Origin: Anaerolineaceae bacterium
GTDB taxonomy: Bacteria; Chloroflexota; Anaerolineae; Anaerolineales; Anaerolineaceae
NCBI GenBank assembly: GCA_016927865.1
Contig: JAFGLU010000008.1
Coordinates: forward strand, 1 to 64,000
Reading direction: 5' to 3'
Length of the DNA: 64,000 nucleotides
Below are positions 1 through 64,000 of the stretch, in pieces (positions within the stretch are counted from its first letter, which is position 1; every line of letters begins with the position of its first letter). A model generated the notes under the pieces. It was not told the origin of the DNA, did not search any database, and was given only the letters and a program-made list of their open reading frames with translations. A program made the translations under genes and the position numbers.

Positions 1-842
1 ATTTTCGGTGAGATTTGTCTGATTCTCACGCGATCCTCTTTACGCTCCTTCTTTCCAGTTTGCCCCTTGACAAAACGTATCCTTCCCCGCCCTCCCAAAA
101 AGCGCCGAACGTTCTTTTCGTAGATCATATCCAGGTCACCGCGGTTGGCGTGTTGATATTGTTTTAAGAACTGGTACAAATCGACTAAACCGATTGTTCC
201 GACCAATAAGCCACTTTCTGTGTCGTTCAAGTGTGCATGGATGGGTATTTGAATTCTTTGGTCAATGCCCAAGGTGTCGATAACCTTTTCGTAGATCGTG
301 TTAACCGTTACCGAAACCACCTCAAATCTGCTACCGAGTCGTTGCTGGCCCAAAATTCGCACGTCGTTCATGGCTCGTTCTTCGTCCTCACTCAACGGCT
401 CAATCGATCCATACACAAGAACGATGCGGTCATGTTCTGAGGAGCGACTCAAGAAAGTCCTTAGCCGGTCAACCAGGTCTGCTGCGATGGACGACAAGTT
501 TGGGTGGAAACCGCTGAGCGTGTCAATGACTTTTCTGCCTTCAATGAAGATCGTGTCGGTCCCTTGAAATGAGCTGTTGTACTTGCTTTGAACAAGGTAC
601 CAGGTGTAACCAATGGCCCCGTTTCCATCTACTTCGTCATGTTGTAAAAAAGCGATATCGATTCCGCCGTCGCCGCTCCCATCACAATAAATAATATCTT
701 CGGAATCCTCGCTGATGTCCAGCCATTGGGTGATCAATTTCCGCGAAAATCGATTTCCAACTTCTACCGTAGATGGAGATCCACTCTCTATATCTTCAAG
801 CCATTGAGCACGAAAATCAGTAAATGAAAGTTCTTCAGACAT
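1..842 (-). CDS. AIPR-family abortive-infection-type protein, partial (N-terminal 280 residues)
   Basis: Runs off the left edge; only the N-terminal 280 codons are present. Residues 59-87 read as a PD-(D/E)XK nuclease-like core (DGGIDIAF followed by a YLVQSKY strand, giving D62 and Q85-x-K87). Residues 239-250 (MIYEKNVRRFLG) match the signature where AIPR (abortive phage infection) domains begin. The start codon lies 3 nt after the stop of the upstream gene and is preceded by AAGAGG, so the two are probably translationally coupled. AIPR proteins are known from phage-defence loci. The link to the helicase-methylase-ATPase genes upstream is inferred from the shared strand and tight spacing. The C-terminal AIPR core is outside the window. 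Confidence 0.72.
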   Translation of the reverse strand, partial: MSEELSFTDFRAQWLEDIESGSPSTVEVGNRFSRKLITQWLDISEDSEDIIYCDGSGDGGIDIAFLQHDEVDGNGAIGYTWYLVQSKYNSSFQGTDTIFIEGRKVIDTLSGFHPNLSSIAADLVDRLRTFLSRSSEHDRIVLVYGSIEPLSEDEERAMNDVRILGQQRLGSRFEVVSVTVNTIYEKVIDTLGIDQRIQIPIHAHLNDTESGLLVGTIGLVDLYQFLKQYQHANRGDLDMIYEKNVRRFLGGRGRIRFVKGQTGKKERKEDRVRIRQISPK

Positions 843-845
843 TGA

Positions 846-1436
846 TCACCTCTTCCGATTTGCCAAATAACTACGCCCTTCCGCAGTGATTTCCCAAATA
901 CCATTCGGGGACTGATCGCTCAGATATCCTGAATTCTTTAAATCATTGCGTGCCCAGGCGGCTGTATTTCGCCAAAGGATATCTCTTCGGCCTTTCATTA
1001 TTTCACGGTCTAAATCATTCAGAACTCCCTCCATCAATTCACCCACCCGGTCAATGACCAGACCGGTGCGCCCCCTGCCGCCCATCTCGACCAGAACTTT
1101 CAAAATGGGAATGTAGAAATCATCCTGGGGAGTCTTTTCTCCTCGTGGTGTTCTCTGAATATTCACGCGTGCGGGAGCAGGGTGGTGTTCCGGTTGCGGT
1201 GCGGGAGCAGGGTGGTGTTCCGGTTGCGGTGCTGGAGCGGGCATGATCTTCCGCCACTGGCTTTGAAGATCACCCAGCATTTGCAGCATCTGCTTGATCT
1301 GTTCCACCCGGTCGGCGGTTTCGCGCACACGGCCGGTGTCGCCTTGCGTAAAATACGCCGCGCCGGCTCGTTGGGTCTTTTCTAACTCGGCGGTGGCGGC
1401 TTCCCGGATAGTTTCAAATGCTTGTTTGATTTCCAT
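846..1436 (-). CDS. Coiled-coil plus winged-helix protein (Mrr N-terminal-like domain)
   Basis: I chose the internal ATG because GGAGGG sits 4 nt before it; a longer frame begins 21 nt upstream. The N-terminal ~65 residues are helical and charged, probably coiled coil. A proline-rich linker with two copies of APAPQPEHHP follows. The C-terminal ~95 residues (FYIPILKVLVEMGGRGRTG ... IWEITAEGRSYL) resemble the winged-helix domain at the N-terminus of Mrr-type restriction proteins, which binds DNA. It sits directly before the AIPR gene. A regulator or DNA-targeting adaptor is plausible; no catalytic motif is visible. A frameshifted relative of its N-terminus lies at 2553-2692. Confidence 0.68.
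   Translation of the reverse strand: MEIKQAFETIREAATAELEKTQRAGAAYFTQGDTGRVRETADRVEQIKQMLQMLGDLQSQWRKIMPAPAPQPEHHPAPAPQPEHHPAPARVNIQRTPRGEKTPQDDFYIPILKVLVEMGGRGRTGLVIDRVGELMEGVLNDLDREIMKGRRDILWRNTAAWARNDLKNSGYLSDQSPNGIWEITAEGRSYLANRKR
1171..1230. repeat. Perfect 30-bp tandem duplication in a coding linker
   Basis: Two identical adjacent 30-bp units inside the winged-helix gene encode the two APAPQPEHHP linker repeats; a third, partial unit follows. In-frame length variation by slippage or recombination would change linker length only. Confidence 0.95.
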
Positions 1437-1458
1437 CGTTCCCTCCAGGTACTGCATT

Positions 1459-1779
1459 TTAAGGGGTATTACTTTCCAGCCAATGCAGAATGTTGATGAT
1501 GTATCTTGAAGAACGGGTCAAGTCGCGGATTTCCTGGCGCTGCACGCGCAAGGCTTTATAATCGGGCCAGAGCGGCCATATGGTTTCGAATTCTTGCCGA
1601 GAAACGTGTTGAAGCGTTTTGGCTGTGGGAGAATCAACAACAACTTCATCCTGATGCACTTGGGCGATTTTCATGGCATCGCCCTTGTACCCTTTGTGCG
1701 CCGTCCAGTTGGGGATGAACTCCCCCGGCTTGAGCCGCTTTTGCAATTCTCCCCAGGTTTCATCGAAAGATTTTTGCAT
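1459..1779 (-). CDS. Small hypothetical protein (106 aa)
   Basis: Unrecognised soluble protein. The N-terminal half (FIPNWTAHKGYKGDAMKIAQ ... VVVDSPTAKTLQHVSRQEFE) looks like a small beta domain, possibly DNA- or RNA-binding. The C-terminus (VQRQEIRDLTRSSRYIINILHWL) is helical. The stop lies ~20 nt before the chosen start of the next gene and the start has a GGAGCG site upstream, so it appears to be part of the same operon. No catalytic motif was seen. Confidence 0.6.
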   Translation of the reverse strand: MQKSFDETWGELQKRLKPGEFIPNWTAHKGYKGDAMKIAQVHQDEVVVDSPTAKTLQHVSRQEFETIWPLWPDYKALRVQRQEIRDLTRSSRYIINILHWLESNTP

Positions 1780-1796
1780 TTCACGCTCCGTTATGC

Positions 1797-2183
1797 TCAG
1801 CTCATCTTCTCCATCGTCGCCTGGTTCGCCGCCACCTCGCCGTTCACCTTGAACGTCTTGCGCCCCAATTTAAAATCTGCCTTCCATTTCGCCAGGTAGG
1901 TCTTGACCCCCGCCCGGGTGATGATTTTTGTCTCCACCTCCGGAGCACTCAATTTCCCTTCACTGGCATCGGCGTCTTCATGTTCATCCAGGTATTCCGC
2001 CAACTTCGGCACCTCTTCCGTAGAGGTGCCTGAATATTCTGCCAATGCCTCCTGGCATTCAGAGCAAGCAAACAGCATGTGGATCTCGACTTCCACGCTG
2101 TCTTGCCCGTCGAATTCCCAGTTCATCACTTCCGCTTCCTCGATTTCTAGTGCGGCGTTGCGTTCACAACTTGGACAATACAT
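1797..2183 (-). CDS. Zinc-ribbon hypothetical protein
   Basis: The start was chosen at MYCPSCERN because GGGAGGAT precedes it by a few bases; a longer frame starts 30 nt upstream. Two Cys pairs (CPSC near residue 3 and CSEC near residue 40) suggest a treble-clef or zinc-ribbon fold. An acidic linker follows, then a basic C-terminal half (KWKADFKLGRKTFKVNGE). Function unknown; zinc-ribbon proteins of this size are often nucleic-acid binders. Co-directional with neighbours, 17 nt from the next gene. Confidence 0.6.
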   Translation of the reverse strand: MYCPSCERNAALEIEEAEVMNWEFDGQDSVEVEIHMLFACSECQEALAEYSGTSTEEVPKLAEYLDEHEDADASEGKLSAPEVETKIITRAGVKTYLAKWKADFKLGRKTFKVNGEVAANQATMEKMS

Positions 2184-2225
2184 CTTTATCCTCCCTCGTA
2201 GGTTGGTATTCAACCGGCATCTTAA

Positions 2226-2537
2226 TTACACTTTTTTCCACTCCGCACAGGTGTTGTTGTGGCCAAAGATATCTTTGCTGGGCATATTGGAATGAATCAA
2301 GGTGACCAGGTTTGGAAATTTCTTCAGTTCACTGGATAGCTGCTGATGCACCGCTTTGAAAGGGGCTGGGGTGCCTTCATGCAGGGAATCCCGGTAGGCA
2401 TACAGCGCCTGGACGTACTCGGCTTGGTTGTGGCTGGCCAGCGCCAGGATGAACTCATGACTACCGAACGTTTCAGGCATGAGTGCGATGATGGCTGGAT
2501 ACTGGTCGAAAAGAACGGAAAAATCGTATTTCGGCAT
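2226..2537 (-). CDS. Hypothetical protein (103 aa)
   Basis: Predicted mostly helical, no recognised family, no signal peptide or membrane segment. The start has a strong AGAAGGAG site about 7 nt upstream. It sits between the frameshifted remnant and the zinc-ribbon gene in the minus-strand run. The sequence (PETFGSHEFILALASHNQAEYVQAL) looks like a small helical-bundle adaptor; this is only an impression. Confidence 0.55.
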   Translation of the reverse strand: MPKYDFSVLFDQYPAIIALMPETFGSHEFILALASHNQAEYVQALYAYRDSLHEGTPAPFKAVHQQLSSELKKFPNLVTLIHSNMPSKDIFGHNNTCAEWKKV

Positions 2538-2552
2538 AGTCTCATCTCCTTC

Positions 2553-2692
2553 TCAATTTAAATCCTGGGCGTTAGCTTCATTCTCGGGAATAATGTCGCC
2601 CGGAATAAAATTAGCCGTGACAGCTCGCTGGGTTTCTCTGTCTCGGCGGTGTCAATCTTCCAAATGATTTCAAATGCCCTAAGGATTTTCAC
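2553..2692 (-). pseudogene. Frameshifted short paralogue of the 846-1436 N-terminus
   Basis: A GTG start with AGGA just upstream overlaps the end of the ATPase gene. It opens MKILRAFEIIWKIDTAETEK, then shifts frame to TQRAVTANFIPGDIIPENE and stops. Joined, it aligns with EIKQAFETIREAATAELEKT and QRAGAAYFTQGD of the downstream winged-helix gene. The DNA also matches (TTTCAAATGC and CTCGGCGGTG blocks at 2630-2672 and 1385-1424). One missing A in GAGAAA-CCC explains the shift. It may instead have been only a short peptide gene of 46 codons. Confidence 0.5.
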
Positions 2693-4202
2693 TCCTGGCA
2701 ATCCGTTGAACTATTAATTTATGCATCTGTTTTCGACTCGACTTACGAGATTTGGCTTTATTTACAATTATCTTACTGGACAAAGCCGGAGCGAGTAATC
2801 TTTCTAACTCTTCTTCCAAGAGCTTAACCGTATCCAATGCCTCCTGAATTTCTCGTTTAATGGGACTAACAAAAGCTGCATGACTCAATGGGTTAAGGAT
2901 TTTCGAACGATATAGCTCAATATCATTGAGCAAACCTTGTTGATGTTTAAGAGCTTTTTCCGAAAGCAAAACCTCCCAGAAATCTTGGCTATCATATTTC
3001 CCATCAGATCGGAATTTCACGCGGAGATTCTTTTTGTCACAAAAATTTTTGAGAATATGCTCAAACCCTGTACGAATATAAATAACGCATGCTTTTAGTT
3101 CGCCATCATTAAGAAATTGTTCTGCTTTCTCTAACCACCCTTTTCCGCTTTTGTAGATCGGCACATCATATTCGTCTGTCTCGCCGCAATAAAATTCGGC
3201 GCGTGCCCATTCTGAATCTTGCATGCGTTGGCAAAGCATCTCATACCAGACTCGGTCATAGGTTGTTAAAAATACTTGCCAGCCTTTATCGATGAACTCC
3301 CTTTGAAGCACTTTAATCAATGGGAAACGATTAGACATATCCAAGCCAATCAACACATCATCCAATGCTAGTATTTTTAGATCGCTTTGTGGATTTAGAA
3401 GAATCGATGCCAGATAGATAGATAATGCAATCGCTGAAAGACGCGCTTCATTTAGAAACAGATGATGGTGTTGGATCGTTTTCTGGTAATACGTAACTGA
3501 TAGCCCAATTTCTTTATTTGAAAATTGTTTCTTCGTGTTGTCAAAAACAAGATCAGGCGAGGTTATTTCAACTCGAATTGTATGGTCGAAATCTGCCAAA
3601 ATGACATTGGCGCAGGTGTTTAGATCTGCGATCGCATTGGTCAATCCTGCTTTAAAATCTTCAAGTCTTTCATTTATTTGATCCCGAACCCGCTGCGTCA
3701 TCCGGCTTTTGGATAACGCTTCGATCGTAGTCCATTCCTCACCAAATGGCGTATTGGTGATCCCGTTATTCATGCCAGAAATCAGATTTCGAATTAGGAT
3801 ATCAAAAATATCTACCTTCTCTTGGTTCCGTTGGAGAAAATAGGTTTCCAAAAGTGATTTATAGTCGAAAAAGCCCTTTGTTTTTGCAGCAGATAGAATC
3901 ACTGACTCAGCAAATGGATTGGCATCCCTCGACCATTCATAGAGCTGATCAGGATTTTGCCCATCACCCAGCGAAAGCTTAACAAAATTATCATCCGTTT
4001 CGACAAAGATATTTTGATTAGCTGAAAATTCAGGCAGAGGTGTACGGGTTGATAAGAATAAATTGATCGCCTGGAAAAAGGATGTTTTTCCGCTGCCGTT
4101 TTCCCCATAAACGAGTAAGTTGCGACCCTCTTTTCTTAAATCAATCTCGTAACTACCATGAAAAACACGGAACCCCTTTAGTTCAATTTTGGTGATTCTC
4201 AT
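2679..4202 (-). CDS. RecF/SMC-like ATPase of an Hma-type defence operon
   Basis: ABC-type ATPase of 507 aa. Walker A GENGSGKT is at residues 33-40, a signature-like helix (LNEARLSAIALSIYLA) near 250-265, and Walker B LKILALDD at 275-282. The coiled-coil insert is very short, so it is nearer RecF/overcoming-lysogenization-type ATPases than SMC. Its start overlaps the methylase gene by 20 nt, showing translational coupling. The C-terminal ~200 residues (TYDRVWYEMLCQRM onward) are of unknown function. In the published Hma layout the third gene is such an ATPase. A role in sensing or processing phage DNA with the helicase and methylase is inferred. Confidence 0.85.
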   Translation of the reverse strand: MRITKIELKGFRVFHGSYEIDLRKEGRNLLVYGENGSGKTSFFQAINLFLSTRTPLPEFSANQNIFVETDDNFVKLSLGDGQNPDQLYEWSRDANPFAESVILSAAKTKGFFDYKSLLETYFLQRNQEKVDIFDILIRNLISGMNNGITNTPFGEEWTTIEALSKSRMTQRVRDQINERLEDFKAGLTNAIADLNTCANVILADFDHTIRVEITSPDLVFDNTKKQFSNKEIGLSVTYYQKTIQHHHLFLNEARLSAIALSIYLASILLNPQSDLKILALDDVLIGLDMSNRFPLIKVLQREFIDKGWQVFLTTYDRVWYEMLCQRMQDSEWARAEFYCGETDEYDVPIYKSGKGWLEKAEQFLNDGELKACVIYIRTGFEHILKNFCDKKNLRVKFRSDGKYDSQDFWEVLLSEKALKHQQGLLNDIELYRSKILNPLSHAAFVSPIKREIQEALDTVKLLEEELERLLAPALSSKIIVNKAKSRKSSRKQMHKLIVQRIARSENP

Positions 4203-7200
4203 TTCCCCTTAACCTCTCTTCAATGATGCGCACGGCTTCGATGGTATCTAGGAAAAAGGTCATCTGCCGCACAGGGTGGTTTTGCTGATACATTCTTTGG
4301 AAGCACTGTTGTAGGAGTGTAGGTTTATCGCCATTGAATTTTTCAATCGGAGGGACCTGATCCGATGTAAGTAAACGAGAGATGGACTTTCCAGCGTCCA
4401 AAAATTCTTCCGGGAAATAAATTTCGTAAATTAACGCATTAACCAACTGTTCGAAGTAAGCAGTCATCAACCGCCGGCGAGCCTCTTCCTCACGGTTGGA
4501 TGATTCAGGCAGCGCTTTGAGAAAGAGAACATAATCCACAAAAGTGGCCACTGCCTGCTCTTGTTCAGGTCTGGACTCTGCAATCGGGAATGGCTTCAGG
4601 TATTCTGTTTTAAACCTTAGGTAACCTCCTCGAAGGACTGTGCCCGTTTCCGCAAGGAAATACCAAAGCAAGTGGGAATTCATTAAACCAAGAAGATACT
4701 TTTCGTTTTTTACCACACCTGGTTTAAAGATAAAGCTATAAATTGTTGTTGTGTGGTAAAGACTGCCAGTTAAATCAATCGTCATTTGCGGGCCATTGCA
4801 TATATCCGGTGTCATGATCTTCACAGCTTCAAATTCGATTAAGTTCTTCGGATAAATATACGCATAGAACTGCTGCCCGTGCATTCTTCCGTGCTCGCGC
4901 TCAGCCAGAGCATTTTCGTTGCGCTCGAGATATTGCCAGCCCAATGGAAATTTCTCCCGAATAAAATTTTGCGGCATCAATTCCGCTTTGCCATTGAGAA
5001 TGCGGTAGGGAAAGATGACCACATTTTTGGCGGTCACGTTTTCATAGCGATGCACATCCTTGCCCATTAGGAAGGGTTTGACCAACCCTTTCTCTATCTC
5101 AACTTCCTCTCCCAGTTGTTTAGAGAAACACTGGTAGGTGTCTTCTTTTTCAGAAAGAATTTCGAGTACGTAGATTTTGTCGGCGCTGGTGGCAATACCC
5201 TGAAAAATCTTCCTGATCAAATCCCCTAACTGTTTAGGATGTTGTTTAATTCTTTTCAGAACAAGATTGCTGGAACCGATCGAAAAATCCCAATCTACAT
5301 TTTCACCATGACCACTTCCGATTATCTCTGGCTCTGGCAGCGATTCATGTGCATAATCCGGGTGTTCTTCCCGCCGCCGCACCGCTTGAAACACATCTTC
5401 GCCCCGTTCCAACGATTTGACTTCAATCAGGTCAAACTGATCATTTTTCCTTGCAGAAAGGAATAACAGGCAGGTATAGGTGGTGGCTTCTTCAAACACC
5501 TGCTCGGCGCCGAAACGCACAATCTGGCGCAGCGCTTTACGGTTGGTGAGTAGTTTACGCAATCCCTCGCCGAAGGCAGCCTGGAAGAATTTATGTGGGA
5601 CGATGTAGGCCAATTGCCCGTCGGTTTTCATCAATCTGTAGCCTTTTTCTATGAAGAGTGCATACAGATCGAAACTGCCCTGGGCAGATTTGTAATGTTC
5701 ACGATAATAAGGCATAAATTCAGGTTGAGTTTGTTGGATCATTTGCACCCGCATATAAGGCGGGTTCCCAATGACCACATCAAAGCCTTCTGGAAGCCAG
5801 AACATCCATTCGGGATCAAAAAAATCTGCGAAGGTGTTTTGATCGTAGGGGTTCCACTTTGCCAATTTCTCTGTGGTTTCCAGGAGGAAGTGTTCCTTTT
5901 TTAAGAGCTCGCCGATATCTTTGCGAATTTTTTCATCCTCCTCTCTATATTTTCGCTTTGTAGCAGGGGTGCGGGCTGCAAAGTGCTTTTTCCGGATTTT
6001 GGCCAGCTCCGCCTCTTTTTGGTCTAATTCCATGTTTCTTAATATGCTAGTTTGTTGGGGACGCTCGATACTTATCAGGGTGTTAGCGGCAACAAACCTG
6101 GTTTCCAAGTTTGGCAGGGGACGAATGTTTCGATTGGCAATCTTGTCATCGATTCTTTGGTCAACCACCAAAGAAATGAAAAAGCGCAGTTTAGAGATTT
6201 GCACTGCAATAGGTTGAATATCCACACCATAAATACAGTTCTGGATCAAGAAAAGCTTTCGTCCATAATTATCTAGATTTTTTTCAAAAGTTTCTTCGAT
6301 TTCCAATAAACGTGTACGGCGTTCTTCGGTATCACCAATAGTGTAAGCTTCTGACGTTTCTTGAAGCGCGCGCTCTTTTTGTATCTCGCGCCATAATACA
6401 TTCTGGGGATCAAGTTTTTGAAGGATAAAAACCAACTTATGCAACATTCCCATTGGGAATGCGCCACTGCCGCACGCTGGGTCGATAACCTTAATGCTGT
6501 CAATTGCGCGCACAAGAGTATAGATTTCATCTTTTGAAAACTGGCGGGAGGTAGCATTGTATGCTAAAAGATCACGCAGGCGATCCCGGTTTTCTGACGA
6601 TTCTCCCAATTTTCCTTCGAAATATGCAAGTAAAGCTTCGTCGACCATGTAATCGACTATTTCGCGAGGTGTGTAGAACGACCCGGTCTGTTTACGAGCT
6701 GTTGTACCAGTCTCTGGATTAAATGAAGCCAACAAGTTCTCGAACACTTTCCCTAATAGTTCTGGATCTAGAGCGATTTCCTCTTCAATTGGCGTATTTT
6801 CCTCGATCGTGAATTTGTAACTATCAAAGATATCAATAAGTCCGCGGACCTTATATTGCTTGTTGCGGGTATCGTAAATTTCATTCAGGTCGATGTTTTT
6901 TTCTGGTGAGAAGAACAACCAATCTGGAATAACGATCTCGTTATCTGAACGGTCAGAAAAGCCGTCCACTCTCTGCACTTTCTCGGAATCGTTCTTACCA
7001 GTTTTATCAAGACACTCGAACAGGCCACCATTTAAGAAAGGGATAGTCTGGAATAGATCAAGCGCCTGATCCGGGTTTTTAAAGTAGCTCTTATATCGAT
7101 AAAGGTTGGTGATATTGTAATTCTGCCCGTCTTTTCGAAAATCGCGTCTATCCCGTTTTCCGGGCGAGTTCATCTCTTGGTTTAGAGTGGCAAAAAATAA

Positions 7201-8136
7201 ATTCTGGAGGATAGCTTTGTAATATGTGCTGCCGGAATTATCCTTGTAGTTGAGAATTTCCGCTAACTTGCGTTGGCTAAACAAATCGTCTGGAATCAGC
7301 CCTTTTTCTCTGAGGAACCATACGAATATTAACCGAGTGATCAGGCGAATCACACCAATTGCATTCCGTTGTTCGGTGTTATTGCCGGCATCCTTCGGGA
7401 AAGTTACGTTTGTCACAGCCCAGAAGTACCAGTTGGCCACCTCGCGGTAGAACTTCTTGTTCAGTTCGGAGGTATCCAGCGCCTTTTGCCAGGCGTTGTG
7501 CAGGTCGACGAAATTATGGAAGCGGGTGTCTTTCTGCAGTTGGTTGAGGGAAAGGTCGAAGAGAATTTCGATGTGTGCGCGCAAAGGGGACGCGTGGTTG
7601 ATCCCTTTGATCAAAGTTACTTTCTCGAGGACATCCTTGTTTTCTTCGCGCTTGTTCAGGCGCCGGTTGATGAGCGAAAGTGTCAGGGATGATCCGTGCT
7701 GGAAGAGAACCATCACCGGCATAGCAAAAAACTTGTTGATTTCGCGGGTGATGTCGGCGAATTTGGAGCGGGAGTATTCGGCCTGTTTGAGCTTGATGGT
7801 GATGAACAAGTACGACTCGATGATCTGGTTATCCACTCGGGTCGTGCCGTCAAAGACAAACCGTGCTTGCGCAAGTTCGCGAATATCATCGCCCGTCAAC
7901 TGGAACAGGATATCGACTGAAACCCAATCGGCCACCAGAGCTTTCTCACGGTTGATCTGAGCAATAGGCGCGTGAATGTCGGCCAGCCCATCGAAGGTGT
8001 TGGGCTCCAGGACCACTTCTCGCCCGCTGCGGTATCCGAGCGCGTTGAGGAAAGCGATGCCGTTTTCGCGCAAGTTTCCTTTGGAAAAACGGGCTAAAGT
8101 CTGTTCAATGTGGCGTTTGGTTTCGAGTTCATTCAT
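4183..8136 (-). CDS. Eco57I-like N6-adenine DNA methylase with specificity region (Hma-type)
   Basis: Large 1317-aa protein. The N-terminal ~200 residues are of unclear fold, possibly nuclease-like. FYTPREIVDYMV at about 487 and DPACGSGAF at 552-560 form the AdoMet-binding motif, and NPPY at 791-794 is the catalytic motif of N6-adenine methylases. The C-terminal third (IVPHKFFQAAFGEGLRKLL onward) resembles a TaqI/Eco57I-type target-recognition region. It starts 1 nt after the helicase stop and overlaps the ATPase start. In the Hma-like arrangement it probably marks host DNA for self/non-self discrimination; that is inferred. BREX PglX is a similar family, but no other BREX genes are present. 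Confidence 0.88.
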   Translation of the reverse strand: MNELETKRHIEQTLARFSKGNLRENGIAFLNALGYRSGREVVLEPNTFDGLADIHAPIAQINREKALVADWVSVDILFQLTGDDIRELAQARFVFDGTTRVDNQIIESYLFITIKLKQAEYSRSKFADITREINKFFAMPVMVLFQHGSSLTLSLINRRLNKREENKDVLEKVTLIKGINHASPLRAHIEILFDLSLNQLQKDTRFHNFVDLHNAWQKALDTSELNKKFYREVANWYFWAVTNVTFPKDAGNNTEQRNAIGVIRLITRLIFVWFLREKGLIPDDLFSQRKLAEILNYKDNSGSTYYKAILQNLFFATLNQEMNSPGKRDRRDFRKDGQNYNITNLYRYKSYFKNPDQALDLFQTIPFLNGGLFECLDKTGKNDSEKVQRVDGFSDRSDNEIVIPDWLFFSPEKNIDLNEIYDTRNKQYKVRGLIDIFDSYKFTIEENTPIEEEIALDPELLGKVFENLLASFNPETGTTARKQTGSFYTPREIVDYMVDEALLAYFEGKLGESSENRDRLRDLLAYNATSRQFSKDEIYTLVRAIDSIKVIDPACGSGAFPMGMLHKLVFILQKLDPQNVLWREIQKERALQETSEAYTIGDTEERRTRLLEIEETFEKNLDNYGRKLFLIQNCIYGVDIQPIAVQISKLRFFISLVVDQRIDDKIANRNIRPLPNLETRFVAANTLISIERPQQTSILRNMELDQKEAELAKIRKKHFAARTPATKRKYREEDEKIRKDIGELLKKEHFLLETTEKLAKWNPYDQNTFADFFDPEWMFWLPEGFDVVIGNPPYMRVQMIQQTQPEFMPYYREHYKSAQGSFDLYALFIEKGYRLMKTDGQLAYIVPHKFFQAAFGEGLRKLLTNRKALRQIVRFGAEQVFEEATTYTCLLFLSARKNDQFDLIEVKSLERGEDVFQAVRRREEHPDYAHESLPEPEIIGSGHGENVDWDFSIGSSNLVLKRIKQHPKQLGDLIRKIFQGIATSADKIYVLEILSEKEDTYQCFSKQLGEEVEIEKGLVKPFLMGKDVHRYENVTAKNVVIFPYRILNGKAELMPQNFIREKFPLGWQYLERNENALAEREHGRMHGQQFYAYIYPKNLIEFEAVKIMTPDICNGPQMTIDLTGSLYHTTTIYSFIFKPGVVKNEKYLLGLMNSHLLWYFLAETGTVLRGGYLRFKTEYLKPFPIAESRPEQEQAVATFVDYVLFLKALPESSNREEEARRRLMTAYFEQLVNALIYEIYFPEEFLDAGKSISRLLTSDQVPPIEKFNGDKPTLLQQCFQRMYQQNHPVRQMTFFLDTIEAVRIIEERLRGNENHQN

Positions 8137-8137
8137 A

Positions 8138-11100
8138 TCAGCAAATGATTAACCAGGTGATCAATTCAAAATCGGTGGATTTGGATACTTGTTTAGATTT
8201 ATCAGGGATGACCGCCCCGCGATCGGCAATCAGGTTGCCCACCACGCGCTTCTTGAAGGTTTTTTCAATCCAGAAAATGGATTTTTCAAGCAACTCGGAA
8301 TAATGGGACACATCGTCCCCGTTTTGGGTGGCCTCATTGAACTGCGCGCACAGGGTCTCAATGGCGGCGGTTTTCCCAACGCACAAGGCCCGGAAGACTT
8401 CCAGGATTTGCTTGGGCTGCGTGAAGCCCAGGCGCACTGAGCCATCCTCCAGGACATATACCAAAAAATAGGGCTGCAGCGGGTTGACTGCCTCGCTGCC
8501 GGTCGTATCGCCTTTCTGCTTGAGGCAGAAGATCACCCCCGGCCGGATGATCGGGTATTGGGGATCGGTTGGGACGATGGCATAAAGCCCCAGAGGCGCA
8601 TCATTCAGTAGTTGCCGGTTGGCCTCGATATAGCGGCTCAACTCAGCCCGGAAATCGTCCAGGGTGAAATCGGTGAGCGAAACCACTTCATTGAAGTCTT
8701 CCAGGTCCAGCACTTCTTCTCGCAGACGCTTCAGTTGCTTGTCGCGGTACTTCAGGTCTTCTTTAATCAATTCCTGCAATTCGTCGTTGCTCAGCAGGTT
8801 GTCCTCGTTGGTGGCGGCAATATCCACCAGCGCCATGCGCGCTTCCACCCGATTTTTCAGGGAGATATATTTATCCAGGTCCTGGGTTGGCCAGAAGTTG
8901 ACCAACTGGACAGCCGAATTGATACTGCCAATGCGGTCGATGCGGCCAAAGCGCTGGATGACGCGCACCGGGTTCCAGTGAATGTCGTAGTTGATCAACA
9001 TGTCGCAATCTTGCAGGTTCTGCCCTTCGCTGATGCAGTCGGTGGCGATGAGCAGGTCGATCTCTTGGTCCTGGGGCATACTACGCATCTTGGCGCGGTT
9101 TTTGGCGTGGGGCGAGAAGTTGATCAGAATCTGGTTAAACTCATTCTTGCCAAAGCTGGTTTTGTTTTCGGTCGAGCCGCCTGAGACCATGGCGATATGA
9201 ATGCCTAACTCTTGGGTCGCCCATGCATGCAGGGCCTTGTAGAGATAATCGGCGGTGTCGGCAAAGGCGGTGAACACCAGCAGTTTGCGGTTGGGCCGCC
9301 CCGATTTGTCGGTGCTGGGGTGCTTGACCTTGTTCTCGATCAGCTTTTTCAGCTCGGCCAACTTAGCATCCCGTGCTGCGGTAATCTCGCGGGCCGATAA
9401 TTCCAACTTGTGAAGCTGGTCGCGGTCATGGCGCAAATCTTTGAGCCAGCGGTCCAGTTCAATGTGCGCCATCTTGAATTTGAGCTTGCCTACTTCCAGG
9501 GCATCTTGCAACTCTTCGTCGTCCACGTCGGTAATCATCAGGTCTTCAAAATCCAGGTCGGGGTTTTCGGCCTGGAAGCGTTGAAAACGCTGGATTCGGT
9601 CCATTAGACCATCAATCTTGTCAATCGTGCGCCGCATGGTGATGTCAAAGGAATGGACGGAGCTCTCCAGTCGTTTGAGGAAGTTGACCTTCATCATGCC
9701 GATCAAGAAATGCTCGCGTACGCGCTGGGAGAACTTGTCTGTCAGCCTTCGATCGAACAGGTTGGGCTGCTCTTTGGCGTACTTGACATCATATTTCGAG
9801 CGGTGCTCATCGATGAGATACTCAGAAGGGTTGAAGAGCGAAAGCCTGTAATTGGAGATGTCTTCGTTGAGCGTGTCGTAGGACATGAATTCGCCGGCCA
9901 GATCGATGTCCGGGAAGACGGAGATCGGTTTGAGCCGCGCGGGGAACCCTCCCAAGAGGGCAATATTATCTTGGTAGTATTTTTGGATATGCTTTCGCGA
10001 GCGGGCAATTGTCAGCGCGTCCAGCAGTTTGAAGAACGCCGAGCTGAGCTGCTGGAGCAAATCCTTGGTTTTGTGCTCTGGCGAGCTCTTGGCCCATTCG
10101 GTGAAGGTGCGCTGTGCCGCGGCCAAGGTGTCTTTAATACTGCTGATACCTAGAGGGCCATCGAACGCATCGTCACAGTTCTCGGTCAGGAAATAGATTT
10201 GGTTGCGCAAGTCCTTCAGGTCGTTGTTCACCGGTGTGGCCGAGAGGAGCAGCACTTTGGTCTTCACGCCCTGCTGGATGATATCTTCCATCAGGCGCTG
10301 GTATCGGCTGCGGCGAACCACGTTGCCTTCTTCGTCTCTTTTGCCAGGAGTGTTGTTGCGGAAATTATGCGACTCGTCGATGACCACAAAATCGTAGTTT
10401 CCCCAATTGATGTTGGCCAGATCGATATCCCCCGTGCGGCCTTTCTCTCGGCTCAAATCCGTGTGAGAAAGCACAGTGTAATTGAACCGGTCGCGCAGGA
10501 AGGGGTTGAGCTCGCTGTTGTTCTGCGCCTGATACACCGTCCAGTTTTCACGCAGCTTTTTGGGGCACAGCACCAGAACCCGATCGTTACGCAGTTCGAA
10601 ATACTTGATGACTGCCAGGGCTTCGTAGGTTTTTCCCAGGCCGACGCTGTCGGCCAGAATACAGCCGTTATAGGCCAGGATTTTGTTGATCGCGCCTTTT
10701 ACGCCATCTTGCTGAAATTCAAAAAGGGCTTTCCAGATATCTGTGTCGACGATCTGATTCTTGATATCCGACAAACCGCCTTTATCCTGGTCAGATAAGA
10801 ATTGCTCAAAGAGGTGGAATAAGGTTTTGAAGTAGATGAACTCAGGCGAGTTGTCTTGGTAGAGCTGCGCAAGATAAGACAGCACGTCTGCCTTCACATC
10901 TTCAACCAGCTCTTCTGAATTCCAAAGCTCCTCGAACCAGGCTTTCAAATCGCGCTGGTCGCGGTTGCTGTCGACAATCAGGTTCAGCTCGATATTGTTG
11001 TTGTGGTTTGCCATGCCCAGGCCACTGACCGTGAAGTTTGAGCTGCCTAAAATGGCCTCTTCCACGCCACCGTTGGCGATGTGGTACATCTTTCCATGCA

Positions 11101-11557
11101 GCAGGTTGGCCTGACGGACAGAGCGGATATCGACCTTTTGCTCAATCCATTCGGCGCATTCTCGAGCAACGCGGCGCTGTTCGAGGCGGTTGGTCAGCTT
11201 CAACCCATCGTCCTCGATCTTGTAGGCTTTTTTGTCGGTCTTGTCGGGGTCCAGCGACTTGACGAAGCGCGGCTCGCCGAACAAGAAGCGGAGGTGTTCA
11301 ATCACATCCAGTTTGTCTTTCAACGCTTCATAGGCATAAATCGTAAAGTATGCGGAGACAATCGAGAGCACGGATCCGTCTTTGATTTTTTCGGTGAGAA
11401 AATCGGCGACGCTGCCACGTTTGAAGTTGTCACGGATGCCTGAGGTGGGAATGGGAGGAGGGAACAAATCCAAAACAATCTCCTGTTGGTTAGAACGATC
11501 ATTTCTCCGGCCAACAACCGGGAGAAGGAGGGTACTCTCTATTACCGAGCATCCCAT
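8138..11557 (-). CDS. PLD-domain SNF2-type helicase (Hma-type)
   Basis: 1139 aa. Residues 154-175 (HGKMYHI ... GSSNFT) form a phospholipase-D-like motif. A superfamily-2 helicase follows: SVGLGKT at 304-310, DESH at 394-397, SATPVNN at 439-445. The second lobe has ISEGQNLQ (842-849) and QRFGRIDRIG (868-877). It is the first gene of a three-gene run with methylase and ATPase. The start is uncertain: the listed ATG has no clear ribosome site, whereas a TTG about 28 codons in (LDLFPPPIP) has CAGGAG 6 nt upstream. DISARM DrmD is also a SNF2 helicase, but drmA/drmB are absent here. Confidence 0.88.
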   Translation of the reverse strand: MGCSVIESTLLLPVVGRRNDRSNQQEIVLDLFPPPIPTSGIRDNFKRGSVADFLTEKIKDGSVLSIVSAYFTIYAYEALKDKLDVIEHLRFLFGEPRFVKSLDPDKTDKKAYKIEDDGLKLTNRLEQRRVARECAEWIEQKVDIRSVRQANLLHGKMYHIANGGVEEAILGSSNFTVSGLGMANHNNNIELNLIVDSNRDQRDLKAWFEELWNSEELVEDVKADVLSYLAQLYQDNSPEFIYFKTLFHLFEQFLSDQDKGGLSDIKNQIVDTDIWKALFEFQQDGVKGAINKILAYNGCILADSVGLGKTYEALAVIKYFELRNDRVLVLCPKKLRENWTVYQAQNNSELNPFLRDRFNYTVLSHTDLSREKGRTGDIDLANINWGNYDFVVIDESHNFRNNTPGKRDEEGNVVRRSRYQRLMEDIIQQGVKTKVLLLSATPVNNDLKDLRNQIYFLTENCDDAFDGPLGISSIKDTLAAAQRTFTEWAKSSPEHKTKDLLQQLSSAFFKLLDALTIARSRKHIQKYYQDNIALLGGFPARLKPISVFPDIDLAGEFMSYDTLNEDISNYRLSLFNPSEYLIDEHRSKYDVKYAKEQPNLFDRRLTDKFSQRVREHFLIGMMKVNFLKRLESSVHSFDITMRRTIDKIDGLMDRIQRFQRFQAENPDLDFEDLMITDVDDEELQDALEVGKLKFKMAHIELDRWLKDLRHDRDQLHKLELSAREITAARDAKLAELKKLIENKVKHPSTDKSGRPNRKLLVFTAFADTADYLYKALHAWATQELGIHIAMVSGGSTENKTSFGKNEFNQILINFSPHAKNRAKMRSMPQDQEIDLLIATDCISEGQNLQDCDMLINYDIHWNPVRVIQRFGRIDRIGSINSAVQLVNFWPTQDLDKYISLKNRVEARMALVDIAATNEDNLLSNDELQELIKEDLKYRDKQLKRLREEVLDLEDFNEVVSLTDFTLDDFRAELSRYIEANRQLLNDAPLGLYAIVPTDPQYPIIRPGVIFCLKQKGDTTGSEAVNPLQPYFLVYVLEDGSVRLGFTQPKQILEVFRALCVGKTAAIETLCAQFNEATQNGDDVSHYSELLEKSIFWIEKTFKKRVVGNLIADRGAVIPDKSKQVSKSTDFELITWLIIC

Positions 11558-11858
11558 CTATCGGGGAAAGTGTTGAGCGGTCAGCTGCTCAATTTGTCGT
11601 ATGATCCCCTGAGTTGGCCAATCGCAATGCGGAACGGGTGATAGAAAACGACCCGTTTTTATTATTATAGCCATAGTTTGGGCCGAGAGGCAAAAAGAAA
11701 CAAATGGTTAAGAAATTGTTAGGTCAGGGAAAAGCTGTAGTACCTTCTGGGGGATCATTAGGGCACGGGGTTTGTCATTTTGCGTTGGCATAATAGTCAG
11801 AATACAAAATTGTTTAACAAGCCGATAAAATTATTGTATCTCTCGTTTTCCAAAAAAA
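11558..11858. other. Upstream region of the helicase operon
   Basis: About 300 bp without a credible ORF on either strand. It should hold the promoter of the helicase-methylase-ATPase operon, but no convincing -35/-10 pair was identified. AT-rich toward the terminator side. Confidence 0.4.
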
Positions 11859-11891
11859 AGAGGCTGCCTGAGATCTTTTCAGACAGCCTCT
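11859..11891 (-). terminator. Intrinsic terminator of the one-TM protein gene
   Basis: Hairpin with 12-bp arms (GAGGCTGCCTGA / TCAGACAGCCTC, one mismatch) and a 7-nt loop. On the minus strand it is followed by eight T residues, just after the stop of the gene ending at 11904. It separates that gene from the helicase operon. Confidence 0.85.
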
Positions 11892-11903
11892 TAAGTCACT
11901 TTA

Positions 11904-12287
11904 CTATTTGACTTTACTATAAGTGTATGTAAAGCCAAGTGATAAATCTTGCCATCCCATGGTCTTTCCTGAGAATTTTACCTCGAACATTTGATTTCCT
12001 ACGATTCCAAATATTCCGCTTGTTTGGAGTATGATATGATCTTTGTCGGGAAAATCGTATAAACCATTAGCTGGTAGTAATCCGCCCATTGTATAATTTC
12101 CATCTCCGTCAAATCTAATTAGATTTCCCCCTTCGTCTTGCCATGTACCAACGATTCGCTGGCGCCAGAAATATTGCTGAATATCACCCCAGTTAGCCAC
12201 GCCGAATATAAAACTGATAATAGCTATAACGGCCACGGCTATTTCTAGTATTTTCACCTTGTCTTTTAATTGACCTTGAACTGTCAT
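11904..12287 (-). CDS. Single-pass membrane protein with small C-terminal beta domain
   Basis: Start taken at ATG (MTVQGQLKDK); a TTG-started frame extends 20 codons further upstream. One hydrophobic segment (ILEIAVAVIAIISFIFGVA) lies near the N-terminus. The exposed part (IVGTWQDEGGNLIRFDGDGNYT ... GLYDFPDKDHIIL) has a pattern seen in lipocalin-like or copper-resistance-like small barrels. Last gene before a terminator, downstream of the NACHT genes. Function unknown; a membrane-anchored effector or accessory protein is possible but not shown. Confidence 0.55.
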   Translation of the reverse strand: MTVQGQLKDKVKILEIAVAVIAIISFIFGVANWGDIQQYFWRQRIVGTWQDEGGNLIRFDGDGNYTMGGLLPANGLYDFPDKDHIILQTSGIFGIVGNQMFEVKFSGKTMGWQDLSLGFTYTYSKVK

Positions 12288-12413
12288 GTTAACCCCATTC
12301 TTAGCACTGATGTTGATGGATGCGTTTTGGAGGGAGATTACTCCCAAATAATTAGATTCGAAATTTTCCTAATCTAGAGTGATAGCACCTCCTTGTCAGG
12401 CAATAGCCTGCTT

Positions 12414-12890
12414 TTACTTCAATAACTGCTGCGCCCACTCGAGCGCCTTTTGCGCCATCGGCAGCAGCTTCTGCACCGCCTCGCCGGCGCCCACCAGCCC
12501 CGTCAGCGTGGCCACCACGGCCTCCAGCTTGGGCAGCACCAGGTGCTTCTTCGGTTCGGGCTTGGCCAGTTGTTTCTCAACATCCATGACCTCCCCCTCG
12601 ATGACCTCAACGGTCTCCTCATCCAACCCGGATTGGGGCAGGGCTTCGCGGAAATCCTTCAACGCCTCCAGCACCTGCTCGATCTTGACCGTCTGATTGG
12701 TCACCACGTTGCCCTTCCCGGTCACGAAGGTGTTGCCCGCAGCGTCCCCGCGGATCGTGACGCTGTTGACGTCCCCGTGAACGACCTTATCCCGCCCGAC
12801 AAAGTCACCCCCGCCGGTGTTGACGTTCCCACCGATGTATGCGCCATCCACATGGGTCGGCTTTTGATTCTTGTCTTTTTTCTGCGCCAT
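12414..12890 (-). CDS. Small protein with GGxVxTGGGxFxGRD motif and helical C-terminus
   Basis: Start at MAQKKDKNQ because GAGGAGGGAAG precedes it; the frame extends 15 codons further. Residues ~16-50 (AYIGGNVNTGGGDFVGRD) carry a glycine-rich turn motif that also occurs in the NACHT protein encoded directly upstream. The C-terminal ~80 residues are amphipathic helices (LEAVVATLTGLVGAGEAVQK). Such motifs occur in bacterial conflict proteins next to STAND ATPases (family knowledge, held loosely). A partner or effector recruited by the NACHT protein through the shared module is my inference. Confidence 0.6.
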   Translation of the reverse strand: MAQKKDKNQKPTHVDGAYIGGNVNTGGGDFVGRDKVVHGDVNSVTIRGDAAGNTFVTGKGNVVTNQTVKIEQVLEALKDFREALPQSGLDEETVEVIEGEVMDVEKQLAKPEPKKHLVLPKLEAVVATLTGLVGAGEAVQKLLPMAQKALEWAQQLLK

Positions 12891-12964
12891 ACTTCCCTCC
12901 TCATAATTCATTTGCTGTTCTCTGAATTGTAGCATGCATTAGGTATAGAGATTGTTTCCGGTTG

Positions 12965-12992
12965 AATTCGTGTCCATTCGTGAAATTCGTGG
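12965..12992. repeat. ATTCGTG-rich intergenic repeat, copy 1
   Basis: Three spaced ATTCGTG words downstream of the first NACHT gene. A near-identical segment (ATTCGCG, ATTCGTG, ATTCGTG with the same spacing) follows the second NACHT gene at 15993-16020, so the two genes share their 3' flanks. Confidence 0.6.
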
Positions 12993-13050
12993 ATAAAGGC
13001 CTCTTTTTTCAGAAATCGTTTAAAACCGCATGACTCCGCGGCCACAGATT

Positions 13051-13114
13051 CGGGTAGGGCCAGGAACCAGGATTCGGAACACAGAATCCAGGAATCAGGA
13101 TCCAGAATCCGCCA
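13051..13114. repeat. 64-bp block after the variable region, copy 1
   Basis: About 90 percent identical to 16049-16112 by eye, in the same orientation and at the same place relative to the NACHT 3' ends. Made of short alternations of GATTC, CCAGG and their complements. In this copy it encodes the last residues and stop codon of the NACHT gene; in the other copy it lies just after the stop. Confidence 0.75.
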
Positions 13115-15866
13115 GGGAGAGAACAAGCCGAAAACCGATATAGTAGTAGAAGTCGTCGGGGCCGCTCCTGAAGCGGAAGGCACAGCGCGCGAGCCTAACA
13201 GCGCTGCGCCACGAGCCGCCGCGCAACACATTCCTAGAGCCTTCTTTACTGCGCGTCCACTCAAACACATTCCCACTCATGTCCCAGGCTCCAGACAGGC
13301 TGACTCCTTGCGGATAAGTGCACACCGCGGTTGTGCCTAAGCCGCCCGACTCGCGCGTGTTCGCAAAGCGCTGATCAAACGCATCTCCCCAGGGAAATTC
13401 GCGCCCGTCTGTCCCGCGCGCGGCTTTCTCCCACTCCTGCTCGGTGGGCAGGCGCGCGATACACCCCTCGGGCAGTTGTCCAGCCTGGCGCATCTGTTCC
13501 GACCGCCAGGCGGCATAGGCTTCGGCTTCATACCAGCTCACGCTCACCACCGGGAAGATAGGGTTGTTCCAGGTCGAATCATCCCAGTAGCCAGGCTGAG
13601 TTCTTTGTTCTTGTTCTTTCCACTCCCACCCGGCTTTGCTCCAACAGCGGTGTGTCTTGTGCCCGCCGGCGGCGATGAATTCGCTATACTGGGCATTGGT
13701 AACCGGGAATTGGGCGATCCAATAGGCATACGGGATATTGTGCGGCGTTTTATCGTCGCCATACAGAAATGTCCCCGCCGGGATTTCGATGAACTGCTCC
13801 AATCCTTCCGGCTTCCAGCCCAACGCCCCTAGCGAGAAGCCGGCGCTTCTACGTAAACGTTTTTCCACATCCGCGTTTTGCATGGTCGTGATCAACGCTT
13901 CGATGACTTTTTCCAGGCTGGGCTTGCCAATCCCCACGGCGCGGGAATCGCAGGCCGCTTCGCCCGCCAGGGCCACCGCCGCGCCGGGCTCGCCAGGCTG
14001 CTCGGTCACCAGCTTTTCCAGCACTTTTCCGGCCACTCCCGGCATTTGCTGGATCAGGCCCACATAGCCCACCGCCAGGAGGGCCACCTCGCGCCAGGCA
14101 GGGTCGCCCACATGGTCTTTGATTTGCTCAAAGATCACATCGGGCTGCCCTTCGGCCTGCAAGGCCATGCCCACCCCCGCCAGGTATTCCTCAAAGGTCA
14201 GGTGGATGAAGCCGTATTCGCTCGGGCCGCGCTCCAGCAGCAGAGCGGTGTGCTCGTGCACGTCTGCCAGAAAATCGCGGGCTTTCTTCTCCGCGTTTTC
14301 TTCGCCGCGGTTTTCAAACAACCTCTTCAACTCACGCAGCAGATCTTCGCGCTTGACCAGCCCCACCCCGGGGCTGACGGTGTGCATCCACAAGGCCAGC
14401 GGGGCCAGCAGCCGCACCGTCTCAACCACATCCAGGTCGCGCCCCACCGCCCGCCCGGTCATGCTGCGCGCGCGGTTCCAGGTGGACAGCATCGTGCGCA
14501 CGTACTGCTCGTACAGTTCCACGCGCCGCTCCGGCAGGGTCACGCCCTGGCGCTTCATCACCGCCAGGATGGTGAGCAGCAGCGGGTTGGACGCCAGCCG
14601 CCGGACACCTTCGCTGCGGTTAACGGCATCGATCAACTCTTTGCTTTCTTTGTCGGCATCGAACCTGGCGGCTGCCCCCTCTCCCTGGGCCTGCTGCTCC
14701 AAAATGGCGGTCCATTTTTGGGCGAACTCGCCGATCTCCTCGTCGTCAAAATCTACCAGGGTGGCTTCCACCAACCCCTCCGCCGCCAGGCGCGCATCGC
14801 GATAGCCGACCACCCGGCTGGTGAGGACGAACTTATTGCCCTTGTTCTTGTGAACAGTGAAGTAGTTGACCACCCGCTCGACGACCGTGTGGCGCATGTC
14901 CAGGTTCTTGACTTCGTCCAACCCATCGAGAAGTACCAGCGCGTTGCCATCCTTCAAAGCAGCGCGCAGCATCTCGCCCACGGGCCAATCCTGGCAGGTC
15001 TGGCAAAAGTACTCTTCAATGAACTGGTCCAGGCGCATCTCAGCTTTCTCGAGCTGGTTGGCGTACGCCGCCAGCGGAATTAACACCGGCAGCTGCCCTC
15101 CCAGGCCCAAGGCTTCCCCTTCTCCCAGGGCGCACTTCACCGCCAAAAATTTGAGAAAAGTGCTCTTGCCCGCGCCGGGATCGCCCAGCAAGATCAGGCC
15201 GCCGTTCTCGCCCAGCAGTTCGACAACCGGCTGCGGTTGAGAATACTTCAACGGCTCTTCCTCATTCGCCTTCAACTTCCGCCCTGCCAATCGCACTTCG
15301 GCGGTCCAGGTTTCTCCACCTTTGGGCAGTTCTCGCCTGGCCTTCAGCGGCACGTACAGGCCCATGAGCGGTACGCGCATTTCGATGGTGTCGCTGGGGC
15401 CAAAGCCCTTGAAGCTCAAGAAGCGGTAGCGTTCGGCCACAAACGCCAGGTAGGCTTGTTGGGTTTGGGCAGCCGACTCGGCGGGCGGCCTGGCGGGCGG
15501 GGGAGTCGATCCGGTTTGGATTGTGACCGGGCCATTTACTTGGCCGAAAACCACTGAGTTATCCCCTGCTTGGGTCACATCATCCCGTCCGGTGAATTTG
15601 CCCCCGCCGGTGTTTACATCACCGCCAATATACGTTCCCTCAGCACGGATCGAGGCAGCAGCAGGAGTGCTCTTCTGGAACAGCTTGAACCACCCCAGGA
15701 TGCCTGAGACAAGGAAGAAGACGATCGACACCAGGGCTTCAGCGCCTTGAATCAGATCGGAATTCGGCGCGATCCATTTTGTCAGCGGCTCCAACCAGAA
15801 GATGGCCGTGCCCCCGACGATCAAGATAAAAAGAATGAGTACGATCCATGGCAATTTGGCTTTCAT
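13095..15866 (-). CDS. Membrane-anchored NACHT ATPase with FGE-sulfatase/C-lectin-fold C-terminus
   Basis: 923 aa. Two hydrophobic segments lie at ~5-28 and ~41-63, then a glycine-rich motif GTYIGGDVNTGGGKFTGRD at 77-95. The NACHT module has P-loop GDPGAGKST (228-236), Walker B LVLLDGLDEV (310-319) and sensor-like FVLTSR (~346-351). A helical region follows. Residues ~692-916 form an FGE-like domain (IPAGTFLYGD, RLPTEQEWEKAARG, WDMSGNVFEW, RGGSW). FGE-like domains of STAND ATPases are thought to act as ligand sensors, and the fold is used by DGR variable proteins. GGAGGCGGG precedes the start. Likely a membrane-tethered NLR-like immune sensor. Confidence 0.85.
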   Translation of the reverse strand: MKAKLPWIVLILFILIVGGTAIFWLEPLTKWIAPNSDLIQGAEALVSIVFFLVSGILGWFKLFQKSTPAAASIRAEGTYIGGDVNTGGGKFTGRDDVTQAGDNSVVFGQVNGPVTIQTGSTPPPARPPAESAAQTQQAYLAFVAERYRFLSFKGFGPSDTIEMRVPLMGLYVPLKARRELPKGGETWTAEVRLAGRKLKANEEEPLKYSQPQPVVELLGENGGLILLGDPGAGKSTFLKFLAVKCALGEGEALGLGGQLPVLIPLAAYANQLEKAEMRLDQFIEEYFCQTCQDWPVGEMLRAALKDGNALVLLDGLDEVKNLDMRHTVVERVVNYFTVHKNKGNKFVLTSRVVGYRDARLAAEGLVEATLVDFDDEEIGEFAQKWTAILEQQAQGEGAAARFDADKESKELIDAVNRSEGVRRLASNPLLLTILAVMKRQGVTLPERRVELYEQYVRTMLSTWNRARSMTGRAVGRDLDVVETVRLLAPLALWMHTVSPGVGLVKREDLLRELKRLFENRGEENAEKKARDFLADVHEHTALLLERGPSEYGFIHLTFEEYLAGVGMALQAEGQPDVIFEQIKDHVGDPAWREVALLAVGYVGLIQQMPGVAGKVLEKLVTEQPGEPGAAVALAGEAACDSRAVGIGKPSLEKVIEALITTMQNADVEKRLRRSAGFSLGALGWKPEGLEQFIEIPAGTFLYGDDKTPHNIPYAYWIAQFPVTNAQYSEFIAAGGHKTHRCWSKAGWEWKEQEQRTQPGYWDDSTWNNPIFPVVSVSWYEAEAYAAWRSEQMRQAGQLPEGCIARLPTEQEWEKAARGTDGREFPWGDAFDQRFANTRESGGLGTTAVCTYPQGVSLSGAWDMSGNVFEWTRSKEGSRNVLRGGSWRSAVRLARCAFRFRSGPDDFYYYIGFRLVLSLADSGS
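13116..13223 (-). other. Candidate DGR variable region of the first NACHT gene
   Basis: Codons from RGGSW to VLS at the end of the FGE domain. Residues differing from the second NACHT protein cluster at positions encoded here by NNC/NNT (CGC, AGC, GCT, CTC, TTC, TTC, GGC, TAC, TAC, TAT). Intervening framework codons (GGC TCG TGG, CGC TGT GC, CCC GAC GAC TTC, ATC GGT) are identical. This is what adenine mutagenesis of AAY template codons would leave. No reverse transcriptase or template is in the window. Confidence 0.5.
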
Positions 15867-15992
15867 CCCGCCTCCACGTTTTTCGTGCTTCCCGCTTGAT
15901 CAGGGAAATCTTATTCGTTCACCGATTATCTCTTGACATGATTCTACTCGTAATTCTTGGCTAGACTTCTCCAGGCTTTATCTGTTCTGTAA

Positions 15993-16020
15993 ATTCGCGT
16001 CCATTCGTGTTATTCGTGGA
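15993..16020. repeat. ATTCGTG-rich intergenic repeat, copy 2
   Basis: Second copy of the ATTCGTG-word repeat seen at 12965-12992, again about 30-60 bp downstream of the 64-bp block. Marks a duplicated 3' flank. Confidence 0.6.
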
Positions 16021-16048
16021 AAAAATCTTCTCTTATTCCCCAATCCCC

Positions 16049-16112
16049 CGGGTAGGGCCAGGAATCAGGATTCGGAATTCAGAATCCAGGAATCAGAACC
16101 CAGAATCCGCCA
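16049..16112. repeat. 64-bp block after the variable region, copy 2
   Basis: Differs from copy 1 at about six positions. Located immediately beyond the stop codon of the second NACHT gene. Its position is where DGR target genes carry the homing-initiation site and downstream structure; that reading is inference. Confidence 0.75.
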
Positions 16113-16116
16113 CACT

Positions 16117-19100
16117 TCAAGTGCCCAGTGCGGGGGAGAGAACAAGCCGAATACCGATGTCGCTGCGGAAGTCGTCGGGGTCGCTCCAATCGCGGACTGC
16201 ACAGCGTGTGTTCCTCTGAATATCGTCCCACGAGCCGCCACGCAATACTCGGATCGCATTTTCACTCACGTGCAGGCGGTGCGATTGGCGAATATAGGGA
16301 TATGGGCGGTAACCGCTCAGCATCCATTCACTCACGTTCCCCGAAAGCTCCATGATCTCTTCGGGTGTTGCGCCGTGGGGGTACATACCGACCGGGCTGG
16401 AGTGGCTGATATTGCTGTTGCCAATATTAGCACTTTCCTCGTCCCAGTCTGCGTTGCCCCAGGGATACCTGCGCCTGTCCGCCCCCCGCGCGGCTTTCTC
16501 CCACTCCGCCTCCGTCGGCAGCCGAGCAACGATCTTTTGTGCTGCCAAGTCACGCCATAAGCGTTTGGCATCTGGATTCTCCGCTCTAGCTATAAGCTGA
16601 TCGCGAAGCATCCCGAAGGGGCCGCTGAGAGCTGACAGCTTCTGATTCACCCACTTTGCATACGCCATTGCCTCAAACCAACTCACGCCTATCACCGGGC
16701 GGGTGGGAGTAGCAAGTTGATCTTGCCACCAGTACGGTGCGCCGCGCTGCTTCAACTTGCGCACTGTCAGCCAATCGCGGAAAATCCTGTCTTCTACTTT
16801 GCTGTCATATTTTCCGGTGCGCCAATCCCAACCGGTCTGGCTCCACCATTCCTGGTTTTCATAACCCTGCTCCTGCACGAAATGGGCATATTGCCCCACC
16901 GTTACCGGGTAACGTGCCATCCAGTAATCGTAAGAGATCAAGAGCGGCTCGGGATTGCCATACTCGTTATCAAAAGCGCCTTCCTCCCCTTCCCGGCTGC
17001 CCATGATAAACAGCCCGGCGGAAATGCGTACGAACCCCAGACTTTCCTCCGGCTTTCCGCGGAACAGCGCCGGCAGGCCCATAAGGTTGGGGGCAAAGCG
17101 CGGGTCGCCCAGCTTGCCCAAGATGTCGCCCGCTTCAGCCCGCTCGCGGGCCGGCAGGCGGCCCTCTTCCACCAGGCGTAATAACCAGCGGCGCAGGCGC
17201 TTGACCAGCACGCCGGTTTGTTCGTCGCCCGCGGCCCGCTCCTGCAAGCGCAGCTCCAGCAGCGCCGTGCCTGCCAGCGCCGCCCGCCGCCAATGCGAGT
17301 CCTCCACTTGCTCGAGCTCCTCGGGCGTGCCCGGAACGAGCGCTTGCAAGGTGCTCAAGGCCTGTCCCTCGCCACCCTGGCGCACCTTGCCAATGGCCAA
17401 CAGGATCACCTCGCGCCACCATTCCAGCGAGTTTCCCGCCAGTACGCAAATACGAGTGTGGAAATCGGCCTGGTTGGTCAGATGGCAGCCTGCCAGGTAT
17501 TCCTGGAAGGAGCGATGGGGGAAGGAATAGATACCCTTCTCCCGAGCAACTAACAGTCCCGAGCGGCGGTCAAGATATTCCACTACCACATCTGTTTTCA
17601 GATCAACGGGGGTGGCTTTGCCAAGGATTTCCAGGATTGTACCCAACGGGATATCCGCAGGGGCATCTTCGCCCCGGCTGTCTTCGTCCAGCAGCCCTTG
17701 TTTTTCGTGCACTTCATAAGCCAGGCGCGCCATGCCCGAGCGCAGGTCGCGCTCATCCATCCCCAGCACACGCAAAATGCCATAATCGACCAGGGGCTTT
17801 CCGTCCGGGTCTTCGGTGATGCTCTGGCGCTGCCATTGGGTCAGCAACAACTGTACCGATTGCTCATACAGGTCGGCGCGGTCTTCGGGCAGGCGCTTTT
17901 GGCTGGCGTTCAGCCCGGCGATCAAGGTCAGGAGCAGCGGGCGAGAGGCCAAATCGGCCAGGTAACGGCGCTGCCACATCACAGCCAGCAAACCGTTGGC
18001 TCGCGCTTTGGTCTCAATCTCGTCCCATTGCAAAACCGAACGGGCGGCTTTATACCATTGGCGCACGAAACCCTCCACCTGCTCTTTGCTGAAGGGCGCC
18101 AGCGCCAGGATATCGAACCTGGGCAACTGCCAGCGGGGGTCGGCGTAAGCGTAGGGCCGGGCGGTGAGAATGGCACGGGAAGATTTGGGGATTTCACTCA
18201 GGAAGGACTGGATTGCTTGCAGTAGGCAGGCACGCCGCCGCCCGGCTTCGGGTACCTCATCCAGGCCGTCCAGTAGCAGCAAGAGCGGACCTTTGTCCAT
18301 ACGCGCCTGAAGGCCGATCAGAGCCCACTTGGCGGCTTCCTGGCCGAGCAGATCCACCATGTGCGCCTGGATGGTCTCCCACAACATGCCGGACGTGCCG
18401 CATTTGGCTTCTAGTGGGATATGCCGAGCCGCTTTGCGCAATACAATGCGCAGCGGCAAGTACCCCCGGATTGCCTTGGGCAGTTTTTCGGTCTCGCCGG
18501 TCAAGATGGACTGCGCCAGGCGGTAGGTGAGGTAGTTGACGAAGCTGGTTTTGCCCGACCCGGCATCCCCCAGCAAAGCCAGTCGCTTATTCTTGGCCTC
18601 GCAGACCACCTCCATCAACGGCGCGCGGCTTTCACCCTGACCAAGCGCCAGGCGGCGTCCAAACTGGCGGTGGTCTTCCGTTCTATCGTTGGGAGCGCTG
18701 ATCACGTCCAGGTCGGTGTACACATCCGCCAGGCGCAGGGTGTCCTGCTGCAAGGGGGAAGGCGCCAGGCGCGGGTCGATCACACCCAGGGGTAGGTGGC
18801 TGCACTCTTCCGCCAGCGCGCGCAGGTAAGCGCGTAGGAACAGGTCGCCGATCTGCTCGCCGGAGACTTCCAGGCGGTTGCCTTCGCCCACGACGATGAT
18901 CATACCGCTGGCATTGCCCTCAATGGTAACACTGCGATTGACAATGCCCTGGATGAAGGGGTCCAGGCGGGTAGAGGATACCAGTTGCGAGTTGCCCTGG
19001 GCGAGTAGTTGCTGTTCAAGCCCAGCATACTCAGCTCTCAGTGCAGATATTTTGGTGTCTACGATCTCATTACCCAGGTCGGAGCGCAGATTCTCATAGC

Positions 19101-19155
19101 TGCTGATCTTCCTGGTGATTTCGTCCAAACGATTGCGTAAGTCGTCCATGCTCAT
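16117..19155 (-). CDS. NACHT ATPase with coiled-coil N-terminus and FGE-sulfatase/C-lectin-fold C-terminus
   Basis: Start taken at MSMDDLRNRL (GGGGGC upstream); the frame extends 18 codons further. Residues 1-55 are coiled coil, followed by a short beta-like stretch (VTIEGNASGMIIVVGEGNRLEV). P-loop GDAGSGKT is at ~196-203 and Walker B LLLLDGLDEV at ~292-301, then ILTARPYAY. A helical region leads to an FGE-like domain from ~730 (RISAGLFIMGSREG, VIGVSWFEAMAYAKW, RLPTEAEWEKAARG, MELSGNVSEW, RVLRGGSW). Unlike its neighbour it has no membrane segment. The two proteins share architecture but little sequence outside the ATPase and the C-terminal tip. Likely an NLR-like sensor. Confidence 0.85.
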   Translation of the reverse strand: MSMDDLRNRLDEITRKISSYENLRSDLGNEIVDTKISALRAEYAGLEQQLLAQGNSQLVSSTRLDPFIQGIVNRSVTIEGNASGMIIVVGEGNRLEVSGEQIGDLFLRAYLRALAEECSHLPLGVIDPRLAPSPLQQDTLRLADVYTDLDVISAPNDRTEDHRQFGRRLALGQGESRAPLMEVVCEAKNKRLALLGDAGSGKTSFVNYLTYRLAQSILTGETEKLPKAIRGYLPLRIVLRKAARHIPLEAKCGTSGMLWETIQAHMVDLLGQEAAKWALIGLQARMDKGPLLLLLDGLDEVPEAGRRRACLLQAIQSFLSEIPKSSRAILTARPYAYADPRWQLPRFDILALAPFSKEQVEGFVRQWYKAARSVLQWDEIETKARANGLLAVMWQRRYLADLASRPLLLTLIAGLNASQKRLPEDRADLYEQSVQLLLTQWQRQSITEDPDGKPLVDYGILRVLGMDERDLRSGMARLAYEVHEKQGLLDEDSRGEDAPADIPLGTILEILGKATPVDLKTDVVVEYLDRRSGLLVAREKGIYSFPHRSFQEYLAGCHLTNQADFHTRICVLAGNSLEWWREVILLAIGKVRQGGEGQALSTLQALVPGTPEELEQVEDSHWRRAALAGTALLELRLQERAAGDEQTGVLVKRLRRWLLRLVEEGRLPARERAEAGDILGKLGDPRFAPNLMGLPALFRGKPEESLGFVRISAGLFIMGSREGEEGAFDNEYGNPEPLLISYDYWMARYPVTVGQYAHFVQEQGYENQEWWSQTGWDWRTGKYDSKVEDRIFRDWLTVRKLKQRGAPYWWQDQLATPTRPVIGVSWFEAMAYAKWVNQKLSALSGPFGMLRDQLIARAENPDAKRLWRDLAAQKIVARLPTEAEWEKAARGADRRRYPWGNADWDEESANIGNSNISHSSPVGMYPHGATPEEIMELSGNVSEWMLSGYRPYPYIRQSHRLHVSENAIRVLRGGSWDDIQRNTRCAVRDWSDPDDFRSDIGIRLVLSPALGT
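16135..16242 (-). other. Candidate DGR variable region of the second NACHT gene
   Basis: Counterpart of the first variable region. Differing codons are again mostly NNC/NNT (GAC, GAT, ATT, AAC, GTC, GAT, GAC, CGC, AGC, GAC), while the flanking framework is conserved to the nucleotide over runs such as CCCGACGACTTC and CGGCTTGTTCTCTCC. Confidence 0.5.
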
Positions 19156-19254
19156 GCCCCCGGTGAAAGTTATATGATTGATTGTAGCCAAATCCAAGGG
19201 GCGGGGCAAGAAAAACGAATTGATTGTTGTGTGAGGATAGCGAAGTTCTACTTA

Positions 19255-19323
19255 ACGATGGTGCTGCCTGAATCAGCGCAGCCCGCCTTCGGCGGCCTTC
19301 GCTGATTCAGGCAGCACCATCGT
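19255..19323. repeat. Long perfect inverted repeat at the left edge of the mobile element
   Basis: 24-bp arms (19255-19278 and 19300-19323) are fully complementary. The 21-nt spacer has an inner hairpin CCGCC-TTC-GGCGG. It lies between the NACHT gene and the first element gene, and the reading frame of that gene stays open into it. Could be a cruciform, an element end or a regulatory hairpin. Confidence 0.85.
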
Positions 19324-19333
19324 TCCCAGGGTT

Positions 19334-20488
19334 GTGTGGGTGTATGCGCGAGACCCATACGACCTCATTTTCTGGTACATGGTGAAAACCATTGCCGGCG
19401 AGTCGGGCGAGTGTTTCATCAACACCGAGCAGCTGGCCGAGCTGTGCATGATGTCTGAGGGCAAGATCGCAGACTGCCGCAAGTATTGGCTGTCCACACG
19501 CCTGCTCACGGGCAAGCTGGAGAAGGTCGACAATTCCCCCGAAGGCTACAAGGTGTGGCATTTGACTGATCCCGACGTGTGGGACCAGAACAACCGCTGG
19601 GGAACCGAGTACAGCACGCTCCAATCCAGGGTTGACCTGAAGCGTGACCAACGGCTCAACGGGAACGGGTGGAAGTCTGAGAACCAGCGCATGTGTCCCA
19701 GGTGCGGAGAGATGTTCACTATCACCGGCCCACAATCGGTTCGATGCGAGAACTGCTCGAGAGCGCACAATATCGAGAAGAACCAGGTGTGGCGCAAACT
19801 CGGGACAAAGACTGTCAACGTTCCGGGCGCAAGTTGCACGATTGTTGGGTGCGAAAACACCAATCTCGAATATCACCTCCCCTCCCCCAAGGAAGAGCCG
19901 GTGATATTGTGTGTTGATCACCACAACGAGCTGCATCGGTTGGAAGCCGAGAATGACCGAGCGGCTTATGACATGAACCGATCGGAAAATCCACCGAGCG
20001 GCTTAACACATGAATCGAGCGGCTTATCACATGAATCAAGCGGCTTATCAGGTGAATCGAGCGGCTTATCACGTGTGGTTAAAGAATATCCATTTAAGAA
20101 TATCCAAGAAGAAAATCCAGGAAGAATGGCTGCGCCAGGGTCCATTCTGGAGCTTTTCTATCGACAATCTTCTTCAGGGGAGGCTGATAACTTCCATGAG
20201 GTTTCTAATCGGTGGCGCATGGTTATGGCCGAGGCGGGAGTCCGGATAGAGGATATTCAAACACCCATGATGGTGTATCCAAAGAACGGGTCGCTCCCCT
20301 CTTATCAATGGCCCGACGACGATTGGATTAGCATCAGCCACGATTGGGACCTCAATGTCTTCAAGGATGATAACGTCCTGCGCATGGCCATCTACCCCGT
20401 TGTGGGCGGGCAGACCAAAACCGAGAAAGCCGCCTGGTCTTACCCCGAACAACAATCTCACTTAACTCCTACACATAGGAGCATTTAA
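19334..20488 (+). CDS. Replication-initiator-like winged-helix protein, probably 5'-truncated
   Basis: Listed from a GTG at VWVYARDPYDLIFWYMVKTI. The frame is open without a better start through the upstream inverted repeat to a stop at 19253-19255, and the sequence before the GTG (TIVPRV) reads as if the domain continued. The N-terminal ~80 residues look like a winged helix (EQLAELCMMSEGKIADCRKY), as in phage/plasmid initiators. A Cys4 zinc finger (CPRCGEMF ... CENC) and a second Cys/His cluster (CTIVGCEN ... CVDHH) follow. The middle encodes SSGLSHE repeats whose DNA looks like iterons. The last codons and the TAA come from a palindrome. A role in starting element replication is inferred. 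Confidence 0.6.
   Translation: MWVYARDPYDLIFWYMVKTIAGESGECFINTEQLAELCMMSEGKIADCRKYWLSTRLLTGKLEKVDNSPEGYKVWHLTDPDVWDQNNRWGTEYSTLQSRVDLKRDQRLNGNGWKSENQRMCPRCGEMFTITGPQSVRCENCSRAHNIEKNQVWRKLGTKTVNVPGASCTIVGCENTNLEYHLPSPKEEPVILCVDHHNELHRLEAENDRAAYDMNRSENPPSGLTHESSGLSHESSGLSGESSGLSRVVKEYPFKNIQEENPGRMAAPGSILELFYRQSSSGEADNFHEVSNRWRMVMAEAGVRIEDIQTPMMVYPKNGSLPSYQWPDDDWISISHDWDLNVFKDDNVLRMAIYPVVGGQTKTEKAAWSYPEQQSHLTPTHRSI
19958..20078. repeat. Five iteron-like 21-bp direct repeats (candidate replication origin)
   Basis: Units start at 19958, 19995, 20016, 20037 and 20058, with consensus beginning CGAGCGGCTTATCACATGAA. The last four are head-to-tail; the first is set 37 bp upstream and so is translated in another frame (RAAYDMN against SGLSHES). 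Conservation across frames says the DNA, not the peptide, is kept. AT-rich sequence follows (20079-20120). Repeats inside an initiator gene followed by AT-rich DNA is the layout of the lambda O origin. Confidence 0.65.
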
Positions 20489-20506
20489 CTCCTACGTAGG
20501 AGTTAA
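20462..20506. repeat. Double palindrome, copy 1 (inverted orientation)
   Basis: A degenerate palindrome followed by a perfect one with half-site TTAACTCCTAC. Reverse complement of the arrangement at 21368-21412 apart from a few bases. It overlaps the 3' end of the preceding gene and supplies its TAA stop. Confidence 0.85.
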
Positions 20507-20521
20507 AACAGGAGTCCAAAA

Positions 20522-20869
20522 ATGCCCTACATCCGACTAGACCCCATCAACCTGGTAGTAATCAGAGCGACCAACGCGGCCGTGAGAATGAAATACACCT
20601 GTCCTGTTTGCGGCCACAAGGACTGGCGGGCATTTGAGGAACCTTATCGTGACCCGGTCACCGGCAGTCTCGTTATCACGCATGTGTGCGAGAACTGCCG
20701 GAAGTACCGAATATCAGCCTCGATCTGCAGGATTGGAGAACAGTTTGTTGAAGAAGGAGGAACATGGACGGAGACAGGGCTTATATCGTGTTTGACGACG
20801 AGTCGATCCAGAATTTGCTGGAAGGCTTTGACGCGCGAGGTGTTCAGGGAGAAATCTCAGCTCGAATAG
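20522..20869 (+). CDS. Zinc-finger small protein
   Basis: Begins shortly after copy 1 of the double palindrome, with AGGAG upstream. A four-Cys zinc finger (CPVCGHKDW ... CENCRKY) fills residues ~27-62. The last ~35 residues overlap the next gene by over 100 nt and look like out-of-frame translation, so the functional part is probably the N-terminal 80 residues. Element-encoded zinc-finger proteins of this kind are common and uncharacterised. Confidence 0.5.
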   Translation: MPYIRLDPINLVVIRATNAAVRMKYTCPVCGHKDWRAFEEPYRDPVTGSLVITHVCENCRKYRISASICRIGEQFVEEGGTWTETGLISCLTTSRSRICWKALTREVFREKSQLE

Positions 20870-21111
20870 AGAAAGAGGAATTCGATGGGGTTTCATCCAG
20901 CGAGATCGCCTATTCCCTTGGAGTCGAAGTGTTGCAGCACAGGGAGAATAACAGAATATTGCTCTCCATAATAGCTAGGATCGAATCGATTAAAGATCGC
21001 AAGGCCGAAATGGAGCTGGGCGCCTTTGCGTCCGTGATCGACGAAGTATCCCAAGATCTGAAGGAAATCCTGGGCGATATCAACGACGCGACTCCAGCAC
21101 CGGAGGATTGA
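20764..21111 (+). CDS. Hypothetical element protein (115 aa)
   Basis: AGAAGGAGGAAC gives a strong ribosome site before the ATG although the gene begins inside the previous one. Acidic, helical, no known motif (VSSSEIAYSLGVEVLQHREN ... VIDEVSQDLKEIL). Its TGA overlaps the next ATG by one base, so these two are translationally coupled. Function unknown. Confidence 0.6.
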   Translation: MDGDRAYIVFDDESIQNLLEGFDARGVQGEISARIEKEEFDGVSSSEIAYSLGVEVLQHRENNRILLSIIARIESIKDRKAEMELGAFASVIDEVSQDLKEILGDINDATPAPED

Positions 21112-21371
21112 TGCCAGAGATCACAAATGAGTACATCGAAGAACTGATCGAGGCGACTGAGAAGGATGGCGGCGAGTCTGCCGCCATCCTCAGATCGCTC
21201 TTGCTGGAGCTGTTGGAGCTGAGAAAGACGACCAATGACCTGGCGCAGCTGAGCAAGAGATATCCGAGGAAGATTGTAGACATGACGATTGGCCTACAAG
21301 GGTTTGGTACTTTGCCACAATGGGCATATAGCGTTCAAGCTATTTTGGAGCGTAAGAATGGAGGGATTTAA
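21111..21371 (+). CDS. Hypothetical element protein (86 aa)
   Basis: ATG chosen over an upstream TTG because GGAGG lies 4-5 nt before it and it overlaps the preceding stop (TGATG). Helical N-terminal half (EYIEELIEATEKDGGESAAI). The final ATT-TAA is formed by copy 2 of the double palindrome. No recognisable domain. Confidence 0.6.
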   Translation: MPEITNEYIEELIEATEKDGGESAAILRSLLLELLELRKTTNDLAQLSKRYPRKIVDMTIGLQGFGTLPQWAYSVQAILERKNGGI

Positions 21372-21412
21372 CTCCTACGTAGGAGTTAAACACTCCTGTA
21401 TGTAGGAGTTAA
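21368..21412. repeat. Double palindrome, copy 2
   Basis: Perfect palindrome with half-site TTAACTCCTAC, then a degenerate second palindrome (CACTCC ... GTAGGAGTTAA). Provides the stop codon of the preceding gene. Confidence 0.9.
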
Positions 21413-21450
21413 GAGAGGGAGACAGTAGAGATTGAATCAGGAGTGAGTAG

Positions 21451-21735
21451 ATGCCAAAGTTAAAAATACCAACAGCTAGCATAGGCAAACCGCTTGTTGA
21501 TTGTAGTTTCTCGGATTTTGTGCCGGTCATTCTATTTATGGACTTGCCGGTCGGCGCATGGTTCGTGTTCGTGAACAAGCGTGTATCAACCGAAATCGTT
21601 GGGGAACACCCAACCGAAAGGAGTCCGTATTTGAAGGTGACCTTTGAGTTATTTGTAACCTGGTCGGATCGGCAGACGGCTTATGCTGCGCTGCTGACCG
21701 AAAAGGTAATTGAATGCCAACCTGGTTTGTATTAG
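21451..21735 (+). CDS. Hypothetical element protein (94 aa)
   Basis: AGGAG lies 8 nt before the ATG. Mixed alpha/beta protein with a hydrophobic stretch (FVPVILFMDLPVGAWFVFV) that is probably a buried strand pair rather than a membrane segment. No recognised family. First gene after copy 2 of the double palindrome. Confidence 0.5.
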   Translation: MPKLKIPTASIGKPLVDCSFSDFVPVILFMDLPVGAWFVFVNKRVSTEIVGEHPTERSPYLKVTFELFVTWSDRQTAYAALLTEKVIECQPGLY

Positions 21736-21793
21736 GGAGGTGACATAGTGAATTGATTATGACCTGTTCGAATAAGACGACTTCACAGCTCCT

Positions 21794-21822
21794 ACCTGTG
21801 TGGACATAATGTCCACACAGGT
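21794..21822. promoter_or_regulatory. Perfect 14-bp inverted repeat, possible operator
   Basis: Arms ACCTGTGTGGACAT and ATGTCCACACAGGT around a single A. Located about 85 bp upstream of the next gene and not followed by a T-run, so an operator is more likely than a terminator. Confidence 0.5.
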
Positions 21823-21908
21823 CTATGCGAACGAATTGACGTTGAGATTAGAAACCTTTTTTGTGGAAGTGGCTTTGTAAAACACCAGGTATCAAATTGG
21901 AGGTATGT

Positions 21909-22250
21909 ATGGCAGAGAAGGGATATTCGAGAGCATTGGATCTCTTCAGGAAGTTCAACCCTGAACGAGTGGCGGATTCGCCATCAACGACGGAGCTGTT
22001 CGATTGGCTGGTAAACCAGATCGAACGAAGTCCGTGTTACACACGTGCGTCAAGCGGCAGAATTGATTTGGATGGACGGAAATACCAGATCGCCGCTGAG
22101 TATGGGTGTTCAATTCGCTTTCTGTTATTGGAGCCAACGACACTGAAGCCGGCAACTACCCCGACAAAGAAGGGGATAATCGCCTGGATCGACTGGCTGA
22201 TGGATCGGATGTGCCAGTTGGGCTGCTCTTTTTACCACGAGTGGCATTGA
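21909..22250 (+). CDS. Hypothetical element protein (113 aa)
   Basis: Start chosen at MAEKGYSRAL because TTGGAGG lies just upstream; the frame is open 16 codons further. Contains FRKFNPERVADSPSTTELFD and IIAWIDWLMDRMCQL, a mixed alpha/beta pattern of no known family. Preceded by the 14-bp inverted repeat, which may control it and the following gene. Confidence 0.5.
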   Translation: MAEKGYSRALDLFRKFNPERVADSPSTTELFDWLVNQIERSPCYTRASSGRIDLDGRKYQIAAEYGCSIRFLLLEPTTLKPATTPTKKGIIAWIDWLMDRMCQLGCSFYHEWH

Positions 22251-22287
22251 TATTCGATGAGAGAAGGTCTGTAATAGAGGAGGAACG

Positions 22288-22671
22288 ATGTCCCTGTCTA
22301 AGCATGATTTTATTGACATGTTGTCGCAAGAGCTTGCAGAAAGCCCTAACAAGGAACAATTACTGGCTTACGCCAAAGAGTTGATCCCCGGTCCCTGGAT
22401 GCTAAGGCAACTCAAATCACTCAATAGCCGGAAGGTGCTCAGAGCTAATGCTGCGTACGCCGAGTTTCATCCCGAATTGCAAGGGGAAAAACATACGATC
22501 GACCAGGTCGTGGATTGGTTGATGGATGCCGGCGCAGTACCTTATGCCAGGGCTTTGGAAAAACGCCTAGAGAGGATCAAGGTCTTACTGGAACCCTATG
22601 GAATCACTGACCCAGATTTAGAGTACACCATCTCAGGTGCCCTATTGATCCGTATAAGAGCAAATGCATGA
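22288..22671 (+). CDS. Hypothetical helical element protein (127 aa)
   Basis: GAGGAGGAAC precedes the ATG. Almost wholly helical (FIDMLSQELAESPNKEQLLA, ARALEKRLERIKVLLEPYG). It is followed by an intrinsic terminator, so it ends a transcription unit. No motif recognised. Confidence 0.55.
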   Translation: MSLSKHDFIDMLSQELAESPNKEQLLAYAKELIPGPWMLRQLKSLNSRKVLRANAAYAEFHPELQGEKHTIDQVVDWLMDAGAVPYARALEKRLERIKVLLEPYGITDPDLEYTISGALLIRIRANA

Positions 22672-22719
22672 TGCCCCCTATCTAATCAGAGAGATACGGT
22701 AGCCCTTATATTCACATAG

Positions 22720-22763
22720 AAGGCCAGGAGGAATATACACCCTCCTGGCCTTTACTTTTTTTG
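22720..22763 (+). terminator. Intrinsic terminator
   Basis: Perfect 12-bp stem AAGGCCAGGAGG / CCTCCTGGCCTT with a 9-nt loop, followed within 3 nt by a run of T. It closes the small-gene cluster of the element. Confidence 0.9.
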
Positions 22764-23101
22764 ACGGTTTTATTTTGCCGGGTAATACCTCTGTAATGGA
22801 AGTACAAGATTTCCTGAGTTTCCCCCCTTGTTAGTGGTGTTTCCATGGAAGTTACAAATTTCTCTTTAGATGCATATGGTACTTGATCGGCTCATATTCA
22901 CGTAATAAATAGGCTTTAAGGCTTAACTCCTACGTTGGAGTTAAGCCTTCGCGTAAGGTGTGGATTTTTCATCCCCCTGTGCATTCCCCGAAATTCGTCG
23001 AAAAGTGGGAAATGGTCGCTGTCTTGTAAAATACATTATTGAACATAAGTCCTATATGGGATTGTTGTGCACATATCACCGCTTTAGAAAGGATCTACAC
23101 C
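22764..23101. other. Intergenic region upstream of the excisionase-like gene
   Basis: About 340 bp with no supported gene. It contains the single palindrome copy at 22923-22944 and presumably the promoter of the downstream HTH gene; no clear -35/-10 pair was assigned. Confidence 0.4.
22923..22944. repeat. Single palindrome of the TTAACTCCTAC family
   Basis: One palindrome with one centre mismatch; its flanks extend complementarity outward (AAGGC ... GCCTT). Lies in a non-coding region about 160 bp before the excisionase-like gene. Confidence 0.8.
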
Positions 23102-23305
23102 ATGGTTTCCAAATTACTTCGTGCAGAAGAGATCGCTTCCCTTTTAGGGGTATCTAAGTCGTTCGTTTACAAGCTAATACGAGAGAGGAATCTCAAGTCT
23201 GTGCACCTGGGATCATCTGTGCGGGTACGTGAAGAAGACTTAGAAGAATTCGTTGTCTCGTCTGTGGATGGTCGCAATTCTCCACCAATTGCTGAGGAGA
23301 TCTAG
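23102..23305 (+). CDS. Excisionase-like helix-turn-helix protein
   Basis: 67 aa; start at MVSKLLRAEEIASLLGVSKS with AAAGGA upstream. The whole protein is a MerR/AlpA-type HTH_17 domain (EIASLLGVSKSFVYKLIRER ... SSVRVREEDLEEFV), the fold of excisionases that assist tyrosine integrases. Being in the same element as an integrase, it probably directs excision or regulates the element; substrate site unknown. Confidence 0.8.
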   Translation: MVSKLLRAEEIASLLGVSKSFVYKLIRERNLKSVHLGSSVRVREEDLEEFVVSSVDGRNSPPIAEEI

Positions 23306-23434
23306 TTCCTGCTGCGCATTGTTATAGCGGAAGACTAAACATGGGCGACTCATTTATTGGCGAACATGTTTGGGCTCAATCGATACCTTAGTGGAATTTA
23401 AAACGTCGGATTTTGTTTGAAGAGAGGTCAAGAC

Positions 23435-25024
23435 ATGTCACGCACCACGATTAATGCTGCATTACGGTTCTTAGATACAGTCGTGTTAATTTCTCACAAC
23501 ACGACTATCCCCGAGGAAAAGCTTACCGAAGAAAATGGTTGGAAAAAGGGAAAGCGTCCTGGTGCGAATGGTTTCTATTTTGTTCATTCTTTCGAAACCA
23601 GGACAACGGGTGCTAATGTCTTTGTGAAGTATTACGAGCCAACGAAATATAACCTGGCAAGCATTTCCCTTTCGTTTTCGGTTCCGAAGGTTTATCAGGG
23701 GAATAATATTGTAAACATCCCTCAAGATGCTGACATACTTTCGGCACTATATGAGGAAGTATATAATCCATTATTTGATTGGCTAGATGAGCCTGTTCCC
23801 TTTGTAGAAGAGGCGGTATTTGGCCGCATCGATATTAGTGTAAATCTGATTGTGAGAAAAGATCTGTTGCTCGACTACCTGGAGGTTGCGAAATTAAACT
23901 ATCTGTCCAAGTATAGGCGAGGGCCGTATAACAACAACGACACCAAAACCCATAAGAATGGAGATGATAATGGGGTCACATATGAGATAGAGAAGAATCG
24001 AATATCTTTATACGACAAGTTGCTTGAGGCGGGATTAGAAAAAAATGATGGTGCATTGAGACTTGAGGATTCAAGTACGAGCTTGCAATACATTGGATTC
24101 AAATTTGGGGTAAGGAGTTTACGAGTGAAGGATTTACTACCGCGGATGTGTATTGATTTACTTCGTAAGGATCTTTGCCTGCTGCGGTTAGATATTCCTA
24201 GGACCGCAGAAAAAAGCTCTATGGCATTTTCTGAGTACTGTAGGTTTAGCAGATTTAAAATTATCATGGATATTGTAGATTACATCAGGGAATATCCAGG
24301 AGTTTCTAAAAAGGAGATAGCATCGCATTTTGGGATTACACGAAGAGCATTGAATAAGCATTTTAAGATTATCGAAAAATACGACTTGCTTTATTCGTGC
24401 TCGTGCAAAAAACCTTTGCGAGCTCTAACCCTCGATGAGAATGGGATGCAGGAAGTATATGTAGATGACCGATTTGTTCCCGATAATCACTATGATATTT
24501 CACTTCTGCTGAGCGGAGGTGATAATGATTTATCCTCGTCCGGAAATGGGATCCAAACCGAAAAGAATGTGGATGAGGGGCAAATTGTGAATGGATCTCA
24601 GTCTTTTGCGCGAGATGAGATATCAAGAGACATAGACACAACCTTCGGTTGTGAGTTTGATGATAGAAAGATTCTTGAACCTTGCGTATTGGATGTGCCG
24701 GCAAAAGATGGCTCAATTGACTCAAGAGTGTGTATTGAAAGTAACGTTCATGAAACCAATAATGCTGAAAACAAACCTCTCAAAGATCATGTCATTCTCC
24801 AAAACGATATTGTTAACGCCACTTCATTGGACGTGGGGTTGTGTTCTCCGCTTACAATTTGGACAATGGAGACGTCTGGAAGTGTTCAAGTAGGTAGTAA
24901 CAACAGAAGAAGAAAAGAAAGAGCGGGGAGAGAAAAGGCGCAGAATGCAAGTAGCTCTAAGAAAGATAAGATGAATAAGCTTATTTGCCGTGAGGGAAGC
25001 CTAGCTCCACCTGCCGCTTTATGA
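23435..25024 (+). CDS. Phage/plasmid-type replication protein with C-terminal HTH
   Basis: Start at MSRTTINAALRF with GAGAGG upstream. The core (FGRIDISVNLIVRKDLLLDY ... VTYEIEKNRISLYDKLLE) has the pattern of replication-initiation proteins of small plasmids and filamentous phages (RstA/gene II-like). A helix-turn-helix follows (SKKEIASHFGITRRALNKHF). The last ~170 residues are low-complexity and acidic. The gene is noticeably AT-richer than its surroundings, a sign of transfer. It likely nicks or initiates replication of the excised element; the family assignment is by pattern only. Confidence 0.65.
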   Translation: MSRTTINAALRFLDTVVLISHNTTIPEEKLTEENGWKKGKRPGANGFYFVHSFETRTTGANVFVKYYEPTKYNLASISLSFSVPKVYQGNNIVNIPQDADILSALYEEVYNPLFDWLDEPVPFVEEAVFGRIDISVNLIVRKDLLLDYLEVAKLNYLSKYRRGPYNNNDTKTHKNGDDNGVTYEIEKNRISLYDKLLEAGLEKNDGALRLEDSSTSLQYIGFKFGVRSLRVKDLLPRMCIDLLRKDLCLLRLDIPRTAEKSSMAFSEYCRFSRFKIIMDIVDYIREYPGVSKKEIASHFGITRRALNKHFKIIEKYDLLYSCSCKKPLRALTLDENGMQEVYVDDRFVPDNHYDISLLLSGGDNDLSSSGNGIQTEKNVDEGQIVNGSQSFARDEISRDIDTTFGCEFDDRKILEPCVLDVPAKDGSIDSRVCIESNVHETNNAENKPLKDHVILQNDIVNATSLDVGLCSPLTIWTMETSGSVQVGSNNRRRKERAGREKAQNASSSKKDKMNKLICREGSLAPPAAL

Positions 25025-25158
25025 AACGGTGGAAATTTCAGCGCTGTATTAAGTACTTGGTATTTACTGTCCTTTGCGCATATTCTATTCGCATAGTCTG
25101 AGGTGGTGGTATAATGCCATAGAACAAATAGCCTATTTTCCTGGCTTAGGAGGTTTCT

Positions 25159-26343
25159 ATGGCCCGAAGACGTAGCAATAACGAAGGGAGCATCTACCAG
25201 CGCAAAGACGGACGTTGGGTTGCTCAACTTTCTGTGGATGGGAAACGGCTGAGTAAATATTTCAAGACCCAGCGAGATGCTCGGGCTTGGGTCAAAGAAA
25301 TGCAAACCAAGATAAACGAAGGCCTCACATATCTGGGAATGAATGTCACCCTGGAGGAGTACCTGAAAGAATGGCTACTGACCACAAAAATGACCCTCCG
25401 CCCAAAAACCTTCATTCAATACACTCAAATTGTCAACCAGCACATCCTGCCGGCTTTAGGTTCTCGGAAGTTGCAGGATATTCGCCCGGATATGATCCAG
25501 ACCTGCTACAACCACTGGATAGCGCAAGGGATGAGTGCCAGGACCGTTCGGCTCAACCATGCTGTGCTTCACAAAGCACTCAACCATGCGATGAAGCTGG
25601 GGATGATCGGGAGGAACCCAACAGACCTGGCTACCAAGCCCAGAATCACAAAAACTGAGATGAAAACCTTCGATGATACCCAGGTGCGCACTTTCTTGCT
25701 TGCTGCGCAAGGTGCCCGCTTATATGCGTTGTTTAATTTGGCATTGACAACCGGACTTCGCCAAGGCGAATTGCTGGGCTTGAAATGGTCTGATATTGAT
25801 TGGAATACCCGCAAAATCAGTATTCAGCGACAGGTTCAGAGGTTGAGGGGGCAGGGGGTGATATTCAGCGAACCAAAGTCAAGTGCCGGCCGCCGAAAGA
25901 TCGCCATTGGCAAACAAACGGTTGAAGTGCTCAGAACACACTATCAACAGCAGCAAATAGAACGAGAATTCGCTGGAGATCGCTGGGTTGAAAATGATCT
26001 GGTGTTTCCTTCGACCTTGGGCACCCCTCTGGATTCCCGCAATCTCTTCCGAATATTCAAGGAAATTCTTCAGCAGACCTCGTTGCCAAACATCCGATTT
26101 CACGATTTGCGCCACACTGCGGCGACATTGCTCCTGCAGCAAAATGTTCACCCGAAAGTGGTGCAGGAACGATTGGGACACTCAGATATCAGCCTGACCT
26201 TGAACACCTACTCGCATGTGGTTCCTGGGATGCAAGAAGAGGCTGCGGATAAGATGGATGAGCTGCTGACCATGACCGATGTGTCTGATGCATTAGGAAA
26301 CCCACCTGTTCGCCAAGAATCCATAAAGAAAACGCGGGTTTAA
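25159..26343 (+). CDS. Tyrosine recombinase/phage-type integrase
   Basis: 394 aa with TTAGGAGG before the start. An AP2-like N-terminal DNA-binding stretch (GSIYQRKDGRWVAQLSVDGK) is followed by a SAM-like core-binding domain (TLEEYLKEWL). The catalytic domain has Arg in TTGLRQGELLGLKW, HDLRHTAATLLL, GHSDISLT and Tyr in LNTYSHV, so all the R-H-R-H-Y residues are present. It should integrate and excise this element; the attachment sites were not found. It faces the convergent TPR gene across copy 3 of the double palindrome. Confidence 0.95.
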   Translation: MARRRSNNEGSIYQRKDGRWVAQLSVDGKRLSKYFKTQRDARAWVKEMQTKINEGLTYLGMNVTLEEYLKEWLLTTKMTLRPKTFIQYTQIVNQHILPALGSRKLQDIRPDMIQTCYNHWIAQGMSARTVRLNHAVLHKALNHAMKLGMIGRNPTDLATKPRITKTEMKTFDDTQVRTFLLAAQGARLYALFNLALTTGLRQGELLGLKWSDIDWNTRKISIQRQVQRLRGQGVIFSEPKSSAGRRKIAIGKQTVEVLRTHYQQQQIEREFAGDRWVENDLVFPSTLGTPLDSRNLFRIFKEILQQTSLPNIRFHDLRHTAATLLLQQNVHPKVVQERLGHSDISLTLNTYSHVVPGMQEEAADKMDELLTMTDVSDALGNPPVRQESIKKTRV

Positions 26344-26716
26344 TGTCGGCATTTTACTTGGTGAATGGATTGGCGGCCTGAGAATTTATTCGGTGGTTAT
26401 TGAAGTCATTAACTCCTACGTAGGAGTTAAGCACTCCCATGTGTTGGAGTTAATCCGAAACACTGGAGTGGTTTTGAATAGTCATTTACATCAGATAATC
26501 AAATTGGTCTTTTCGTTTGCTTTCCATTGGTTGGCTAAATCAGGGGGTGTTAAAGGTGATTTTCAAGGCAATTTAGGTTGCCGTCAAAGTTTTCGCTTGT
26601 CAGGTTTAGAGAATTTTGACTTCTCAGTACTCAGCAATGAAAGTGTTTGAGGCGAGTTCAGATGCTTATAGTAGTCTGAGATACGACAGGCTTATTTCAA
26701 TCAAAACATGTGCCGG
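26344..26716. other. Intergenic region between integrase and TPR gene
   Basis: About 370 bp between convergent genes. Holds copy 3 of the double palindrome; otherwise no ORF, tRNA fragment or direct repeat to the left edge of the element could be recognised. Confidence 0.4.
26409..26453. repeat. Double palindrome, copy 3
   Basis: Same order as copy 2: perfect palindrome, then the degenerate partner (CACTCC ... TTGGAGTTAA). Located about 65 bp after the integrase stop, between convergent genes, where it may serve as a two-way terminator or mark the right end of the element. Confidence 0.9.
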
Positions 26717-28030
26717 TTACGGATCGCTGACCCAATGGGCGCTCCACGAGTCGCTATGCACTTGCCCGCTATTAAGCTGGTTTGGGGGGTAAAAGATGTT
26801 TCCACTGAAAACCCCATTAACAAGTGTGTTGCTTACAAATGCCCCCTGAACGAAAAGGCCGCTTCCTCTACTGTTAGATGTAAAAGTAAAGGAAAAGGTG
26901 CCATCTGGTTCCACATAAACATTCTGTGAGTCCACCAGACAAGAATTATCAGGCCCGAGGACTAAAGTTAGTATAAAGTCGTTTATCTGTCCATCATTGG
27001 AGACATTAAAAGAGACAGGTCCCGAATAGTCACCTGAATTCGCGCTACCTTCCCACCGCCCCGCTTGGGGCACAACAGTTATGTTGGGTAGAGCATCCAA
27101 CTTAAAATCAGCAAGAAGTGCCTCCACCTGTTGGGCAAAGGCCGGGTCCAGATCGAACTGGGTGGCTTTTTCATAGTCGAAAACAGCTTTCTGGTAGTCT
27201 CCTTTTAGTAGGTAAGCCATTGCTCGGACGGCATAGATTGCGGCCAGGTCCGTCTCGGTTTCTCCAAATAGTGATGCTCCAAAAATGTCGCCGGAGACTG
27301 GAATTTCTAGTGTTGATTTTATGGCTTCCGCTGTAGCGGAAAAATAATAGGTGGTTTCAGGTGACAGTTCTATTGCCTTGTCAAAATCGGCAATGGCTAG
27401 ATCGTAATTGCCTAAATCCAGGTATGTAAGTCCACGATTATAGTAAGCCTTTGCTAGATTTGGAGAAAGTTCGATCGCCTTTTCCAAATCCACCATGGCT
27501 TGTTCATGGTTGCCCTTGGTAAAATAAGCATTTCCCCGATTGTTGTAAGCCGCAGCTGGGTCGGGCAAGAGTTCGATAGCTTTATCGAAGTCGATAATGG
27601 CTTTGTCAATTTCACCTATGGCGAGGTAGGCTAATCCACGGTCGTTGTAGGCCTCGCCTGTATCGGTTTCTTTCGCAATCGCAATGGTGAAATAATCTAT
27701 GGCCATTTCGTAATTGCCCTGATCGTAATAATCGAGGCCCAAATCGACCGTTCTTAAATTAGGTTCGGGGTAATAATTTATTGGTGTTGATTGAGGTAAG
27801 TATCGGAGAATAGCTGTTATTACTGAGACAATGAGAATTATGGGAAAAAAAACGGCCCCATCGGGAGCACTTTTGGCGCTGTGTGATGAATGGGTATGTA
27901 CTCTAGAGGTTGTTATATTTGGCGCCGATGTTTGCGGTGAAGTGGTTGATGGTTCCGGGGAATATTTCTGACGTCGAACATCCCGCACATTTCCATAAGG
28001 GTCCACAATGAAATCTGGTTTTTCAGGCAT
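26717..28030 (-). CDS. Membrane-anchored TPR-repeat protein
   Basis: 437 aa. The N-terminal ~58 residues are polar, followed by one TM helix (VFFPIILIVSVITAILRYL). Five to six TPR units follow (DLGLDYYDQGNYEMAIDYF, AYNDRGLAYLAIGEIDKAI, AYNNRGNAYFTKGNHEQAM, AYYNRGLTYLDLGNYDLAI and more). The C-terminal ~100 residues form a beta-rich domain (AGRWEGSANSGDYSGPVSFN). TPRs bind other proteins, so a scaffold outside the membrane is the likely role. Convergent with the integrase. Confidence 0.8.
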   Translation of the reverse strand: MPEKPDFIVDPYGNVRDVRRQKYSPEPSTTSPQTSAPNITTSRVHTHSSHSAKSAPDGAVFFPIILIVSVITAILRYLPQSTPINYYPEPNLRTVDLGLDYYDQGNYEMAIDYFTIAIAKETDTGEAYNDRGLAYLAIGEIDKAIIDFDKAIELLPDPAAAYNNRGNAYFTKGNHEQAMVDLEKAIELSPNLAKAYYNRGLTYLDLGNYDLAIADFDKAIELSPETTYYFSATAEAIKSTLEIPVSGDIFGASLFGETETDLAAIYAVRAMAYLLKGDYQKAVFDYEKATQFDLDPAFAQQVEALLADFKLDALPNITVVPQAGRWEGSANSGDYSGPVSFNVSNDGQINDFILTLVLGPDNSCLVDSQNVYVEPDGTFSFTFTSNSRGSGLFVQGAFVSNTLVNGVFSGNIFYPPNQLNSGQVHSDSWSAHWVSDP

Positions 28031-28534
28031 ATCGTAACCTCTCTGCTAACTATGAGGCTGAACGAAGAATTTCATTACCCGAGAATACCTCTAGACATCC
28101 AATCCACCCCTCAAAAAACAAAATAAAGGACTATATCCCAACTCTATGATTATGACTTTTCGGAACGCTCTATATCTATTGTAATACTTTATCTTGATAA
28201 TTAACAATTCTTTGCTTTTGTCCTAATCTCTAGCCCTTGTTGCGATTTCTAGCTTTGGAGATTTTTTTGAATGTGATATGGAATCATGATTACAATCTTC
28301 TCGTCGAGTCGAGTTCTAAGATCCGAGTGGTGAATTTTGCAGCGCTTTTCCCTCAAGAACCTCGGATTATTTTTGCCTTACGATCAACCAGGTTGAATTC
28401 GCTTATCCTATACATTTAAGTATAGGATGATGAAACGAGTCTTAAGTTAAGGGGCAATTTGAACTACGAGTTCTACCCCACGAAAGTGAATTCTGCTATG
28501 ATGTTTCGAAACATCATTCCTACAGGAGGATTTT
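28031..28534. other. AT-rich intergenic region between divergent genes
   Basis: 500 bp with only implausible short frames. Contains a perfect 9-bp inverted repeat ATCCTATAC-ATTTAA-GTATAGGAT at 28405-28428, about 105 bp before the nuclease-like gene, which may be an operator. Confidence 0.45.
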
Positions 28535-29032
28535 GTGGTGAATAACTACCTTGAGCAGTTGGTTGCCGAATGGTATGAATTCCGAGGATATTTCGTTCGG
28601 AGAAATATTATGGTGGCACCGCACCCGAATGGTGGATTTGAATCCGAATTGGATGTGATCGCCTACCATCCCAAAGACGGGCTCCTGGTACATATCGAAC
28701 CTTCTATGGATGCCGATAGCTGGGAGGTGCGCGAGAGAAGGTTTTCAAAGAAATTCCAGTTGGGGAGAGAGTACATTCCTAAACTCTTTGAAGGAATAAT
28801 ATTGCCTCGGGAAATTCGACAGATTGCTCTGCTAGGTTTTGCTAGTAAAGCGAACCATACTCACCTGGGAGGTGGCGAAATCATGCTGGTGAACGAATTA
28901 CTGTTGGAGATTTTGTCTGAAATTAAGGACAAGCAAATAGCGAGTGAAGCTATTCCGGAGCATTTATCCATATTACGAACATTGCAATTCGTCTCTGAGT
29001 ATAGAAAAGATATCAAGCAATTCTGGAAATAA
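28535..29032 (+). CDS. PD-(D/E)XK nuclease-like protein lacking the usual lysine
   Basis: 165 aa, GTG start with AGGAGG 5 nt upstream (a second GTG follows directly). The layout Glu12, then E38-x-D40 in ELDVIAYHPKDG and a strand HIEPS (E55, S57), mimics the PD-(D/E)XK nuclease core, where a lysine would sit at position 57. The fold is therefore likely but activity is doubtful. Isolated gene between minus-strand accessory genes; no partner is obvious. Confidence 0.55.
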   Translation: MVNNYLEQLVAEWYEFRGYFVRRNIMVAPHPNGGFESELDVIAYHPKDGLLVHIEPSMDADSWEVRERRFSKKFQLGREYIPKLFEGIILPREIRQIALLGFASKANHTHLGGGEIMLVNELLLEILSEIKDKQIASEAIPEHLSILRTLQFVSEYRKDIKQFWK

Positions 29033-29243
29033 GCTGTTAGTGTCCGAAGAGAATAGTGACAAAAGTTTAGGCTAAATGGTGGTGATGTAAAAAAACGCCA
29101 AACGGTTTGTGTATCATTGATGAGGCGGGTGCGATCCCTGTTTGAGAATAGGAGAAACTATAAGCAAAAATCGCTCATAAATTCGCGTGATCCCACGAGT
29201 TTGGTTCACACTTTGTTGGGTAGCCTTTTGTATGTTCTATTTG

Positions 29244-30488
29244 TTATCTCTGAAGAAATTGTGCAACCAGAAACCATAGTGAAATTGAGCCAGCACACGC
29301 GCCAAGTAATAATATTGCGCCGATGATTGAAGCCACAACGCTACATCCTCGTCCAGCGGGTTGCACATAGAAGGGACGGGCTCGCATTTTCAATCGTGCT
29401 TTGTCAACCTGCGTGCCTACAAGACTCGCAATTTGCTCTAGCCGTTTTACTTCTTTTCGACCTACTCGTCCATCAACAATCGTCATTATCTCGGAGATTG
29501 CATATACCGCCTTGCGAGTTTCTTCATCTTCAACACTTGCTATTTTTGCGATCCAGTTGTCTGCATCGCCCCACTGACTACCAAGATTTTCGGGGACAAA
29601 ATTGGGATGAAGTTTTCTCAGATCCGCTGCCAACTCCTTATACGCGGCGAGTTCGTTTTCACTGACGCGCCCATCTGCCCCCATAATATTTAGCGCGCTT
29701 GCTAACAATAATTCTGGCCTGGCTTGAATTGGAATTTGGATGTCATGGATATATTCGATACCCATCCCACGCCCACGCACACGAGCCTGTACCGTGCGCC
29801 CCAGCCCTTTGGTGAAGTAATAGTTCCAACCTCCCGCAAGTATTATGCTTATGCCAGGGACAACTACACTTAGTAGGAATTTTTCAGAGAGATAGTGGCG
29901 GGCGATTTCGCGTGACAGACTCTTCGATGCCCAGTCTTGAAATTTGCGCCTTGTTAATCCTGCCCGCATTAACCTGCGAGCTTGTTGCTTTGCTACGCCA
30001 GGCGCCAGTTTTTGAAGCGCATTGCCGGTTAGCTCTCCAGCTTTGATACCCATCCCCATTGCAAATATTTCTTGTATATCTTCGGTGTCATTGGGATTTA
30101 CTGATAAACCGTATAAGTTGCATAGATCGTAGGCCGTCCGAGTTTGTAGTTGAACTGTGAAGCCTGTTTCACCTGCAAATGCAGCTATTCCAATTGGAAT
30201 AGTGACGACCAAACCGGGAACTGCGATACTAGACGATGCGAGAGCAGCAGAACCAACAGCTGCCACCGATATTACAGTGGCAGAAGCAGCACCTGCCAAT
30301 GCTGCCATCCATGCTTGTTGAGTAATATACCTTTCAGCAATAATGTCTTTTGGTAAGCCGGGATACTTTTTGATGAGGTAATCTGTAGACGCGTTCTTTG
30401 CATATCGTTTCAAGGTCTCGGTCAGCAGGCGAGTAAACCAATCTTGTGATTGATTAAATACTGACTGAGATTTGTTGTTGTCGGTCAT
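29244..30488 (-). CDS. EcsC-like/TerB-like fusion protein
   Basis: 414 aa. Residues ~55-230 have glycine/alanine-rich helices (AALAGAASATVISVAAVGSA, GLVVTIPIGIAAFAGETG) and LYGLSVNPNDTEDIQEIFAM, resembling the EcsC family. Residues ~255-375 carry two acidic helix-loop elements (IMGADGRVSENELAAYKELA and IMTIVDGRVGRKEVKRLEQI) typical of TerB-like metal-binding bundles. A C-terminal TM helix (VVASIIGAILLLGACAGSIS) ends it. TerB-like domains occur in stress and phage-response systems; the exact role is unknown. Confidence 0.65.
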   Translation of the reverse strand: MTDNNKSQSVFNQSQDWFTRLLTETLKRYAKNASTDYLIKKYPGLPKDIIAERYITQQAWMAALAGAASATVISVAAVGSAALASSSIAVPGLVVTIPIGIAAFAGETGFTVQLQTRTAYDLCNLYGLSVNPNDTEDIQEIFAMGMGIKAGELTGNALQKLAPGVAKQQARRLMRAGLTRRKFQDWASKSLSREIARHYLSEKFLLSVVVPGISIILAGGWNYYFTKGLGRTVQARVRGRGMGIEYIHDIQIPIQARPELLLASALNIMGADGRVSENELAAYKELAADLRKLHPNFVPENLGSQWGDADNWIAKIASVEDEETRKAVYAISEIMTIVDGRVGRKEVKRLEQIASLVGTQVDKARLKMRARPFYVQPAGRGCSVVASIIGAILLLGACAGSISLWFLVAQFLQR

Positions 30489-30692
30489 TTGTTATATCTC
30501 CAGTATTGAAGTGCGATAGACGAACCTATAAAGGAGAGCAGACTGCCCACCGGTTTGCGTTACCTGCGTGTGGACAGGTGTGATCAATGTTCGGAAGCAG
30601 GAAAAACTTGAAGCGAGGAAAATGCTTGAAAATGCCGCACGCGAAGCGTCCCACACGTCAGTTGCACGCTTTGTTGGGCACGGTTTTGAAAA

Positions 30693-31295
30693 CTACTTGA
30701 TTGACAGAATAAATGAGTCAATTTCTTCTTGATTCCAATTAGATTCTTGCCCCATAATGAAAAGCATAACTTTGCTGTTTTTACCATCGAATAGTCCACT
30801 TACAATTTGCTTCATCGGATTGCCGTTTTCATCTGTCCCTTCGTAAACCATAAGGTTGACTTGTTGCCCTCTAATGGTAACTTCTTTTTCTTCAACAAGT
30901 TTCATTTCGTATCCCTGCCTATTTGATGACTTCTGCATACTTAATTGAATTTGCAGGCGCATTTCTTCTTCATCGGCTTCGATATTAGGCGACATTGAAG
31001 CAATCATTATTATAGGACGGTAATTTTCCGTATCAGCAGATTGGAAATCCCCTATAGTAATCATTTGCATAAATCCCAGATTCATAGCCATCTGTTCTTG
31101 ATACCCTAATGGCAGTTTGTAATCAATTATTTCTTTTGCAGTCGCCGCCGCTTCTTCTGGCGTGTCTTGAACCATTGTTTCTTGAAGTACCTTGCCAGAT
31201 ATTTTTAAAGCAATCCACCCACCAACACAGATACAAATACATAACGCAATCATACCTCCGATGATTCCAAGAACTATTTTTGTATTTTTGCTCAT
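30693..31295 (-). CDS. Single-pass membrane protein, hypothetical
   Basis: Start chosen at MSKNTKIVLGIIGG (AAAGGG about 9 nt upstream); the frame is open 48 codons further. A TM helix (GIIGGMIALCICICVGGWIA) anchors it; the remaining ~160 residues (LPLGYQEQMAMNLGFMQMIT ... FDGKNSKVMLFIMGQESN) form an exported alpha/beta domain of unknown family. Next to the EcsC/TerB gene in the accessory stretch. Confidence 0.6.
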   Translation of the reverse strand: MSKNTKIVLGIIGGMIALCICICVGGWIALKISGKVLQETMVQDTPEEAAATAKEIIDYKLPLGYQEQMAMNLGFMQMITIGDFQSADTENYRPIIMIASMSPNIEADEEEMRLQIQLSMQKSSNRQGYEMKLVEEKEVTIRGQQVNLMVYEGTDENGNPMKQIVSGLFDGKNSKVMLFIMGQESNWNQEEIDSFILSIK

Positions 31296-31629
31296 TTGTA
31301 ATAACCCTTTATTATTGTTTGTTTGACCAAGTGCCCAACGATTAATTAGACGGACACTTGATAGGTCGTAATTATGTTTCATTACTGCCCTGTGAAGATG
31401 GAAAATGCTGCAAATAGGTTGCGCAGTAACTTTTGACAAAGACGATATTTCTTTTCTCTAAGCTATTATATAGCCCATTCAAAAAACTTTAGGCGTGACC
31501 AACAATTTCATCATTCGCCCAGCCGAAAATGATGATGTTCACTCATGTAAATACGAAGTTTGCAAATAGTGTCGATGAAAATCAATTGACCTTAAAGAAT
31601 CTGAATTGCTGTCAAACTGCTGTCAAAGC

Positions 31630-31657
31630 AGAAGACCTGCTGAAAAGCAGGCCTTCT
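31630..31657 (-). terminator. Probable terminator of the tRNA gene
   Basis: 12-bp stem with one mismatch (AGAAGACCTGCT / AGCAGGCCTTCT) and a 4-nt loop, 48 bp beyond the tRNA 3' end. The T-tract after it on the minus strand is weak (TGCTTT). Confidence 0.45.
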
Positions 31658-31704
31658 AAACAGTACTTGTGGGGGTTGCGGCGTAGCACCCCGCCATATT
31701 TAGG

Positions 31705-31776
31705 TGATCCACCAGGGACTCGAACCCTGAACCTGCTGATTAAGAGTCAGTTGCTCTACCATTGAGCTAGTGGACC
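31705..31776 (-). tRNA. tRNA-Lys (anticodon CTT)
   Basis: 72 nt folding as a cloverleaf: acceptor GGTCCAC / GTGGATC, D-stem GCTC / GAGC, anticodon stem CTGA / TCAG with loop CTCTTAA (anticodon CTT), T-arm with GTTCGAGTC, discriminator A. CCA is not encoded. Its 3' end points toward the accessory region, the orientation expected if the tRNA is an integration target. Confidence 0.93.
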
Positions 31777-31825
31777 CTGGCGCACTTAACGCGCCCGCTA
31801 TTTTAGCACACAAACGGCTTTTTGT

Positions 31826-32344
31826 TTAGGGTATCCGAAATTCTGCCAGCCAGGCATCCACCCAGTCCAGACGTTTTTCGCCGACTCCTTCACGGGTGAC
31901 GGGACGCATTTGCTGCATCAGATCCAGCGCGGCGGCTCGGTCGAGGCCGCGCAGGCGCAACAGGGCGTAGGAGGCCATGCCGGTGCGGTGCATTCCGGCG
32001 GCACAGTGGATGAGTACCCAGCTTCCGGCGTCAATTTCGCGGTTGATAGTTTGCAGTTCTCGCAGCAGTTCAAAGCGCCGCGGGGCGGGCAGGTCCTGGC
32101 CGTTGGCCTGTTCGAACCAGTGCCAGACCAGACCCATTCTGAGCACGGCCTCGCCCAGATGCTGCGCGCCTTCTGCGGTGGACAGCAGGGTGAGAACGGT
32201 GGTAAGCCCTTGGGATTGCCAGTCGCCGAGTTTGCCCGGAGAGGGTTTGCCCCACAAGCCCAGCCGGCCCGCACCCAGCTCTATCAGCCGGGGGGCCTTT
32301 TGTTTTTCAGAAGAGGGGGTCCGAGAAAAGTCGATGATGGTCAT
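31826..32344 (-). CDS. Dual-specificity/tyrosine phosphatase-like protein
   Basis: 172 aa. The P-loop signature VLIHCAAGMHRTGMASY (HC-x5-R, catalytic Cys in HCAAGMHR) identifies a cysteine-dependent phosphatase. The upstream region (LGLWGKPSPGKLGDWQSQGL) matches the first strand of dual-specificity folds. The general acid Asp is not obvious. Cytoplasmic; likely acts on phosphotyrosine or a small phosphorylated substrate. Confidence 0.82.
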   Translation of the reverse strand: MTIIDFSRTPSSEKQKAPRLIELGAGRLGLWGKPSPGKLGDWQSQGLTTVLTLLSTAEGAQHLGEAVLRMGLVWHWFEQANGQDLPAPRRFELLRELQTINREIDAGSWVLIHCAAGMHRTGMASYALLRLRGLDRAAALDLMQQMRPVTREGVGEKRLDWVDAWLAEFRIP

Positions 32345-32353
32345 GGAGTAATC

Positions 32354-33094
32354 CTACGGCCCATACGGAAACTGCCCGGCCCCGGCGTAATCCGCATCCT
32401 CCAGCAGCGGCACGCCGCTGTCGATGAGCACATTCCCGTACAGGTCGGTCACGCGGAAGGTGAACGGTCCCTCGCCCATGCCGGGGTTGGTTTGTACAAA
32501 ATAATTATACGTCGTACGCGGCACGTTGACCCACACCCCGCTGGCGTTGCGGAATTCAAACTTGGCGATGGGGTTGCGGTGGTTGCGCATCTGCACGGCG
32601 GTCCACCACTGGTTGGCCCCGTCCTTGAAGTGATAGACCACCGGTCCGCTCATCTCCGGGCTGACCAACTGCCAGGTGATGTCCACCCGGCCTTTGTAGA
32701 GGTCGTCGATGGCAGCGAAGGCTTGCTGGCTCAAATCCAGGTGCCCGGCCTTGCACTCGGGGCACAGATCCACGATGCGCACGGTCACCTCGCCTTTGGC
32801 CCCGTTGACGCGGATGTAGGAGCCGCACACCGCTGAGCCGTTAAACTCTTCTGCGTTCATCGCCGCCACCATCAGGTCGCCGGGCGTGGCCGCAAAGCCG
32901 CACGCGCCGGCCCCGGTAGCGTAGTAGTAGGTGGCGATACCGGTGTGGATGGGGTTGGTGTTGGCTCGCGAAATGATGGGCAGGTAGGCCACCGGGGTGA
33001 GGGTTTGCCCGACGGCGGGGGAACTGCCCGCCAGGGCCAGCCCCACCACCAGCAATACCGCCGCCAGGGTGATTCGCGCCGGTTGGAAGCGCAT
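32354..33094 (-). CDS. Secreted expansin-like protein
   Basis: Start at MRFQPARITLAAVLLVVG with GAAGGAG upstream; a longer frame lacks support. Signal peptide, then a double-psi beta-barrel (GIATYYYATGAGACGFAA, AAMNAEEFNGSAVCGSYIRV, VRIVDLCPECKAGHLDLS) with the conserved Asp, and a C-terminal beta domain (PVVYHFKDGANQWWTAVQMR). This two-domain plan is that of bacterial expansins (YoaJ type), which loosen cellulose or peptidoglycan without hydrolysis. Action outside the cell on plant or bacterial wall polymers is inferred. Confidence 0.85.
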   Translation of the reverse strand: MRFQPARITLAAVLLVVGLALAGSSPAVGQTLTPVAYLPIISRANTNPIHTGIATYYYATGAGACGFAATPGDLMVAAMNAEEFNGSAVCGSYIRVNGAKGEVTVRIVDLCPECKAGHLDLSQQAFAAIDDLYKGRVDITWQLVSPEMSGPVVYHFKDGANQWWTAVQMRNHRNPIAKFEFRNASGVWVNVPRTTYNYFVQTNPGMGEGPFTFRVTDLYGNVLIDSGVPLLEDADYAGAGQFPYGP

Positions 33095-33283
33095 GGTTTG
33101 CTCCTTCGATCCAGGATGCCCCCGCCCCATTATCCCCGAAAATGGTTCGCTGTGCAAACTGCGGGGGAAAATATGACCAAAAAATATGCCTTCAGCCACT
33201 GTAATTCTCTTGCCGGATTCGTTACAATAAGGTGAATTTAGGCTCAGGCCTATCCATCCTAAAGTTATTATGAGAGAGTGCCC

Positions 33284-34141
33284 ATGCCCCATCGAATTGC
33301 CTTGATCACCGACAGCACCTGCGATATCCCTGCCGAATGGCGGGAGAAATACGAGATCATTGTTGTCCCGCTAACCATCATTTTTGGTGATCAGCAGTAC
33401 CTGGACGGCGTGGATATGTCTGCTGAAGAATTTTATGATCGCCTGCTCAAGGACCCCATCCACCCCTCCACCTCGCAACCCACCCCGCAGATGTTCCTGG
33501 ACGCCTTCCGGCAGGCGCTGGACAACGGAGCTCAGGAGATCATGGTGGTAACCATCAGCAGCGCCATGAGCGGCACGATCCTATCGGTGCGCCAGGCGGC
33601 TGAGGAATACGGGCTGCCGGTGCACATTGTGGACGGCAAGAGCAACTCGATGGGCATTGGCTGGCAGGTGATTGCGGCGGCCCGGGCGCGCGAAGCAGGC
33701 GGCGGGCTGAACGCCATGCTGGCGGCGGCGGCGCATGTGCGTAATACGATGACGTATTACATCACCCTGGATACCATTGACTACCTCAGCAGGGGCGGGC
33801 GGATCAGCGATGCGGCGCGCCTGCTCAACTCGGTGCTTAAAATCAAGCCATTGATCTATGTCAACCGTGAGAAGGGGGCGGTGGGGGCGGGCATTCCGGC
33901 TCGCTCACGCACCTCGGCCATCGAGGGGCTGTATAAGGAGTTCTTCAAGAACATCATCCCCGGCAAGGCCCTGCATCTGACCGTGCTGCACAATGCCGCA
34001 TTGGAAGAGGCCCAGGCCCTGGCAGAGCGGATCAAGAAGGAATACAATCCGGCGGAGATGTTTATCTCCATCGTCTGCCCGGTTTTGGGCGTGCATACCG
34101 GTCCGCGCGCGCTGGCCCTCTGCGGCTACACCGAGCCGTAA
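33284..34141 (+). CDS. DegV-family fatty-acid-binding protein
   Basis: Start at the second possible codon (ATGCCCCATCG), preceded by AGAGAG. N-terminal IALITDSTCDIPAEW and PSTSQPTPQMFLDAF are DegV hallmarks, as are SSAMSGT and LDTIDYLSRGGRIS. Full family length (286 aa). DegV/FakB proteins bind a fatty acid and in Firmicutes present it to the FakA kinase; no fakA is adjacent. An AraC-type regulator follows 6 nt after the stop, suggesting co-transcription. Confidence 0.93.
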   Translation: MPHRIALITDSTCDIPAEWREKYEIIVVPLTIIFGDQQYLDGVDMSAEEFYDRLLKDPIHPSTSQPTPQMFLDAFRQALDNGAQEIMVVTISSAMSGTILSVRQAAEEYGLPVHIVDGKSNSMGIGWQVIAAARAREAGGGLNAMLAAAAHVRNTMTYYITLDTIDYLSRGGRISDAARLLNSVLKIKPLIYVNREKGAVGAGIPARSRTSAIEGLYKEFFKNIIPGKALHLTVLHNAALEEAQALAERIKKEYNPAEMFISIVCPVLGVHTGPRALALCGYTEP

Positions 34142-34147
34142 GGGGTT

Positions 34148-34996
34148 ATGCTAGAGAGCGTTATCCGCTCGATTGATTTTATTGAAGAAAATCTGCGCTC
34201 GCCTTTGAGCGTGGAGACGATTGCCGCCCAGGCAGCCAATTACTCGCCTTATCACTTTGTGCGCGTGTTTAGCAGCCTGACCGGAGAGACACCCGGCAGT
34301 TACTTGCGCAAACGCCGCCTGAGCGAGGCTGCCCAGGCGCTGGTCAATTCAAACCGGCCCCTGGTAGAGATTGCTGCCGAGTTTCAATTTCAATCTCACG
34401 CGGCTTTTACACGGTCATTCAAGGCCCAGTTTGGTCTTCCGCCTGCCGAGCACCGTCGTACGCAAAAATTCTTGCATCTGGCGCCGCGCGCGGTGGTACT
34501 TCAGTCTGAGTTTGGGCACCCGCCTGGCATGGAGCCGCGCCTGGTGGATTTTCCTGCGCTGCACCTGGTGGGGGTGCGCTACCACGGCGACAGCAGCGGC
34601 GGTGAACTGGAGCGGGTATGGCAGCAATTTGGCGAGAAAATGGCGCAGTCTTTGCTGGCAGCCCAGCCCCGACGCACCTTTGGTTTGTGGGTATACCCGG
34701 ACAGTTTTCAGACCAGCCGAGACTTTGATTACCTGGCTGGACTGGCCGTGGAAGGCTTGGATGCTGTTCCGCAGGGGATGGTGGAGCGGCGGCTTGCGGC
34801 CCGGCGCTACGCTGTTTTTGAGCATGTAGGTTCGCTGCGAAATATTCGCCGGACATATGTGTATGCCTATGGCGAGTGGCTGCCTCATTCCGGATTAAAG
34901 CCCGCGGCGCAGTATGACCTCGAAGGTTACGATGAGCGCTTTACCGGGCCGGATCGAGGGGATTCGATTCTGTCCATTTTGATTCCGGTTGAGTAA
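34148..34996 (+). CDS. AraC-family regulator with GyrI-like effector domain
   Basis: Residues 1-105 carry two helix-turn-helix motifs of AraC type (SVETIAAQAANYSPYHFVRV, LVEIAAEFQFQSHAAFTRSF). Residues ~120-282 form a GyrI/Rob-like small-molecule-binding domain (RLVDFPALHLVGVRYHGD ... RRYAVFEHVGSLRNI). Same architecture as SoxS/Rob-like multidrug sensors. The next plus-strand gene encodes a free-standing GyrI-like domain, so the two probably sense similar ligands. Confidence 0.9.
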   Translation: MLESVIRSIDFIEENLRSPLSVETIAAQAANYSPYHFVRVFSSLTGETPGSYLRKRRLSEAAQALVNSNRPLVEIAAEFQFQSHAAFTRSFKAQFGLPPAEHRRTQKFLHLAPRAVVLQSEFGHPPGMEPRLVDFPALHLVGVRYHGDSSGGELERVWQQFGEKMAQSLLAAQPRRTFGLWVYPDSFQTSRDFDYLAGLAVEGLDAVPQGMVERRLAARRYAVFEHVGSLRNIRRTYVYAYGEWLPHSGLKPAAQYDLEGYDERFTGPDRGDSILSILIPVE

Positions 34997-35106
34997 AACG
35001 GGACCAACCATGTTATAGACCGCAAAAAATATCAAGCCCTTCTTGAATGAGTCGCGTACAATGCTAACGTCGCGCGACATCAAATCTGTGGATAGGGAGG
35101 GACTAG

Positions 35107-35619
35107 ATGGTCAATCATCGTTCGGTAACGCGCCCGGCTTTCAAAGTGGCGGGCAAGAAAACCTGGATCGGCGGGCAGGAAAACGAAGCCTTTGGGCTGT
35201 TTTGGGAGCAGTGCCGCCAGGACGGCCTGTTTGACGCCCTGACGCAAGTTGCGGGGATGCAGCCTGGCGCGCAAACTGGCGGTGTCACGCTGGGCGTTTC
35301 GCTGGTAGCAGACGACCCCGCCAACCGCGCATTTTATTACCTGATCGGCGTGGAACTACCTGAAGATGGCGACGCGAGCGGGTTGGATCTCTACGAGGTT
35401 CCGGCGACGCAGTGGGAGGTGTTTGAATGCCGCGGGCCGGTGCCGCAGTCGATCGTTGAGGCGGAGATGTACGCCTTCATGGAGTGGCTGCCCGCCTCGG
35501 GCATGCAGCATGCCGCTGCGCCGGAGATGGAAGTTTATCCAGACGGAGAAAGCAGCGACAATTATGTGTGCGAATTCTGGCTGCCGGTGCGCAAGGCATT
35601 GACTCGCCAGGAGGCATGA
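35107..35619 (+). CDS. GyrI-like small-molecule-binding protein
   Basis: GGGAGGGACTAG precedes the ATG. A stand-alone GyrI-like domain (170 aa): AFKVAGKKTWIGGQENEA, YYLIGVELPEDGDASGLDLY, ATQWEVFECRG, MEWLPASGMQHAAAPEMEVY. Such proteins bind drugs or lipophilic cations and some hydrolyse them (family knowledge). Its 3' end overlaps a convergent gene by 58 bp. Confidence 0.85.
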   Translation: MVNHRSVTRPAFKVAGKKTWIGGQENEAFGLFWEQCRQDGLFDALTQVAGMQPGAQTGGVTLGVSLVADDPANRAFYYLIGVELPEDGDASGLDLYEVPATQWEVFECRGPVPQSIVEAEMYAFMEWLPASGMQHAAAPEMEVYPDGESSDNYVCEFWLPVRKALTRQEA

Positions 35620-36173
35620 GTTTCCTCTAAGCCGGGGGTGCTGCCTGGGCCGTAGGTGAGTTGGTCCAGAAACTCGATGACGTGAATCAGGCTGCCATCG
35701 ATCAGGTTGACGCCCACCGGGCGGCGGGTGCGCTTGCTGGTCAGGTAGTGGTGAAAGCCGTGAATGAGCCGGTCGATGAGGAGCATCTTCTCGGCCGGCT
35801 CTTTTGCTTTGGGAAAAGAGCCGGCGTAATCCTGGAACAAAGCCACCACCTCGGGCCCGCCGTGGAGCTGCTGGTTGCTGATGGTGGCGGCGTAATCTCG
35901 CCACACACATTCCCAATCGCAGTCCGGGCAGTGCAGTAGGGCCATGCTGCGCAGGTCGTGCTGAATGAGCGCGCCGCACACCGGGCAGTGCGTGCGGCCA
36001 TGCACGGATTCCAGAGCTTCAATGAAGCTGAGGCAGCGTGCGCGCAAGGCCCAGCCCACCTCGTTGAGCAGGTCTTCGTCAAGGATTCCCTGGGCATCTT
36101 GCTCGTACAACCGGCGCAGGAGATGAGGTTTGAGCCGCGGCGCCCACACCGGCAAGATGGGTTTTTGTCTCAT
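35562..36173 (-). CDS. Zinc-ribbon hypothetical protein
   Basis: Start chosen at MRQKPILPVW; the frame extends 12 codons upstream. A four-Cys ribbon (CPVCGALIQ ... CPDCDWEC) lies mid-protein, followed by a helical C-terminal part (AEKMLLIDRLIHGFHHYLTS). Family known only as conserved hypothetical to me. Overlaps the end of the convergent GyrI-like gene. Confidence 0.6.
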   Translation of the reverse strand: MRQKPILPVWAPRLKPHLLRRLYEQDAQGILDEDLLNEVGWALRARCLSFIEALESVHGRTHCPVCGALIQHDLRSMALLHCPDCDWECVWRDYAATISNQQLHGGPEVVALFQDYAGSFPKAKEPAEKMLLIDRLIHGFHHYLTSKRTRRPVGVNLIDGSLIHVIEFLDQLTYGPGSTPGLEETHASWRVNALRTGSQNSHT

Positions 36174-36246
36174 GAGAGGGATTATAATCGTTTGTGAGTA
36201 AATTTTCACAGGGCGGGGACACTAAATTTTTGTTCAGGAGTCATGT

Positions 36247-36909
36247 ATGGACCGTAAATCATGGAACGCGCAACAGCAACAATTACGGCAGGCCCTCGCG
36301 AAAAAAGATACTCACGAGCAAGCCGTGGTTTTGTTCATGCAGCAGCACGCCCAGGTGCATTGCGCCGAGATGAGTGGGGCGGGGGAGCCTACTTTTGAGG
36401 ATGAGGTCTGGCAAGGCTTGAGTGAGGACGGGACGCGGATCGTTCCGGAGAAAGAAGAGCATTCCATTGCCTGGTTGTTCTGGCACCTCACGCGTATTGA
36501 AGACGCCACCATGAACGTGCTGCTGGCGGGCAGACCGCAGATGTTCATTGCCGAAGGCTGGCAGGCGCGGCTGGGCGTGACGGTCAGTGAGGTGGGCAAC
36601 GCCATGAGCCCCGCGGAGATGGCGGATTTGAGCGCAGCGCTGGATATCCAGGCTTTGCGCGCCTACCGCGTTGCGGTGGGGCGGCGCACCCGGGAGAACG
36701 TGCGCACGCTGCCCGTGGGAGCTTTTAAGCGCAAGGTGGACCCGGCGGGCCTGGAGCGGTTGCTGGCAGAGGGGGCCGTGAACGAAGGCTCGCGCTGGCT
36801 GCTGGATTATTGGGGCGGGCTGACTCTGGGCGGGCTGCTGCTCATGCCTCCCACGCGCCACTGCCTGGTACACATCAATGAAGCCCTGTCTGTGAAGAAG
36901 CGACTCTAA
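36247..36909 (+). CDS. DinB-superfamily protein
   Basis: CAGGAG upstream of the start. 220 aa, four-helix-bundle DinB-like: HSIAWLFWHLTRIEDATMNV holds the first metal-site His, and MPPTRHCLVHINEAL near the C-terminus another. DinB-like proteins include thiol-dependent S-transferases and many of unknown function; no activity can be assigned. An intrinsic terminator follows. Confidence 0.75.
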   Translation: MDRKSWNAQQQQLRQALAKKDTHEQAVVLFMQQHAQVHCAEMSGAGEPTFEDEVWQGLSEDGTRIVPEKEEHSIAWLFWHLTRIEDATMNVLLAGRPQMFIAEGWQARLGVTVSEVGNAMSPAEMADLSAALDIQALRAYRVAVGRRTRENVRTLPVGAFKRKVDPAGLERLLAEGAVNEGSRWLLDYWGGLTLGGLLLMPPTRHCLVHINEALSVKKRL

Positions 36910-36956
36910 CCCTCCACTTGCGCACCAGGGTTGTACAATTTAATTAGCAACAGAAA

Positions 36957-36987
36957 ACATCCCGATTCAGACTATCGGGGTGTTTTT
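36957..36987 (+). terminator. Intrinsic terminator
   Basis: 10-bp stem ACATCCCGAT / ATCGGGGTGT (with G-T pairing) around TCAGACT, followed by five T. Separates the DinB-like gene from the UvrA-like gene. Confidence 0.85.
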
Positions 36988-37028
36988 ATGCTGCGAAAAA
37001 CCTGTACATCTTTGTTCTGGAGATCAGC

Positions 37029-39551
37029 ATGTTTCAAGATACCCTCGTGATCCGCGGCGCGCGGCTGCACAACCTGAAAAACATTGATTTAACCTTGCCA
37101 AAAAATAAATTAATCGTCTTCACCGGCCTGTCCGGCTCGGGCAAATCGACCCTGGCGTTCGACATTTTGCAGAAAGAAGGCGCGCGCCAGTACATGGAAT
37201 CGCTGGGGCTGGTGACTGACGGCATGACCCGCGCCCCGGTTGAATCCATCACCGGGCTGTCGCCTTCCATCAGCGTGGACCAGTACCTGTCCAACCGCAG
37301 CCCGCGTTCCACCGTGGGCACCGCCACCGAGATTTTTACCTATCTGCGGGTGTTGTTTGCCCGGCTAGGCCACCGCGACTGCCCAACCTGCGGCGGAGAC
37401 GTGCCGCCTTCTACTGAGGTGAGCGGCGACTTGTTTGAGGAAGATGAAAGCAGCCCGGGCGAAGGCCCCAGCGTGGCCTGCCCGCACTGCGGTGCGCGCC
37501 TGCCCGAACTGGGTATGTCCAGTTTTTCGTTCAACAAACCGGCAGGGGCCTGTCCCACCTGCACGGGGTTGGGCGTGACCATGGACTTGCTCATGGAGCG
37601 CATCATTGACCCGTCCCGCGGGGTGGCGGATGGGGGCGTGTTGGTGTGGGACGCATTCAACGCCGAGCGGCTGTCCATTACGCTGCAACGAGCCGGGCAG
37701 TATTACGGATTCGAGTTTGACCTTCACCAGCCGATCGGCGAGTTGGGCGAGCTGCAGCGCGACTTTCTTTGCTACGGCGTAAATGGTGAACGGGTCAAGC
37801 AGCGTTTCCCCAAAAAGCCCGCGCCCTCCTCGGTGGTCAAAGGCTATTTTGAGGGTGTGCTCACCACCCTGCGGCGGCGCTACACCGAAGGCCAGTCGGA
37901 TGCGTACCTCAAGGTGAAGGGCGAACCGGTTTACGCGCGGCAGACCTGCCCCGACTGCCAGGGCACGCGATTGCGGGCTGAAAGCCGGGCCGTGCGCGTC
38001 AACGGGCGCACGATTATCGATCTGTCGCAGATGCCGTTGGAGGAGGTGGCCGAATGGCTGGAGACGCTGCCGGGCACGCTGGACGAGGATCAAACCCAAA
38101 TCGCCGGGCCGGTGATAACGGACGTGCGCGAGCGCATCCGGCGGCTGGTGCGCATTGGGGTGGGGTACTTGAGCATGGAGCGCGCCACGCCCAGCCTGTC
38201 GGCGGGAGAGGCCCAGCGCTTGCGGCTGGCTGCACTGCTGGGGTCGGGCCTGACCGGGGTGCTGTATGTGCTGGACGAGCCGACCATTGGGCTGCACCAG
38301 CGCGACACCACCCGCCTTATCGAAGTGCTACGCCAACTGCGTGACCTGGGCAACACCGTGCTGGTCATCGAGCACGACCTGGAAATGGTTTTGGCTGCCG
38401 ACCACGTGGTGGAGTTTGGTCCAGGCGCGGGCAAGTACGGGGGGCAGATTGTGGCCCAAGGAACGCCCGCCGAGGTGGCGCAGAACCCCGCTTCGCCGAC
38501 GGGGAACTTCCTGTCGGGGCGGCAGCGGCTGGAGGTGCTGGAGCCGCGCAGGGGTAATGGCGAGGCCTTGACCATCCGCGGGGCGCGCGAGCACAATCTC
38601 AAAAACCTGACCGTGCGCGTGCCGCTGGGCAAGCTGGTGGCGGTGACCGGCGTTTCGGGCTCGGGCAAGTCGACCTTGATGTTTGACATCCTCGACCGGG
38701 CGGCTCGCAAGCGCTTCCTGGGCGCGGAGGAGATGCCAGGGCGGCACGACGCGATTGAAGGTTGGGAGCATCTTCAGCGGGTGGTGACGGTGGACCAGAC
38801 TCCAATCGGGCGGATGCCGCGCTCGAACGCTGCCACCTACACCGACACGTTCACCGCCATCCGCGAGGCCTTTGCTGCCACCCCGGCGGCCCGCGAACGC
38901 GGGCTGGGCGCCGGGGCGTTTTCGTTCAACGTGGCGGGCGGGCGCTGTGAGCGCTGTGAAGGGGCTGGGACGCTGACCGTGAACATGCACTTTCTGCCGG
39001 ATGTACAGGTGCGCTGCCCGGTGTGCCACGGCAGGCGCTTCAAGAAGGAAGTGCTGGCGGTCAAATTCCGCGGCGTAGATGTCTCTGCCGTGCTGGACCA
39101 GACCATCGAGGAAGCGCTGGAGGTGTTCCAGGACGTGCCCGCCGTGGCTGATCGTTTGAAGCTGATGGTTGAGGTGGGGCTGGGGTATTTGCAGTTGGGC
39201 CAACCCGCCACAACCCTTTCGGGCGGGGAGGCCCAGCGGGTGAAGCTGGCTAAGGAGCTGGCGCGGGGGGGCAGCGGGCGGGCGCTTTACCTGCTGGATG
39301 AGCCGACCACCGGGCTGCACCAGGCCGATGTGGCGCGGCTGCTGGCGCTGCTGCGGCGGCTGGTGGCGGTGGGGAATTCGGTGGTGGTGGTCGAGCATCA
39401 TCTTGGCCTGATCCAGGCCGCGGATTGGATCATTGACCTGGGGCCGGAGGGCGGCGCTGCCGGCGGGCAACTGGTGGCGCAGGGCACGCCCGCCCAGGTG
39501 GCGCAGATGGAAGGCTCGCACACCGGCCTTTGCCTGGCGCAAGTTCTTTAG
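37029..39551 (+). CDS. UvrA-like ABC ATPase (UvrA2 type)
   Basis: 840 aa with two ABC modules: Walker A GLSGSGKST (33-41) and GVSGSGKST, signatures LSAGEAQRLRLA and LSGGEAQRVKLA, Walker B VLYVLDEPTIG and LYLLDEPTTG. Three zinc modules are visible (CPTCGGD ... CPTCTG, CPDCQG, CERCEGAG ... CPVCHG). It is about 100 residues shorter than UvrA1. The region between the first Walker A and the first zinc module is short, as in UvrA2/drug-resistance-type paralogues that lack the UvrB-binding domain. Probable DNA-lesion or DNA-intercalator response; no uvrB/uvrC nearby. Confidence 0.88.
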   Translation: MFQDTLVIRGARLHNLKNIDLTLPKNKLIVFTGLSGSGKSTLAFDILQKEGARQYMESLGLVTDGMTRAPVESITGLSPSISVDQYLSNRSPRSTVGTATEIFTYLRVLFARLGHRDCPTCGGDVPPSTEVSGDLFEEDESSPGEGPSVACPHCGARLPELGMSSFSFNKPAGACPTCTGLGVTMDLLMERIIDPSRGVADGGVLVWDAFNAERLSITLQRAGQYYGFEFDLHQPIGELGELQRDFLCYGVNGERVKQRFPKKPAPSSVVKGYFEGVLTTLRRRYTEGQSDAYLKVKGEPVYARQTCPDCQGTRLRAESRAVRVNGRTIIDLSQMPLEEVAEWLETLPGTLDEDQTQIAGPVITDVRERIRRLVRIGVGYLSMERATPSLSAGEAQRLRLAALLGSGLTGVLYVLDEPTIGLHQRDTTRLIEVLRQLRDLGNTVLVIEHDLEMVLAADHVVEFGPGAGKYGGQIVAQGTPAEVAQNPASPTGNFLSGRQRLEVLEPRRGNGEALTIRGAREHNLKNLTVRVPLGKLVAVTGVSGSGKSTLMFDILDRAARKRFLGAEEMPGRHDAIEGWEHLQRVVTVDQTPIGRMPRSNAATYTDTFTAIREAFAATPAARERGLGAGAFSFNVAGGRCERCEGAGTLTVNMHFLPDVQVRCPVCHGRRFKKEVLAVKFRGVDVSAVLDQTIEEALEVFQDVPAVADRLKLMVEVGLGYLQLGQPATTLSGGEAQRVKLAKELARGGSGRALYLLDEPTTGLHQADVARLLALLRRLVAVGNSVVVVEHHLGLIQAADWIIDLGPEGGAAGGQLVAQGTPAQVAQMEGSHTGLCLAQVL

Positions 39552-39562
39552 TTTGGTATAAA

Positions 39563-39613
39563 CGGCACGGGGTTTGTTTGGTGGTCTGAAAAGATTGCGC
39601 AATCCCCGTGCCG
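39563..39613. terminator. Long-loop hairpin after the UvrA-like gene
   Basis: Perfect arms CGGCACGGGG / CCCCGTGCCG with a 31-nt loop, starting about 10 nt after the stop. No T-run follows, so its role as terminator is uncertain. Confidence 0.45.
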
Positions 39614-39696
39614 CTACGCGGAGAGAATGGCCCACGGTTGGAGAGAAGGATAAATAAAAACCCATGAATGGTTACCCTACCCTGTGAATTCATGCC

Positions 39697-39749
39697 ACGG
39701 GGTTAAAACCCCTGCTTAGAACATGAAAGCCCTGCGGGCTGAAGAGGGA
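39697..39749. repeat. Covarying two-hairpin intergenic repeat, copy 1
   Basis: Hairpin GGGGTT-AA-AACCCC, linker TGCTTAGAACATGAA, hairpin AGCCC-TGC-GGGCT, then GAAGAGG. The same plan with different but complementary stems occurs at 58759-58809. The rest of 39552-39908 shows nothing else. Confidence 0.75.
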
Positions 39750-39917
39750 CAGCGACTGGATGCAGGACCGTGACCAGCTGATGAAAGGGGGAGAAGCGAA
39801 CCGTTAGTAGTCTGACAGTAGAATTTTGTAAAAGGCAGGCTGTTTTTTCGATTCTATGCCATACTAATAGGTAGCTCCGCGCTGAACGGAGAAATTCACG
39901 GATGAAGGATGACACCT

Positions 39918-40316
39918 ATGGCTCCTTTGCAGTATCTCAGCCCTGATTGGGCCTTTGAGGCTCAGAAACGACTGCGCGAGCAGTTGACCCCGGAGATAAT
40001 GAAATATGTGACCTCTTCCATGGTAACGGTCTACAGCCACTGCCCGGATGGCAAAGACCGGGCGCTGTTCTACAAGATTGTGGATGGGGTGTTCCAGGAA
40101 GTGTCGGTGAGTGTGGGCGATATTCCCAACGCAGAGTTCATCATCACCGGTGACTATGACACCTTTGCCAAGATCTCGAGGGCCGAGTTGGGCTCGCGCT
40201 CGGCGCTGATGAGCGGTAAGTTGAAACTGAAAGGCAACATGGTGAAAGCTCTCAGCCTGGCTTCCATCGTCGACCGCCTGAACAAAGTTCTGTCCGAAAT
40301 TACCTGCGAATACTAA
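39918..40316 (+). CDS. SCP2 sterol-carrier-like domain protein
   Basis: Start at MAPLQYLSPDW, with AAGGA about 10 nt upstream; an ATG 9 nt earlier is too close to that site. 132 aa, all SCP2-like (ALFYKIVDGVFQEVSVSVGD, AEFIITGDYDTFAKISRAEL, SALMSGKLKLKGNMVKALSL). Binds lipids or acyl chains in a hydrophobic tunnel. Lies 14 nt before the M24 peptidase gene, likely the same operon. Confidence 0.85.
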   Translation: MAPLQYLSPDWAFEAQKRLREQLTPEIMKYVTSSMVTVYSHCPDGKDRALFYKIVDGVFQEVSVSVGDIPNAEFIITGDYDTFAKISRAELGSRSALMSGKLKLKGNMVKALSLASIVDRLNKVLSEITCEY

Positions 40317-40330
40317 CCGGAGGCGTCTTC

Positions 40331-41536
40331 ATGAGCAACGATCCCTTTTACATCGATCACCCTGTGCGGGTGCGCGCCATTCAGCAGGAGATGGCGAAAG
40401 ACGGAATCGACGTGTACATCGGCTCGCGCCTGCGCACGCTGTCCTTCGTCTCCGACGTGTTTTGCCCGTGGCGCTCCTATGTGGTCATTCCGCCCGAGGG
40501 CCTGCCGACCGTGTATACCTTTGTCATTGACGCGGCCCGCGTGGCCGACGAGACCTGGCTGGACGAAGAACACGTGCTGGGTTTTGCGCCGATGGGCGGG
40601 CAGGACCAGATCACCCTGGTGGCGGAGAAAGCCGCCGAGTCGTTGAAGGGCGGCAAGGGCCGGGTGGGCGTAGAAGCGGGCATGTCCAACTATTTGCCCG
40701 AAGGCAACCTGACCTATTACGAGTACGAAGCCTTCCGTGCCGCGCTGCCGGATGCCGAACTGGTCAACGCGCTGGATATCGTCGATCGCGTCTCGATGAT
40801 CAAAGATCAGGGCACCATCAACCGCTTCCGCGAGGCCTCGCGCCTGGTGGATATTGGCCAGCAGGCCGTGATGGATGCGCTGCGGGCGGGCTACAAGGGC
40901 ATGACCGAGACGGAGATCGGCGGGCTGGCGGCTTACGCCATGCGCAAAGCGGGCAGCGAGTGGGAGTGGTCCTTCACCGGGGGCAACGAGATTGCCTCGG
41001 GTTACCGCACCGGGTTGGCGGGTGGGGCTTGCACCCCGGCGTCGCGGCGCGCTCTGCAGCCGGGCGAACCCTTGATGGTCGATCTGCACGCCATGTACCG
41101 GCTATGCCTGGGCGACCACACCCACAACTATTTGCTGGGCCCGGCCACCGACCGACAGCGTTGGCACGCCCAGAACTTTGTCGACCTGGTGGCGCTGTGC
41201 CTGAAGACCTACAAAGCCGGGGTGTCGCCTTCCAGCCTGGCGGATGAGATGATGATCTTCTGCGAGGAGCGCGGTTTTGCCGAGTACATGGTACCGGGTT
41301 TTGAGCACGGAATTGGCATGCTGGGCGACGAGTGGCGCATTGGGCGCAACGACGGGCCCTTCCCCTATTGGACAAACCCCGATCATGTTTACCAGCCCAA
41401 CGAAATGGTGATCTGCGCCATCCAGTATGCCTGTCCGGAGGAGAAGATCGGCTTCCGCTATGAGAACCCGATTCTGATCCTGCCGGACGGGTGCGAGGCG
41501 ATGTCGAAATTCCCGCTGGCTATTGAGGAGATATAG
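40331..41536 (+). CDS. M24-family Xaa-Pro peptidase-like protein
   Basis: 401 aa. N-terminal creatinase-like domain (~1-160) and C-terminal pita-bread domain. Metal ligands fall where expected: Asp in MVDLHAMY, Asp in CLGDHTHN, His in GFEHGIGM, Glu in NEMVICA and Glu in FRYENPI. This supports an active dinuclear metallopeptidase of the Xaa-Pro aminopeptidase/prolidase type, although creatinase-like activities share the fold. CCGGAGGCG precedes the start. Followed by a DinB-like gene 4 nt after its stop. Confidence 0.88.
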   Translation: MSNDPFYIDHPVRVRAIQQEMAKDGIDVYIGSRLRTLSFVSDVFCPWRSYVVIPPEGLPTVYTFVIDAARVADETWLDEEHVLGFAPMGGQDQITLVAEKAAESLKGGKGRVGVEAGMSNYLPEGNLTYYEYEAFRAALPDAELVNALDIVDRVSMIKDQGTINRFREASRLVDIGQQAVMDALRAGYKGMTETEIGGLAAYAMRKAGSEWEWSFTGGNEIASGYRTGLAGGACTPASRRALQPGEPLMVDLHAMYRLCLGDHTHNYLLGPATDRQRWHAQNFVDLVALCLKTYKAGVSPSSLADEMMIFCEERGFAEYMVPGFEHGIGMLGDEWRIGRNDGPFPYWTNPDHVYQPNEMVICAIQYACPEEKIGFRYENPILILPDGCEAMSKFPLAIEEI

Positions 41537-41540
41537 AGAG

Positions 41541-42005
41541 ATGCACAACGAGATTGAGGACCTCTTAAGAGCTTACCGGGCCACGCCCGAGATCTTGCAG
41601 GGATTGCTGGCGGGGCGCACCCCGGAGCAACTGGCCGCGCGGGGCGGGGATGAAGGCTGGACGGTTGCAGAGGTGATTTGCCACCTGCGAGATGCCGAAG
41701 AGCGGGGATTGCAACGCACGCGGGCCATGCGTGAACAGGACAACCCAACGATCCTCAGTTATGACCAGGAGCAACTGGCCCGGGATGGCAACTACGCGGC
41801 GGCGAAGCTGGAAGATGCGCTGGCAGCTTTCTTAAGCTTCCGCCAGGCGCATGTGCGTGAGCTAGAGGATTTGAGCGCGGAGGGGTGGATGCGGACAGGC
41901 CAGCATAACGAGGTCGGGCAGATTACCATCCGCTCACAGATCGCTCACCTGACAGCCCACGATGCTGTGCACCTGGCGCAAATCGCGAGGCAGATCGGGG
42001 GCTGA
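41541..42005 (+). CDS. DinB-superfamily protein
   Basis: Start at MHNEIEDLLRAY, with GAGGAG inside the end of the previous gene; the frame extends 6 codons further. 154 aa, DinB-like bundle with His in VAEVICHLRDAEE and the C-terminal LTAHDAVHLAQIARQI pair, so the three-His metal site appears complete. Possibly a metal-dependent thiol transferase; substrate unknown. Last gene of the SCP2-M24-DinB run. Confidence 0.8.
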   Translation: MHNEIEDLLRAYRATPEILQGLLAGRTPEQLAARGGDEGWTVAEVICHLRDAEERGLQRTRAMREQDNPTILSYDQEQLARDGNYAAAKLEDALAAFLSFRQAHVRELEDLSAEGWMRTGQHNEVGQITIRSQIAHLTAHDAVHLAQIARQIGG

Positions 42006-42015
42006 TTTTTTATAA

Positions 42016-42131
42016 CTGCTTTCGCAATGTCACTTTTTACATTCGGGTTTGGGTCCCCACCCCTACCCCTCCCCCGGCATAGCCCCTGAGTGATTGAGTA
42101 TTTTTGGTGCCGGGGGAGGGAAGGGTGGGGG
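42016..42131. repeat. Degenerate relative of the MITE-like element
   Basis: Begins AACTGCTTTCGCAATGTCAC, close to the terminal repeat of the element at 48407-48677, and contains the same C-rich/G-rich inverted pair (CCCCACCC...CTCCCCCGG / CCGGGGGAGGG...GGGTGGGG). The right terminal repeat is not recognisable. Confidence 0.55.
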
Positions 42132-42233
42132 CAACACATGTAATCAAACTACTCGCACCGATGGTGAAAAGGTTCTTGCCCAACTCTGGTGAGCAGATAG
42201 GTATTTTCATCTTTTACAGAGTGATTTCCCAAT

Positions 42234-42279
42234 ATTTTGCAAAAATGTGCGTTAGAAACCACGCACATTTTTGCAAAAT
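42234..42279. repeat. Perfect 19-bp inverted repeat
   Basis: Arms ATTTTGCAAAAATGTGCGT / ACGCACATTTTTGCAAAAT around TAGAAACC. About 45 bp before the start of the acetyltransferase-like gene; no T-run, so perhaps a cruciform or regulatory hairpin. Confidence 0.8.
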
Positions 42280-42325
42280 GCGGTATATATAGCCCTTATA
42301 TCCAATCCCCGCGGAGAAAGTGAAT

Positions 42326-43459
42326 ATGCCCATACTGGTAAAAGAAGTGACGACCTTAAAGGATTTAAAGACCTTTGTTCGTTTCCCGAAGTCGTTATAC
42401 AAGGGCAGCCCTTACTGGGTGCCGGCTCTGACGATGGACGACATGCAGACTCTGCGCCGCGACCGAAACCCGGCTTTTGAACACTGCACGGCGAAATATT
42501 GGTTGGCTTACCGGGACGGGAAAGTGGTCGGGCGCATTGCTGGAATCATCAACCGGATGCACGTTGAGCGCTGGGGACAGCGCTACGCCCGATTTGGCTG
42601 GATTGATTTTGCAGATGACCAGGAAGCGGTTGGAGCGCTGTTGAAAGCCGTGGAAGATTGGGCCCGTGACCAGGGCATGACGGCCGTGCATGGACCGTTG
42701 GGTTTCACGGACCTAGACCGGGAAGGGATGCTGGTGGAAGGGTTCAACGAGTTGGGCACCTTCTCTACCATGTACAATCACGCCTATTATCCGCGGCATA
42801 TGGAAGCGCTGGGTTACCAGAAAGATATCGATTGGCTGGAGTACGAAATCGGCGTGCCGGAAGAGCCACCGGAAAAGGTGGCCAAACTGCGCGAGGTGCT
42901 CTTGCGGCGATGCAATCTGCACATGTTAGAAGCCAGATCGAAACGCGAAATTTTGAAGTATGCCGACCAGATATTTGAGGTGCTGGAGGAGTCGTACCGG
43001 CACCTGTACGGCGTGGTGCCCCTTTCGCGCAAGCAGGTCGACAGTTACGTCAAGCAATACTTTGATTACGTTTCTCCCGAGTTTGTTCCCGTTGTTCTGG
43101 ACGAGAACGACCGCTTGATAGCCTTTGGGCTGGCTTTGCCCTCGCTTTCCCGAGCGTTGCAAAAAGCGAGGGGAGAGCTATTCCCGTTTGGTTTTATTCA
43201 CATCTTGCGAGCCCTGAAGAAAAACAACCGGGCTGATTTATATCTGGTGGCGATCAAGCCGGAATTTCAAGGCAAGGGCATCAACGCGCTGATTATTCAC
43301 CAGATAAACCTGGCTTTCAATCAGCACGGCATCACCCTGGCCGAATCGAACCCGGAGTTGGAGACAAACCAGGCGGTGCAGGCGCAGTGGAAGAATTTCA
43401 AGACCCGCCAGCACAAGCGCCGTAGATGCTATATCAAACACCTGGAGCCGGCGAGTTGA
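42326..43459 (+). CDS. GNAT-like N-acetyltransferase domain protein
   Basis: ATG chosen over a GTG two codons earlier; GGAGAAAG precedes it. 377 aa. YWLAYRDGKVVGRIAGIINR and RFGWIDFADDQEAVGALLKA look like the first half of a GNAT fold; LYLVAIKPEFQGKGINALII is the acetyl-CoA-binding V-x-P-x-x-Q-G-K-G motif. A central helical insert (~170-260) is unusual in length. Substrate unknown. Confidence 0.75.
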   Translation: MPILVKEVTTLKDLKTFVRFPKSLYKGSPYWVPALTMDDMQTLRRDRNPAFEHCTAKYWLAYRDGKVVGRIAGIINRMHVERWGQRYARFGWIDFADDQEAVGALLKAVEDWARDQGMTAVHGPLGFTDLDREGMLVEGFNELGTFSTMYNHAYYPRHMEALGYQKDIDWLEYEIGVPEEPPEKVAKLREVLLRRCNLHMLEARSKREILKYADQIFEVLEESYRHLYGVVPLSRKQVDSYVKQYFDYVSPEFVPVVLDENDRLIAFGLALPSLSRALQKARGELFPFGFIHILRALKKNNRADLYLVAIKPEFQGKGINALIIHQINLAFNQHGITLAESNPELETNQAVQAQWKNFKTRQHKRRRCYIKHLEPAS

Positions 43460-43646
43460 TTCTGCTTGGGCCGGCTGAGGGGAATTTTGTATAAGACTTT
43501 GCTTACTTGAAAAGTTTCTCCCTTTATGATCTGTGCTACAATAACCGTATCAGGTTGTACATACTTGGTCAAAGGTGATAGACGCCACTTGCTTCACCTA
43601 TTGCGTATGTACATCAGGTTTATCGGAGGATAGAGGAGAAGCCAGC

Positions 43647-44249
43647 ATGGAATTTACAATCCCTGGTATCCCGGTGCCTGCGAACTGGCGCAACCAGCCC
43701 GAATCATGGGAAGTTCTCCCCGATCAGCGGTTGATCATCAAGGCGGGCGAGCGGACAGATTTGTTCCTTTCACCTTCTGGGGATTTGCGCAGCGATAACT
43801 CTCCGGCAGCTTTGTTCATGATTCCGGAAAAAGATTTCATCCTCAGCGCAAAAGTGACGGTGAATTTCCACTCGGCCTACGATGCGGGAGTGCTTCTTCT
43901 TCATATTACGGATACCCTATGGGGAAAGTTGTGTTTTGAGTTTTCTCCGCAGCGCCAGCCGATGATTGTCTCGGTGGTGACGCGCGGATTATCGGACGAC
44001 TGCAATTCCCAAACCATTGACGGGAACACTGTATACCTGCGGATCGCGCGAATTCGGGAGGCGATTGCTTTCCACTATTCGCTGGACGGCTACCGCTGGC
44101 ATTTTGCACGGTTCTTCACCTTGGGGCGTTGGGAGCACGTCTGGATTGGTTTTTCCTCCCAATCGCCAACCGGCACCGGTTGCACGGCAGAGTTTTCGGA
44201 TATTCATTTTCAGGAAAAAACGCTGAGCGATTTGCGCAACGGTTCCTGA
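43647..44249 (+). CDS. DUF1349-type concanavalin-like protein
   Basis: Start at MEFTIPGIPVPANW with GAGGAG upstream; the frame is open 24 codons further. 200 aa of beta-sandwich pattern (LIIKAGERTDLFLSPSGDLR, AKVTVNFHSAYDAGVLLLHI, IAFHYSLDGYRWHFARFFTL, VWIGFSSQSPTGTGCTAEFS), as in the DUF1349/regulation-of-enolase family. Probably binds carbohydrate; no catalytic pair is evident. No signal peptide, so cytoplasmic. Confidence 0.8.
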   Translation: MEFTIPGIPVPANWRNQPESWEVLPDQRLIIKAGERTDLFLSPSGDLRSDNSPAALFMIPEKDFILSAKVTVNFHSAYDAGVLLLHITDTLWGKLCFEFSPQRQPMIVSVVTRGLSDDCNSQTIDGNTVYLRIARIREAIAFHYSLDGYRWHFARFFTLGRWEHVWIGFSSQSPTGTGCTAEFSDIHFQEKTLSDLRNGS

Positions 44250-44341
44250 GATTTCAGGATGGCTTCTATGAGCTGGGAGAGCGGGGCTTGTTTTGCTTGC
44301 CGTATATTAATCCAGTATAATGATCGAAATAGGAGTAATAT

Positions 44342-44758
44342 ATGGCCGAAAATAAGACCCAAATGAACGACACCAGTGTAAACGCGTTCATCGATAGTGT
44401 GGCAGACGAGCAGAAACGAGCCGATAGCCGGGCATTGGTGGCGCTGATGACCCGCGTGACCGGCCAGCCGCCCAAGATGTGGGGTGATTCGATCATCGGT
44501 TTTGGGCACATTCACTACAAATATGCCACCGGGCGCGAAGGCGACATGCCCGCTACCGGGTTTTCGCCGCGCAAGCAAGCCATGACCGTGTACCTGTGGT
44601 ATGGGTTTGAAGAAGATCAAGAGTTGATGAGACAACTTGGAAAACACAAGGTGGGCAAGGCCTGCCTATATTTTAAGAAACTCGAGGATATCGATCAGGG
44701 TGTGCTGGAAAAGCTGATCGAGAAAACCATCGCGCAAGGATTCATTAATCCAGCTTAG
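44342..44758 (+). CDS. DUF1801-family protein
   Basis: ATAGGAGTAAT precedes the start. 138 aa matching the DUF1801/YdhG-like pattern (VNAFIDSVADEQKRADSRAL, MWGDSIIGFGHIHYKYATGR, GFSPRKQAMTVYLWYGFEED, GKACLYFKKLEDID). Function of the family is unknown. The stop overlaps the end of the convergent GNAT gene by 4 nt. Confidence 0.85.
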   Translation: MAENKTQMNDTSVNAFIDSVADEQKRADSRALVALMTRVTGQPPKMWGDSIIGFGHIHYKYATGREGDMPATGFSPRKQAMTVYLWYGFEEDQELMRQLGKHKVGKACLYFKKLEDIDQGVLEKLIEKTIAQGFINPA

Positions 44759-45603
44759 GTTTTCAGCAGCGCAGGGAGGATGAAATTTGGTTCAAGCTGA
44801 AACTTGCCGCGCGCAAACAGGCCGTCCTCGTCTTGCGAAGCGACCCATTCGCATTCGATACCCAGCCAGTCGGGATTGAAACCGAATTGGATTGTGTCGA
44901 TGCCGGGAAAGTGTAGACACGGCAGGAGTTGGGCGAAGGATAGCGGTTCGGCGGCGCAAACGTCTAGCAAGCGCAGCGTGGCTCCATCTTGCTCCGCGAC
45001 AACCAGCGCATCTGCGCCGGGAACGGCGTAGATACACTGCGGGTACTCGGTCAGCAGGTGAAAAGCCTGTACCGACGCGGCGTTGAGACAATCCAGCGTA
45101 CTGGAAAAGCAGGCCCGTCGAGAGAGCATCTCGCGGACATGCGGATCGTCTGGACCCAGCGGTTGGAGCGGCGCCGCACTGCCCTGGGGGGAACAGCGCA
45201 AGGTGGGCACACGATCATGGATACGCTGGAAACCGAAACGGGGGTAGAAATCCAGCACCGAAGCGTTGGCGCACAAGAACATAGGCGTGTTGGGGTAGTC
45301 TTCCAGGATTGTTTGCATCAAACGGCGGCTGAGACCCTGCCCGCGACACTCGGGCCGGGTGGCTACGGCGCCAATTTGCAGCCAGGTTTGCCGCTGCCCG
45401 TCTATGAGCATTTCCATCCGGTAGGCGGCGGTGCTTGCCAGCAGCCGGTCGTCTTCAGCCAGAGTATACACGGTGTAATCCGGCGTCCACCAGCCGCGGG
45501 AATACCAGGGCTCGAAGGTGAAACCGAAGACCGAAGCAATGAGTTCGTCGAAGCGGCGCTTTTCGGCGATGGGAGCATTGGATTGAATTCGTTGAAGTTG
45601 CAT
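44755..45603 (-). CDS. GNAT acetyltransferase, Eis-like
   Basis: 282 aa. N-terminal GNAT domain with the CoA site IGAVATRPECRGQGLSRRLM, then PMFLCANASVLDFYPRFGF, which is typical of GNATs reading a C-terminal strand. A second half (SFAQLLPCLHFPGIDTIQFG) resembles the extra domain of Eis-like enzymes. Substrate unknown. Divergent from the Cys-rich protein gene with a 63-bp gap. Confidence 0.82.
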   Translation of the reverse strand: MQLQRIQSNAPIAEKRRFDELIASVFGFTFEPWYSRGWWTPDYTVYTLAEDDRLLASTAAYRMEMLIDGQRQTWLQIGAVATRPECRGQGLSRRLMQTILEDYPNTPMFLCANASVLDFYPRFGFQRIHDRVPTLRCSPQGSAAPLQPLGPDDPHVREMLSRRACFSSTLDCLNAASVQAFHLLTEYPQCIYAVPGADALVVAEQDGATLRLLDVCAAEPLSFAQLLPCLHFPGIDTIQFGFNPDWLGIECEWVASQDEDGLFARGKFQLEPNFILPALLKT

Positions 45604-45653
45604 GGGTGCATTTTACCGGAGGTTCGGAAGGGGCGAAAGGGCATCTCGCCGGG

Positions 45654-45659
45654 TATAAT
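45654..45659 (+). promoter_or_regulatory. -10 box (TATAAT) of an apparently leaderless gene
   Basis: TATAAT ends 7 nt before the ATG of the Cys-rich protein gene, so transcription would begin at or within a base or two of the start codon. No ribosome-binding site fits in that space; no clear -35 was seen. Confidence 0.6.
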
Positions 45660-45666
45660 TGCGGTC

Positions 45667-46353
45667 ATGGAAGAACCTTTTGTGCCCCGACTGGATTTTG
45701 CGCGCCTCTACCGGCGCTTTGATGCGCCCATCGCGGAACTGGACTGCGGGCAGATGTGCGCGCCGCACAATTCCAGCGGTAAGCCTTTCTGCTGTGACAT
45801 CTGTTACGCGGTGCCAGCGGCCTACCGCCCCGAATGGACTTATTTGCGCGGGAATACCGACCTGTGGAAAGAGTGGCGCGGCGACGAATGCCCTGGGGAG
45901 CCGTTCGATCCGGCTGAGGTGTGGGCCGAAACGCCCGAACACATGCTGCTGCTGGCTTGCAAAGGCCCGGCTCACTGCCAGCGCGATTTTCGTTCGGTGA
46001 GCTGCCGGCAGTTCCCCTTCTTCCCGTATATCACTGCCGACTCGCGCTTTTTGGGGCTGGTTTATGAGTGGGCGTTTGAGGAGGTATGCTGGGTGATCAG
46101 CCACCAGGAGACGGTCACGCAGCGTTATCGCAGCGAGTTCGTGCGCTTCTACGACGAGGTGCTGGCGCAGTGGCCCGACGATTTTGAGTGTTATGCTGAC
46201 CATGCCGAGGAGATGCGCGAGGAATTCGCGGCGCGCAAGCAGCGCATTCCGCTGCTGCACCGCAATGGGGGGTTCTATTTGATCAGCCCACAGAGCGAGC
46301 GATTGGAGCGGGTTGCACCGGAGCGGTTCAAGCGGTTTGGGCCGTACCGGTAG
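45667..46353 (+). CDS. Conserved Cys-rich hypothetical protein
   Basis: Start at MEEPFVPRLDF just after a TATAAT box; the long open frame upstream is the antisense of the GNAT gene. 228 aa with Cys clusters (CGQMCAP, CCDICYAVP, LLACKGPAHCQRDF, VSCRQFPFFPY) that suggest an iron-sulphur or zinc site. The central CRQFPF pattern recalls YkgJ-like proteins. Function unknown. Confidence 0.7.
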   Translation: MEEPFVPRLDFARLYRRFDAPIAELDCGQMCAPHNSSGKPFCCDICYAVPAAYRPEWTYLRGNTDLWKEWRGDECPGEPFDPAEVWAETPEHMLLLACKGPAHCQRDFRSVSCRQFPFFPYITADSRFLGLVYEWAFEEVCWVISHQETVTQRYRSEFVRFYDEVLAQWPDDFECYADHAEEMREEFAARKQRIPLLHRNGGFYLISPQSERLERVAPERFKRFGPYR

Positions 46354-46459
46354 AGAGTGGGTGGGCGAAAGCGGGCGGGTCTTTCTGGGTAGAATGGGGA
46401 GGCGAGCTTGAACAGTTGGTTGAAGGCGATGGGTGTGAGCCGGCGTTAAAGACCCGCCT

Positions 46460-47278
46460 CTACGGGGCAGGGAACTTCCACAATAGAAAACCTTTATCTA
46501 AAAAGCTGCGGCGGGTTTCCAGGGAGTACCCCTGCCGGGCCAGTTCGCGGGCGCTTTCGATGAACCACTGGCGCAGGCCAAAGGCCTTGAAGGCCACCGC
46601 CTGGCGCGAGGCGGCTTTCCAGGCTTCCATAAAGTCGTAGATTTTCTCGCCTTCCACCATGCGGTGGATGTAGTTTTTGGGCAGCACAGGCTGGAAGATG
46701 CCCGGCTCGAAACCCCAGCGAAAGTTGGTGCCAAAGAGCAGTCCCTCTGTGCGCAGTTCTCCGGAATGTTGCTTGCGCAGCAGGTTGGCCGTCCATACGC
46801 GCCCAAAGGGGTCGGAGGTGCCCTCCACGATCAAGCCGCCGGGCATCATGCACTGGCCCATCACGGCATGGGATTCGGCCACCTGGGACTCGTCGTACTG
46901 GCGCAAGACGTTGAATGCGCGCATCAGGCGCACCGTTTCGCCGGGTTCGAGGGGCACGTTGAAGCCGCCCAGGCGAAAAAAGGTGCGCTCGTCGGCATAA
47001 GGCAGGGCCACCGCCACCCGCTCGGGTTCAATTTCCACGCCCAGCACGTCCAGATCGGAGTTCACCACGCGGAAGCGCTCGGCGCTTTCCAGGGTGGTGA
47101 AGGCTTCGGCGCCGTAACCCAGGTCGACAAAGAAGGCACGGCGGGCTTCCGGCACGGGTTGGCGCAGCAGGTCGGCGGCATAGAGCAGCACAAACACGTC
47201 TACGCGACGCAAGCGGTTGGGAGCTGTCTTGCCGCGGGTGACCTGTCCGAGGGGGCGTTTGGGGCGGGGGGAGGGCAT
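46460..47278 (-). CDS. SAM-dependent methyltransferase-like protein
   Basis: Start taken at MPSPRPKRPLGQV; the open frame upstream is an antisense shadow. 272 aa. AFFVDLGYGAEAFTTLESAE is a class-I AdoMet motif I with the acidic motif II in LGVEIEPERV; MPGGLIVEGTSDP fits the motif-IV strand. Lacks a strong ribosome site but begins 14 nt after the URO-D-like gene, so it is likely co-transcribed with it. Substrate unknown. Confidence 0.72.
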   Translation of the reverse strand: MPSPRPKRPLGQVTRGKTAPNRLRRVDVFVLLYAADLLRQPVPEARRAFFVDLGYGAEAFTTLESAERFRVVNSDLDVLGVEIEPERVAVALPYADERTFFRLGGFNVPLEPGETVRLMRAFNVLRQYDESQVAESHAVMGQCMMPGGLIVEGTSDPFGRVWTANLLRKQHSGELRTEGLLFGTNFRWGFEPGIFQPVLPKNYIHRMVEGEKIYDFMEAWKAASRQAVAFKAFGLRQWFIESARELARQGYSLETRRSFLDKGFLLWKFPAP

Positions 47279-47292
47279 AAGCGAATTCGGTT

Positions 47293-48363
47293 CTAGCGCG
47301 AGGCGCGCAACAGTTCGATCAGGGCGTCGGCTTCTTCGGGGAAGAGAGTCTCGTCGACGATGTGCATGAGAAAGCCCTTGCCGCCCAGTTCGCGCTGCAC
47401 GGTCAATGCGCCTTCGGCATTCACGTAAATTTGGCAAAGTTTTCCCGCGTCGCGGATTTTGGCCAGCAGCGGGAGCCAAGCCTCGGCCATTGGTTGACCA
47501 TCCCCCGGCTGCCACTGAATTCCGCGCAGGCGCTCGATGGAAAGGAGTTGGTCGAGGTGGGGCAGTTCGCCCTTGCCGTCCAGGTGATAAAAGGCGTAAT
47601 CCAGATGTTCACAGCAGGCGACAAGGTCGGGCATGACGAAGCGCTCGAACATGCGCGGCGAGATCATGTAAGAGAAATCGCATTGCAGCATGTAACCTTT
47701 GCCTGGCGACCAGACCGGGCCCCAACAGGCATTTCCGCGCCCGGCTTGAGATGTGACGGCCTCCAGTTCATCGTAGTAACGCAGCCACAAGGGGGTGATC
47801 TCGCTCACCAGGCGATCGACCTGTTCGGGGTCGTCGGTCAAATCGAGGAGCAACTGCTCGGAGCCGCGCAGCGAGGCCAAAATGTCCAGGTTGCCGCCAA
47901 TGTCGGTGATACCCACCAGGACCTGATCCTGCCAGCGATCCACAGCGCGGCGGGTCATCTCCTGGACGCGCAGCCACCAAGGGTTGGCGGGGTCATAGGT
48001 TGGGCGGATGTCGGCCAGGGAGTCCGCGCCCTCCAGGGGCCAGAACCAGGTGGTGTCGGGGGTCCAGGAGACGCGCGAGCCGAGGAAGGCGGCCATGACG
48101 CCGGGGCCAAAGTTCACCCACCATTTGGGGTAGGCGTCTCCGTGAAAGTGGGTGGCCTCATGAATACGCTGCCAGTTGTCGAGGATTGCATCTACGGGGG
48201 TATCGAGGCCAAATTTTGTGAACTGCGACCAGTCAATCCCAGAGATTGGATGGATGGTTTCGAGAACAACCAGCGGGCGTTCCAGTTCTCCGGCCCACCA
48301 GGCGTTCCAATCGCGCTCGATGCGCTGCCAATCGGATTCGTCAAACTTCACCTTGATCGACAT
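47293..48363 (-). CDS. Uroporphyrinogen-decarboxylase-like (URO-D/MtaA superfamily) protein
   Basis: Start at MSIKVKFDESDW because AAGGAGCAGG lies just upstream. 356 aa with the TIM-barrel pattern of URO-D-like proteins (FGPGVMAAFLGSRVSWTPDT, ISPRMFERFVMPDLVACCEH, FYHLDGKGELPHLDQLL, GGKGFLMHIVDETLF). In anaerobes this superfamily includes corrinoid-dependent methyltransferases as well as haem enzymes; conserved catalytic Arg/Asp of true HemE are not evident at the N-terminus, so a methyltransferase-like role is more likely. Confidence 0.7.
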   Translation of the reverse strand: MSIKVKFDESDWQRIERDWNAWWAGELERPLVVLETIHPISGIDWSQFTKFGLDTPVDAILDNWQRIHEATHFHGDAYPKWWVNFGPGVMAAFLGSRVSWTPDTTWFWPLEGADSLADIRPTYDPANPWWLRVQEMTRRAVDRWQDQVLVGITDIGGNLDILASLRGSEQLLLDLTDDPEQVDRLVSEITPLWLRYYDELEAVTSQAGRGNACWGPVWSPGKGYMLQCDFSYMISPRMFERFVMPDLVACCEHLDYAFYHLDGKGELPHLDQLLSIERLRGIQWQPGDGQPMAEAWLPLLAKIRDAGKLCQIYVNAEGALTVQRELGGKGFLMHIVDETLFPEEADALIELLRASR

Positions 48364-48406
48364 ATCCTGCTCCTTCCGCTGCAAAGAGATCCTGACGAGA
48401 AGTAAA

Positions 48407-48677
48407 TACTTTGACAATGTCACATTAAAAAATCGCAACTTTCAGGCTCGGTGGCCCCCACCCTACCCTCCCCCGGCTACCAAGATTCTCAATCACTGAG
48501 GTATTCTGCCGGGGGAGGGAAAGAATTCTGCAAAAGTGAGGGGCTTTCAGCCCCTCACTTTTGCGAAATCTTCTCCCCCTCCCCGCTCACAAGCTGAATT
48601 TACCGAAACGGATTTCTAGCGGGGAGGGCAGGGGTGGGGCCGAAAGCTTCAACGTGAAATGTGACATTGTCAAAGTA
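48407..48677. mobile_element. MITE-like element with 20-bp perfect terminal inverted repeats
   Basis: Ends TACTTTGACAATGTCACATT and its exact complement. Inside are C-rich/G-rich subterminal inverted repeats (ACCCTACCCTCCCCC ... GGGGAGGGCAGGGGTGGGG) and a central hairpin. No ORF, so it would be mobilised in trans by a transposase encoded elsewhere. No obvious target-site duplication was identified. Confidence 0.7.
48530..48564. repeat. Perfect 16-bp hairpin with a TTC/GAA triloop
   Basis: Arms GCAAAAGTGAGGGGCT / AGCCCCTCACTTTTGC around TTC, i.e. GAA on the minus strand. Sits in the centre of the MITE-like element. Confidence 0.85.
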
Positions 48678-48833
48678 GTTACAACGAGAATTGTAATCCA
48701 TTCGCTGCTGCTTAGCGGGCGAAAATGGCGGGTGCAGGTGCCGCAATTTGGGTGCTCGTGCGGCTTGAATTTTGCGTGATGGGATGCTTATAATGAGCTT
48801 AAGGGAAACGGTTCTTTGCAAAGGCAGGAAAGT

Positions 48834-49259
48834 ATGCTGGCGCTGTTTGTTTTTACGGCCTTTTTGTTTCAAACGGTTCTCATCGTTCACTTCGCCTTGC
48901 GGAAATGGCGCTTTGAAACCGCCATTCGTTACGGTCCCATTGTTTATGGACTGAGTATTCCCGCTGTGCTGGTGAGCGTGGTGCTGATTGTTGGCAAGCA
49001 ACCCTGGTGGATGGTGATTGGGGGATTCCTGTACCTGGCCTGGGCGATTTTCGGTTATGTGGTCGAGTACCGCAAAGGCATTGAATGGCGCGATCCCATT
49101 CGCTGGCCGATTTTTGGTCCTTATATTTTCCTGTACCTGGCAACGGTCATGTTTTACTGGTGGCCGCTGGCGCGTATCTGGAAGCCGCTGTGGGTTGCAT
49201 ACACCGTGTTGTTTGTGATCAGCACCGTGCTGAATGCGACTTCACACAAGAGAACCTGA
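48834..49259 (+). CDS. Integral membrane protein, hypothetical
   Basis: Start at MLALFVFTAFLF; GGCAGGAAAG is upstream and the frame is open 6 codons further. 141 aa with four to five TM helices (TAFLFQTVLIVHFAL, GLSIPAVLVSVVLIV, MVIGGFLYLAWAIFGYVV, FGPYIFLYLATVMFYWW, PLWVAYTVLFVISTVL). No transporter signature. Follows the MITE-like region; overlaps a convergent gene by 18 nt. Confidence 0.7.
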   Translation: MLALFVFTAFLFQTVLIVHFALRKWRFETAIRYGPIVYGLSIPAVLVSVVLIVGKQPWWMVIGGFLYLAWAIFGYVVEYRKGIEWRDPIRWPIFGPYIFLYLATVMFYWWPLARIWKPLWVAYTVLFVISTVLNATSHKRT

Positions 49260-49718
49260 TTTTCCGGCAATTATTCCTGTCATCCATTGGATCCAGCGAT
49301 TGACCAATGCCTGCCCGGCGGGGGTCATCCAGTCCTTTTCGAGGTCGGCGTGGCATCCCGTTCCCTGACCGGGACGCTCATGATGGCAGAAGCGGCATTC
49401 CAGGGGCTGAAAGGGTGTGCCATGCAGTTCGCAGCGGCCTGCGGAAAGGAAGTTGCAGCCCTTTGCGGCAAAGTCTTGTAGAGCGAAGCCACCTTCGCAA
49501 CCGCGAAAGGAAGGGGAGAGCACCCCAAATGAGTGGTCAGGGGCCAGCTCTAACATCATGCGGGCTCCGTATCCGGCCTGGATGGCGGCGGCGGCTTCCG
49601 CCACGCTCCACCAGCCCGGACGGGCACAGAAGGCACTACACACCGCGCAGGAGCACGGTTCGGAGGGCGGGTATTTCTCGTTCAGTGGTTTTGAACGGGA
49701 ATGCTTTCGGTGAGTCAT
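49242..49718 (-). CDS. Cys-rich hypothetical protein
   Basis: 158 aa with at least nine Cys (CSCAVCSAFC, RGCEGGF, GCNFLSAGRCELHG, LECRFCHHE, GCHADLEKDW), suggesting a metal or iron-sulphur centre of YkgJ-like type. The N-terminus is basic. Lies immediately downstream of rnhA on the same strand (11 nt gap), so it may share its transcript. Confidence 0.65.
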   Translation of the reverse strand: MTHRKHSRSKPLNEKYPPSEPCSCAVCSAFCARPGWWSVAEAAAAIQAGYGARMMLELAPDHSFGVLSPSFRGCEGGFALQDFAAKGCNFLSAGRCELHGTPFQPLECRFCHHERPGQGTGCHADLEKDWMTPAGQALVNRWIQWMTGIIAGKSGSLV

Positions 49719-49729
49719 CGGAAAACCTG

Positions 49730-50236
49730 CTAGAACAAACGATTGGCGGCGGGGCGGCCTTGCGTTTGTTCGTATATTTCATCGGGCGGGAGGTTTTTGG
49801 CTGAGGCAGCCTGCATGGACAGCGCATCGCAGCGCTCGTTTTCGGTATTGCCGGCGTGGCCTTTCACCCATTGAAAGCGCACGCGGTGGCGCTCGCACTG
49901 CTGCAAAATGCGCTCCCACAAGTCGGCGTTGAGGGCGGGCTCTTTGTTGCTGCGCTTCCAACCGCGTCTGCGCCAGCCGTGGACGTAGCCGTTGGTGTAG
50001 TTATCTACCAGGTACTGCGAGTCGGAGTATAGGGTGACGGCGCAGGATTCCTTCAGCGTTTCCAGGGCCATGACGGCTGCCAGCAGCTCCATGCGATTGT
50101 TGGTGGTGAGGCGGAACCCGCCGGAGAGCTCTTTGCGCTGCCCGTTGAAGAGCAGCACCGCGCCGTACCCGCCCCGACCCGGGTTGCCTATGCAGGCTCC
50201 ATCTGTATAAATAACCACCGCTTTCGGCTCAGTCAT
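49730..50236 (-). CDS. rnhA: Ribonuclease HI
   Basis: 168 aa, normal family length. Carboxylate residues D12 (IYTDGAC), E50 (NNRMELLAA), D71 (YSDSQYLV) and the late Asp ([10 protein letters not shown]) complete the DEDD active site; KGHAG carries the conserved His. Cleaves the RNA strand of RNA-DNA hybrids in the cytoplasm. Its start overlaps the FAH-family gene by 8 nt, so the two are coupled. Confidence 0.95.
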
Positions 50237-51071
50237 GGGCGCTCACCAGGTTTCTCAGCACACCAATGCCTTCCACCTCAGTTTCGACCACGTCGCCATC
50301 TTGCATGAAGACTTGCGGCTTGCGGAACATGCCCACGCCGTCGGGCGTGCCGGTGGCGATAATATCGCCAGGGAGGAGAGTGAAGGAATGGGACAGGCGC
50401 GAGATGAGTTCTGCCACACCGAAGATCATCTCAGCGGTGGTGGAATCTTGCATGGTTTGGCCGTTGAGGCGGCAGGCCAGGCGCAGCGCTTGCGGGTCGG
50501 GGATTTCATCGGCGGTGACAATGACGGGGCCGATCGGGCAGAAGGTGTCGAGACTTTTGGCTCGCACCCACTGCCGGTCACTGAATTGCAAATCGCGAGC
50601 CGAGACATCGTTGACCACGGTGTAGCCAAAAACGTATTGCAGAGCTTTTTCGAGCGGCACACAGCGGGCGCTTTGACCGATGACCACACCCAGCTCAACC
50701 TCAAAATCGACCTGATTGGTGACCGAACGGCTCCAGGTGATGACTTCCTCTGGGCCGATAATGGCGGTGTTGAACTTGGTGAACACGATGGGGCGGTCGG
50801 GGACAGCCACTTTTTGCTCGCGGCAGTGATCCATGTAATTGAGGCCGATGCCTACCACCTTGCCGGGGTTGGGCAGGGGCGCCAACAAACGGGCCGATTC
50901 CGCCGAAAAAAAGGGTAGTCGCCCTTCAGACAGATCAGCCTGGGCAGCTTCCCAACGCTGCGGGCCTGATTGGATGAACTCGAGCATGGCTCCGGGCAGG
51001 GGCAAGATGTGTTCGCCGGCGAGGACACCCAGATGGGACCCTTGTGGCGTGGCGTATGTTACCAGTTTCAT
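50229..51071 (-). CDS. Fumarylacetoacetate-hydrolase-family enzyme
   Basis: 280 aa. Metal and substrate motifs of the FAH fold are present: [43 protein letters not shown] (metal Glu pair), [34 protein letters not shown]. Members cleave or decarboxylate 2-oxo acids (for example fumarylpyruvate, oxaloacetate). The exact substrate cannot be read. Followed by rnhA. Confidence 0.92.
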
Positions 51072-51109
51072 GCTTTGGCTCCTTGGAATGGGGCAACCGT
51101 CCAGCCGCG

Positions 51110-53338
51110 TCAGGCGAGAACAATTTGGTCGCGGCCGTTCTGCTTGGCGCGATAGAGGGCTTCATCGGCGCGCTGCAGCAGTGATTGCGGCGTAGACAGG
51201 GTTTCGTCGCTGGCAACGATCCCTACACTGAGCGAGATGGGGCGCTGGAACAGTGGGCTGGTGCGGATGAGGCCGCGGATGGTTTCGGCCACTGCGTTGG
51301 CTCCTTCCAGGTCGGTTTCGGGGAGGATGACCACAAATTCGTCGCCTCCGTAACGAGCCACGCTGTCCAGACCACGGCGCACGCCCAAGCGGGTGTAATA
51401 GGCCACATAACGAAGCGCGTCATCTCCAGCGGCATGCCCATAAATGTCATTGTATTCTTTGAAGTGATCGAGGTCGAAGAAGATGACCGAAACGGGGCGG
51501 TTGTAACGCTGGCTGCGCAAGGTTTCTTTTTCGAGCATCATGTCAAAATATCGCCGGTTGTAGGCTCCAGTCAGGGCGTCGGTGAGGGACAGATCCACCA
51601 CTTGCTTGTATAGGCGGGCAGATTTGAGCGCGGCAGCCATCTCGCGGCTGAAGGTTCCACAGGGCTGCAAATTGGCGGCATCAAACACAAGGTAGCCGCC
51701 CACGTCTTCTTGCGAGAACAAGGGCAGCACCGCTAACTGAAAAGCCTTGCCGGGTTCATAGAAGCTGGGCGTGGGGAAGACGTTGGTGGGGAAAACCTCT
51801 TGAAGCATCTCGTCGCCCTGGTGGCGCCACAAGATGCTTTTTGCGTACGGGTTATCGGGGGAGGGGTCATAGGTGACAGCCCAGCCTGCTTTCACACCGA
51901 CAGAAGAGAGGCTTTGATAAAAGGTTTCCATGACCTCAAATTCATTTTGGGCAGAGAGGAATTTAGTGGCAATGCGGCCCAACTGGTCCATCAGACGAGC
52001 GTTCAGCATCATGCGGCGGGTATTCTGGCGCGAGACGGCATCGCTGACGGCCAGACGGGCCAGATGGAGCAAGGTGTTGAGCAAAGCAGGGTCGGCGTCG
52101 GCGTAAATGAACTCCTGCCAGCGGTGCAGCGCCGAGATGGCTCCTTGCCAGGAGTCGCAAGGAAAATTGCGCTGGTCGTAGTTGAGCAGAGCCTGGTTGA
52201 GCATGATCAGGAAGTTTTGGCGGCTGTTGTTTTTTAAGTCGGTGGCGATGGCGGAGACCAGGTCGTAGCAGATTTTGACGGCCTCGCTGTTCGGCATGCG
52301 GCTGCCCGTCTCATACAGCGCGACCACCATTTCGTGGGCCACCCGGTGGTGGTCGGAACCGTCGCGCTGGCGCGACTTGCTTAGCGACTGGAGCGGCAGG
52401 GTTTTTTCCTCAGCCGGCATATAGCATCCGCAGGTCTGGCGAACGGTCAGGTAGGTGGGCACCAGGATTCGGGGATTGATCTCATCCCATTTGCCCTTTT
52501 CGAGCCGCTCCACGATGATTTCCAGGGCCCGGTAACCGGTCTCATAAGTGGGGTAATGCACGGTGGTGAGGGGAGGGTACTCAATCTGGGCTTCAAGCTG
52601 GTCGTCAAAGCCAATGACGGCCACGTCTTGGGGAATGCGCAGTCCGGCTTCACGCAGCGCGCGCATGGCGCCGATGGCAGAGGCGTCATTGCTGGCCAGC
52701 ATAGCGGTGAACTCAGTACCGCTTTTCAACGTGCGTTCCATTTCGTCGTGGCCGATGATGTGAGAGTGATAACCGTGAACAATTAGGCGGGGATCGAGAT
52801 TGAGTTTTGCTTCGGCCATACACTCCATGAAGGTTTCCAGGCGGATGCTGCTGTCGCCTTTATCGTTGGGGTCGCCGGCTAGAAAGAGGATCTTTTGGTG
52901 CCCATGTTCGAGGAGGTGGGCAAATGCCTGACGGATGCCGGTGCGGCTGTCGACGCAGATGGAGGGCAGTTCGCCCTCTCCTTCGGCAATGCATAGAATG
53001 GGGTGTCCGTTTTTTTGGAGTTGTTCGATGTAGTGCACGCGGTGAGGGGCGCGGAAGGGGCGCAGGACGATCAGTCCGTCGGTGTTCCAGGAACCGATCG
53101 GAACGAAATCATCATCGGGAGAGGCCTGGGGCCAGGCCGGATGGGGGCCGGCTTCGGTGCCGCGGCCCACGCCGCAAGCGATGAGTAGGTTAATGTTCCG
53201 GTCAACGGCAGCATTATGAATGCCCTGAAGGATGGGGGTGAGAAAGGTGTTGGGCAAAGAACCCTGAAAAACCTGCCAGTTGGGCAGGATTCCGATCGTG
53301 TAGTTTCTTCGGCCACCATTATTTGTCATCATCCCCAT
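51110..53338 (-). CDS. LacI-type sensor fused to a GGDEF diguanylate cyclase
   Basis: About 742 aa; the start is uncertain (MGMMTNNGG or one of the next Met codons; the frame opens with a TTG upstream). N-terminal ~300 residues are a periplasmic-binding-protein fold as in LacI regulators (YTIGILPNWQVFQG, SICVDSRTGIRQAFAHLLEH, AVIGFDDQLEAQ) without the DNA-binding HTH. A helical and GAF-like middle follows. The C-terminal GGDEF domain has RYGGDEF and an RGLD inhibitory site five residues before it. It should make c-di-GMP in response to a small ligand; soluble. Confidence 0.88.
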   Translation of the reverse strand: MGMMTNNGGRRNYTIGILPNWQVFQGSLPNTFLTPILQGIHNAAVDRNINLLIACGVGRGTEAGPHPAWPQASPDDDFVPIGSWNTDGLIVLRPFRAPHRVHYIEQLQKNGHPILCIAEGEGELPSICVDSRTGIRQAFAHLLEHGHQKILFLAGDPNDKGDSSIRLETFMECMAEAKLNLDPRLIVHGYHSHIIGHDEMERTLKSGTEFTAMLASNDASAIGAMRALREAGLRIPQDVAVIGFDDQLEAQIEYPPLTTVHYPTYETGYRALEIIVERLEKGKWDEINPRILVPTYLTVRQTCGCYMPAEEKTLPLQSLSKSRQRDGSDHHRVAHEMVVALYETGSRMPNSEAVKICYDLVSAIATDLKNNSRQNFLIMLNQALLNYDQRNFPCDSWQGAISALHRWQEFIYADADPALLNTLLHLARLAVSDAVSRQNTRRMMLNARLMDQLGRIATKFLSAQNEFEVMETFYQSLSSVGVKAGWAVTYDPSPDNPYAKSILWRHQGDEMLQEVFPTNVFPTPSFYEPGKAFQLAVLPLFSQEDVGGYLVFDAANLQPCGTFSREMAAALKSARLYKQVVDLSLTDALTGAYNRRYFDMMLEKETLRSQRYNRPVSVIFFDLDHFKEYNDIYGHAAGDDALRYVAYYTRLGVRRGLDSVARYGGDEFVVILPETDLEGANAVAETIRGLIRTSPLFQRPISLSVGIVASDETLSTPQSLLQRADEALYRAKQNGRDQIVLA

Positions 53339-53603
53339 TTTATTGGCACAGAAGAGAGTCCCTCTCAACAGGAGCAACTCTTATGCCAGCACGGCGATCA
53401 ATTGCTGATAAAGTTGTTTAGAATACTTTCTTGAAGAAGGTCCCAGTATTTCCGGTTCTCTGGGAGTTGCCACGGCAATTCCCAATGACCCGCATTTCCT
53501 ACTGTCATGATTATACTTTAAGTTGTTTGATGCGTCAGTTGATTTCACCTCTGGCAGCGTCACTATTGACAAAGTGTAACTGCTCGCAGAAAGCTGAAAA
53601 AGA
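53339..53603. other. Intergenic region upstream of the GGDEF gene
   Basis: About 265 bp with no credible gene. Probably holds the GGDEF promoter; adjoining it are the first GAA-tip palindrome and the terminator of the S1-protein gene. Confidence 0.35.
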
Positions 53604-53658
53604 CCAGAATTTGAGGGTAGTGTGGGTGCGAAGCACCCACACTACCCTCAAATTCTGG
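53604..53658. repeat. GAA-tip palindrome 1
   Basis: Perfect 26-bp arms around GAA. Outer part CCAGAATTTGAG, inner part GGGTGC-GAA-GCACCC, variable middle GGTAGTGT. Intergenic, no T-run. Confidence 0.95.
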
Positions 53659-53696
53659 AGCTTTTCTCAACCTCGGTGAGTAGATACGACAGAGCA

Positions 53697-53729
53697 AAAA
53701 AACACCCTCCGCAAAGGAGGGTGTTTTGA
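53697..53729 (-). terminator. Terminator of the S1-domain protein gene
   Basis: 10-bp stem AACACCCTCC / GGAGGGTGTT with loop GCAAA; on the minus strand it ends in at least seven T. Also flanked by T on the plus strand, so it may work both ways. Confidence 0.9.
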
Positions 53730-53772
53730 CTTGCAACTCGCCTGGGGAGAGCCGGAGTCAGTCAGGAGAGAT

Positions 53773-54852
53773 CTACGAGACAGACTGGACCTTGTTTTCC
53801 AGCGTCCTGCTCAAGATGTCTTCCTGTTCCTGAGTAGTGGCCTTGTTCTTGCGGGCTTTGTCCTCAGACTTTCGGGCTTTGGCACGTTCCATGGCCTCGC
53901 GCATGGCGATTTCCATGGCGGTCGGCTCGGCTTCGACCTGCGGCTCGTTGATGTTTGCCAACAACTCGTCCACATTGCCGCCCATATCATCACCACGTCC
54001 GCGGCGGTTGGTGACCTTCTTCTTGCGGGCGGGTTTTTCCTTGCGCTCGGCGGAGGGGTAGAAGTTGCGCGGTTCTTCAACTTCTTCCTTCACTGGTTCA
54101 GGCTGCAGGGCTTTGATGCTCAGCTTGATCTGGCGCTTCTTGCGATTCACGTCGATCACCTGGGCTTCAATCTCGTCGCCTTCATTGACCACATCGGATG
54201 GCTGGCGCACGTAGCCGTGGGCCATTTCGCTAATGTGAATGAGGCCGGGACGTTCCGCGCCAATTTCTACAAACGCGCCGAATTTTTCCAGCCGGACCAC
54301 TTTGCCCTTGACGGACATGCCGGTTTTGATGTCGCGCCACTCGAGGTCGAGTGGTTTGAACATGGTCAATTCAACGCGGTCATCTTTGACGCGCTTAACC
54401 CACACATCGATCTCTTGACCGATTTGCAGCACATCTTCCACGCGCTTGATCGCCTCAGGCGATGTAGACAGCAGCTGCGAAATGTGGATGAGGGCGGGTT
54501 TTTCCTGCCCAACGTCGACCAAGGCGCCCGCCAGCCCGATCTTTACGACCTTGCCGGTGAAATGCGTCTTCGTCTTTACCCCACCCTCAGAGCTGTCATC
54601 CTGCGCAGCTTCGACAGCGTCCTCCTGCGAGGTTTCGACCTCTACAGTTTCAGTACTATCTGCCTGGACGGCTTCGATAGCTACCTCCTGTGGGGTTTCG
54701 ACCTGCGCAGTTTCGACGCTATCTGCCTGCACAGCTTCGACAGTATCCTCCTGCGGGGTTTCGACCTGCGCAGTTTCGGCGCTATCTGCCTGCACGGCCT
54801 CGACAGCATCCTCCTGCGGGGTTTCGATTGTGTTGTTCAAATCTGACTCCAT
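53773..54852 (-). CDS. S1 RNA-binding protein with acidic repeat N-terminus
   Basis: Start at MESDLNNTIE, with GGGAGAAG 9 nt upstream; an earlier ATG is less likely. 359 aa. Residues ~10-89 are four acidic 21-residue repeats (ETPQEDAVEAVQADS...). Two S1 domains follow (FTGKVVKIGLAGALVDVGQ near 97-168; KGKVVRLEKFGAFVEIGAE near 178-250), then a basic/charged tail (KPARKKKVTNRRGRGDD). Resembles a short ribosomal-protein-S1-like factor; probably binds mRNA or ribosomes. Single gene with its own terminator. Confidence 0.85.
   Translation of the reverse strand: MESDLNNTIETPQEDAVEAVQADSAETAQVETPQEDTVEAVQADSVETAQVETPQEVAIEAVQADSTETVEVETSQEDAVEAAQDDSSEGGVKTKTHFTGKVVKIGLAGALVDVGQEKPALIHISQLLSTSPEAIKRVEDVLQIGQEIDVWVKRVKDDRVELTMFKPLDLEWRDIKTGMSVKGKVVRLEKFGAFVEIGAERPGLIHISEMAHGYVRQPSDVVNEGDEIEAQVIDVNRKKRQIKLSIKALQPEPVKEEVEEPRNFYPSAERKEKPARKKKVTNRRGRGDDMGGNVDELLANINEPQVEAEPTAMEIAMREAMERAKARKSEDKARKNKATTQEQEDILSRTLENKVQSVS
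54586..54825. repeat. 63-bp coding tandem repeat in the S1 protein gene
   Basis: Nearly four units, each encoding 21 acidic residues; the first two units are the most alike. Likely to vary in copy number between strains. Confidence 0.85.
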
Positions 54853-54998
54853 TACGACTTCTCCCATATAAGTGTCACGAAAGGTGATTATACCGCTGCC
54901 GGGGAGTACTGTCAATCATGCATCCTTCATGATCTTAAGCACCTTTCGGGGGGGATATTCTGGTAAAATCGTAATACCCCAAAGGGTTGGGATTAATT

Positions 54999-55053
54999 CC
55001 CGAATTTTAGGTGATTGCGGGTGCGAAGCACCCGCAATCACCTAAAATTCGGG
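54999..55053. repeat. GAA-tip palindrome 2
   Basis: Perfect 26-bp arms around GAA. Outer part CCCGAATTTTAG, inner GGGTGC-GAA-GCACCC, variable middle GTGATTGC. Lies in the divergent gap before the Rel-type gene. Confidence 0.95.
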
Positions 55054-55108
55054 CTTCTTCCACTATCAGATGTGTTTGTTTCATTGAAAAGGCTGTGGGA
55101 TCAAAACG

Positions 55109-56965
55109 ATGGTTAGAATCGAACCCGTGCATGAACTCCGGCCCAGAATGGTCGGTGACTATAATCAGGAAAATTTTGTTCCCCGCACCCCGGCAATTGC
55201 CGAGGCCTACCGCCTTGGGCAAGAACTCCATGCCGGGCAAAAACGCCTGAGTGGGGAGCCGTACTTTGAGACGCATTGCGGTTGGGTGGCCGGCTTTTTG
55301 GATGAGCTGGTTGGCAACGAAGCCTGGACGATAGCGGCCCTGCTCCACGATGCCGTTGAGGACAGCGGGGCCGGGCTGGATCGCATTCGCGCGATCTTCG
55401 CCGGGCCGTTGGGTGAGGAAGTGGCCTATATTGTGGACGGGGTCACCAAGTTGAGCAATCCTCGTGACGGGCGCTCGCGTGAGATGGAAACCCTGCGCAA
55501 AATTGCCATGTTCCGCGACCCTGGCGTTTTTCTGGTCAAGCTGGCCGACAAAACCCACAATCTACTCACCTTGCAGCACATGTCCCCGGCCAAGCGCGTA
55601 CAAAAGTCCACCGAGGCCATCCGAGCTTATGGTAAACTGGCGGGCATCCTCAACTGCTACCGCTGGCGCTGCTGGATCGAAGATATTTCCTTCCCCTTTG
55701 CTGATCCCGAAAGTTTTGCTTTTGTCAAACAGCGCGTCGATGCCGATCTGCGTTTGCAATTATCTTTCATCAACCCGATGATGGAGCAGATGGCGAACCT
55801 GATGGAAAAGGCCGGCGTGGATGGCAGCGTCAGCATTTTTGCCAATGGTTATTGGCAGGTGTGGCAAAAGCTGCGCCGCATGGCCCGCTCTCGAAAATCC
55901 TCCCTGAGCAACTTCTCCGCGGTGAATGATATGATCAGCTTCCGCCTGACCACGGCCAGCGAGGACAAAAACCAGTGTTACGCCCTGCTAGGTGTCGTCA
56001 ACAGCTTTTTTGGGCCTTACCTGGACAACGATCGCTTCGACGACTTCATCGCCTATCCGCAGAATGGTTACCGCGCCATTCAAGTCACCGCCTGGCTGCC
56101 GGACTACGGAGCCATCGAGGTGGCCATTACCACACCTGAAATGGAAGGCGAAAATATGTGGGGTGTGGTTTATGCCATTAAGAACGGTCAGGAGACCAGC
56201 CAATACCGCCCGGTAGAAATCCTCACCCCTAGCGGCGGGGCACGCTTCTTGCGCGACGGTTCTTCAGTACTAGACGCGGTTGCGTCCATTCAGCAGGAAT
56301 TCTTGTTGGATAAGATCAGTGCCGTCAAGGTGAATGGCGCTTTGGCGCGCCTTTCCGATCGCGTTCAACCGGGCGACGTGGTGGAGGTGGTGACCAGCGG
56401 CAAACGCTTGACCCCCAGCGAAGAGTGGCTGGCCTATTGCAACGAGTCCACTGCCCGGCTGCTGCGCGCGGTGCTGGCGACTGTTGGGCTGCGCAAATCA
56501 GCCGATATGGGGCGGCGCATGATTCACCCGGTGTTGAGTGAGCGCGGCATTCTGGCGCTAGAGGATGTGCGCGCTCTGGAAAACGACCGCCTGGATAATC
56601 TGCTGGAGCGCTTGGGCTGTGCCAGCCTGGAAGACCTTTATGCGGCGCTGGGCGGAGGAACTATTCGCCTGAGTGATGTGGCTGCCACCCTGGACGAAAC
56701 CGGTATTTCGCGCGCGGTTCTGCAATGGACGACTATTTTGATGTACGCCGAGCCGGAAAGCAACAAGCCCGGCACGCTCTCTCGTCTGGCGGGGATCATC
56801 TCGCGCCAGGGCGGCAACATCCTGCGCTCGGTCAACGATACTTTGCCAGACGGCAGCTTTAACCTGCGCCTGGTCGTTTCTCAGTTGGACGAAGCGCATT
56901 TGAGCAAGTTGCGGCGGGCTTTCAAAGCCTCGGGCATTCCTTTCCGTTCGCTTGAAATCGTTTGA
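55109..56965 (+). CDS. Rel/SpoT-type ppGpp enzyme with eroded synthetase domain
   Basis: 618 aa, shorter than typical Rel (~720+). The HD hydrolase site looks intact: H41, R46 and H56 region, LLHDAVED (80-85), LADKTHN (145-151). The synthetase region is aberrant: FDDFIAYPQNGYRAIQVT at 310-326 has Gln where Rel has the conserved His, and AIEVAITTPE at 335-344 replaces EVQIRT. TGS (~385-450, DAVASIQQEFLLDKISAVKV) and C-terminal ACT domain (RLAGIISRQGGNILRSVNDT) follow. Probably a hydrolase-biased enzyme. The next gene starts 7 nt after the stop. Confidence 0.82.
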   Translation: MVRIEPVHELRPRMVGDYNQENFVPRTPAIAEAYRLGQELHAGQKRLSGEPYFETHCGWVAGFLDELVGNEAWTIAALLHDAVEDSGAGLDRIRAIFAGPLGEEVAYIVDGVTKLSNPRDGRSREMETLRKIAMFRDPGVFLVKLADKTHNLLTLQHMSPAKRVQKSTEAIRAYGKLAGILNCYRWRCWIEDISFPFADPESFAFVKQRVDADLRLQLSFINPMMEQMANLMEKAGVDGSVSIFANGYWQVWQKLRRMARSRKSSLSNFSAVNDMISFRLTTASEDKNQCYALLGVVNSFFGPYLDNDRFDDFIAYPQNGYRAIQVTAWLPDYGAIEVAITTPEMEGENMWGVVYAIKNGQETSQYRPVEILTPSGGARFLRDGSSVLDAVASIQQEFLLDKISAVKVNGALARLSDRVQPGDVVEVVTSGKRLTPSEEWLAYCNESTARLLRAVLATVGLRKSADMGRRMIHPVLSERGILALEDVRALENDRLDNLLERLGCASLEDLYAALGGGTIRLSDVAATLDETGISRAVLQWTTILMYAEPESNKPGTLSRLAGIISRQGGNILRSVNDTLPDGSFNLRLVVSQLDEAHLSKLRRAFKASGIPFRSLEIV

Positions 56966-56972
56966 GGCTCGC

Positions 56973-57464
56973 ATGCAGTTGGGAATCATTTCAGACACGC
57001 ACAACAACCTCACCACTCTGGAGTTCGCCCTGGCGTTTCTGCGCTTGCGTGGTGTAGACACCATCGTTCACTGTGGCGACATGACCACGCCCGAAACGGC
57101 TTCGGCGCTGGGCGGTTTTCAGGTGATTCATGTGCTGGGCAATGGTGATTACCTCTCGGGCGAAATTCGCCAGGCGCTGCTGTATCAGAACCCCAACAAC
57201 TTTAGCGGCGAGGTGTTCACAGGCTCGGTGGGAGGGGTGAAAATTGCCGCGACTCACGGGCATGTGCCCAAGAAGGTGCAGGAGTTGGTTGAATCGGGTG
57301 AGTATGCGTTTGTGTTTTGCGGACACACTCACCGCCATAAGGACGAGCAGGTGGGGTGGACGCGGGTGATTAACCCCGGCGCGTTGGGCGGGCTGCGCTC
57401 TGAGAATCATTCCTTTTACGTACTGGATTTGGAGACCGGCGAAGGCTTGTTCTTGCCTGCTTAA
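56973..57464 (+). CDS. YfcE/MJ0936-family metallophosphoesterase
   Basis: Start at MQLGIISDTHNN; the frame is open 7 codons earlier. 163 aa. Ligand motifs SDTHNN, VHCGDM, LGNGDY, ATHGHVPK and CGHTHRHKDE complete the two-metal site. Small phosphodiesterases of this family hydrolyse model and cyclic substrates; the natural one is unknown. Downstream of the Rel-type gene and tail-to-tail with a second member of the family. Confidence 0.9.
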   Translation: MQLGIISDTHNNLTTLEFALAFLRLRGVDTIVHCGDMTTPETASALGGFQVIHVLGNGDYLSGEIRQALLYQNPNNFSGEVFTGSVGGVKIAATHGHVPKKVQELVESGEYAFVFCGHTHRHKDEQVGWTRVINPGALGGLRSENHSFYVLDLETGEGLFLPA

Positions 57465-58072
57465 GGGCGAGCTTTCCAGGCGCCTTTGACCACTTTAGCC
57501 CCTTCGAGGGGGAGAATTTCGGCTTCCACGCGCCCGCCGGGGTAAAAGCGCAGCAGGCCGTAAGTTGGTCGGGCATCTTCAGGGCGGAAACTGAAGCTGG
57601 CGGAGCCGGGGTTGAAATAGAGCACGCCATTTTCCCAGCGGTTTTCTGCGCTGTGGGTGTGCCCGTAGACAATGACTCGCGCACCGGGACAAGAGCGTTC
57701 CAGCAGCCGGCGGTAGCGCTCAAAGCGGTAGCCGAGGAGGACATATTCGAATTTGTCCCACCAGTAGGTGAACCAGGTGCCGTGCCCGTGAGCCAGCCCC
57801 ACTGTCACCCCTGCGACTTCGAATTGCACGGTTTTGGGCAACTCCAGACGGTAGAGCCAGTCGCGGTTGCCCTGCACCGCGGTGACCGGCGCCACCTGGG
57901 CCAGTTCATCCAGCACCCAGCGGGTGGAGATATCACCGGCGTGCAGGATACGCTCCACGCCTGCCGCGCGCAGCCTGGGAATCAAGGCCGGGTGCAGGTT
58001 GCTCACCCGGTCGGGGATGTGCGTGTCGGTGACTACGCCGAGCGTGGCGATGGGAGCGGCAGACGGACCCAT
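57461..58072 (-). CDS. YfcE/MJ0936-family metallophosphoesterase, second member
   Basis: 203 aa. Motifs VTDTHIPD, LHAGDIS, QGNRDWL, AHGHGTW and YGHTHSAEN match the same metal site as the convergent neighbour, which it overlaps by 4 nt. It has an insert (YWWDKFEYVLLGYRFERYRR) absent from the other. Ends 3 nt after the HAD-family gene stop, so the two minus-strand genes form an operon. Confidence 0.9.
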   Translation of the reverse strand: MGPSAAPIATLGVVTDTHIPDRVSNLHPALIPRLRAAGVERILHAGDISTRWVLDELAQVAPVTAVQGNRDWLYRLELPKTVQFEVAGVTVGLAHGHGTWFTYWWDKFEYVLLGYRFERYRRLLERSCPGARVIVYGHTHSAENRWENGVLYFNPGSASFSFRPEDARPTYGLLRFYPGGRVEAEILPLEGAKVVKGAWKARP

Positions 58073-58075
58073 CTG

Positions 58076-58699
58076 TTAATCCAACAGGTCTTGCAATTCT
58101 GCCAGGGCCTGCTCGCGGTTCTTGAAATGAACGGCTTGCCAGCCTGCCCGCTTGGCGCCTTCTATGTTGTGCGGAAAATCATCCACGAAGACAATTTGCT
58201 CGCCAGGCAGCCTGAGCAGAGCGGCCGTGTGGGCGAAGATGCGAGCATCGGGCTTGCGCACTCCGGCTGCCGCGGAACTGACCACTACATCAAAACTGGA
58301 TTCAACGTAGTCGCGATCCAGGCCGTAGCGCTCGGAAAACATGGGCAGCACATTTTTGGGCCAGGCGTTGCTGAGAAGGCCGGTTTTGTAATGCGGGCGG
58401 AAGGAGCGCAAGCAGTCGAACAGTTCACGGTCCAGTCGGTCGCCGGCCCAAAATTGGGTCTCAAATTCCAGGATTTCGACGGGCGACAGGTTGAGCGTCT
58501 GGCGGACGTGTTCCCACACGTCGACGGGCTCGGCACGACCCTCTTCAGCGGCCACGCTGATGGGGCTGCCCCACACCAGTTGGTCGATTCCGGCATAATC
58601 GAGGCCGAAGCGGGCGCCCAGAGCGGCGCGTAGGGTGCGATCTTCGGTGCGCAGGAGGACGCCGCCGATGTCAAAGATGATTGCTTGAATGGATTTCAT
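58076..58699 (-). CDS. HAD-superfamily phosphatase (subfamily IA)
   Basis: 207 aa. Motif I is IIFDIGGVLL (nucleophile D10, with Gly in place of the usual Thr/Val), motif II TGLLSNAWPK, Lys in VRKPDARIF, motif IV IVFVDDFPHN. The second Asp of motif I is Gly (DIGG), as in epoxide-hydrolase-like/YihX-type HADs, which are phosphatases of sugar phosphates. Substrate unknown. Confidence 0.88.
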   Translation of the reverse strand: MKSIQAIIFDIGGVLLRTEDRTLRAALGARFGLDYAGIDQLVWGSPISVAAEEGRAEPVDVWEHVRQTLNLSPVEILEFETQFWAGDRLDRELFDCLRSFRPHYKTGLLSNAWPKNVLPMFSERYGLDRDYVESSFDVVVSSAAAGVRKPDARIFAHTAALLRLPGEQIVFVDDFPHNIEGAKRAGWQAVHFKNREQALAELQDLLD

Positions 58700-58758
58700 G
58701 GGGGTAAGTATATCAGAAGCAAAAGCCCGTGAGAGAAATGTGGCGGGATTGAAGAAAC

Positions 58759-58857
58759 GCGGGACTAAAGTCCCTGCTCAGATCATGGAAACCCTGGCGG
58801 GTTGAGGAGGATGAGTCCCGTAGGGACTTTGAGGTTCTGAGGAGGGGTTTCAACCCC
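58759..58857. repeat. Covarying mini-hairpin repeat, copy 2 (extended)
   Basis: Hairpins GGGACT-AA-AGTCCC, AACCC-TGGC-GGGTT, AGTCCC-GTA-GGGACT and GGGGTT-TC-AACCCC in a row. The first two, with linker TGCTCAGATCATGGA and tail GAGGAGG, match the plan of 39697-39749 with changed but complementary stems. Confidence 0.75.
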
Positions 58858-58888
58858 GACGTAATGAACCTACGTAGGATTGGAGCGG

Positions 58889-58894
58889 TATAAT
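58889..58894 (+). promoter_or_regulatory. -10 box (TATAAT) of a second apparently leaderless gene
   Basis: TATAAT ends 7 nt before the ATG of the AIR-synthase-like gene, the same spacing as at 45654. No ribosome site in between. Confidence 0.6.
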
Positions 58895-58901
58895 CCCATC
58901 T

Positions 58902-59915
58902 ATGACAACTGCTTTCCCGCTGGGCAAACTGCCCCCTGCTTTTCTGGCCAACCTGCTGGCACAGGCCCCGCAGCTTGACCCGCGCATTCTGCTCGGCCCC
59001 GGCGCTGGGCTGGACTGCGCCGTGATCGACCTGGGCGAGCGCCTGCTGGTGCTTAAATCCGACCCGATCACCTTTGCCATCGACCAGATCGGCTGGTACG
59101 CCGTGCAGATCAATGCCAATGACATTGCCACCAGCGGGGCAGAACCGCGTTGGATGATGGTGACGCTTCTCCTGCCGGAAGGCAAGACCACCCCCGGCCT
59201 GGTCGAAGATATCTTCGATCAGGTTTACCGCGCGGCGGCGGAGTTGGGCATCTCGGTCATCGGTGGGCATTCTGAGGTGACATACGGCCTGGACCGCCCT
59301 ATCCTCAGTGCGACGCTGATCGGCGAGACAACCCGCGAGCGGCTGGTCACCCCGCGCGGAGCGCAGCCTGGAGACCGTTTGCTGCTGACCAAGGGCGTGC
59401 CGGTGGAGGGCACGGCCATCCTGGCACGCGAGTTTCCGGCGCGACTGGAGCAGGCGCTGACCGCCGCCGAGTTGGAAGAGGCCCGCAGCTATCTGACCCA
59501 TCCCGGGATTTCCGTGACCCGCGATGCGGCTCTGGCCCAGGCGGCGGGCAAGGTGACGGCCATGCACGACCCCACCGAGGGCGGGTTGGCGGGCGCGCTG
59601 TGGGAGCTGGCGGACGCCTCGGGACGGCGGCTGGTGATGGACCCGGCGCGCGTGCCCGTGCCCGAACTGGCGGCCAAAATTTGCCGCTGCCTGGGCCTGG
59701 ACCCGCTGGCGACGATCGCCTCTGGAGCCCTGCTGCTGGCGGCTGCGGCTCAGCACGCTGCTGCCATTCAAGCGGCGCTCGAGTCATCTGGCATTCCATG
59801 CGCCGATATTGGGCGAGTAGAAGCCGGAGAAGCGGGGGTGTGGAATGAAAAAACGGGCAAGCCCTTAGATCGGCCTGCCCGTGATGAAATCGCGCGCCTG
59901 TTTGAGATGTCTTAG
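58902..59915 (+). CDS. AIR-synthase-related (HypE-like) protein
   Basis: 337 aa. PurM-like ATP-binding pattern: LGPGAGLDCAVIDLG, SDPITFAIDQIGWYAVQINA, NDIATSGAEPRWMMV, GGHSEVTYGLDRP, AMHDPTEGGLAGALWE. HypE makes the cyanide ligand precursor of NiFe hydrogenases, but its C-terminal Cys motif (PRIC) is absent and no hyp genes are near, so this is a stand-alone relative. ATP-dependent dehydration or phosphotransfer is likely. Confidence 0.85.
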   Translation: MTTAFPLGKLPPAFLANLLAQAPQLDPRILLGPGAGLDCAVIDLGERLLVLKSDPITFAIDQIGWYAVQINANDIATSGAEPRWMMVTLLLPEGKTTPGLVEDIFDQVYRAAAELGISVIGGHSEVTYGLDRPILSATLIGETTRERLVTPRGAQPGDRLLLTKGVPVEGTAILAREFPARLEQALTAAELEEARSYLTHPGISVTRDAALAQAAGKVTAMHDPTEGGLAGALWELADASGRRLVMDPARVPVPELAAKICRCLGLDPLATIASGALLLAAAAQHAAAIQAALESSGIPCADIGRVEAGEAGVWNEKTGKPLDRPARDEIARLFEMS

Positions 59916-59968
59916 AATCCACCTCAAACTCGCTTCCCCCTCCGAATTTTCTGGTCGATTCTTAGAAT

Positions 59969-60364
59969 TTAGTCGTCGTTCCGGCGGCGGCTTTTGCGGT
60001 CGGCGCCAAAGATCATGCTCAACACGAAGCTGACCACGCTGACGATGAGCGCGCCGAGGAAGGCGGGCAAGAAGCCGTCTACGGTGAAGCCAACGCCGAA
60101 GTTGCTGCCAATGATGCCCGCCAGGTAGAACATCAACGTGTTCACCAGCAGGGTGCCCAGACCCAAGGTGAGGATGATGACCGGGCAGCCCACCACCATG
60201 GCCACGGGGCGGATGAGGGCGTTGACCAGGCCGAAAATTACGGCCAGCCAAAGAAGGGACAGCCAACTACCGTCCTGGACGTTAAGTCCGTTGCCGCCCA
60301 GCAGGAAAAAGGCCGCGTACAAGGCAGCCATATTGATTAAAATGCGCAGAATCAGTTTGCTCAT
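59969..60364 (-). CDS. Phage-holin-4/YvlD-like membrane protein
   Basis: Start at MSKLILRILINMAALYAAFF, with CAAGGAG upstream. 131 aa with four TM helices (ILINMAALYAAFFLLGG, LLWLAVIFGLVNALIRP, VIILTLGLGTLLVNTLMFYL, FLGALIVSVVSFVLSMIFG) and a basic tail. Pattern of the phage_holin_4_2/YvlD family of small inner-membrane proteins; function unclear, not phage-linked here. Confidence 0.8.
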   Translation of the reverse strand: MSKLILRILINMAALYAAFFLLGGNGLNVQDGSWLSLLWLAVIFGLVNALIRPVAMVVGCPVIILTLGLGTLLVNTLMFYLAGIIGSNFGVGFTVDGFLPAFLGALIVSVVSFVLSMIFGADRKSRRRNDD

Positions 60365-60478
60365 GGTTTCTCCTTGACAACTTGTTGGTGGGCCGTTGGT
60401 CAACAGCGACCCATCCGTGATTTTCTTACTACACTATACGACAAATCATACCAAAAGTTGCGCAGAGTGTAAAAGAAA

Positions 60479-60531
60479 TCTTAATTTGAGATACGCGGGG
60501 TGCGAAGCACCCCGCGTATCTCAAATTAAGA
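60479..60531. repeat. GAA-tip palindrome 3
   Basis: Perfect 25-bp arms around GAA. Outer part TCTTAATTTGAG, inner GGGTGC-GAA-GCACCC, variable middle ATACGCG. Between the holin-like gene start and the GNAT gene stop. Confidence 0.95.
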
Positions 60532-60564
60532 GGTTTCCCCCACCCGCTAAGACGTTCGGCGATC

Positions 60565-61548
60565 TTAAAAAACGTTCTCGGGCATGGGATGTTCCATCCA
60601 TACCAGGGTGTTGAGGACGTGGAAACCAGCCTCGCGGAAGTTGTCTTCGGCGCGCCCGGCGGGAAAGTTGATGCTGGTGGGGCGGTGGCGGTGATACAGC
60701 GAATGGCGCACCTGGGGCAGCAGGTACTTGAGAGCGTAGCGTTCGTACTGGTCTGAGGTAGCGATCCACACGTGGTCGGCATAGGAGGCGGAAGGCTCCC
60801 AGGAGGCAAAGCCCAGCGGCTGACCGGTTTGCGGCTGGCGCAGCACCCAATGGTTTTGCTCGTCGCCGTTCAGCCAACGCAACGCGCTGTACCACCAGTG
60901 CGGGTTGAAGTGGCGCAGGTCAAAGGACAGGTTCCAGGAGACCTCTGGAGGGTATAGCTCTTGCAACCAACGCTCTTGCCAGGCCCAATCGCCCCGGCGG
61001 CGCGGCGAGATGAGCGGGTGGGTGTCCACCATCATGCCCGAATCGCCGTTGCCCACCCAGGTGGTGCGCCGGGAGCGTTCTACGAAGCCGGTTTCCAGGT
61101 ACAACTGGTAGGCGGCGGGGTTGTCGCTGCGCACTTGCAGCCAGGCGGCAGTGGCTCCGTGCGAACGGATATGTTCCAGGGCGCGCAGGGTGAGTTGGCG
61201 GGCAATCCCGCGGCGTCGGAAATCGGGATGCACAGCCACGTTCGCAATTAAATAGATCCATTTCCCGCCGCGGTAGATGGGGATGAGACTGATGTTGCCG
61301 ATGAGGCGGCGGTCCTCTTCCCACACGTATCCATGCAACGGGGTCGAGATACGCTCAGAGGGCCCGGTCATCCAGCGTAAGATCGATGGGTCGGCAGCGG
61401 ATTTGCGGATGTGGCGCAAATAGTCGCGCCCGTCCGGGTCCAGCGTGCCGGCAAAGCACGATTCGATCAGGTCGGCGACTGGGAACAGGTCCTTGAGTAC
61501 GTTCAGGGGGCGTATGTGAGCTGCTTGGACGGGGACATCGTATCTCAC
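60565..61548 (-). CDS. GNAT acetyltransferase (tandem-type)
   Basis: GTG start (VRYDVPVQAAHIRPL) chosen because TACAAT ends 6 nt before it, as for two other leaderless genes here; the frame is open 24 codons further. 327 aa. The first GNAT half carries NVAVHPDFRRRGIARQLTLR and VRSDNPAAYQLYLETGF. The second half (NHWVLRQPQTGQPLGFASWE ... AGRAEDNFREAGFHVLNTLV) looks like a degenerate GNAT copy. Substrate unknown. Confidence 0.8.
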   Translation of the reverse strand: MRYDVPVQAAHIRPLNVLKDLFPVADLIESCFAGTLDPDGRDYLRHIRKSAADPSILRWMTGPSERISTPLHGYVWEEDRRLIGNISLIPIYRGGKWIYLIANVAVHPDFRRRGIARQLTLRALEHIRSHGATAAWLQVRSDNPAAYQLYLETGFVERSRRTTWVGNGDSGMMVDTHPLISPRRRGDWAWQERWLQELYPPEVSWNLSFDLRHFNPHWWYSALRWLNGDEQNHWVLRQPQTGQPLGFASWEPSASYADHVWIATSDQYERYALKYLLPQVRHSLYHRHRPTSINFPAGRAEDNFREAGFHVLNTLVWMEHPMPENVF

Positions 61549-61624
61549 AGTTGAATTGTACCCGAGTTGTTTTTTCTGAGAGTAGATTTTAAGACAGGTA
61601 CTTTTCTTGTAACTAATCAAGAGG

Positions 61625-61681
61625 CCTGAATTTAAGGTGTGTATGGGGTGCGAAGCACCCCATACACACCTTAAATTCAGG
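61625..61681. repeat. GAA-tip palindrome 4
   Basis: Perfect 27-bp arms around GAA. Outer part CCTGAATTTAAG, inner GGGTGC-GAA-GCACCC, variable middle GTGTGTATG. In the divergent gap upstream of clpC. Confidence 0.95.
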
Positions 61682-61761
61682 GACTTCTCCCACCCTCTGA
61701 GCAGTCACCTTTTCTTATAACCTTCTTATAGAATATTGGTTCTTTTCTGGGTGGCTGATGC

Positions 61762-61767
61762 TATAAT
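61762..61767 (+). promoter_or_regulatory. Probable -10 box of clpC
   Basis: TATAAT about 58 bp before the ATG. The best -35 candidate (TTCTTT, 16 bp upstream) is poor, so an alternative sigma factor or activator may be involved. No CIRCE or CtsR-like repeat was seen. Confidence 0.45.
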
Positions 61768-61824
61768 GACAAGAGCAGGATGGCAACAATTACTGAAGAA
61801 CATTCTGCAAGAGGACAGAACCCT

Positions 61825-64000
61825 ATGATGAGATTTGACCGGTTTACCGAGCGTGCCCAAGAAGCAGCCCAGCGGGCCGCCGAAATTATTCAGCGCTACG
61901 GGCATAACCAAATTGATACCGAACACATTCTCCTGGCAATGATTGAACAGCCCCAGGGGGTTATTCCGCAGCTGTTGGAGCTTTTAAAGGTTGACGGCGC
62001 GGCGCTTTCGGAACGCCTGGACTATATCTTGCGCACAAGCCCCAAAGCCAGCATTTTTGGGGGCGGCGCTGGGCAAATCTTCATCACTCCTCGCGTGAAG
62101 CGCATCATCGATCTGGCCAACGAAGAAGCCAACCGGATGAAGGATGAATACATCTCCACCGAGCACCTCTTCCTGGCCATCCTCTCTGAGCGCAATACTC
62201 CTGCGGCGCGTCTGTTGGAAGGGGCGGGTATCACTCGTGAACGCGTGGCAGACTCGATCTTGCAACTGCGTGGTGGGCAGCGCGTTTCGGACCCACAGGC
62301 TGAGACCCGCTACCGCACCCTTGAGAAATACTCGCGCGATTTAACCCAACAGGCCCGTGAAGGCAAGCTGGACCCGGTCATTGGGCGTGATAAAGAGATT
62401 CTGCGCGTCATGCAAATTCTTTCCCGCCGCACCAAGAACAACCCGGTGCTCATCGGCGAGGCGGGCGTGGGCAAGACCGCCATTGTGGAAGGGTTAGCCC
62501 AAAAGATCGCTACTAACGATGTGCCCGAGATTTTGATCGGTAAAAAAGTGATTTCTCTCGACTTGGGCGGGATGATTGCAGGTTCGCGCTTCCGCGGCGA
62601 GTTTGAGGAGCGCCTCAAGGCTGCCATCGAAGAAGTGCAGCGCTCAGAAGGCGAGATCATTTTGTTCATCGACGAACTGCATACCGTGGTGGGGGCGGGC
62701 GCGGCTCAGGGCGCCATGGACGCTTCCAACATGCTCAAGCCTTCTCTGGCGCGCGGCGAGTTGCAATGCGTGGGCGCCACCACCCTGGATGAATACCACA
62801 AGCACATTGAAAAAGACTCGGCCCTCGAGCGGCGTTTTGCTCCCGTGTATGTGGAAGAGCCCAACGTGGAAGATACAATCAAGATGCTTCAAGGCCTCAG
62901 CGATCGCTACGAAGCCCACCACAAGGTGCGCTTCGCCGACGAAGCCCTGGTGGCTGCGGCGCGGCTCTCTTCGCAGTACGTGCCTGATCGGCGCTTGCCC
63001 GACAAAGCCATTGACTTAATCGATGAGGCAGCCGCCAAGCTGCGCGTGGCGCTCTATTCGCTGCCCCCCGAGTTAAAGCAGGAAAAGACCGAAATCGATC
63101 GCCTGACTGCCGAAGAGGAGCAGGCGGGTTTGGAGCGCGATTACGAGCGTGCCGCCCGCAAGAAGGCCGAGCGTTTGCGCCTGGAAACCGAGTACAACGA
63201 AAAACGCGAGAAGTGGGAAGCCGAACACCAGTTAGACGAGGTGGTGGACGTGGACGACATTGCCCAGGTCATTGCCCAGTGGACGGGCATCCCGGTGAGT
63301 CAGATGATGGAGAGCGAGGCCGAAAAGCTCCTCTCGATGGAAGACCGCCTGCATGAGCGTATCATCGGGCAGAAAGAAGCCGTTCATGCCATCTCCGATG
63401 CCATTCGCCGCGCTCGCTCGGGTATGAAAGATCCCACCCGCCCGATTGGCTCCTTTATCTTCATTGGACCATCGGGTGTGGGGAAGACCGAACTGGCCCG
63501 CGCCCTGGCAGAGTTCCTCTTTGGCGACGAGGATGCCCTGGTGCGCCTGGATATGAGCGAATACCGCGAGCAGCACACCGTTTCGCGCCTGTTTGGCGCG
63601 CCTCCCGGTTACATTGGCTACGAGGAGGGCGGGCAATTGACCGAAGCGGTGCGTCGCCGCCCTTACCGCGTGATTCTGTTTGATGAGATTGAAAAATCGC
63701 ATCCCGAGGTCTGGAATGCGCTGTTGCAGATCCTGGACGACGGGCGCCTGACCGATGGTCAGGGGCGCGTGGTAGATTTCCGCAACACGGTTCTCATTAT
63801 GACCAGCAATCTGGGTACTGAGTTTGTTCGCAAGGGCGGCACGCTGGGCTTCCTGCAAACCGATGACGACGCCGAAGACCGCGCTATGCACGATAAGATC
63901 GAAAAGGCCCTCAAATCTACTTTCCGTCCCGAATTCCTCAACCGCATCGACGAAATCATCATGTTCTCGCCGCTCAGCGACGCCGAGATGATAGAGATCG
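61825..64000 (+). CDS. clpC: ClpC-type AAA+ unfoldase, partial (C-terminus missing)
   Basis: Runs off the right edge; 725 codons are present. AGAGGACAG precedes the first of two adjacent ATG codons. Two N-terminal Clp repeats ([36 protein letters not shown]), D1 Walker A GEAGVGKT with ILFIDELHT, and D2 Walker A GPSGVGKT with VILFDEIEK. The middle domain is only ~50 residues ([20 protein letters not shown]), so it is ClpC rather than ClpB. ClpC feeds unfolded substrates to ClpP; no clpP is in view. Confidence 0.9.

Follow-up and report, generated by a model that had tools for sequence, protein, structure and literature searches.

Two adjacent NACHT-FGE genes end in tips that, as comparison with related sequences supports, are DGR-type variable regions (VRs). 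Most likely these are genuine VRs of a pair of NLR-like sensors, now orphan and frozen, that have outlived their DGR. The whole stretch of DNA analysed, referred to below as the window, comprises bases 1-64000 (64,000 nucleotides) of contig C23 of its own genome (G000), an 84.5%-complete assembly of 3.97 Mb in 147 contigs. Relatives are labelled G, loci L, and contigs C. An earlier note on this DNA had interpreted the two tips as DGR-type VRs on NACHT-FGE proteins and had supposed that a DGR encoded elsewhere serves them in trans. We retain the first part of this interpretation but not present-day service in trans, as neither a reverse transcriptase (RT) nor a template was found.

Both genes are located on the minus strand. 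Gene 1 (ORF at 13095..15866) encodes a protein of 923 aa, and gene 2 (ORF at 16117..19209) a protein of 1030 aa. The NACHT NTPase domain (PF05729) and the FGE-sulfatase domain (PF03781) are above the Pfam cut-offs in both products, with E-values of 4.7e-9 and 1.8e-45 for gene 1 and 8.2e-13 and 1.7e-44 for gene 2. The FGE domain, which has the C-lectin fold, occupies 13122..13799 on the minus strand in gene 1 (Pfam, structure model, and Foldseek) and 16141..17034 on the minus strand in gene 2 (domain search). A structure model of the gene-1 FGE domain (13098-13814) has a pLDDT of 94, and Foldseek matched it to FGE-fold structures and to the Treponema DGR variable protein 2y3c (TMq 0.69). According to hydropathy analysis, the gene 1 product starts with two hydrophobic segments, which are followed by a Gly-rich motif, the NACHT domain, and the FGE domain; the first 220 residues of the gene 2 product contain no strongly hydrophobic segment. 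An N-terminal effector domain was sought in both proteins: the first 164 residues of gene 1 gave no Pfam match even at E <= 10, and the part of gene 2 upstream of NACHT gave none at E <= 0.001. PADLOC had no match for either gene. Outside the tips, the two proteins diverge widely: 81 of 191 residues are identical in the upstream part of the FGE domain, and for the NACHT region the figure is 117 of 374.

The tips are C-terminal segments of 108 nt each on the minus strand: RGGSW...GFRLVLS of gene 1 (VR1, 13116..13223) and RGGSW...GIRLVLS of gene 2 (VR2, 16135..16242). Their coordinates had been given correctly in the earlier note. VR1 and VR2 have different residues at 14 of 36 codons, and their nucleotide differences are distributed over codon positions 1, 2, and 3 as 13, 9, and 7. 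The framework between the variable codons is nearly identical: synonymous differences were found in 2 of 21 conserved degenerate codons of the tip and in 40 of 71 such codons of the upstream FGE part (Fisher p = 1.2e-4). Both codons have the form NNY in 11 of the 14 variable tip codons versus 141 of the 551 differing codons upstream (p = 5e-5). Thus the differences of NNC/NNT form within an almost nucleotide-identical framework, on which the original proposal was built, are real.

The near-identity of the gene pair extends past the tips: the 64-nt flank downstream of VR1 (13051..13114, minus strand) is 92% identical to the flank of VR2 (16049..16112, minus strand). This identity, along with the seven differences at third codon positions and the lack of an RT or template in the genome, would fit an explanation that involves no DGR, namely gene conversion of the 3' ends of paralogs combined with diversifying selection on a ligand-binding surface. 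The NNY bias of the variable codons speaks against such ordinary divergence, as does the location of the differences relative to templates of related loci.

To find such loci, the VR1 DNA was searched against 400 genomes of the order. At least 36 genomes, including the own genome, were matched; up to two candidates per genome were scored, and for the own genome the scoring was repeated in full (11 of 11 candidates). Several of the matches are templates of the same architecture, RGGSWNNNRNNARCAYRNRNxPDNFNNNIGFRLVLS. Eight templates, hand-picked among those with the RC[AS] framework, were used in a test of adenine sites; 24 distinct templates were counted later. VR1 and VR2 differ at 18 of the 28 sites where A is the majority letter in the eight templates and at 11 of the 77 other sites (p = 1.5e-6). 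This bias, taken together with an orthologous gene pair that has a template between its genes (see below), bears out the reading of the tips as DGR-type VRs. At 23 of the 29 differing sites at least one of the eight templates has A, and at the remaining six none does. The earlier note had regarded two outcomes as adverse to its proposal: the lack of a DGR RT in the genome and differences outside the A positions of a template. The results are adverse in part: no RT was found, and the six sites are of the latter kind. On both grounds the description of the tips as hypermutable is unproven, and it is less likely than their being frozen.

The orthologous pair is located in G380, a genome of a different family of the same order. 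By "ortholog" we mean full-length similarity and, for this locus (L094) only, also gene order. The L094 contig holds orthologs of both genes with their order kept (50% identity over 962 aa to gene 1 and 42% over 1046 aa to gene 2), and according to Pfam both are NACHT-FGE proteins. Between them lie a template and a bAvd gene (2.7e-21). Relative to their own template, one L094 tip is changed at 11 of 33 A sites and 0 of 68 other sites, and the second tip at 12 of 33 and 1 of 68. The only non-A change over the 101 sites compared is a TGT to TGA replacement right after one tip core, near positions 2750-2857 of L094. A pair of orthologs with a template and almost exclusively A differences already disfavours ordinary divergence, and the flanks after both L094 VRs are also similar to each other, as they are in the window. 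We therefore consider an origin of the tips without a DGR to be quite improbable.

The ancestral state of the window locus was probably the same: a template between the two genes, whose cDNA copies, randomised at adenines, would have overwritten both tips. The corresponding place in the window is the 250-nt intergenic stretch between genes 1 and 2 (15867..16116, no strand assigned). Neither a template nor Avd was seen there. The DGR-RT profile gave no match on the L094 contig; full-length DGR RTs of G380 are encoded on contigs C134 and C47, each with its own template and two tips. A 44-aa ORF in L094 resembles an RT N-terminus by eye, but Pfam gave no support.

In agreement with the earlier note, neither an RT nor a template was detected in the window. 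The DGR-RT profile found no RT remnant in the window at E <= 1, and the pattern and template-query searches agree. The genome-wide search for both components that it had suggested yielded neither in the 84.5%-complete assembly. There was no match to RVT_1, none to BPP-1 Brt at E <= 10, and none to a profile of 16 DGR-RT sequences. In the pattern search for a template, only the two tips matched without mismatch. A related template used as a query retrieved VR1 (E 4.5e-13), VR2 (9e-6), and then only short matches with E 0.06 or worse. The genome has one more FGE gene, its third (L001 on contig C124), which encodes a different protein and is not a template. An RVT_1 match was found in 38 of the 147 genomes of the family, and 10 of the 12 regions around RTs of DGR-type appearance yielded a template/variable pair with A-specific mismatches. 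Of the tip-bearing genomes besides the own one (35), 18 match the DGR-RT profile along 290 or more of its 363 positions, an observation that counts against the orphan reading; in the remaining 17, matches are partial, fragmentary, or unrelated, or there are none.

These empty searches (RVT_1, Brt, the DGR-RT profile, and the template) speak against present-day service in trans. Nevertheless, 15.5% of the genome is missing, and a DGR may be located there and be absent from the assembly by chance. Both tips would then be actively diversified in trans from one or two templates. Such an arrangement has parallels in the G380 pair, which has a template and Avd with no RT match on the contig and full-length RTs on other contigs, and in Thiohalocapsa, for which the accessible text of PMC10907252 reports trans activity at degenerate loci. 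Besides the absence of both RT and template from the assembly, this alternative has to accommodate the codon composition of the tips and the sequence that follows them.

In pairs of tips written from one template, most differences fall on the first two codon positions: the patterns are [12,11,0] in L143, [6,6,2] in L094, and [10,8,0] in L216 (only pairs with 1-44 differences were compared). The window pair has [13,9,7], and the third base also differs in 5 of its 14 variable codons, which is more than in most one-template pairs. Up to four differences at position 3 occur in L054 pairs with a common template, and the L144 pair also has seven, along with a difference in tip length. Within L054 (1518-14583), one DGR is surrounded by five FGE tips, three of them close to one template. 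A single template common to VR1 and VR2 is possible in principle, but it would require six A at third positions and four AAA codons. The 24 related templates have 0-3 third-position A each, and AAA is absent in 23 of them. Two templates could account for the third-base differences instead of decay. The low synonymous divergence of the framework (2 of 21) suggests fairly recent writing, which also counts against the orphan reading.

In template-bearing loci, 22 of 28 tips are followed by a GC-rich hairpin whose loop measures 3-4 nt; such a hairpin also occurs after 15 of 20 tips elsewhere, after 9 of 24 templates, and in 13.7% of random windows. The count leaves out duplicate tips and those whose flank is shorter than 90 nt, and the L047 VR was counted as having no template because its template starts with HGGSW and was missed by the search expression. 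Neither of the two window tips is followed by such a hairpin within 250 nt. By the criterion used, it is also missing after 6 of the 28 VRs of template-bearing loci, and both window VRs are followed by a weaker inverted repeat (6-bp stem, 8-nt loop); these observations, like the presence of the hairpin after 9 of 24 templates, count against the orphan reading. DNA folding of the flanks was not significant (z -1.57 and -0.94 for the window flanks, +0.98 and +1.46 for those of L094). Efficient retrohoming in phage BPP-1 depends on a hairpin/cruciform directly after the VR, according to the accessible text of PMC3240598. The hairpins of the related loci may be its equivalents; we word this cautiously because they lie further from the tip, at some 40 to 100 nt. 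Since template, RT, and downstream hairpin were not found here, the most likely reading is that both tips are orphans, frozen variants from a repertoire that once diversified.

Other genomes with related genes give a similar picture. An Acidobacteria MAG (G429) has a tandem NACHT-FGE pair on contig L152 (VFZS01000287.1); one of its genes shares 46% identity with gene 1 across 849 aa, and the tips have a clean [9,9,1] pattern. BLAST with one of the tips found no template in this genome. Nor was a DGR RT found: the profile matches were weak (54 bits or less), and the one readable motif, QGGVISP, is not of the DGR type. From the start of the second tip, the L152 contig continues for no more than about 500 nt, and a cis template may therefore have been lost beyond its end. 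No DGR-RT match was found in G399, which has a gene-2 ortholog and is 100% complete, or in G293, which has a gene-1 ortholog and is 93% complete. The RT-less ortholog pair in the Acidobacteria MAG suggests that DGR shedding recurs. That the three other ortholog-bearing genomes G399, G293, and G429 are also devoid of a DGR RT argues, like the missing hairpin and the unusual codon make-up of a single template, against a DGR in the unassembled part of the window genome, and overall we regard diversification in trans as rather unlikely.

Signs of RT decay occur at several loci. An RT fragment persists between tip and template in L085; therefore, RT decay is not restricted to one place. Fragments matching the DGR-RT profile are located just after FGE tips in L085 (6508-6753), L087 (6008-6286), and L099 (9614-9913), which suggests repeated RT decay. 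A broader and speculative reading, for which the chances appear low, is that paired NACHT-FGE genes form a lineage that lives systematically without its own RT. Its members would spread as bare cassettes whose tip repertoire either comes in trans from unrelated DGRs or is passed on in a frozen state, like germline-fixed immune receptors. This reading relies on the failure to find a DGR RT in G000, G399, G293, and G429 and on the G380 contig, where a template and Avd occur with no RT match.

Alternatively, horizontal transfer might have brought in bare target genes that had already lost their DGR connection, and the pair would never have diversified in the present host. Outside the own genome, the best match to gene 1 among the 147 genomes of the family is only 34% identical, the 46% ortholog pair comes from an Acidobacteria MAG, and the window pair adjoins a type IIG-like enzyme and an HKD-Snf2 helicase. 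There is no direct evidence of a transfer event, and such acquisition is a special case of the orphan reading, compatible with it, which takes up most of its share; as a separate explanation it is extremely improbable. Searches of other collections with gene 1 gave 420 PLSDB records, all below 60% identity and none spanning 80% of the gene, and two IMG/VR matches (L250 and L251) that span only the FGE part.

The neighbourhood of the pair contains defence-type genes, as a helicase and a type IIG-like methyltransferase are located further down. These are an HKD-Snf2 helicase of 1139 aa (PADLOC C3a139, 5.9e-128) and a methyltransferase of 1317 aa, at 4183-11557 of the window. Downstream of gene 1 lies a small partner gene of 173 aa (ORF at 12414..12935, minus strand) with a weak PADLOC match to PDC-M14B (1.1e-6). 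The Gly-rich motif GGxVNTGGGxFxGRD of gene 1 is repeated in it: motif comparison places GGDVNTGGGKFTGRD at 15582..15626 on the minus strand in gene 1, and the partner gene has GGNVNTGGGDFVGRD in common with it. In L094, the gene-1 ortholog is likewise followed by a homolog of the partner gene (42% identity over 116 aa). Several repeats were observed elsewhere in the window. A cluster of small genes is surrounded by TTAACTCCTACGTAGGAGTTAA-type repeats in inverted copies (20457-20507, 21367-21417, and 26409-26453), which may be a repeat of mobile or regulatory nature. There are also 21-nt repeats within an ORF (19960-20075), 63-nt tandem repeats (54592-54827), and two long palindromes, both near-perfect and related in sequence, with a spacing of 1395 nt (53596-53666 and 54999-55053).

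NLR systems that signal through matching motifs exist. The reference list of PMC10907252, in its accessible part, cites work on such signalling. By analogy, the C-lectin-fold FGE tip may bind an invader-derived ligand, and the NACHT ATPase may oligomerise as a switch. The gene 1 product would be held at the membrane, and its Gly-rich motif would pair with the same motif of the small neighbour protein and pass the signal on.

If the tips are indeed dormant, DGR fingerprints can outlive the DGR, and past diversification can still be read from orphan sensor tips. They would permit testing whether NLR-like sensors become fixed after a useful specificity has been found.

A literature search found no paper with a title about this particular locus. 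Among known systems, Treponema denticola TvpA, the protein of structure 2y3c, is like the FGE domain of gene 1 in being a DGR variable protein of the FGE/C-lectin fold. Unlike the window proteins, it is not known to be fused to a NACHT ATPase. The Bordetella phage BPP-1 DGR (NC_005357; Mtd, Brt) is the prototype of adenine-directed retrohoming; it differs from the window in its phage tail target and its complete cassette in cis. FGE/FGS domains in conflict systems have been tied to DGRs whose templates are located close by or at other places in the genome (PMC7159879, accessible text). Closer counterparts appear in the accessible text of PMC10907252, which describes DGRs that have two targets, both of them combining a central NACHT or nSTAND with a CLec domain, and also degenerate loci without key machinery and diversification in trans. 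As far as that text goes, the window pair is of this published kind, paired NACHT/C-lectin targets, here with no detectable DGR. It resembles the STAND/NACHT-CLec pairs of clade 5D, e.g., DGR 3 of Thiohalocapsa PB-PSB1, by its targets alone: two adjacent proteins with a central NACHT and a C-terminal C-lectin carrying the VR. Full DGRs are present elsewhere in the Thiohalocapsa PB-PSB1 genome, whereas neither RT nor template was found in that of the window. A further close counterpart is L094 of G380. It differs from the window by the template and Avd between the genes and by 11-bp hairpins after both VRs, none of which was found in the window; in both loci the two orthologous genes stand in one and the same order, and the small Gly-motif gene comes after them.

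What the first reader, a model, noticed from the sequence alone, without database searches (positions are those of the whole stretch)
53604..61681. Four long perfect palindromes with a fixed GCGAAGC tip and a different, perfectly paired mid-stem in each
At 53604-53658, 54999-55053, 60479-60531 and 61625-61681 there are 25-27-bp perfect palindromes, all intergenic. All share an outer AATTTNAG, an inner GGGTGC-GAA-GCACCC, and 7-9 bp in between that differ in every copy yet stay fully complementary. Ordinary mutation would break pairing; here both arms change together. Terminators need a T-run, which is absent. d(GCGAAGC) is known to be an exceptionally stable DNA mini-hairpin, so the signal may act as single-stranded DNA or a cruciform: a REP/RAYT-like transposition substrate, a replication or recombination site, or a tag copied from one arm to the other by hairpin-primed repair.
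Basis: partly seen in the sequence, partly recalled or inferred. Interest (0 to 1): 0.78.

Follow-up and report, generated by a model that had tools for sequence, protein, structure and literature searches.

The report
Mobile DNA with self-repairing, flipping hairpin
The four palindromes are the centres of a small jumping-DNA element present in over 100 copies in this bacterium, and the two halves of each hairpin appear to be kept matching by DNA copying from one half to the other, a mutation process usually seen only as rare events.

Summary
The palindromes are not stand-alone signals: they are the centres of a ~112-bp MITE with IS66-type ends (GTAACTRCTCAG…CTGAGYAGTTAC) and 8-bp target duplications. 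The tip occurs 105 times in this genome, against 0 for the reversed control. The window copy at 61609-61708 has a perfect CTTTTCTT duplication. A relative carries a full IS with the same ends and an IS66 transposase.

The arms really do change together, after insertion. In the same elements, target-duplication pairs mismatch at 8.9% but arm pairs at 1.6% (0.8% outside the tip). Arms remain almost perfect in copies whose ends have decayed to noise.

The 3-nt loop, and sometimes a larger asymmetric centre, occurs in both orientations inside a fixed asymmetric frame: 17 GAA to 24 TTC here. It also does so in a relative's nearly identical copies and in an unrelated cyanobacterial MITE. Some elements have lost the palindrome by deletion.

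Arm homogenisation plus spacer inversion is the known signature of replication template switching. I therefore favour a MITE hairpin maintained by strand-switch correction over selection for an RNA, a terminator or a REP/RAYT element. No bias relative to genes was seen. The link to IS66 and the strand-switch mechanism are inferred.

The parts
53576..53687 (+). MITE copy 1 (112 bp): left end GTAACTGCTCGC, right end GTGAGTAGATAC
   Evidence: read against the consensus; flanking 8-mers gacaaagt (53568-53575) and gacagagc (53688-53695) match 6 of 8
53604..53658 (+). palindromic core of copy 1, 26-bp arms, GAA loop
54971..55081 (+). MITE copy 2, ends decayed (approximate limits): left GTAATACCCCAAAGGGTTGGGATTAATTCCC, right CTTCTTCCACTATCAGATG
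   Evidence: read by alignment to the frame; no target duplication recognisable
54999..55053 (+). palindromic core of copy 2, 26-bp arms, GAA loop
60453..60558 (+). MITE copy 3, ends strongly decayed (approximate limits), arms still perfect
   Evidence: read by alignment to the frame; no target duplication recognisable
60479..60531 (+). palindromic core of copy 3, 25-bp arms, GAA loop
61601..61608 (+). left 8-bp target duplication CTTTTCTT of copy 4
61609..61708 (+). MITE copy 4 (100 bp, left side shortened): GTAACTAATCAA...CTGAGCAGTCAC
   Evidence: listed as L019 +2610
61625..61681 (+). palindromic core of copy 4, 27-bp arms, GAA loop
61709..61716 (+). right 8-bp target duplication CTTTTCTT of copy 4

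Best explanation
The palindromes are the hairpin cores of a non-autonomous transposable element (MITE) with IS66-type terminal inverted repeats, mobilised in trans and making 8-bp target duplications. After insertion the core folds back as single-stranded DNA during replication. The nascent strand switches template within or across the hairpin and copies one arm onto the other. A mutation in one arm is thereby either erased or copied to its partner, so stems drift yet stay perfectly paired. When the switch is between strands of the fork, the loop is inverted. Occasional slippage deletes the core. Shown: element structure, copy number, target duplications, post-insertion maintenance of pairing, paired transitions and transversions, loop inversion, core-less derivatives. 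Inferred: mobilisation by an IS66 transposase, and template switching as the molecular process.
For: MITE: 68 TIR-bounded stretches in the own genome, 25 with exact 8-bp flanking repeats and none with exact 9- or 10-bp ones, most near 112 bp. A relative holds a 1.57-kb IS with the same ends and a 490-aa transposase, Pfam DDE_Tnp_IS66 3.8e-41. Post-insertion maintenance: in 48 elements target-duplication pairs mismatch 34/384 (8.9%) and arm pairs 18/1104 (1.6%), 7/864 outside the tip; Fisher p 1e-9, and still p 2e-5 for a comparison in which the duplication count is limited to elements matching 7 or 8 of 8. In 27 copies whose ends fall near the random score, 17 have no arm mismatch at pairs 7-24 and most of the rest have 1-2. 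Not frozen: arms diverge at 0.49 (0.38-0.61) of the rate of the adjacent frame; 19 of 54 paired changes are transversions, against 44 of 193 in the frame, and transversions cannot pass through a G-U step. Loop inversion: 24 TTC and 17 GAA in a fixed asymmetric frame; in relative G056 several arm classes occur with both orientations, including elements otherwise identical (L343/L361/L374 v. L360; L353 v. L372) and a 20-nt asymmetric centre (L341/L366/L380 v. L377); in Leptolyngbya FACHB-8, 8 TTC and 4 GAA with unrelated TIRs. Core-less elements of 50-67 bp. Template switching is reported to homogenise inverted-repeat arms and invert spacers (PMC8604942; PMC8794818).
Against: No second strain was available, so no single correction event was seen at an orthologous site. 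No IS66 transposase was found in the 84.5%-complete own assembly; two contigs end in the same 87 bp starting with the TIR, suggesting an unassembled IS. Arms evolve at about half the frame rate, not the equal rate a pure correction model predicts, so some constraint on the stem may also act. The tip is more conserved than the rest. Gene conversion between MITE copies could contribute to loop inversion. In-vitro or assembly flips of loops cannot be wholly excluded for short-read assemblies, though matching target duplications show that elements were joined correctly.
Confidence: 0.72

Rival explanations
1. Selection keeps the stem paired because the hairpin works as a structure (RNA processing signal, terminator, or protein-bound DNA hairpin); paired changes are ordinary compensatory mutations.
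For: Arms drift at only about half the frame rate and the tip less; a GNA-type triloop recurs (GCGAAGC here, GCGCAGC and GCGTAGC in G056); the outer stem CCCGAA..GGTG recurs across genomes and TIR types (read).
Against: Pairing persists in decayed, presumably dead copies. No preference for convergent, tandem or divergent gaps (38 tandem, 22 convergent, 20 divergent v. background 105, 54, 55) or for strand (20 v. 18). Paired transversions are at least as common as in the neutral frame. Unpaired cells show A-C mismatches as often as G-T. Selection does not explain loop inversion.
Confidence: 0.17
2. Each new copy is born with perfect arms by fold-back copying during transposition, and copies are simply too young to have decayed.
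For: Young G056 copies are nearly perfect, with little target-duplication decay (5/288; arms 5/660).
Against: In the own genome the target duplications of the same elements have decayed 5 to 10 times more than the arms, and arms survive where the ends are unrecognisable.
Confidence: 0.05
3. Gene conversion between dispersed MITE copies, which can align in either orientation because the core is palindromic, keeps arms alike and flips loops.
For: Many near-identical copies exist; chimeric cores occur, e.g. L072, whose two arms come from different families.
Against: Stem changes found in a single copy are paired (e.g. L096, L237, L095, L023), which a donor with the common stem cannot supply; conversion tracts covering one arm would leave mismatches.
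Confidence: 0.06
4. REP/RAYT-type element moved as single-stranded DNA by a Y1 transposase.
For: The genome has three Y1_Tnp genes; the core is an extragenic palindrome.
Against: 8-bp target duplications and IS66-type TIRs; no such palindrome flanks the Y1 genes.
Confidence: 0.02

Closest known systems
Bacterial MITEs (non-autonomous IS derivatives; reviewed in PMC10969869, PMC2229807)
   Same: Short, non-coding, TIR-bounded, target-duplicating, >100 dispersed intergenic copies, ends shared with an IS
   Different: Carries a long perfect core palindrome that stays paired and flips its loop; I found no description of this in the papers searched
IS66-family insertion sequences
   Same: Ends GTAACTRCTCAG are the ends of an IS66-type IS in relative G069; 8-bp target duplication as recalled for IS66
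   Different: No transposase; the own assembly lacks PF03050
Quasipalindrome correction / template-switch mutation (PMC8604942, PMC8794818)
   Same: Arm homogenisation and spacer inversion, even GAA to TTC
   Different: Known as scattered single events in yeast genes and rRNA stems (loop-inverting compensatory events 'extremely rare' in PMC8794818); here the footprint is in most copies of whole element families
REP/REPIN elements with RAYT transposases (PMC2817692, PMC3116915, PMC3733652)
   Same: Extragenic palindromes in high copy number
   Different: No RAYT neighbour; TIRs and target duplications present
Perfect inverted repeats in Nematomorpha mitochondrial genes (PMC6649704)
   Same: Long perfect inverted repeats in a natural genome
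   Different: Coding, mitochondrial, not mobile; only the abstract was seen

Membership tests
MITE | terminal inverted repeats | tested here: met
   GTAACTRCTCAG / CTGAGYAGTTAC, 108 exact single ends in the own genome, control 0; 68 two-ended stretches
MITE | target-site duplication of fixed length | tested here: met
   exact 8 bp in 25 elements, exact 9 or 10 bp in none
MITE | short, non-coding, multi-copy | tested here: met
   mostly 108-112 bp; >100 copies
MITE | cognate autonomous element with same ends in the same genome | tested here: inconclusive
   none found with PF03050; contig ends C63/C64 share 87 bp beginning with the TIR; complete IS found in relative G069
IS66 family (as mobilising system) | IS66-type transposase between the same TIRs | tested here: met
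   in relative G069, L306: PF03050 3.8e-41 and zf-IS66 9.7e-9; TIR on both sides
IS66 family (as mobilising system) | shown to move this MITE | not testable with these tools
   needs a transposition assay
Template-switch (quasipalindrome) correction | arms homogenised beyond neutral expectation | tested here: met
   1.6% v. 8.9% mismatch
Template-switch (quasipalindrome) correction | spacer inversion between perfect arms | tested here: met
Template-switch (quasipalindrome) correction | dependence on replication and polymerase/exonuclease genes | not testable with these tools
   needs genetics
REP/RAYT | RAYT (Y1) gene flanked by the palindrome | tested here: not met
REP/RAYT | no target duplication, no TIR | tested here: not met
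Intrinsic terminator | position and strand bias to gene 3' ends | tested here: not met
   convergent 22, divergent 20, tandem 38, like the background gaps; strand 20 v. 18 (crude ORF calls)
Rfam families | match at gathering score | tested here: not met
   only one tRNA in the window

The most novel reading that the evidence does not exclude
The hairpin is a transferable module that many unrelated MITE families carry because it is a self-correcting, flip-prone DNA structure. Fold-back copying that starts at the tip and runs outward could even give an element a matching second terminal repeat, so the module may help build new MITEs with new ends. Consistent with this: closely similar stems in two TIR frames of this genome and in AGGACTTACGCA-ended elements of relatives, and similarly tipped flipping hairpins in a cyanobacterium with different ends.
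Probability: 0.15. Interest if true: 0.85.

Novelty: new variant of a known kind. Interest (0 to 1): 0.57.

Why it matters
How long hairpin stems stay perfectly paired while their sequence changes is an old question. Template switching has been proposed, but PMC8794818 calls its own evidence for maintenance circumstantial and loop-inverting events extremely rare. These families supply hundreds of replicate hairpins, each with a built-in clock (its target duplication) and a direction marker (its asymmetric ends), so correction and inversion rates can be measured against point mutation in natural bacterial genomes. They also warn that covariation in stems is not by itself proof of selection for RNA structure: here arms covary in decayed copies with no sign of function.

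Tried and rejected
Terminator or RNA element: no context or strand bias, no Rfam match. RAYT: Y1 genes present but not associated. Own-genome IS66 transposase: none found; following the 87-bp contig ends into relatives gave only further contig ends or short end matches. The exact 19-nt tip TGGGGTGCGAAGCACCCCA was found only in this genome among 396 of the class, so the sequence is species-specific while the architecture is not. Looking for elements with two left or two right halves, as outward copying would predict, gave no convincing case. In one search I used a wrong boundary; one search replaces it.
Full report
WHAT IS THERE. The four palindromes are exactly as described: arms of 26, 26, 25 and 27 bp, GAA loop, folding as single-stranded DNA into one perfect hairpin each. 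The window is G000:C23:1-64000 of a 3.97-Mb, 147-contig, 84.5%-complete assembly; the tip GGTGCGAAGCACC occurs 105 times in it, and the same pattern read backwards 0 times. Ninety-eight copies were collected and lined up.

THE PALINDROME IS THE CORE OF A MITE. Outside the arms most copies carry recognisable ends: GTAACTRCTCAG on the left and CTGAGYAGTTAC on the right. The single end occurs 108 times, control 0. Taking both ends with up to two mismatches gives 68 stretches, most near 112 bp. Twenty-five have exact 8-bp direct repeats at their borders, none exact 9- or 10-bp ones, and many others match 7 of 8. In the window the copy at 61609-61708 has a perfect duplication CTTTTCTT. The copy at 53576-53687 has gacaaagt/gacagagc (6 of 8, by eye). 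The other two copies have ends so decayed that no duplication is visible, yet their arms are perfect. A second, smaller set of copies has the same core in another frame (AGGACCTATCC...GGATAGGTCCT; 11 copies).

WHICH TRANSPOSASE. Relative G069 has a 1.57-kb element bounded by GTAACTACTCAG on both sides (L306). Its 490-aa protein matches DDE_Tnp_IS66 (3.8e-41) and zf-IS66. An 8-bp duplication also fits IS66 (from my own knowledge). The own assembly has no PF03050 match, but two contigs end in the same 87 bp that starts with the TIR, as expected of a collapsed multi-copy IS. Mobilisation by an IS66-type enzyme is therefore likely but inferred.

THE ARMS ARE KEPT PAIRED AFTER INSERTION. The two copies of a target duplication are identical on the day of insertion and presumably neutral later, so they clock the element's age. 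In 48 elements with at least 5 of 8 matching bases, duplication pairs mismatch at 34/384 (8.9%), arm pairs at 18/1104 (1.6%), and arm pairs outside the tip at 7/864 (0.8%). For 20 elements found by their ends and lacking the strict tip, hence not selected for it, the figures are 15/160 against 5/360 outside the tip. Fisher tests give p about 1e-9 for the main comparison; taking only the mismatches of elements with 7 or 8 matching bases gives p about 2e-5. In the 27 copies with the least recognisable ends (score below 18; random 95th percentile 14) 17 have no arm mismatch at pairs 7-24. Apart from two chimeric or rearranged cores (L072, L090) the rest have one or two, mostly at the outermost pair. 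These 27 include copies of the second frame.

THE ARMS NEVERTHELESS CHANGE. Among 31 aligned elements, arm pairs differ at 0.49 (95% interval 0.38-0.61) and mid-stem pairs at 0.58 (0.46-0.74) of the rate of the adjacent frame. Of 54 paired deviations from the majority base 19 are transversions, against 44 of 193 in the frame. Transversions cannot go through a wobble pair, so slow compensatory evolution by G-U steps is a poor model. The ten unpaired cells include five A-C or C-A and four G-T or T-G, so the G-T kind is not favoured, as an RNA constraint would favour it. Pure correction predicts a paired rate equal to the frame rate; the shortfall suggests some additional constraint or lower mutability of the stem.

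THE LOOP FLIPS. The two ends of the element differ internally (CCAGAGGTGGAAGAGGCCC on one side, AGGGTGGGGAAAGTTCCC on the other), so the frame has a direction. Oriented by it, 43 elements show 24 TTC, 17 GAA and 2 other loops. In relative G056, which has 115 copies with other tips (GCGCAGC, GCGTAGC, GTGCGCAC) and little-decayed duplications, 40 were read in full. Several classes identical in frame and arms occur with both loop orientations, e.g. L343/L361/L374 against L360 and L353 against L372, and a 20-nt asymmetric centre occurs both ways round (L341/L366/L380 against L377). In the cyanobacterium Leptolyngbya sp. FACHB-8 a MITE-like element with unrelated ends (CTAGTASGCTG...) and the same tip shows 8 TTC and 4 GAA. 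Target duplications are intact in most G056 elements read, which argues that the elements were assembled correctly; it does not by itself exclude loop errors.

THE CORE CAN BE LOST. Eight TIR-bounded stretches of 50-78 bp have no core or only a remnant. L251 reads CCCAAATTTGGG where a full element has CCCAAATTTGAGG...CCTCAAATTTGGG, i.e. a deletion between the short direct repeats AAATTTG, as slippage across a hairpin would produce.

MECHANISM. Arm homogenisation together with spacer inversion is the reported footprint of DNA polymerase template switching between inverted repeats (PMC8604942, which also lists GAA-to-TTC flips in yeast genes). Template switching has been proposed to maintain RNA stems (PMC8794818). 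That paper regards loop inversion accompanying a compensatory change as the strongest support and found it extremely rare; here flips are common. I infer that the hairpin, with its stable GNA-type loop, folds on single-stranded DNA at the fork and is repeatedly corrected and, when strands are exchanged, flipped. Gene conversion between copies may add to this, but paired changes found in single copies (L096, L237, L095, L023) need copying within the element.

FUNCTION OF THE HAIRPIN. There is no sign that it serves the host: the spacing and strand of neighbouring genes are as in the background (38 tandem, 22 convergent, 20 divergent, 5 inside crude ORFs; background 105 tandem, 54 convergent, 55 divergent; strand 20 v. 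18). Whether it serves the MITE is open. The recurrence of CCCGAA..GGTG outer stems and GNA-type loops under different TIRs and in different genomes suggests that it is either an old shared module or favoured by something not identified here.

LIMITS. No second strain of the species is held. The own assembly is fragmented at these elements, so identical copies are under-represented. Gene calls were crude ORFs. Collection scans were truncated. Statements on IS66 duplication length, GNA loop stability and palindrome deletion rest on general knowledge.

Noticed in passing
window 48508-48586: A second repeated palindrome family, also with a GAA/TTC loop (AAAAGTGAGGGGCT-GAA-AGCCCCTCACTTTT within GCCGGGGGAGG...CCTCCCCGC): its core GAGGGGCTGAAAGCCCCTC occurs 23 times in the own genome, control 0.
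   Followed up: partly
L001, L029, L037, L040, L062, L069, L081, L094, L095 (own genome): The same hairpin core sits in a different TIR frame (AGGACCTATCC...GGATAGGTCCT), so core and ends seem to have been recombined between MITE families.
   Followed up: partly
L215, L216, L224, L226, L229 (relatives G056, G043): Hairpins with the same tip inside elements ended by AGGACTTACGCA; L215 seems to have an 8-bp duplication ATTATTGA.
   Followed up: no
L310, L311, L312 (relatives G031, G041): Other MITEs with the same GTAACTRCTCAG ends but longer, different interiors; one end sequence appears to serve several unrelated MITE bodies.
   Followed up: no
G000 contigs C42, C92, C101, C112, C63, C64 (starts): Contigs break at these elements or at an 87-bp IS-like end, so the assembly loses identical copies and probably the autonomous IS.
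   Followed up: partly
L072, 3006 (own genome C97): Chimeric core: left arm from the second frame, right arm from another element, joined at the tip, consistent with recombination or deletion between two elements through the shared hairpin tip.
   Followed up: no
window 19254-19324: A 34-bp, 94% inverted repeat with a 3-nt spacer, not related to this family.
   Followed up: no
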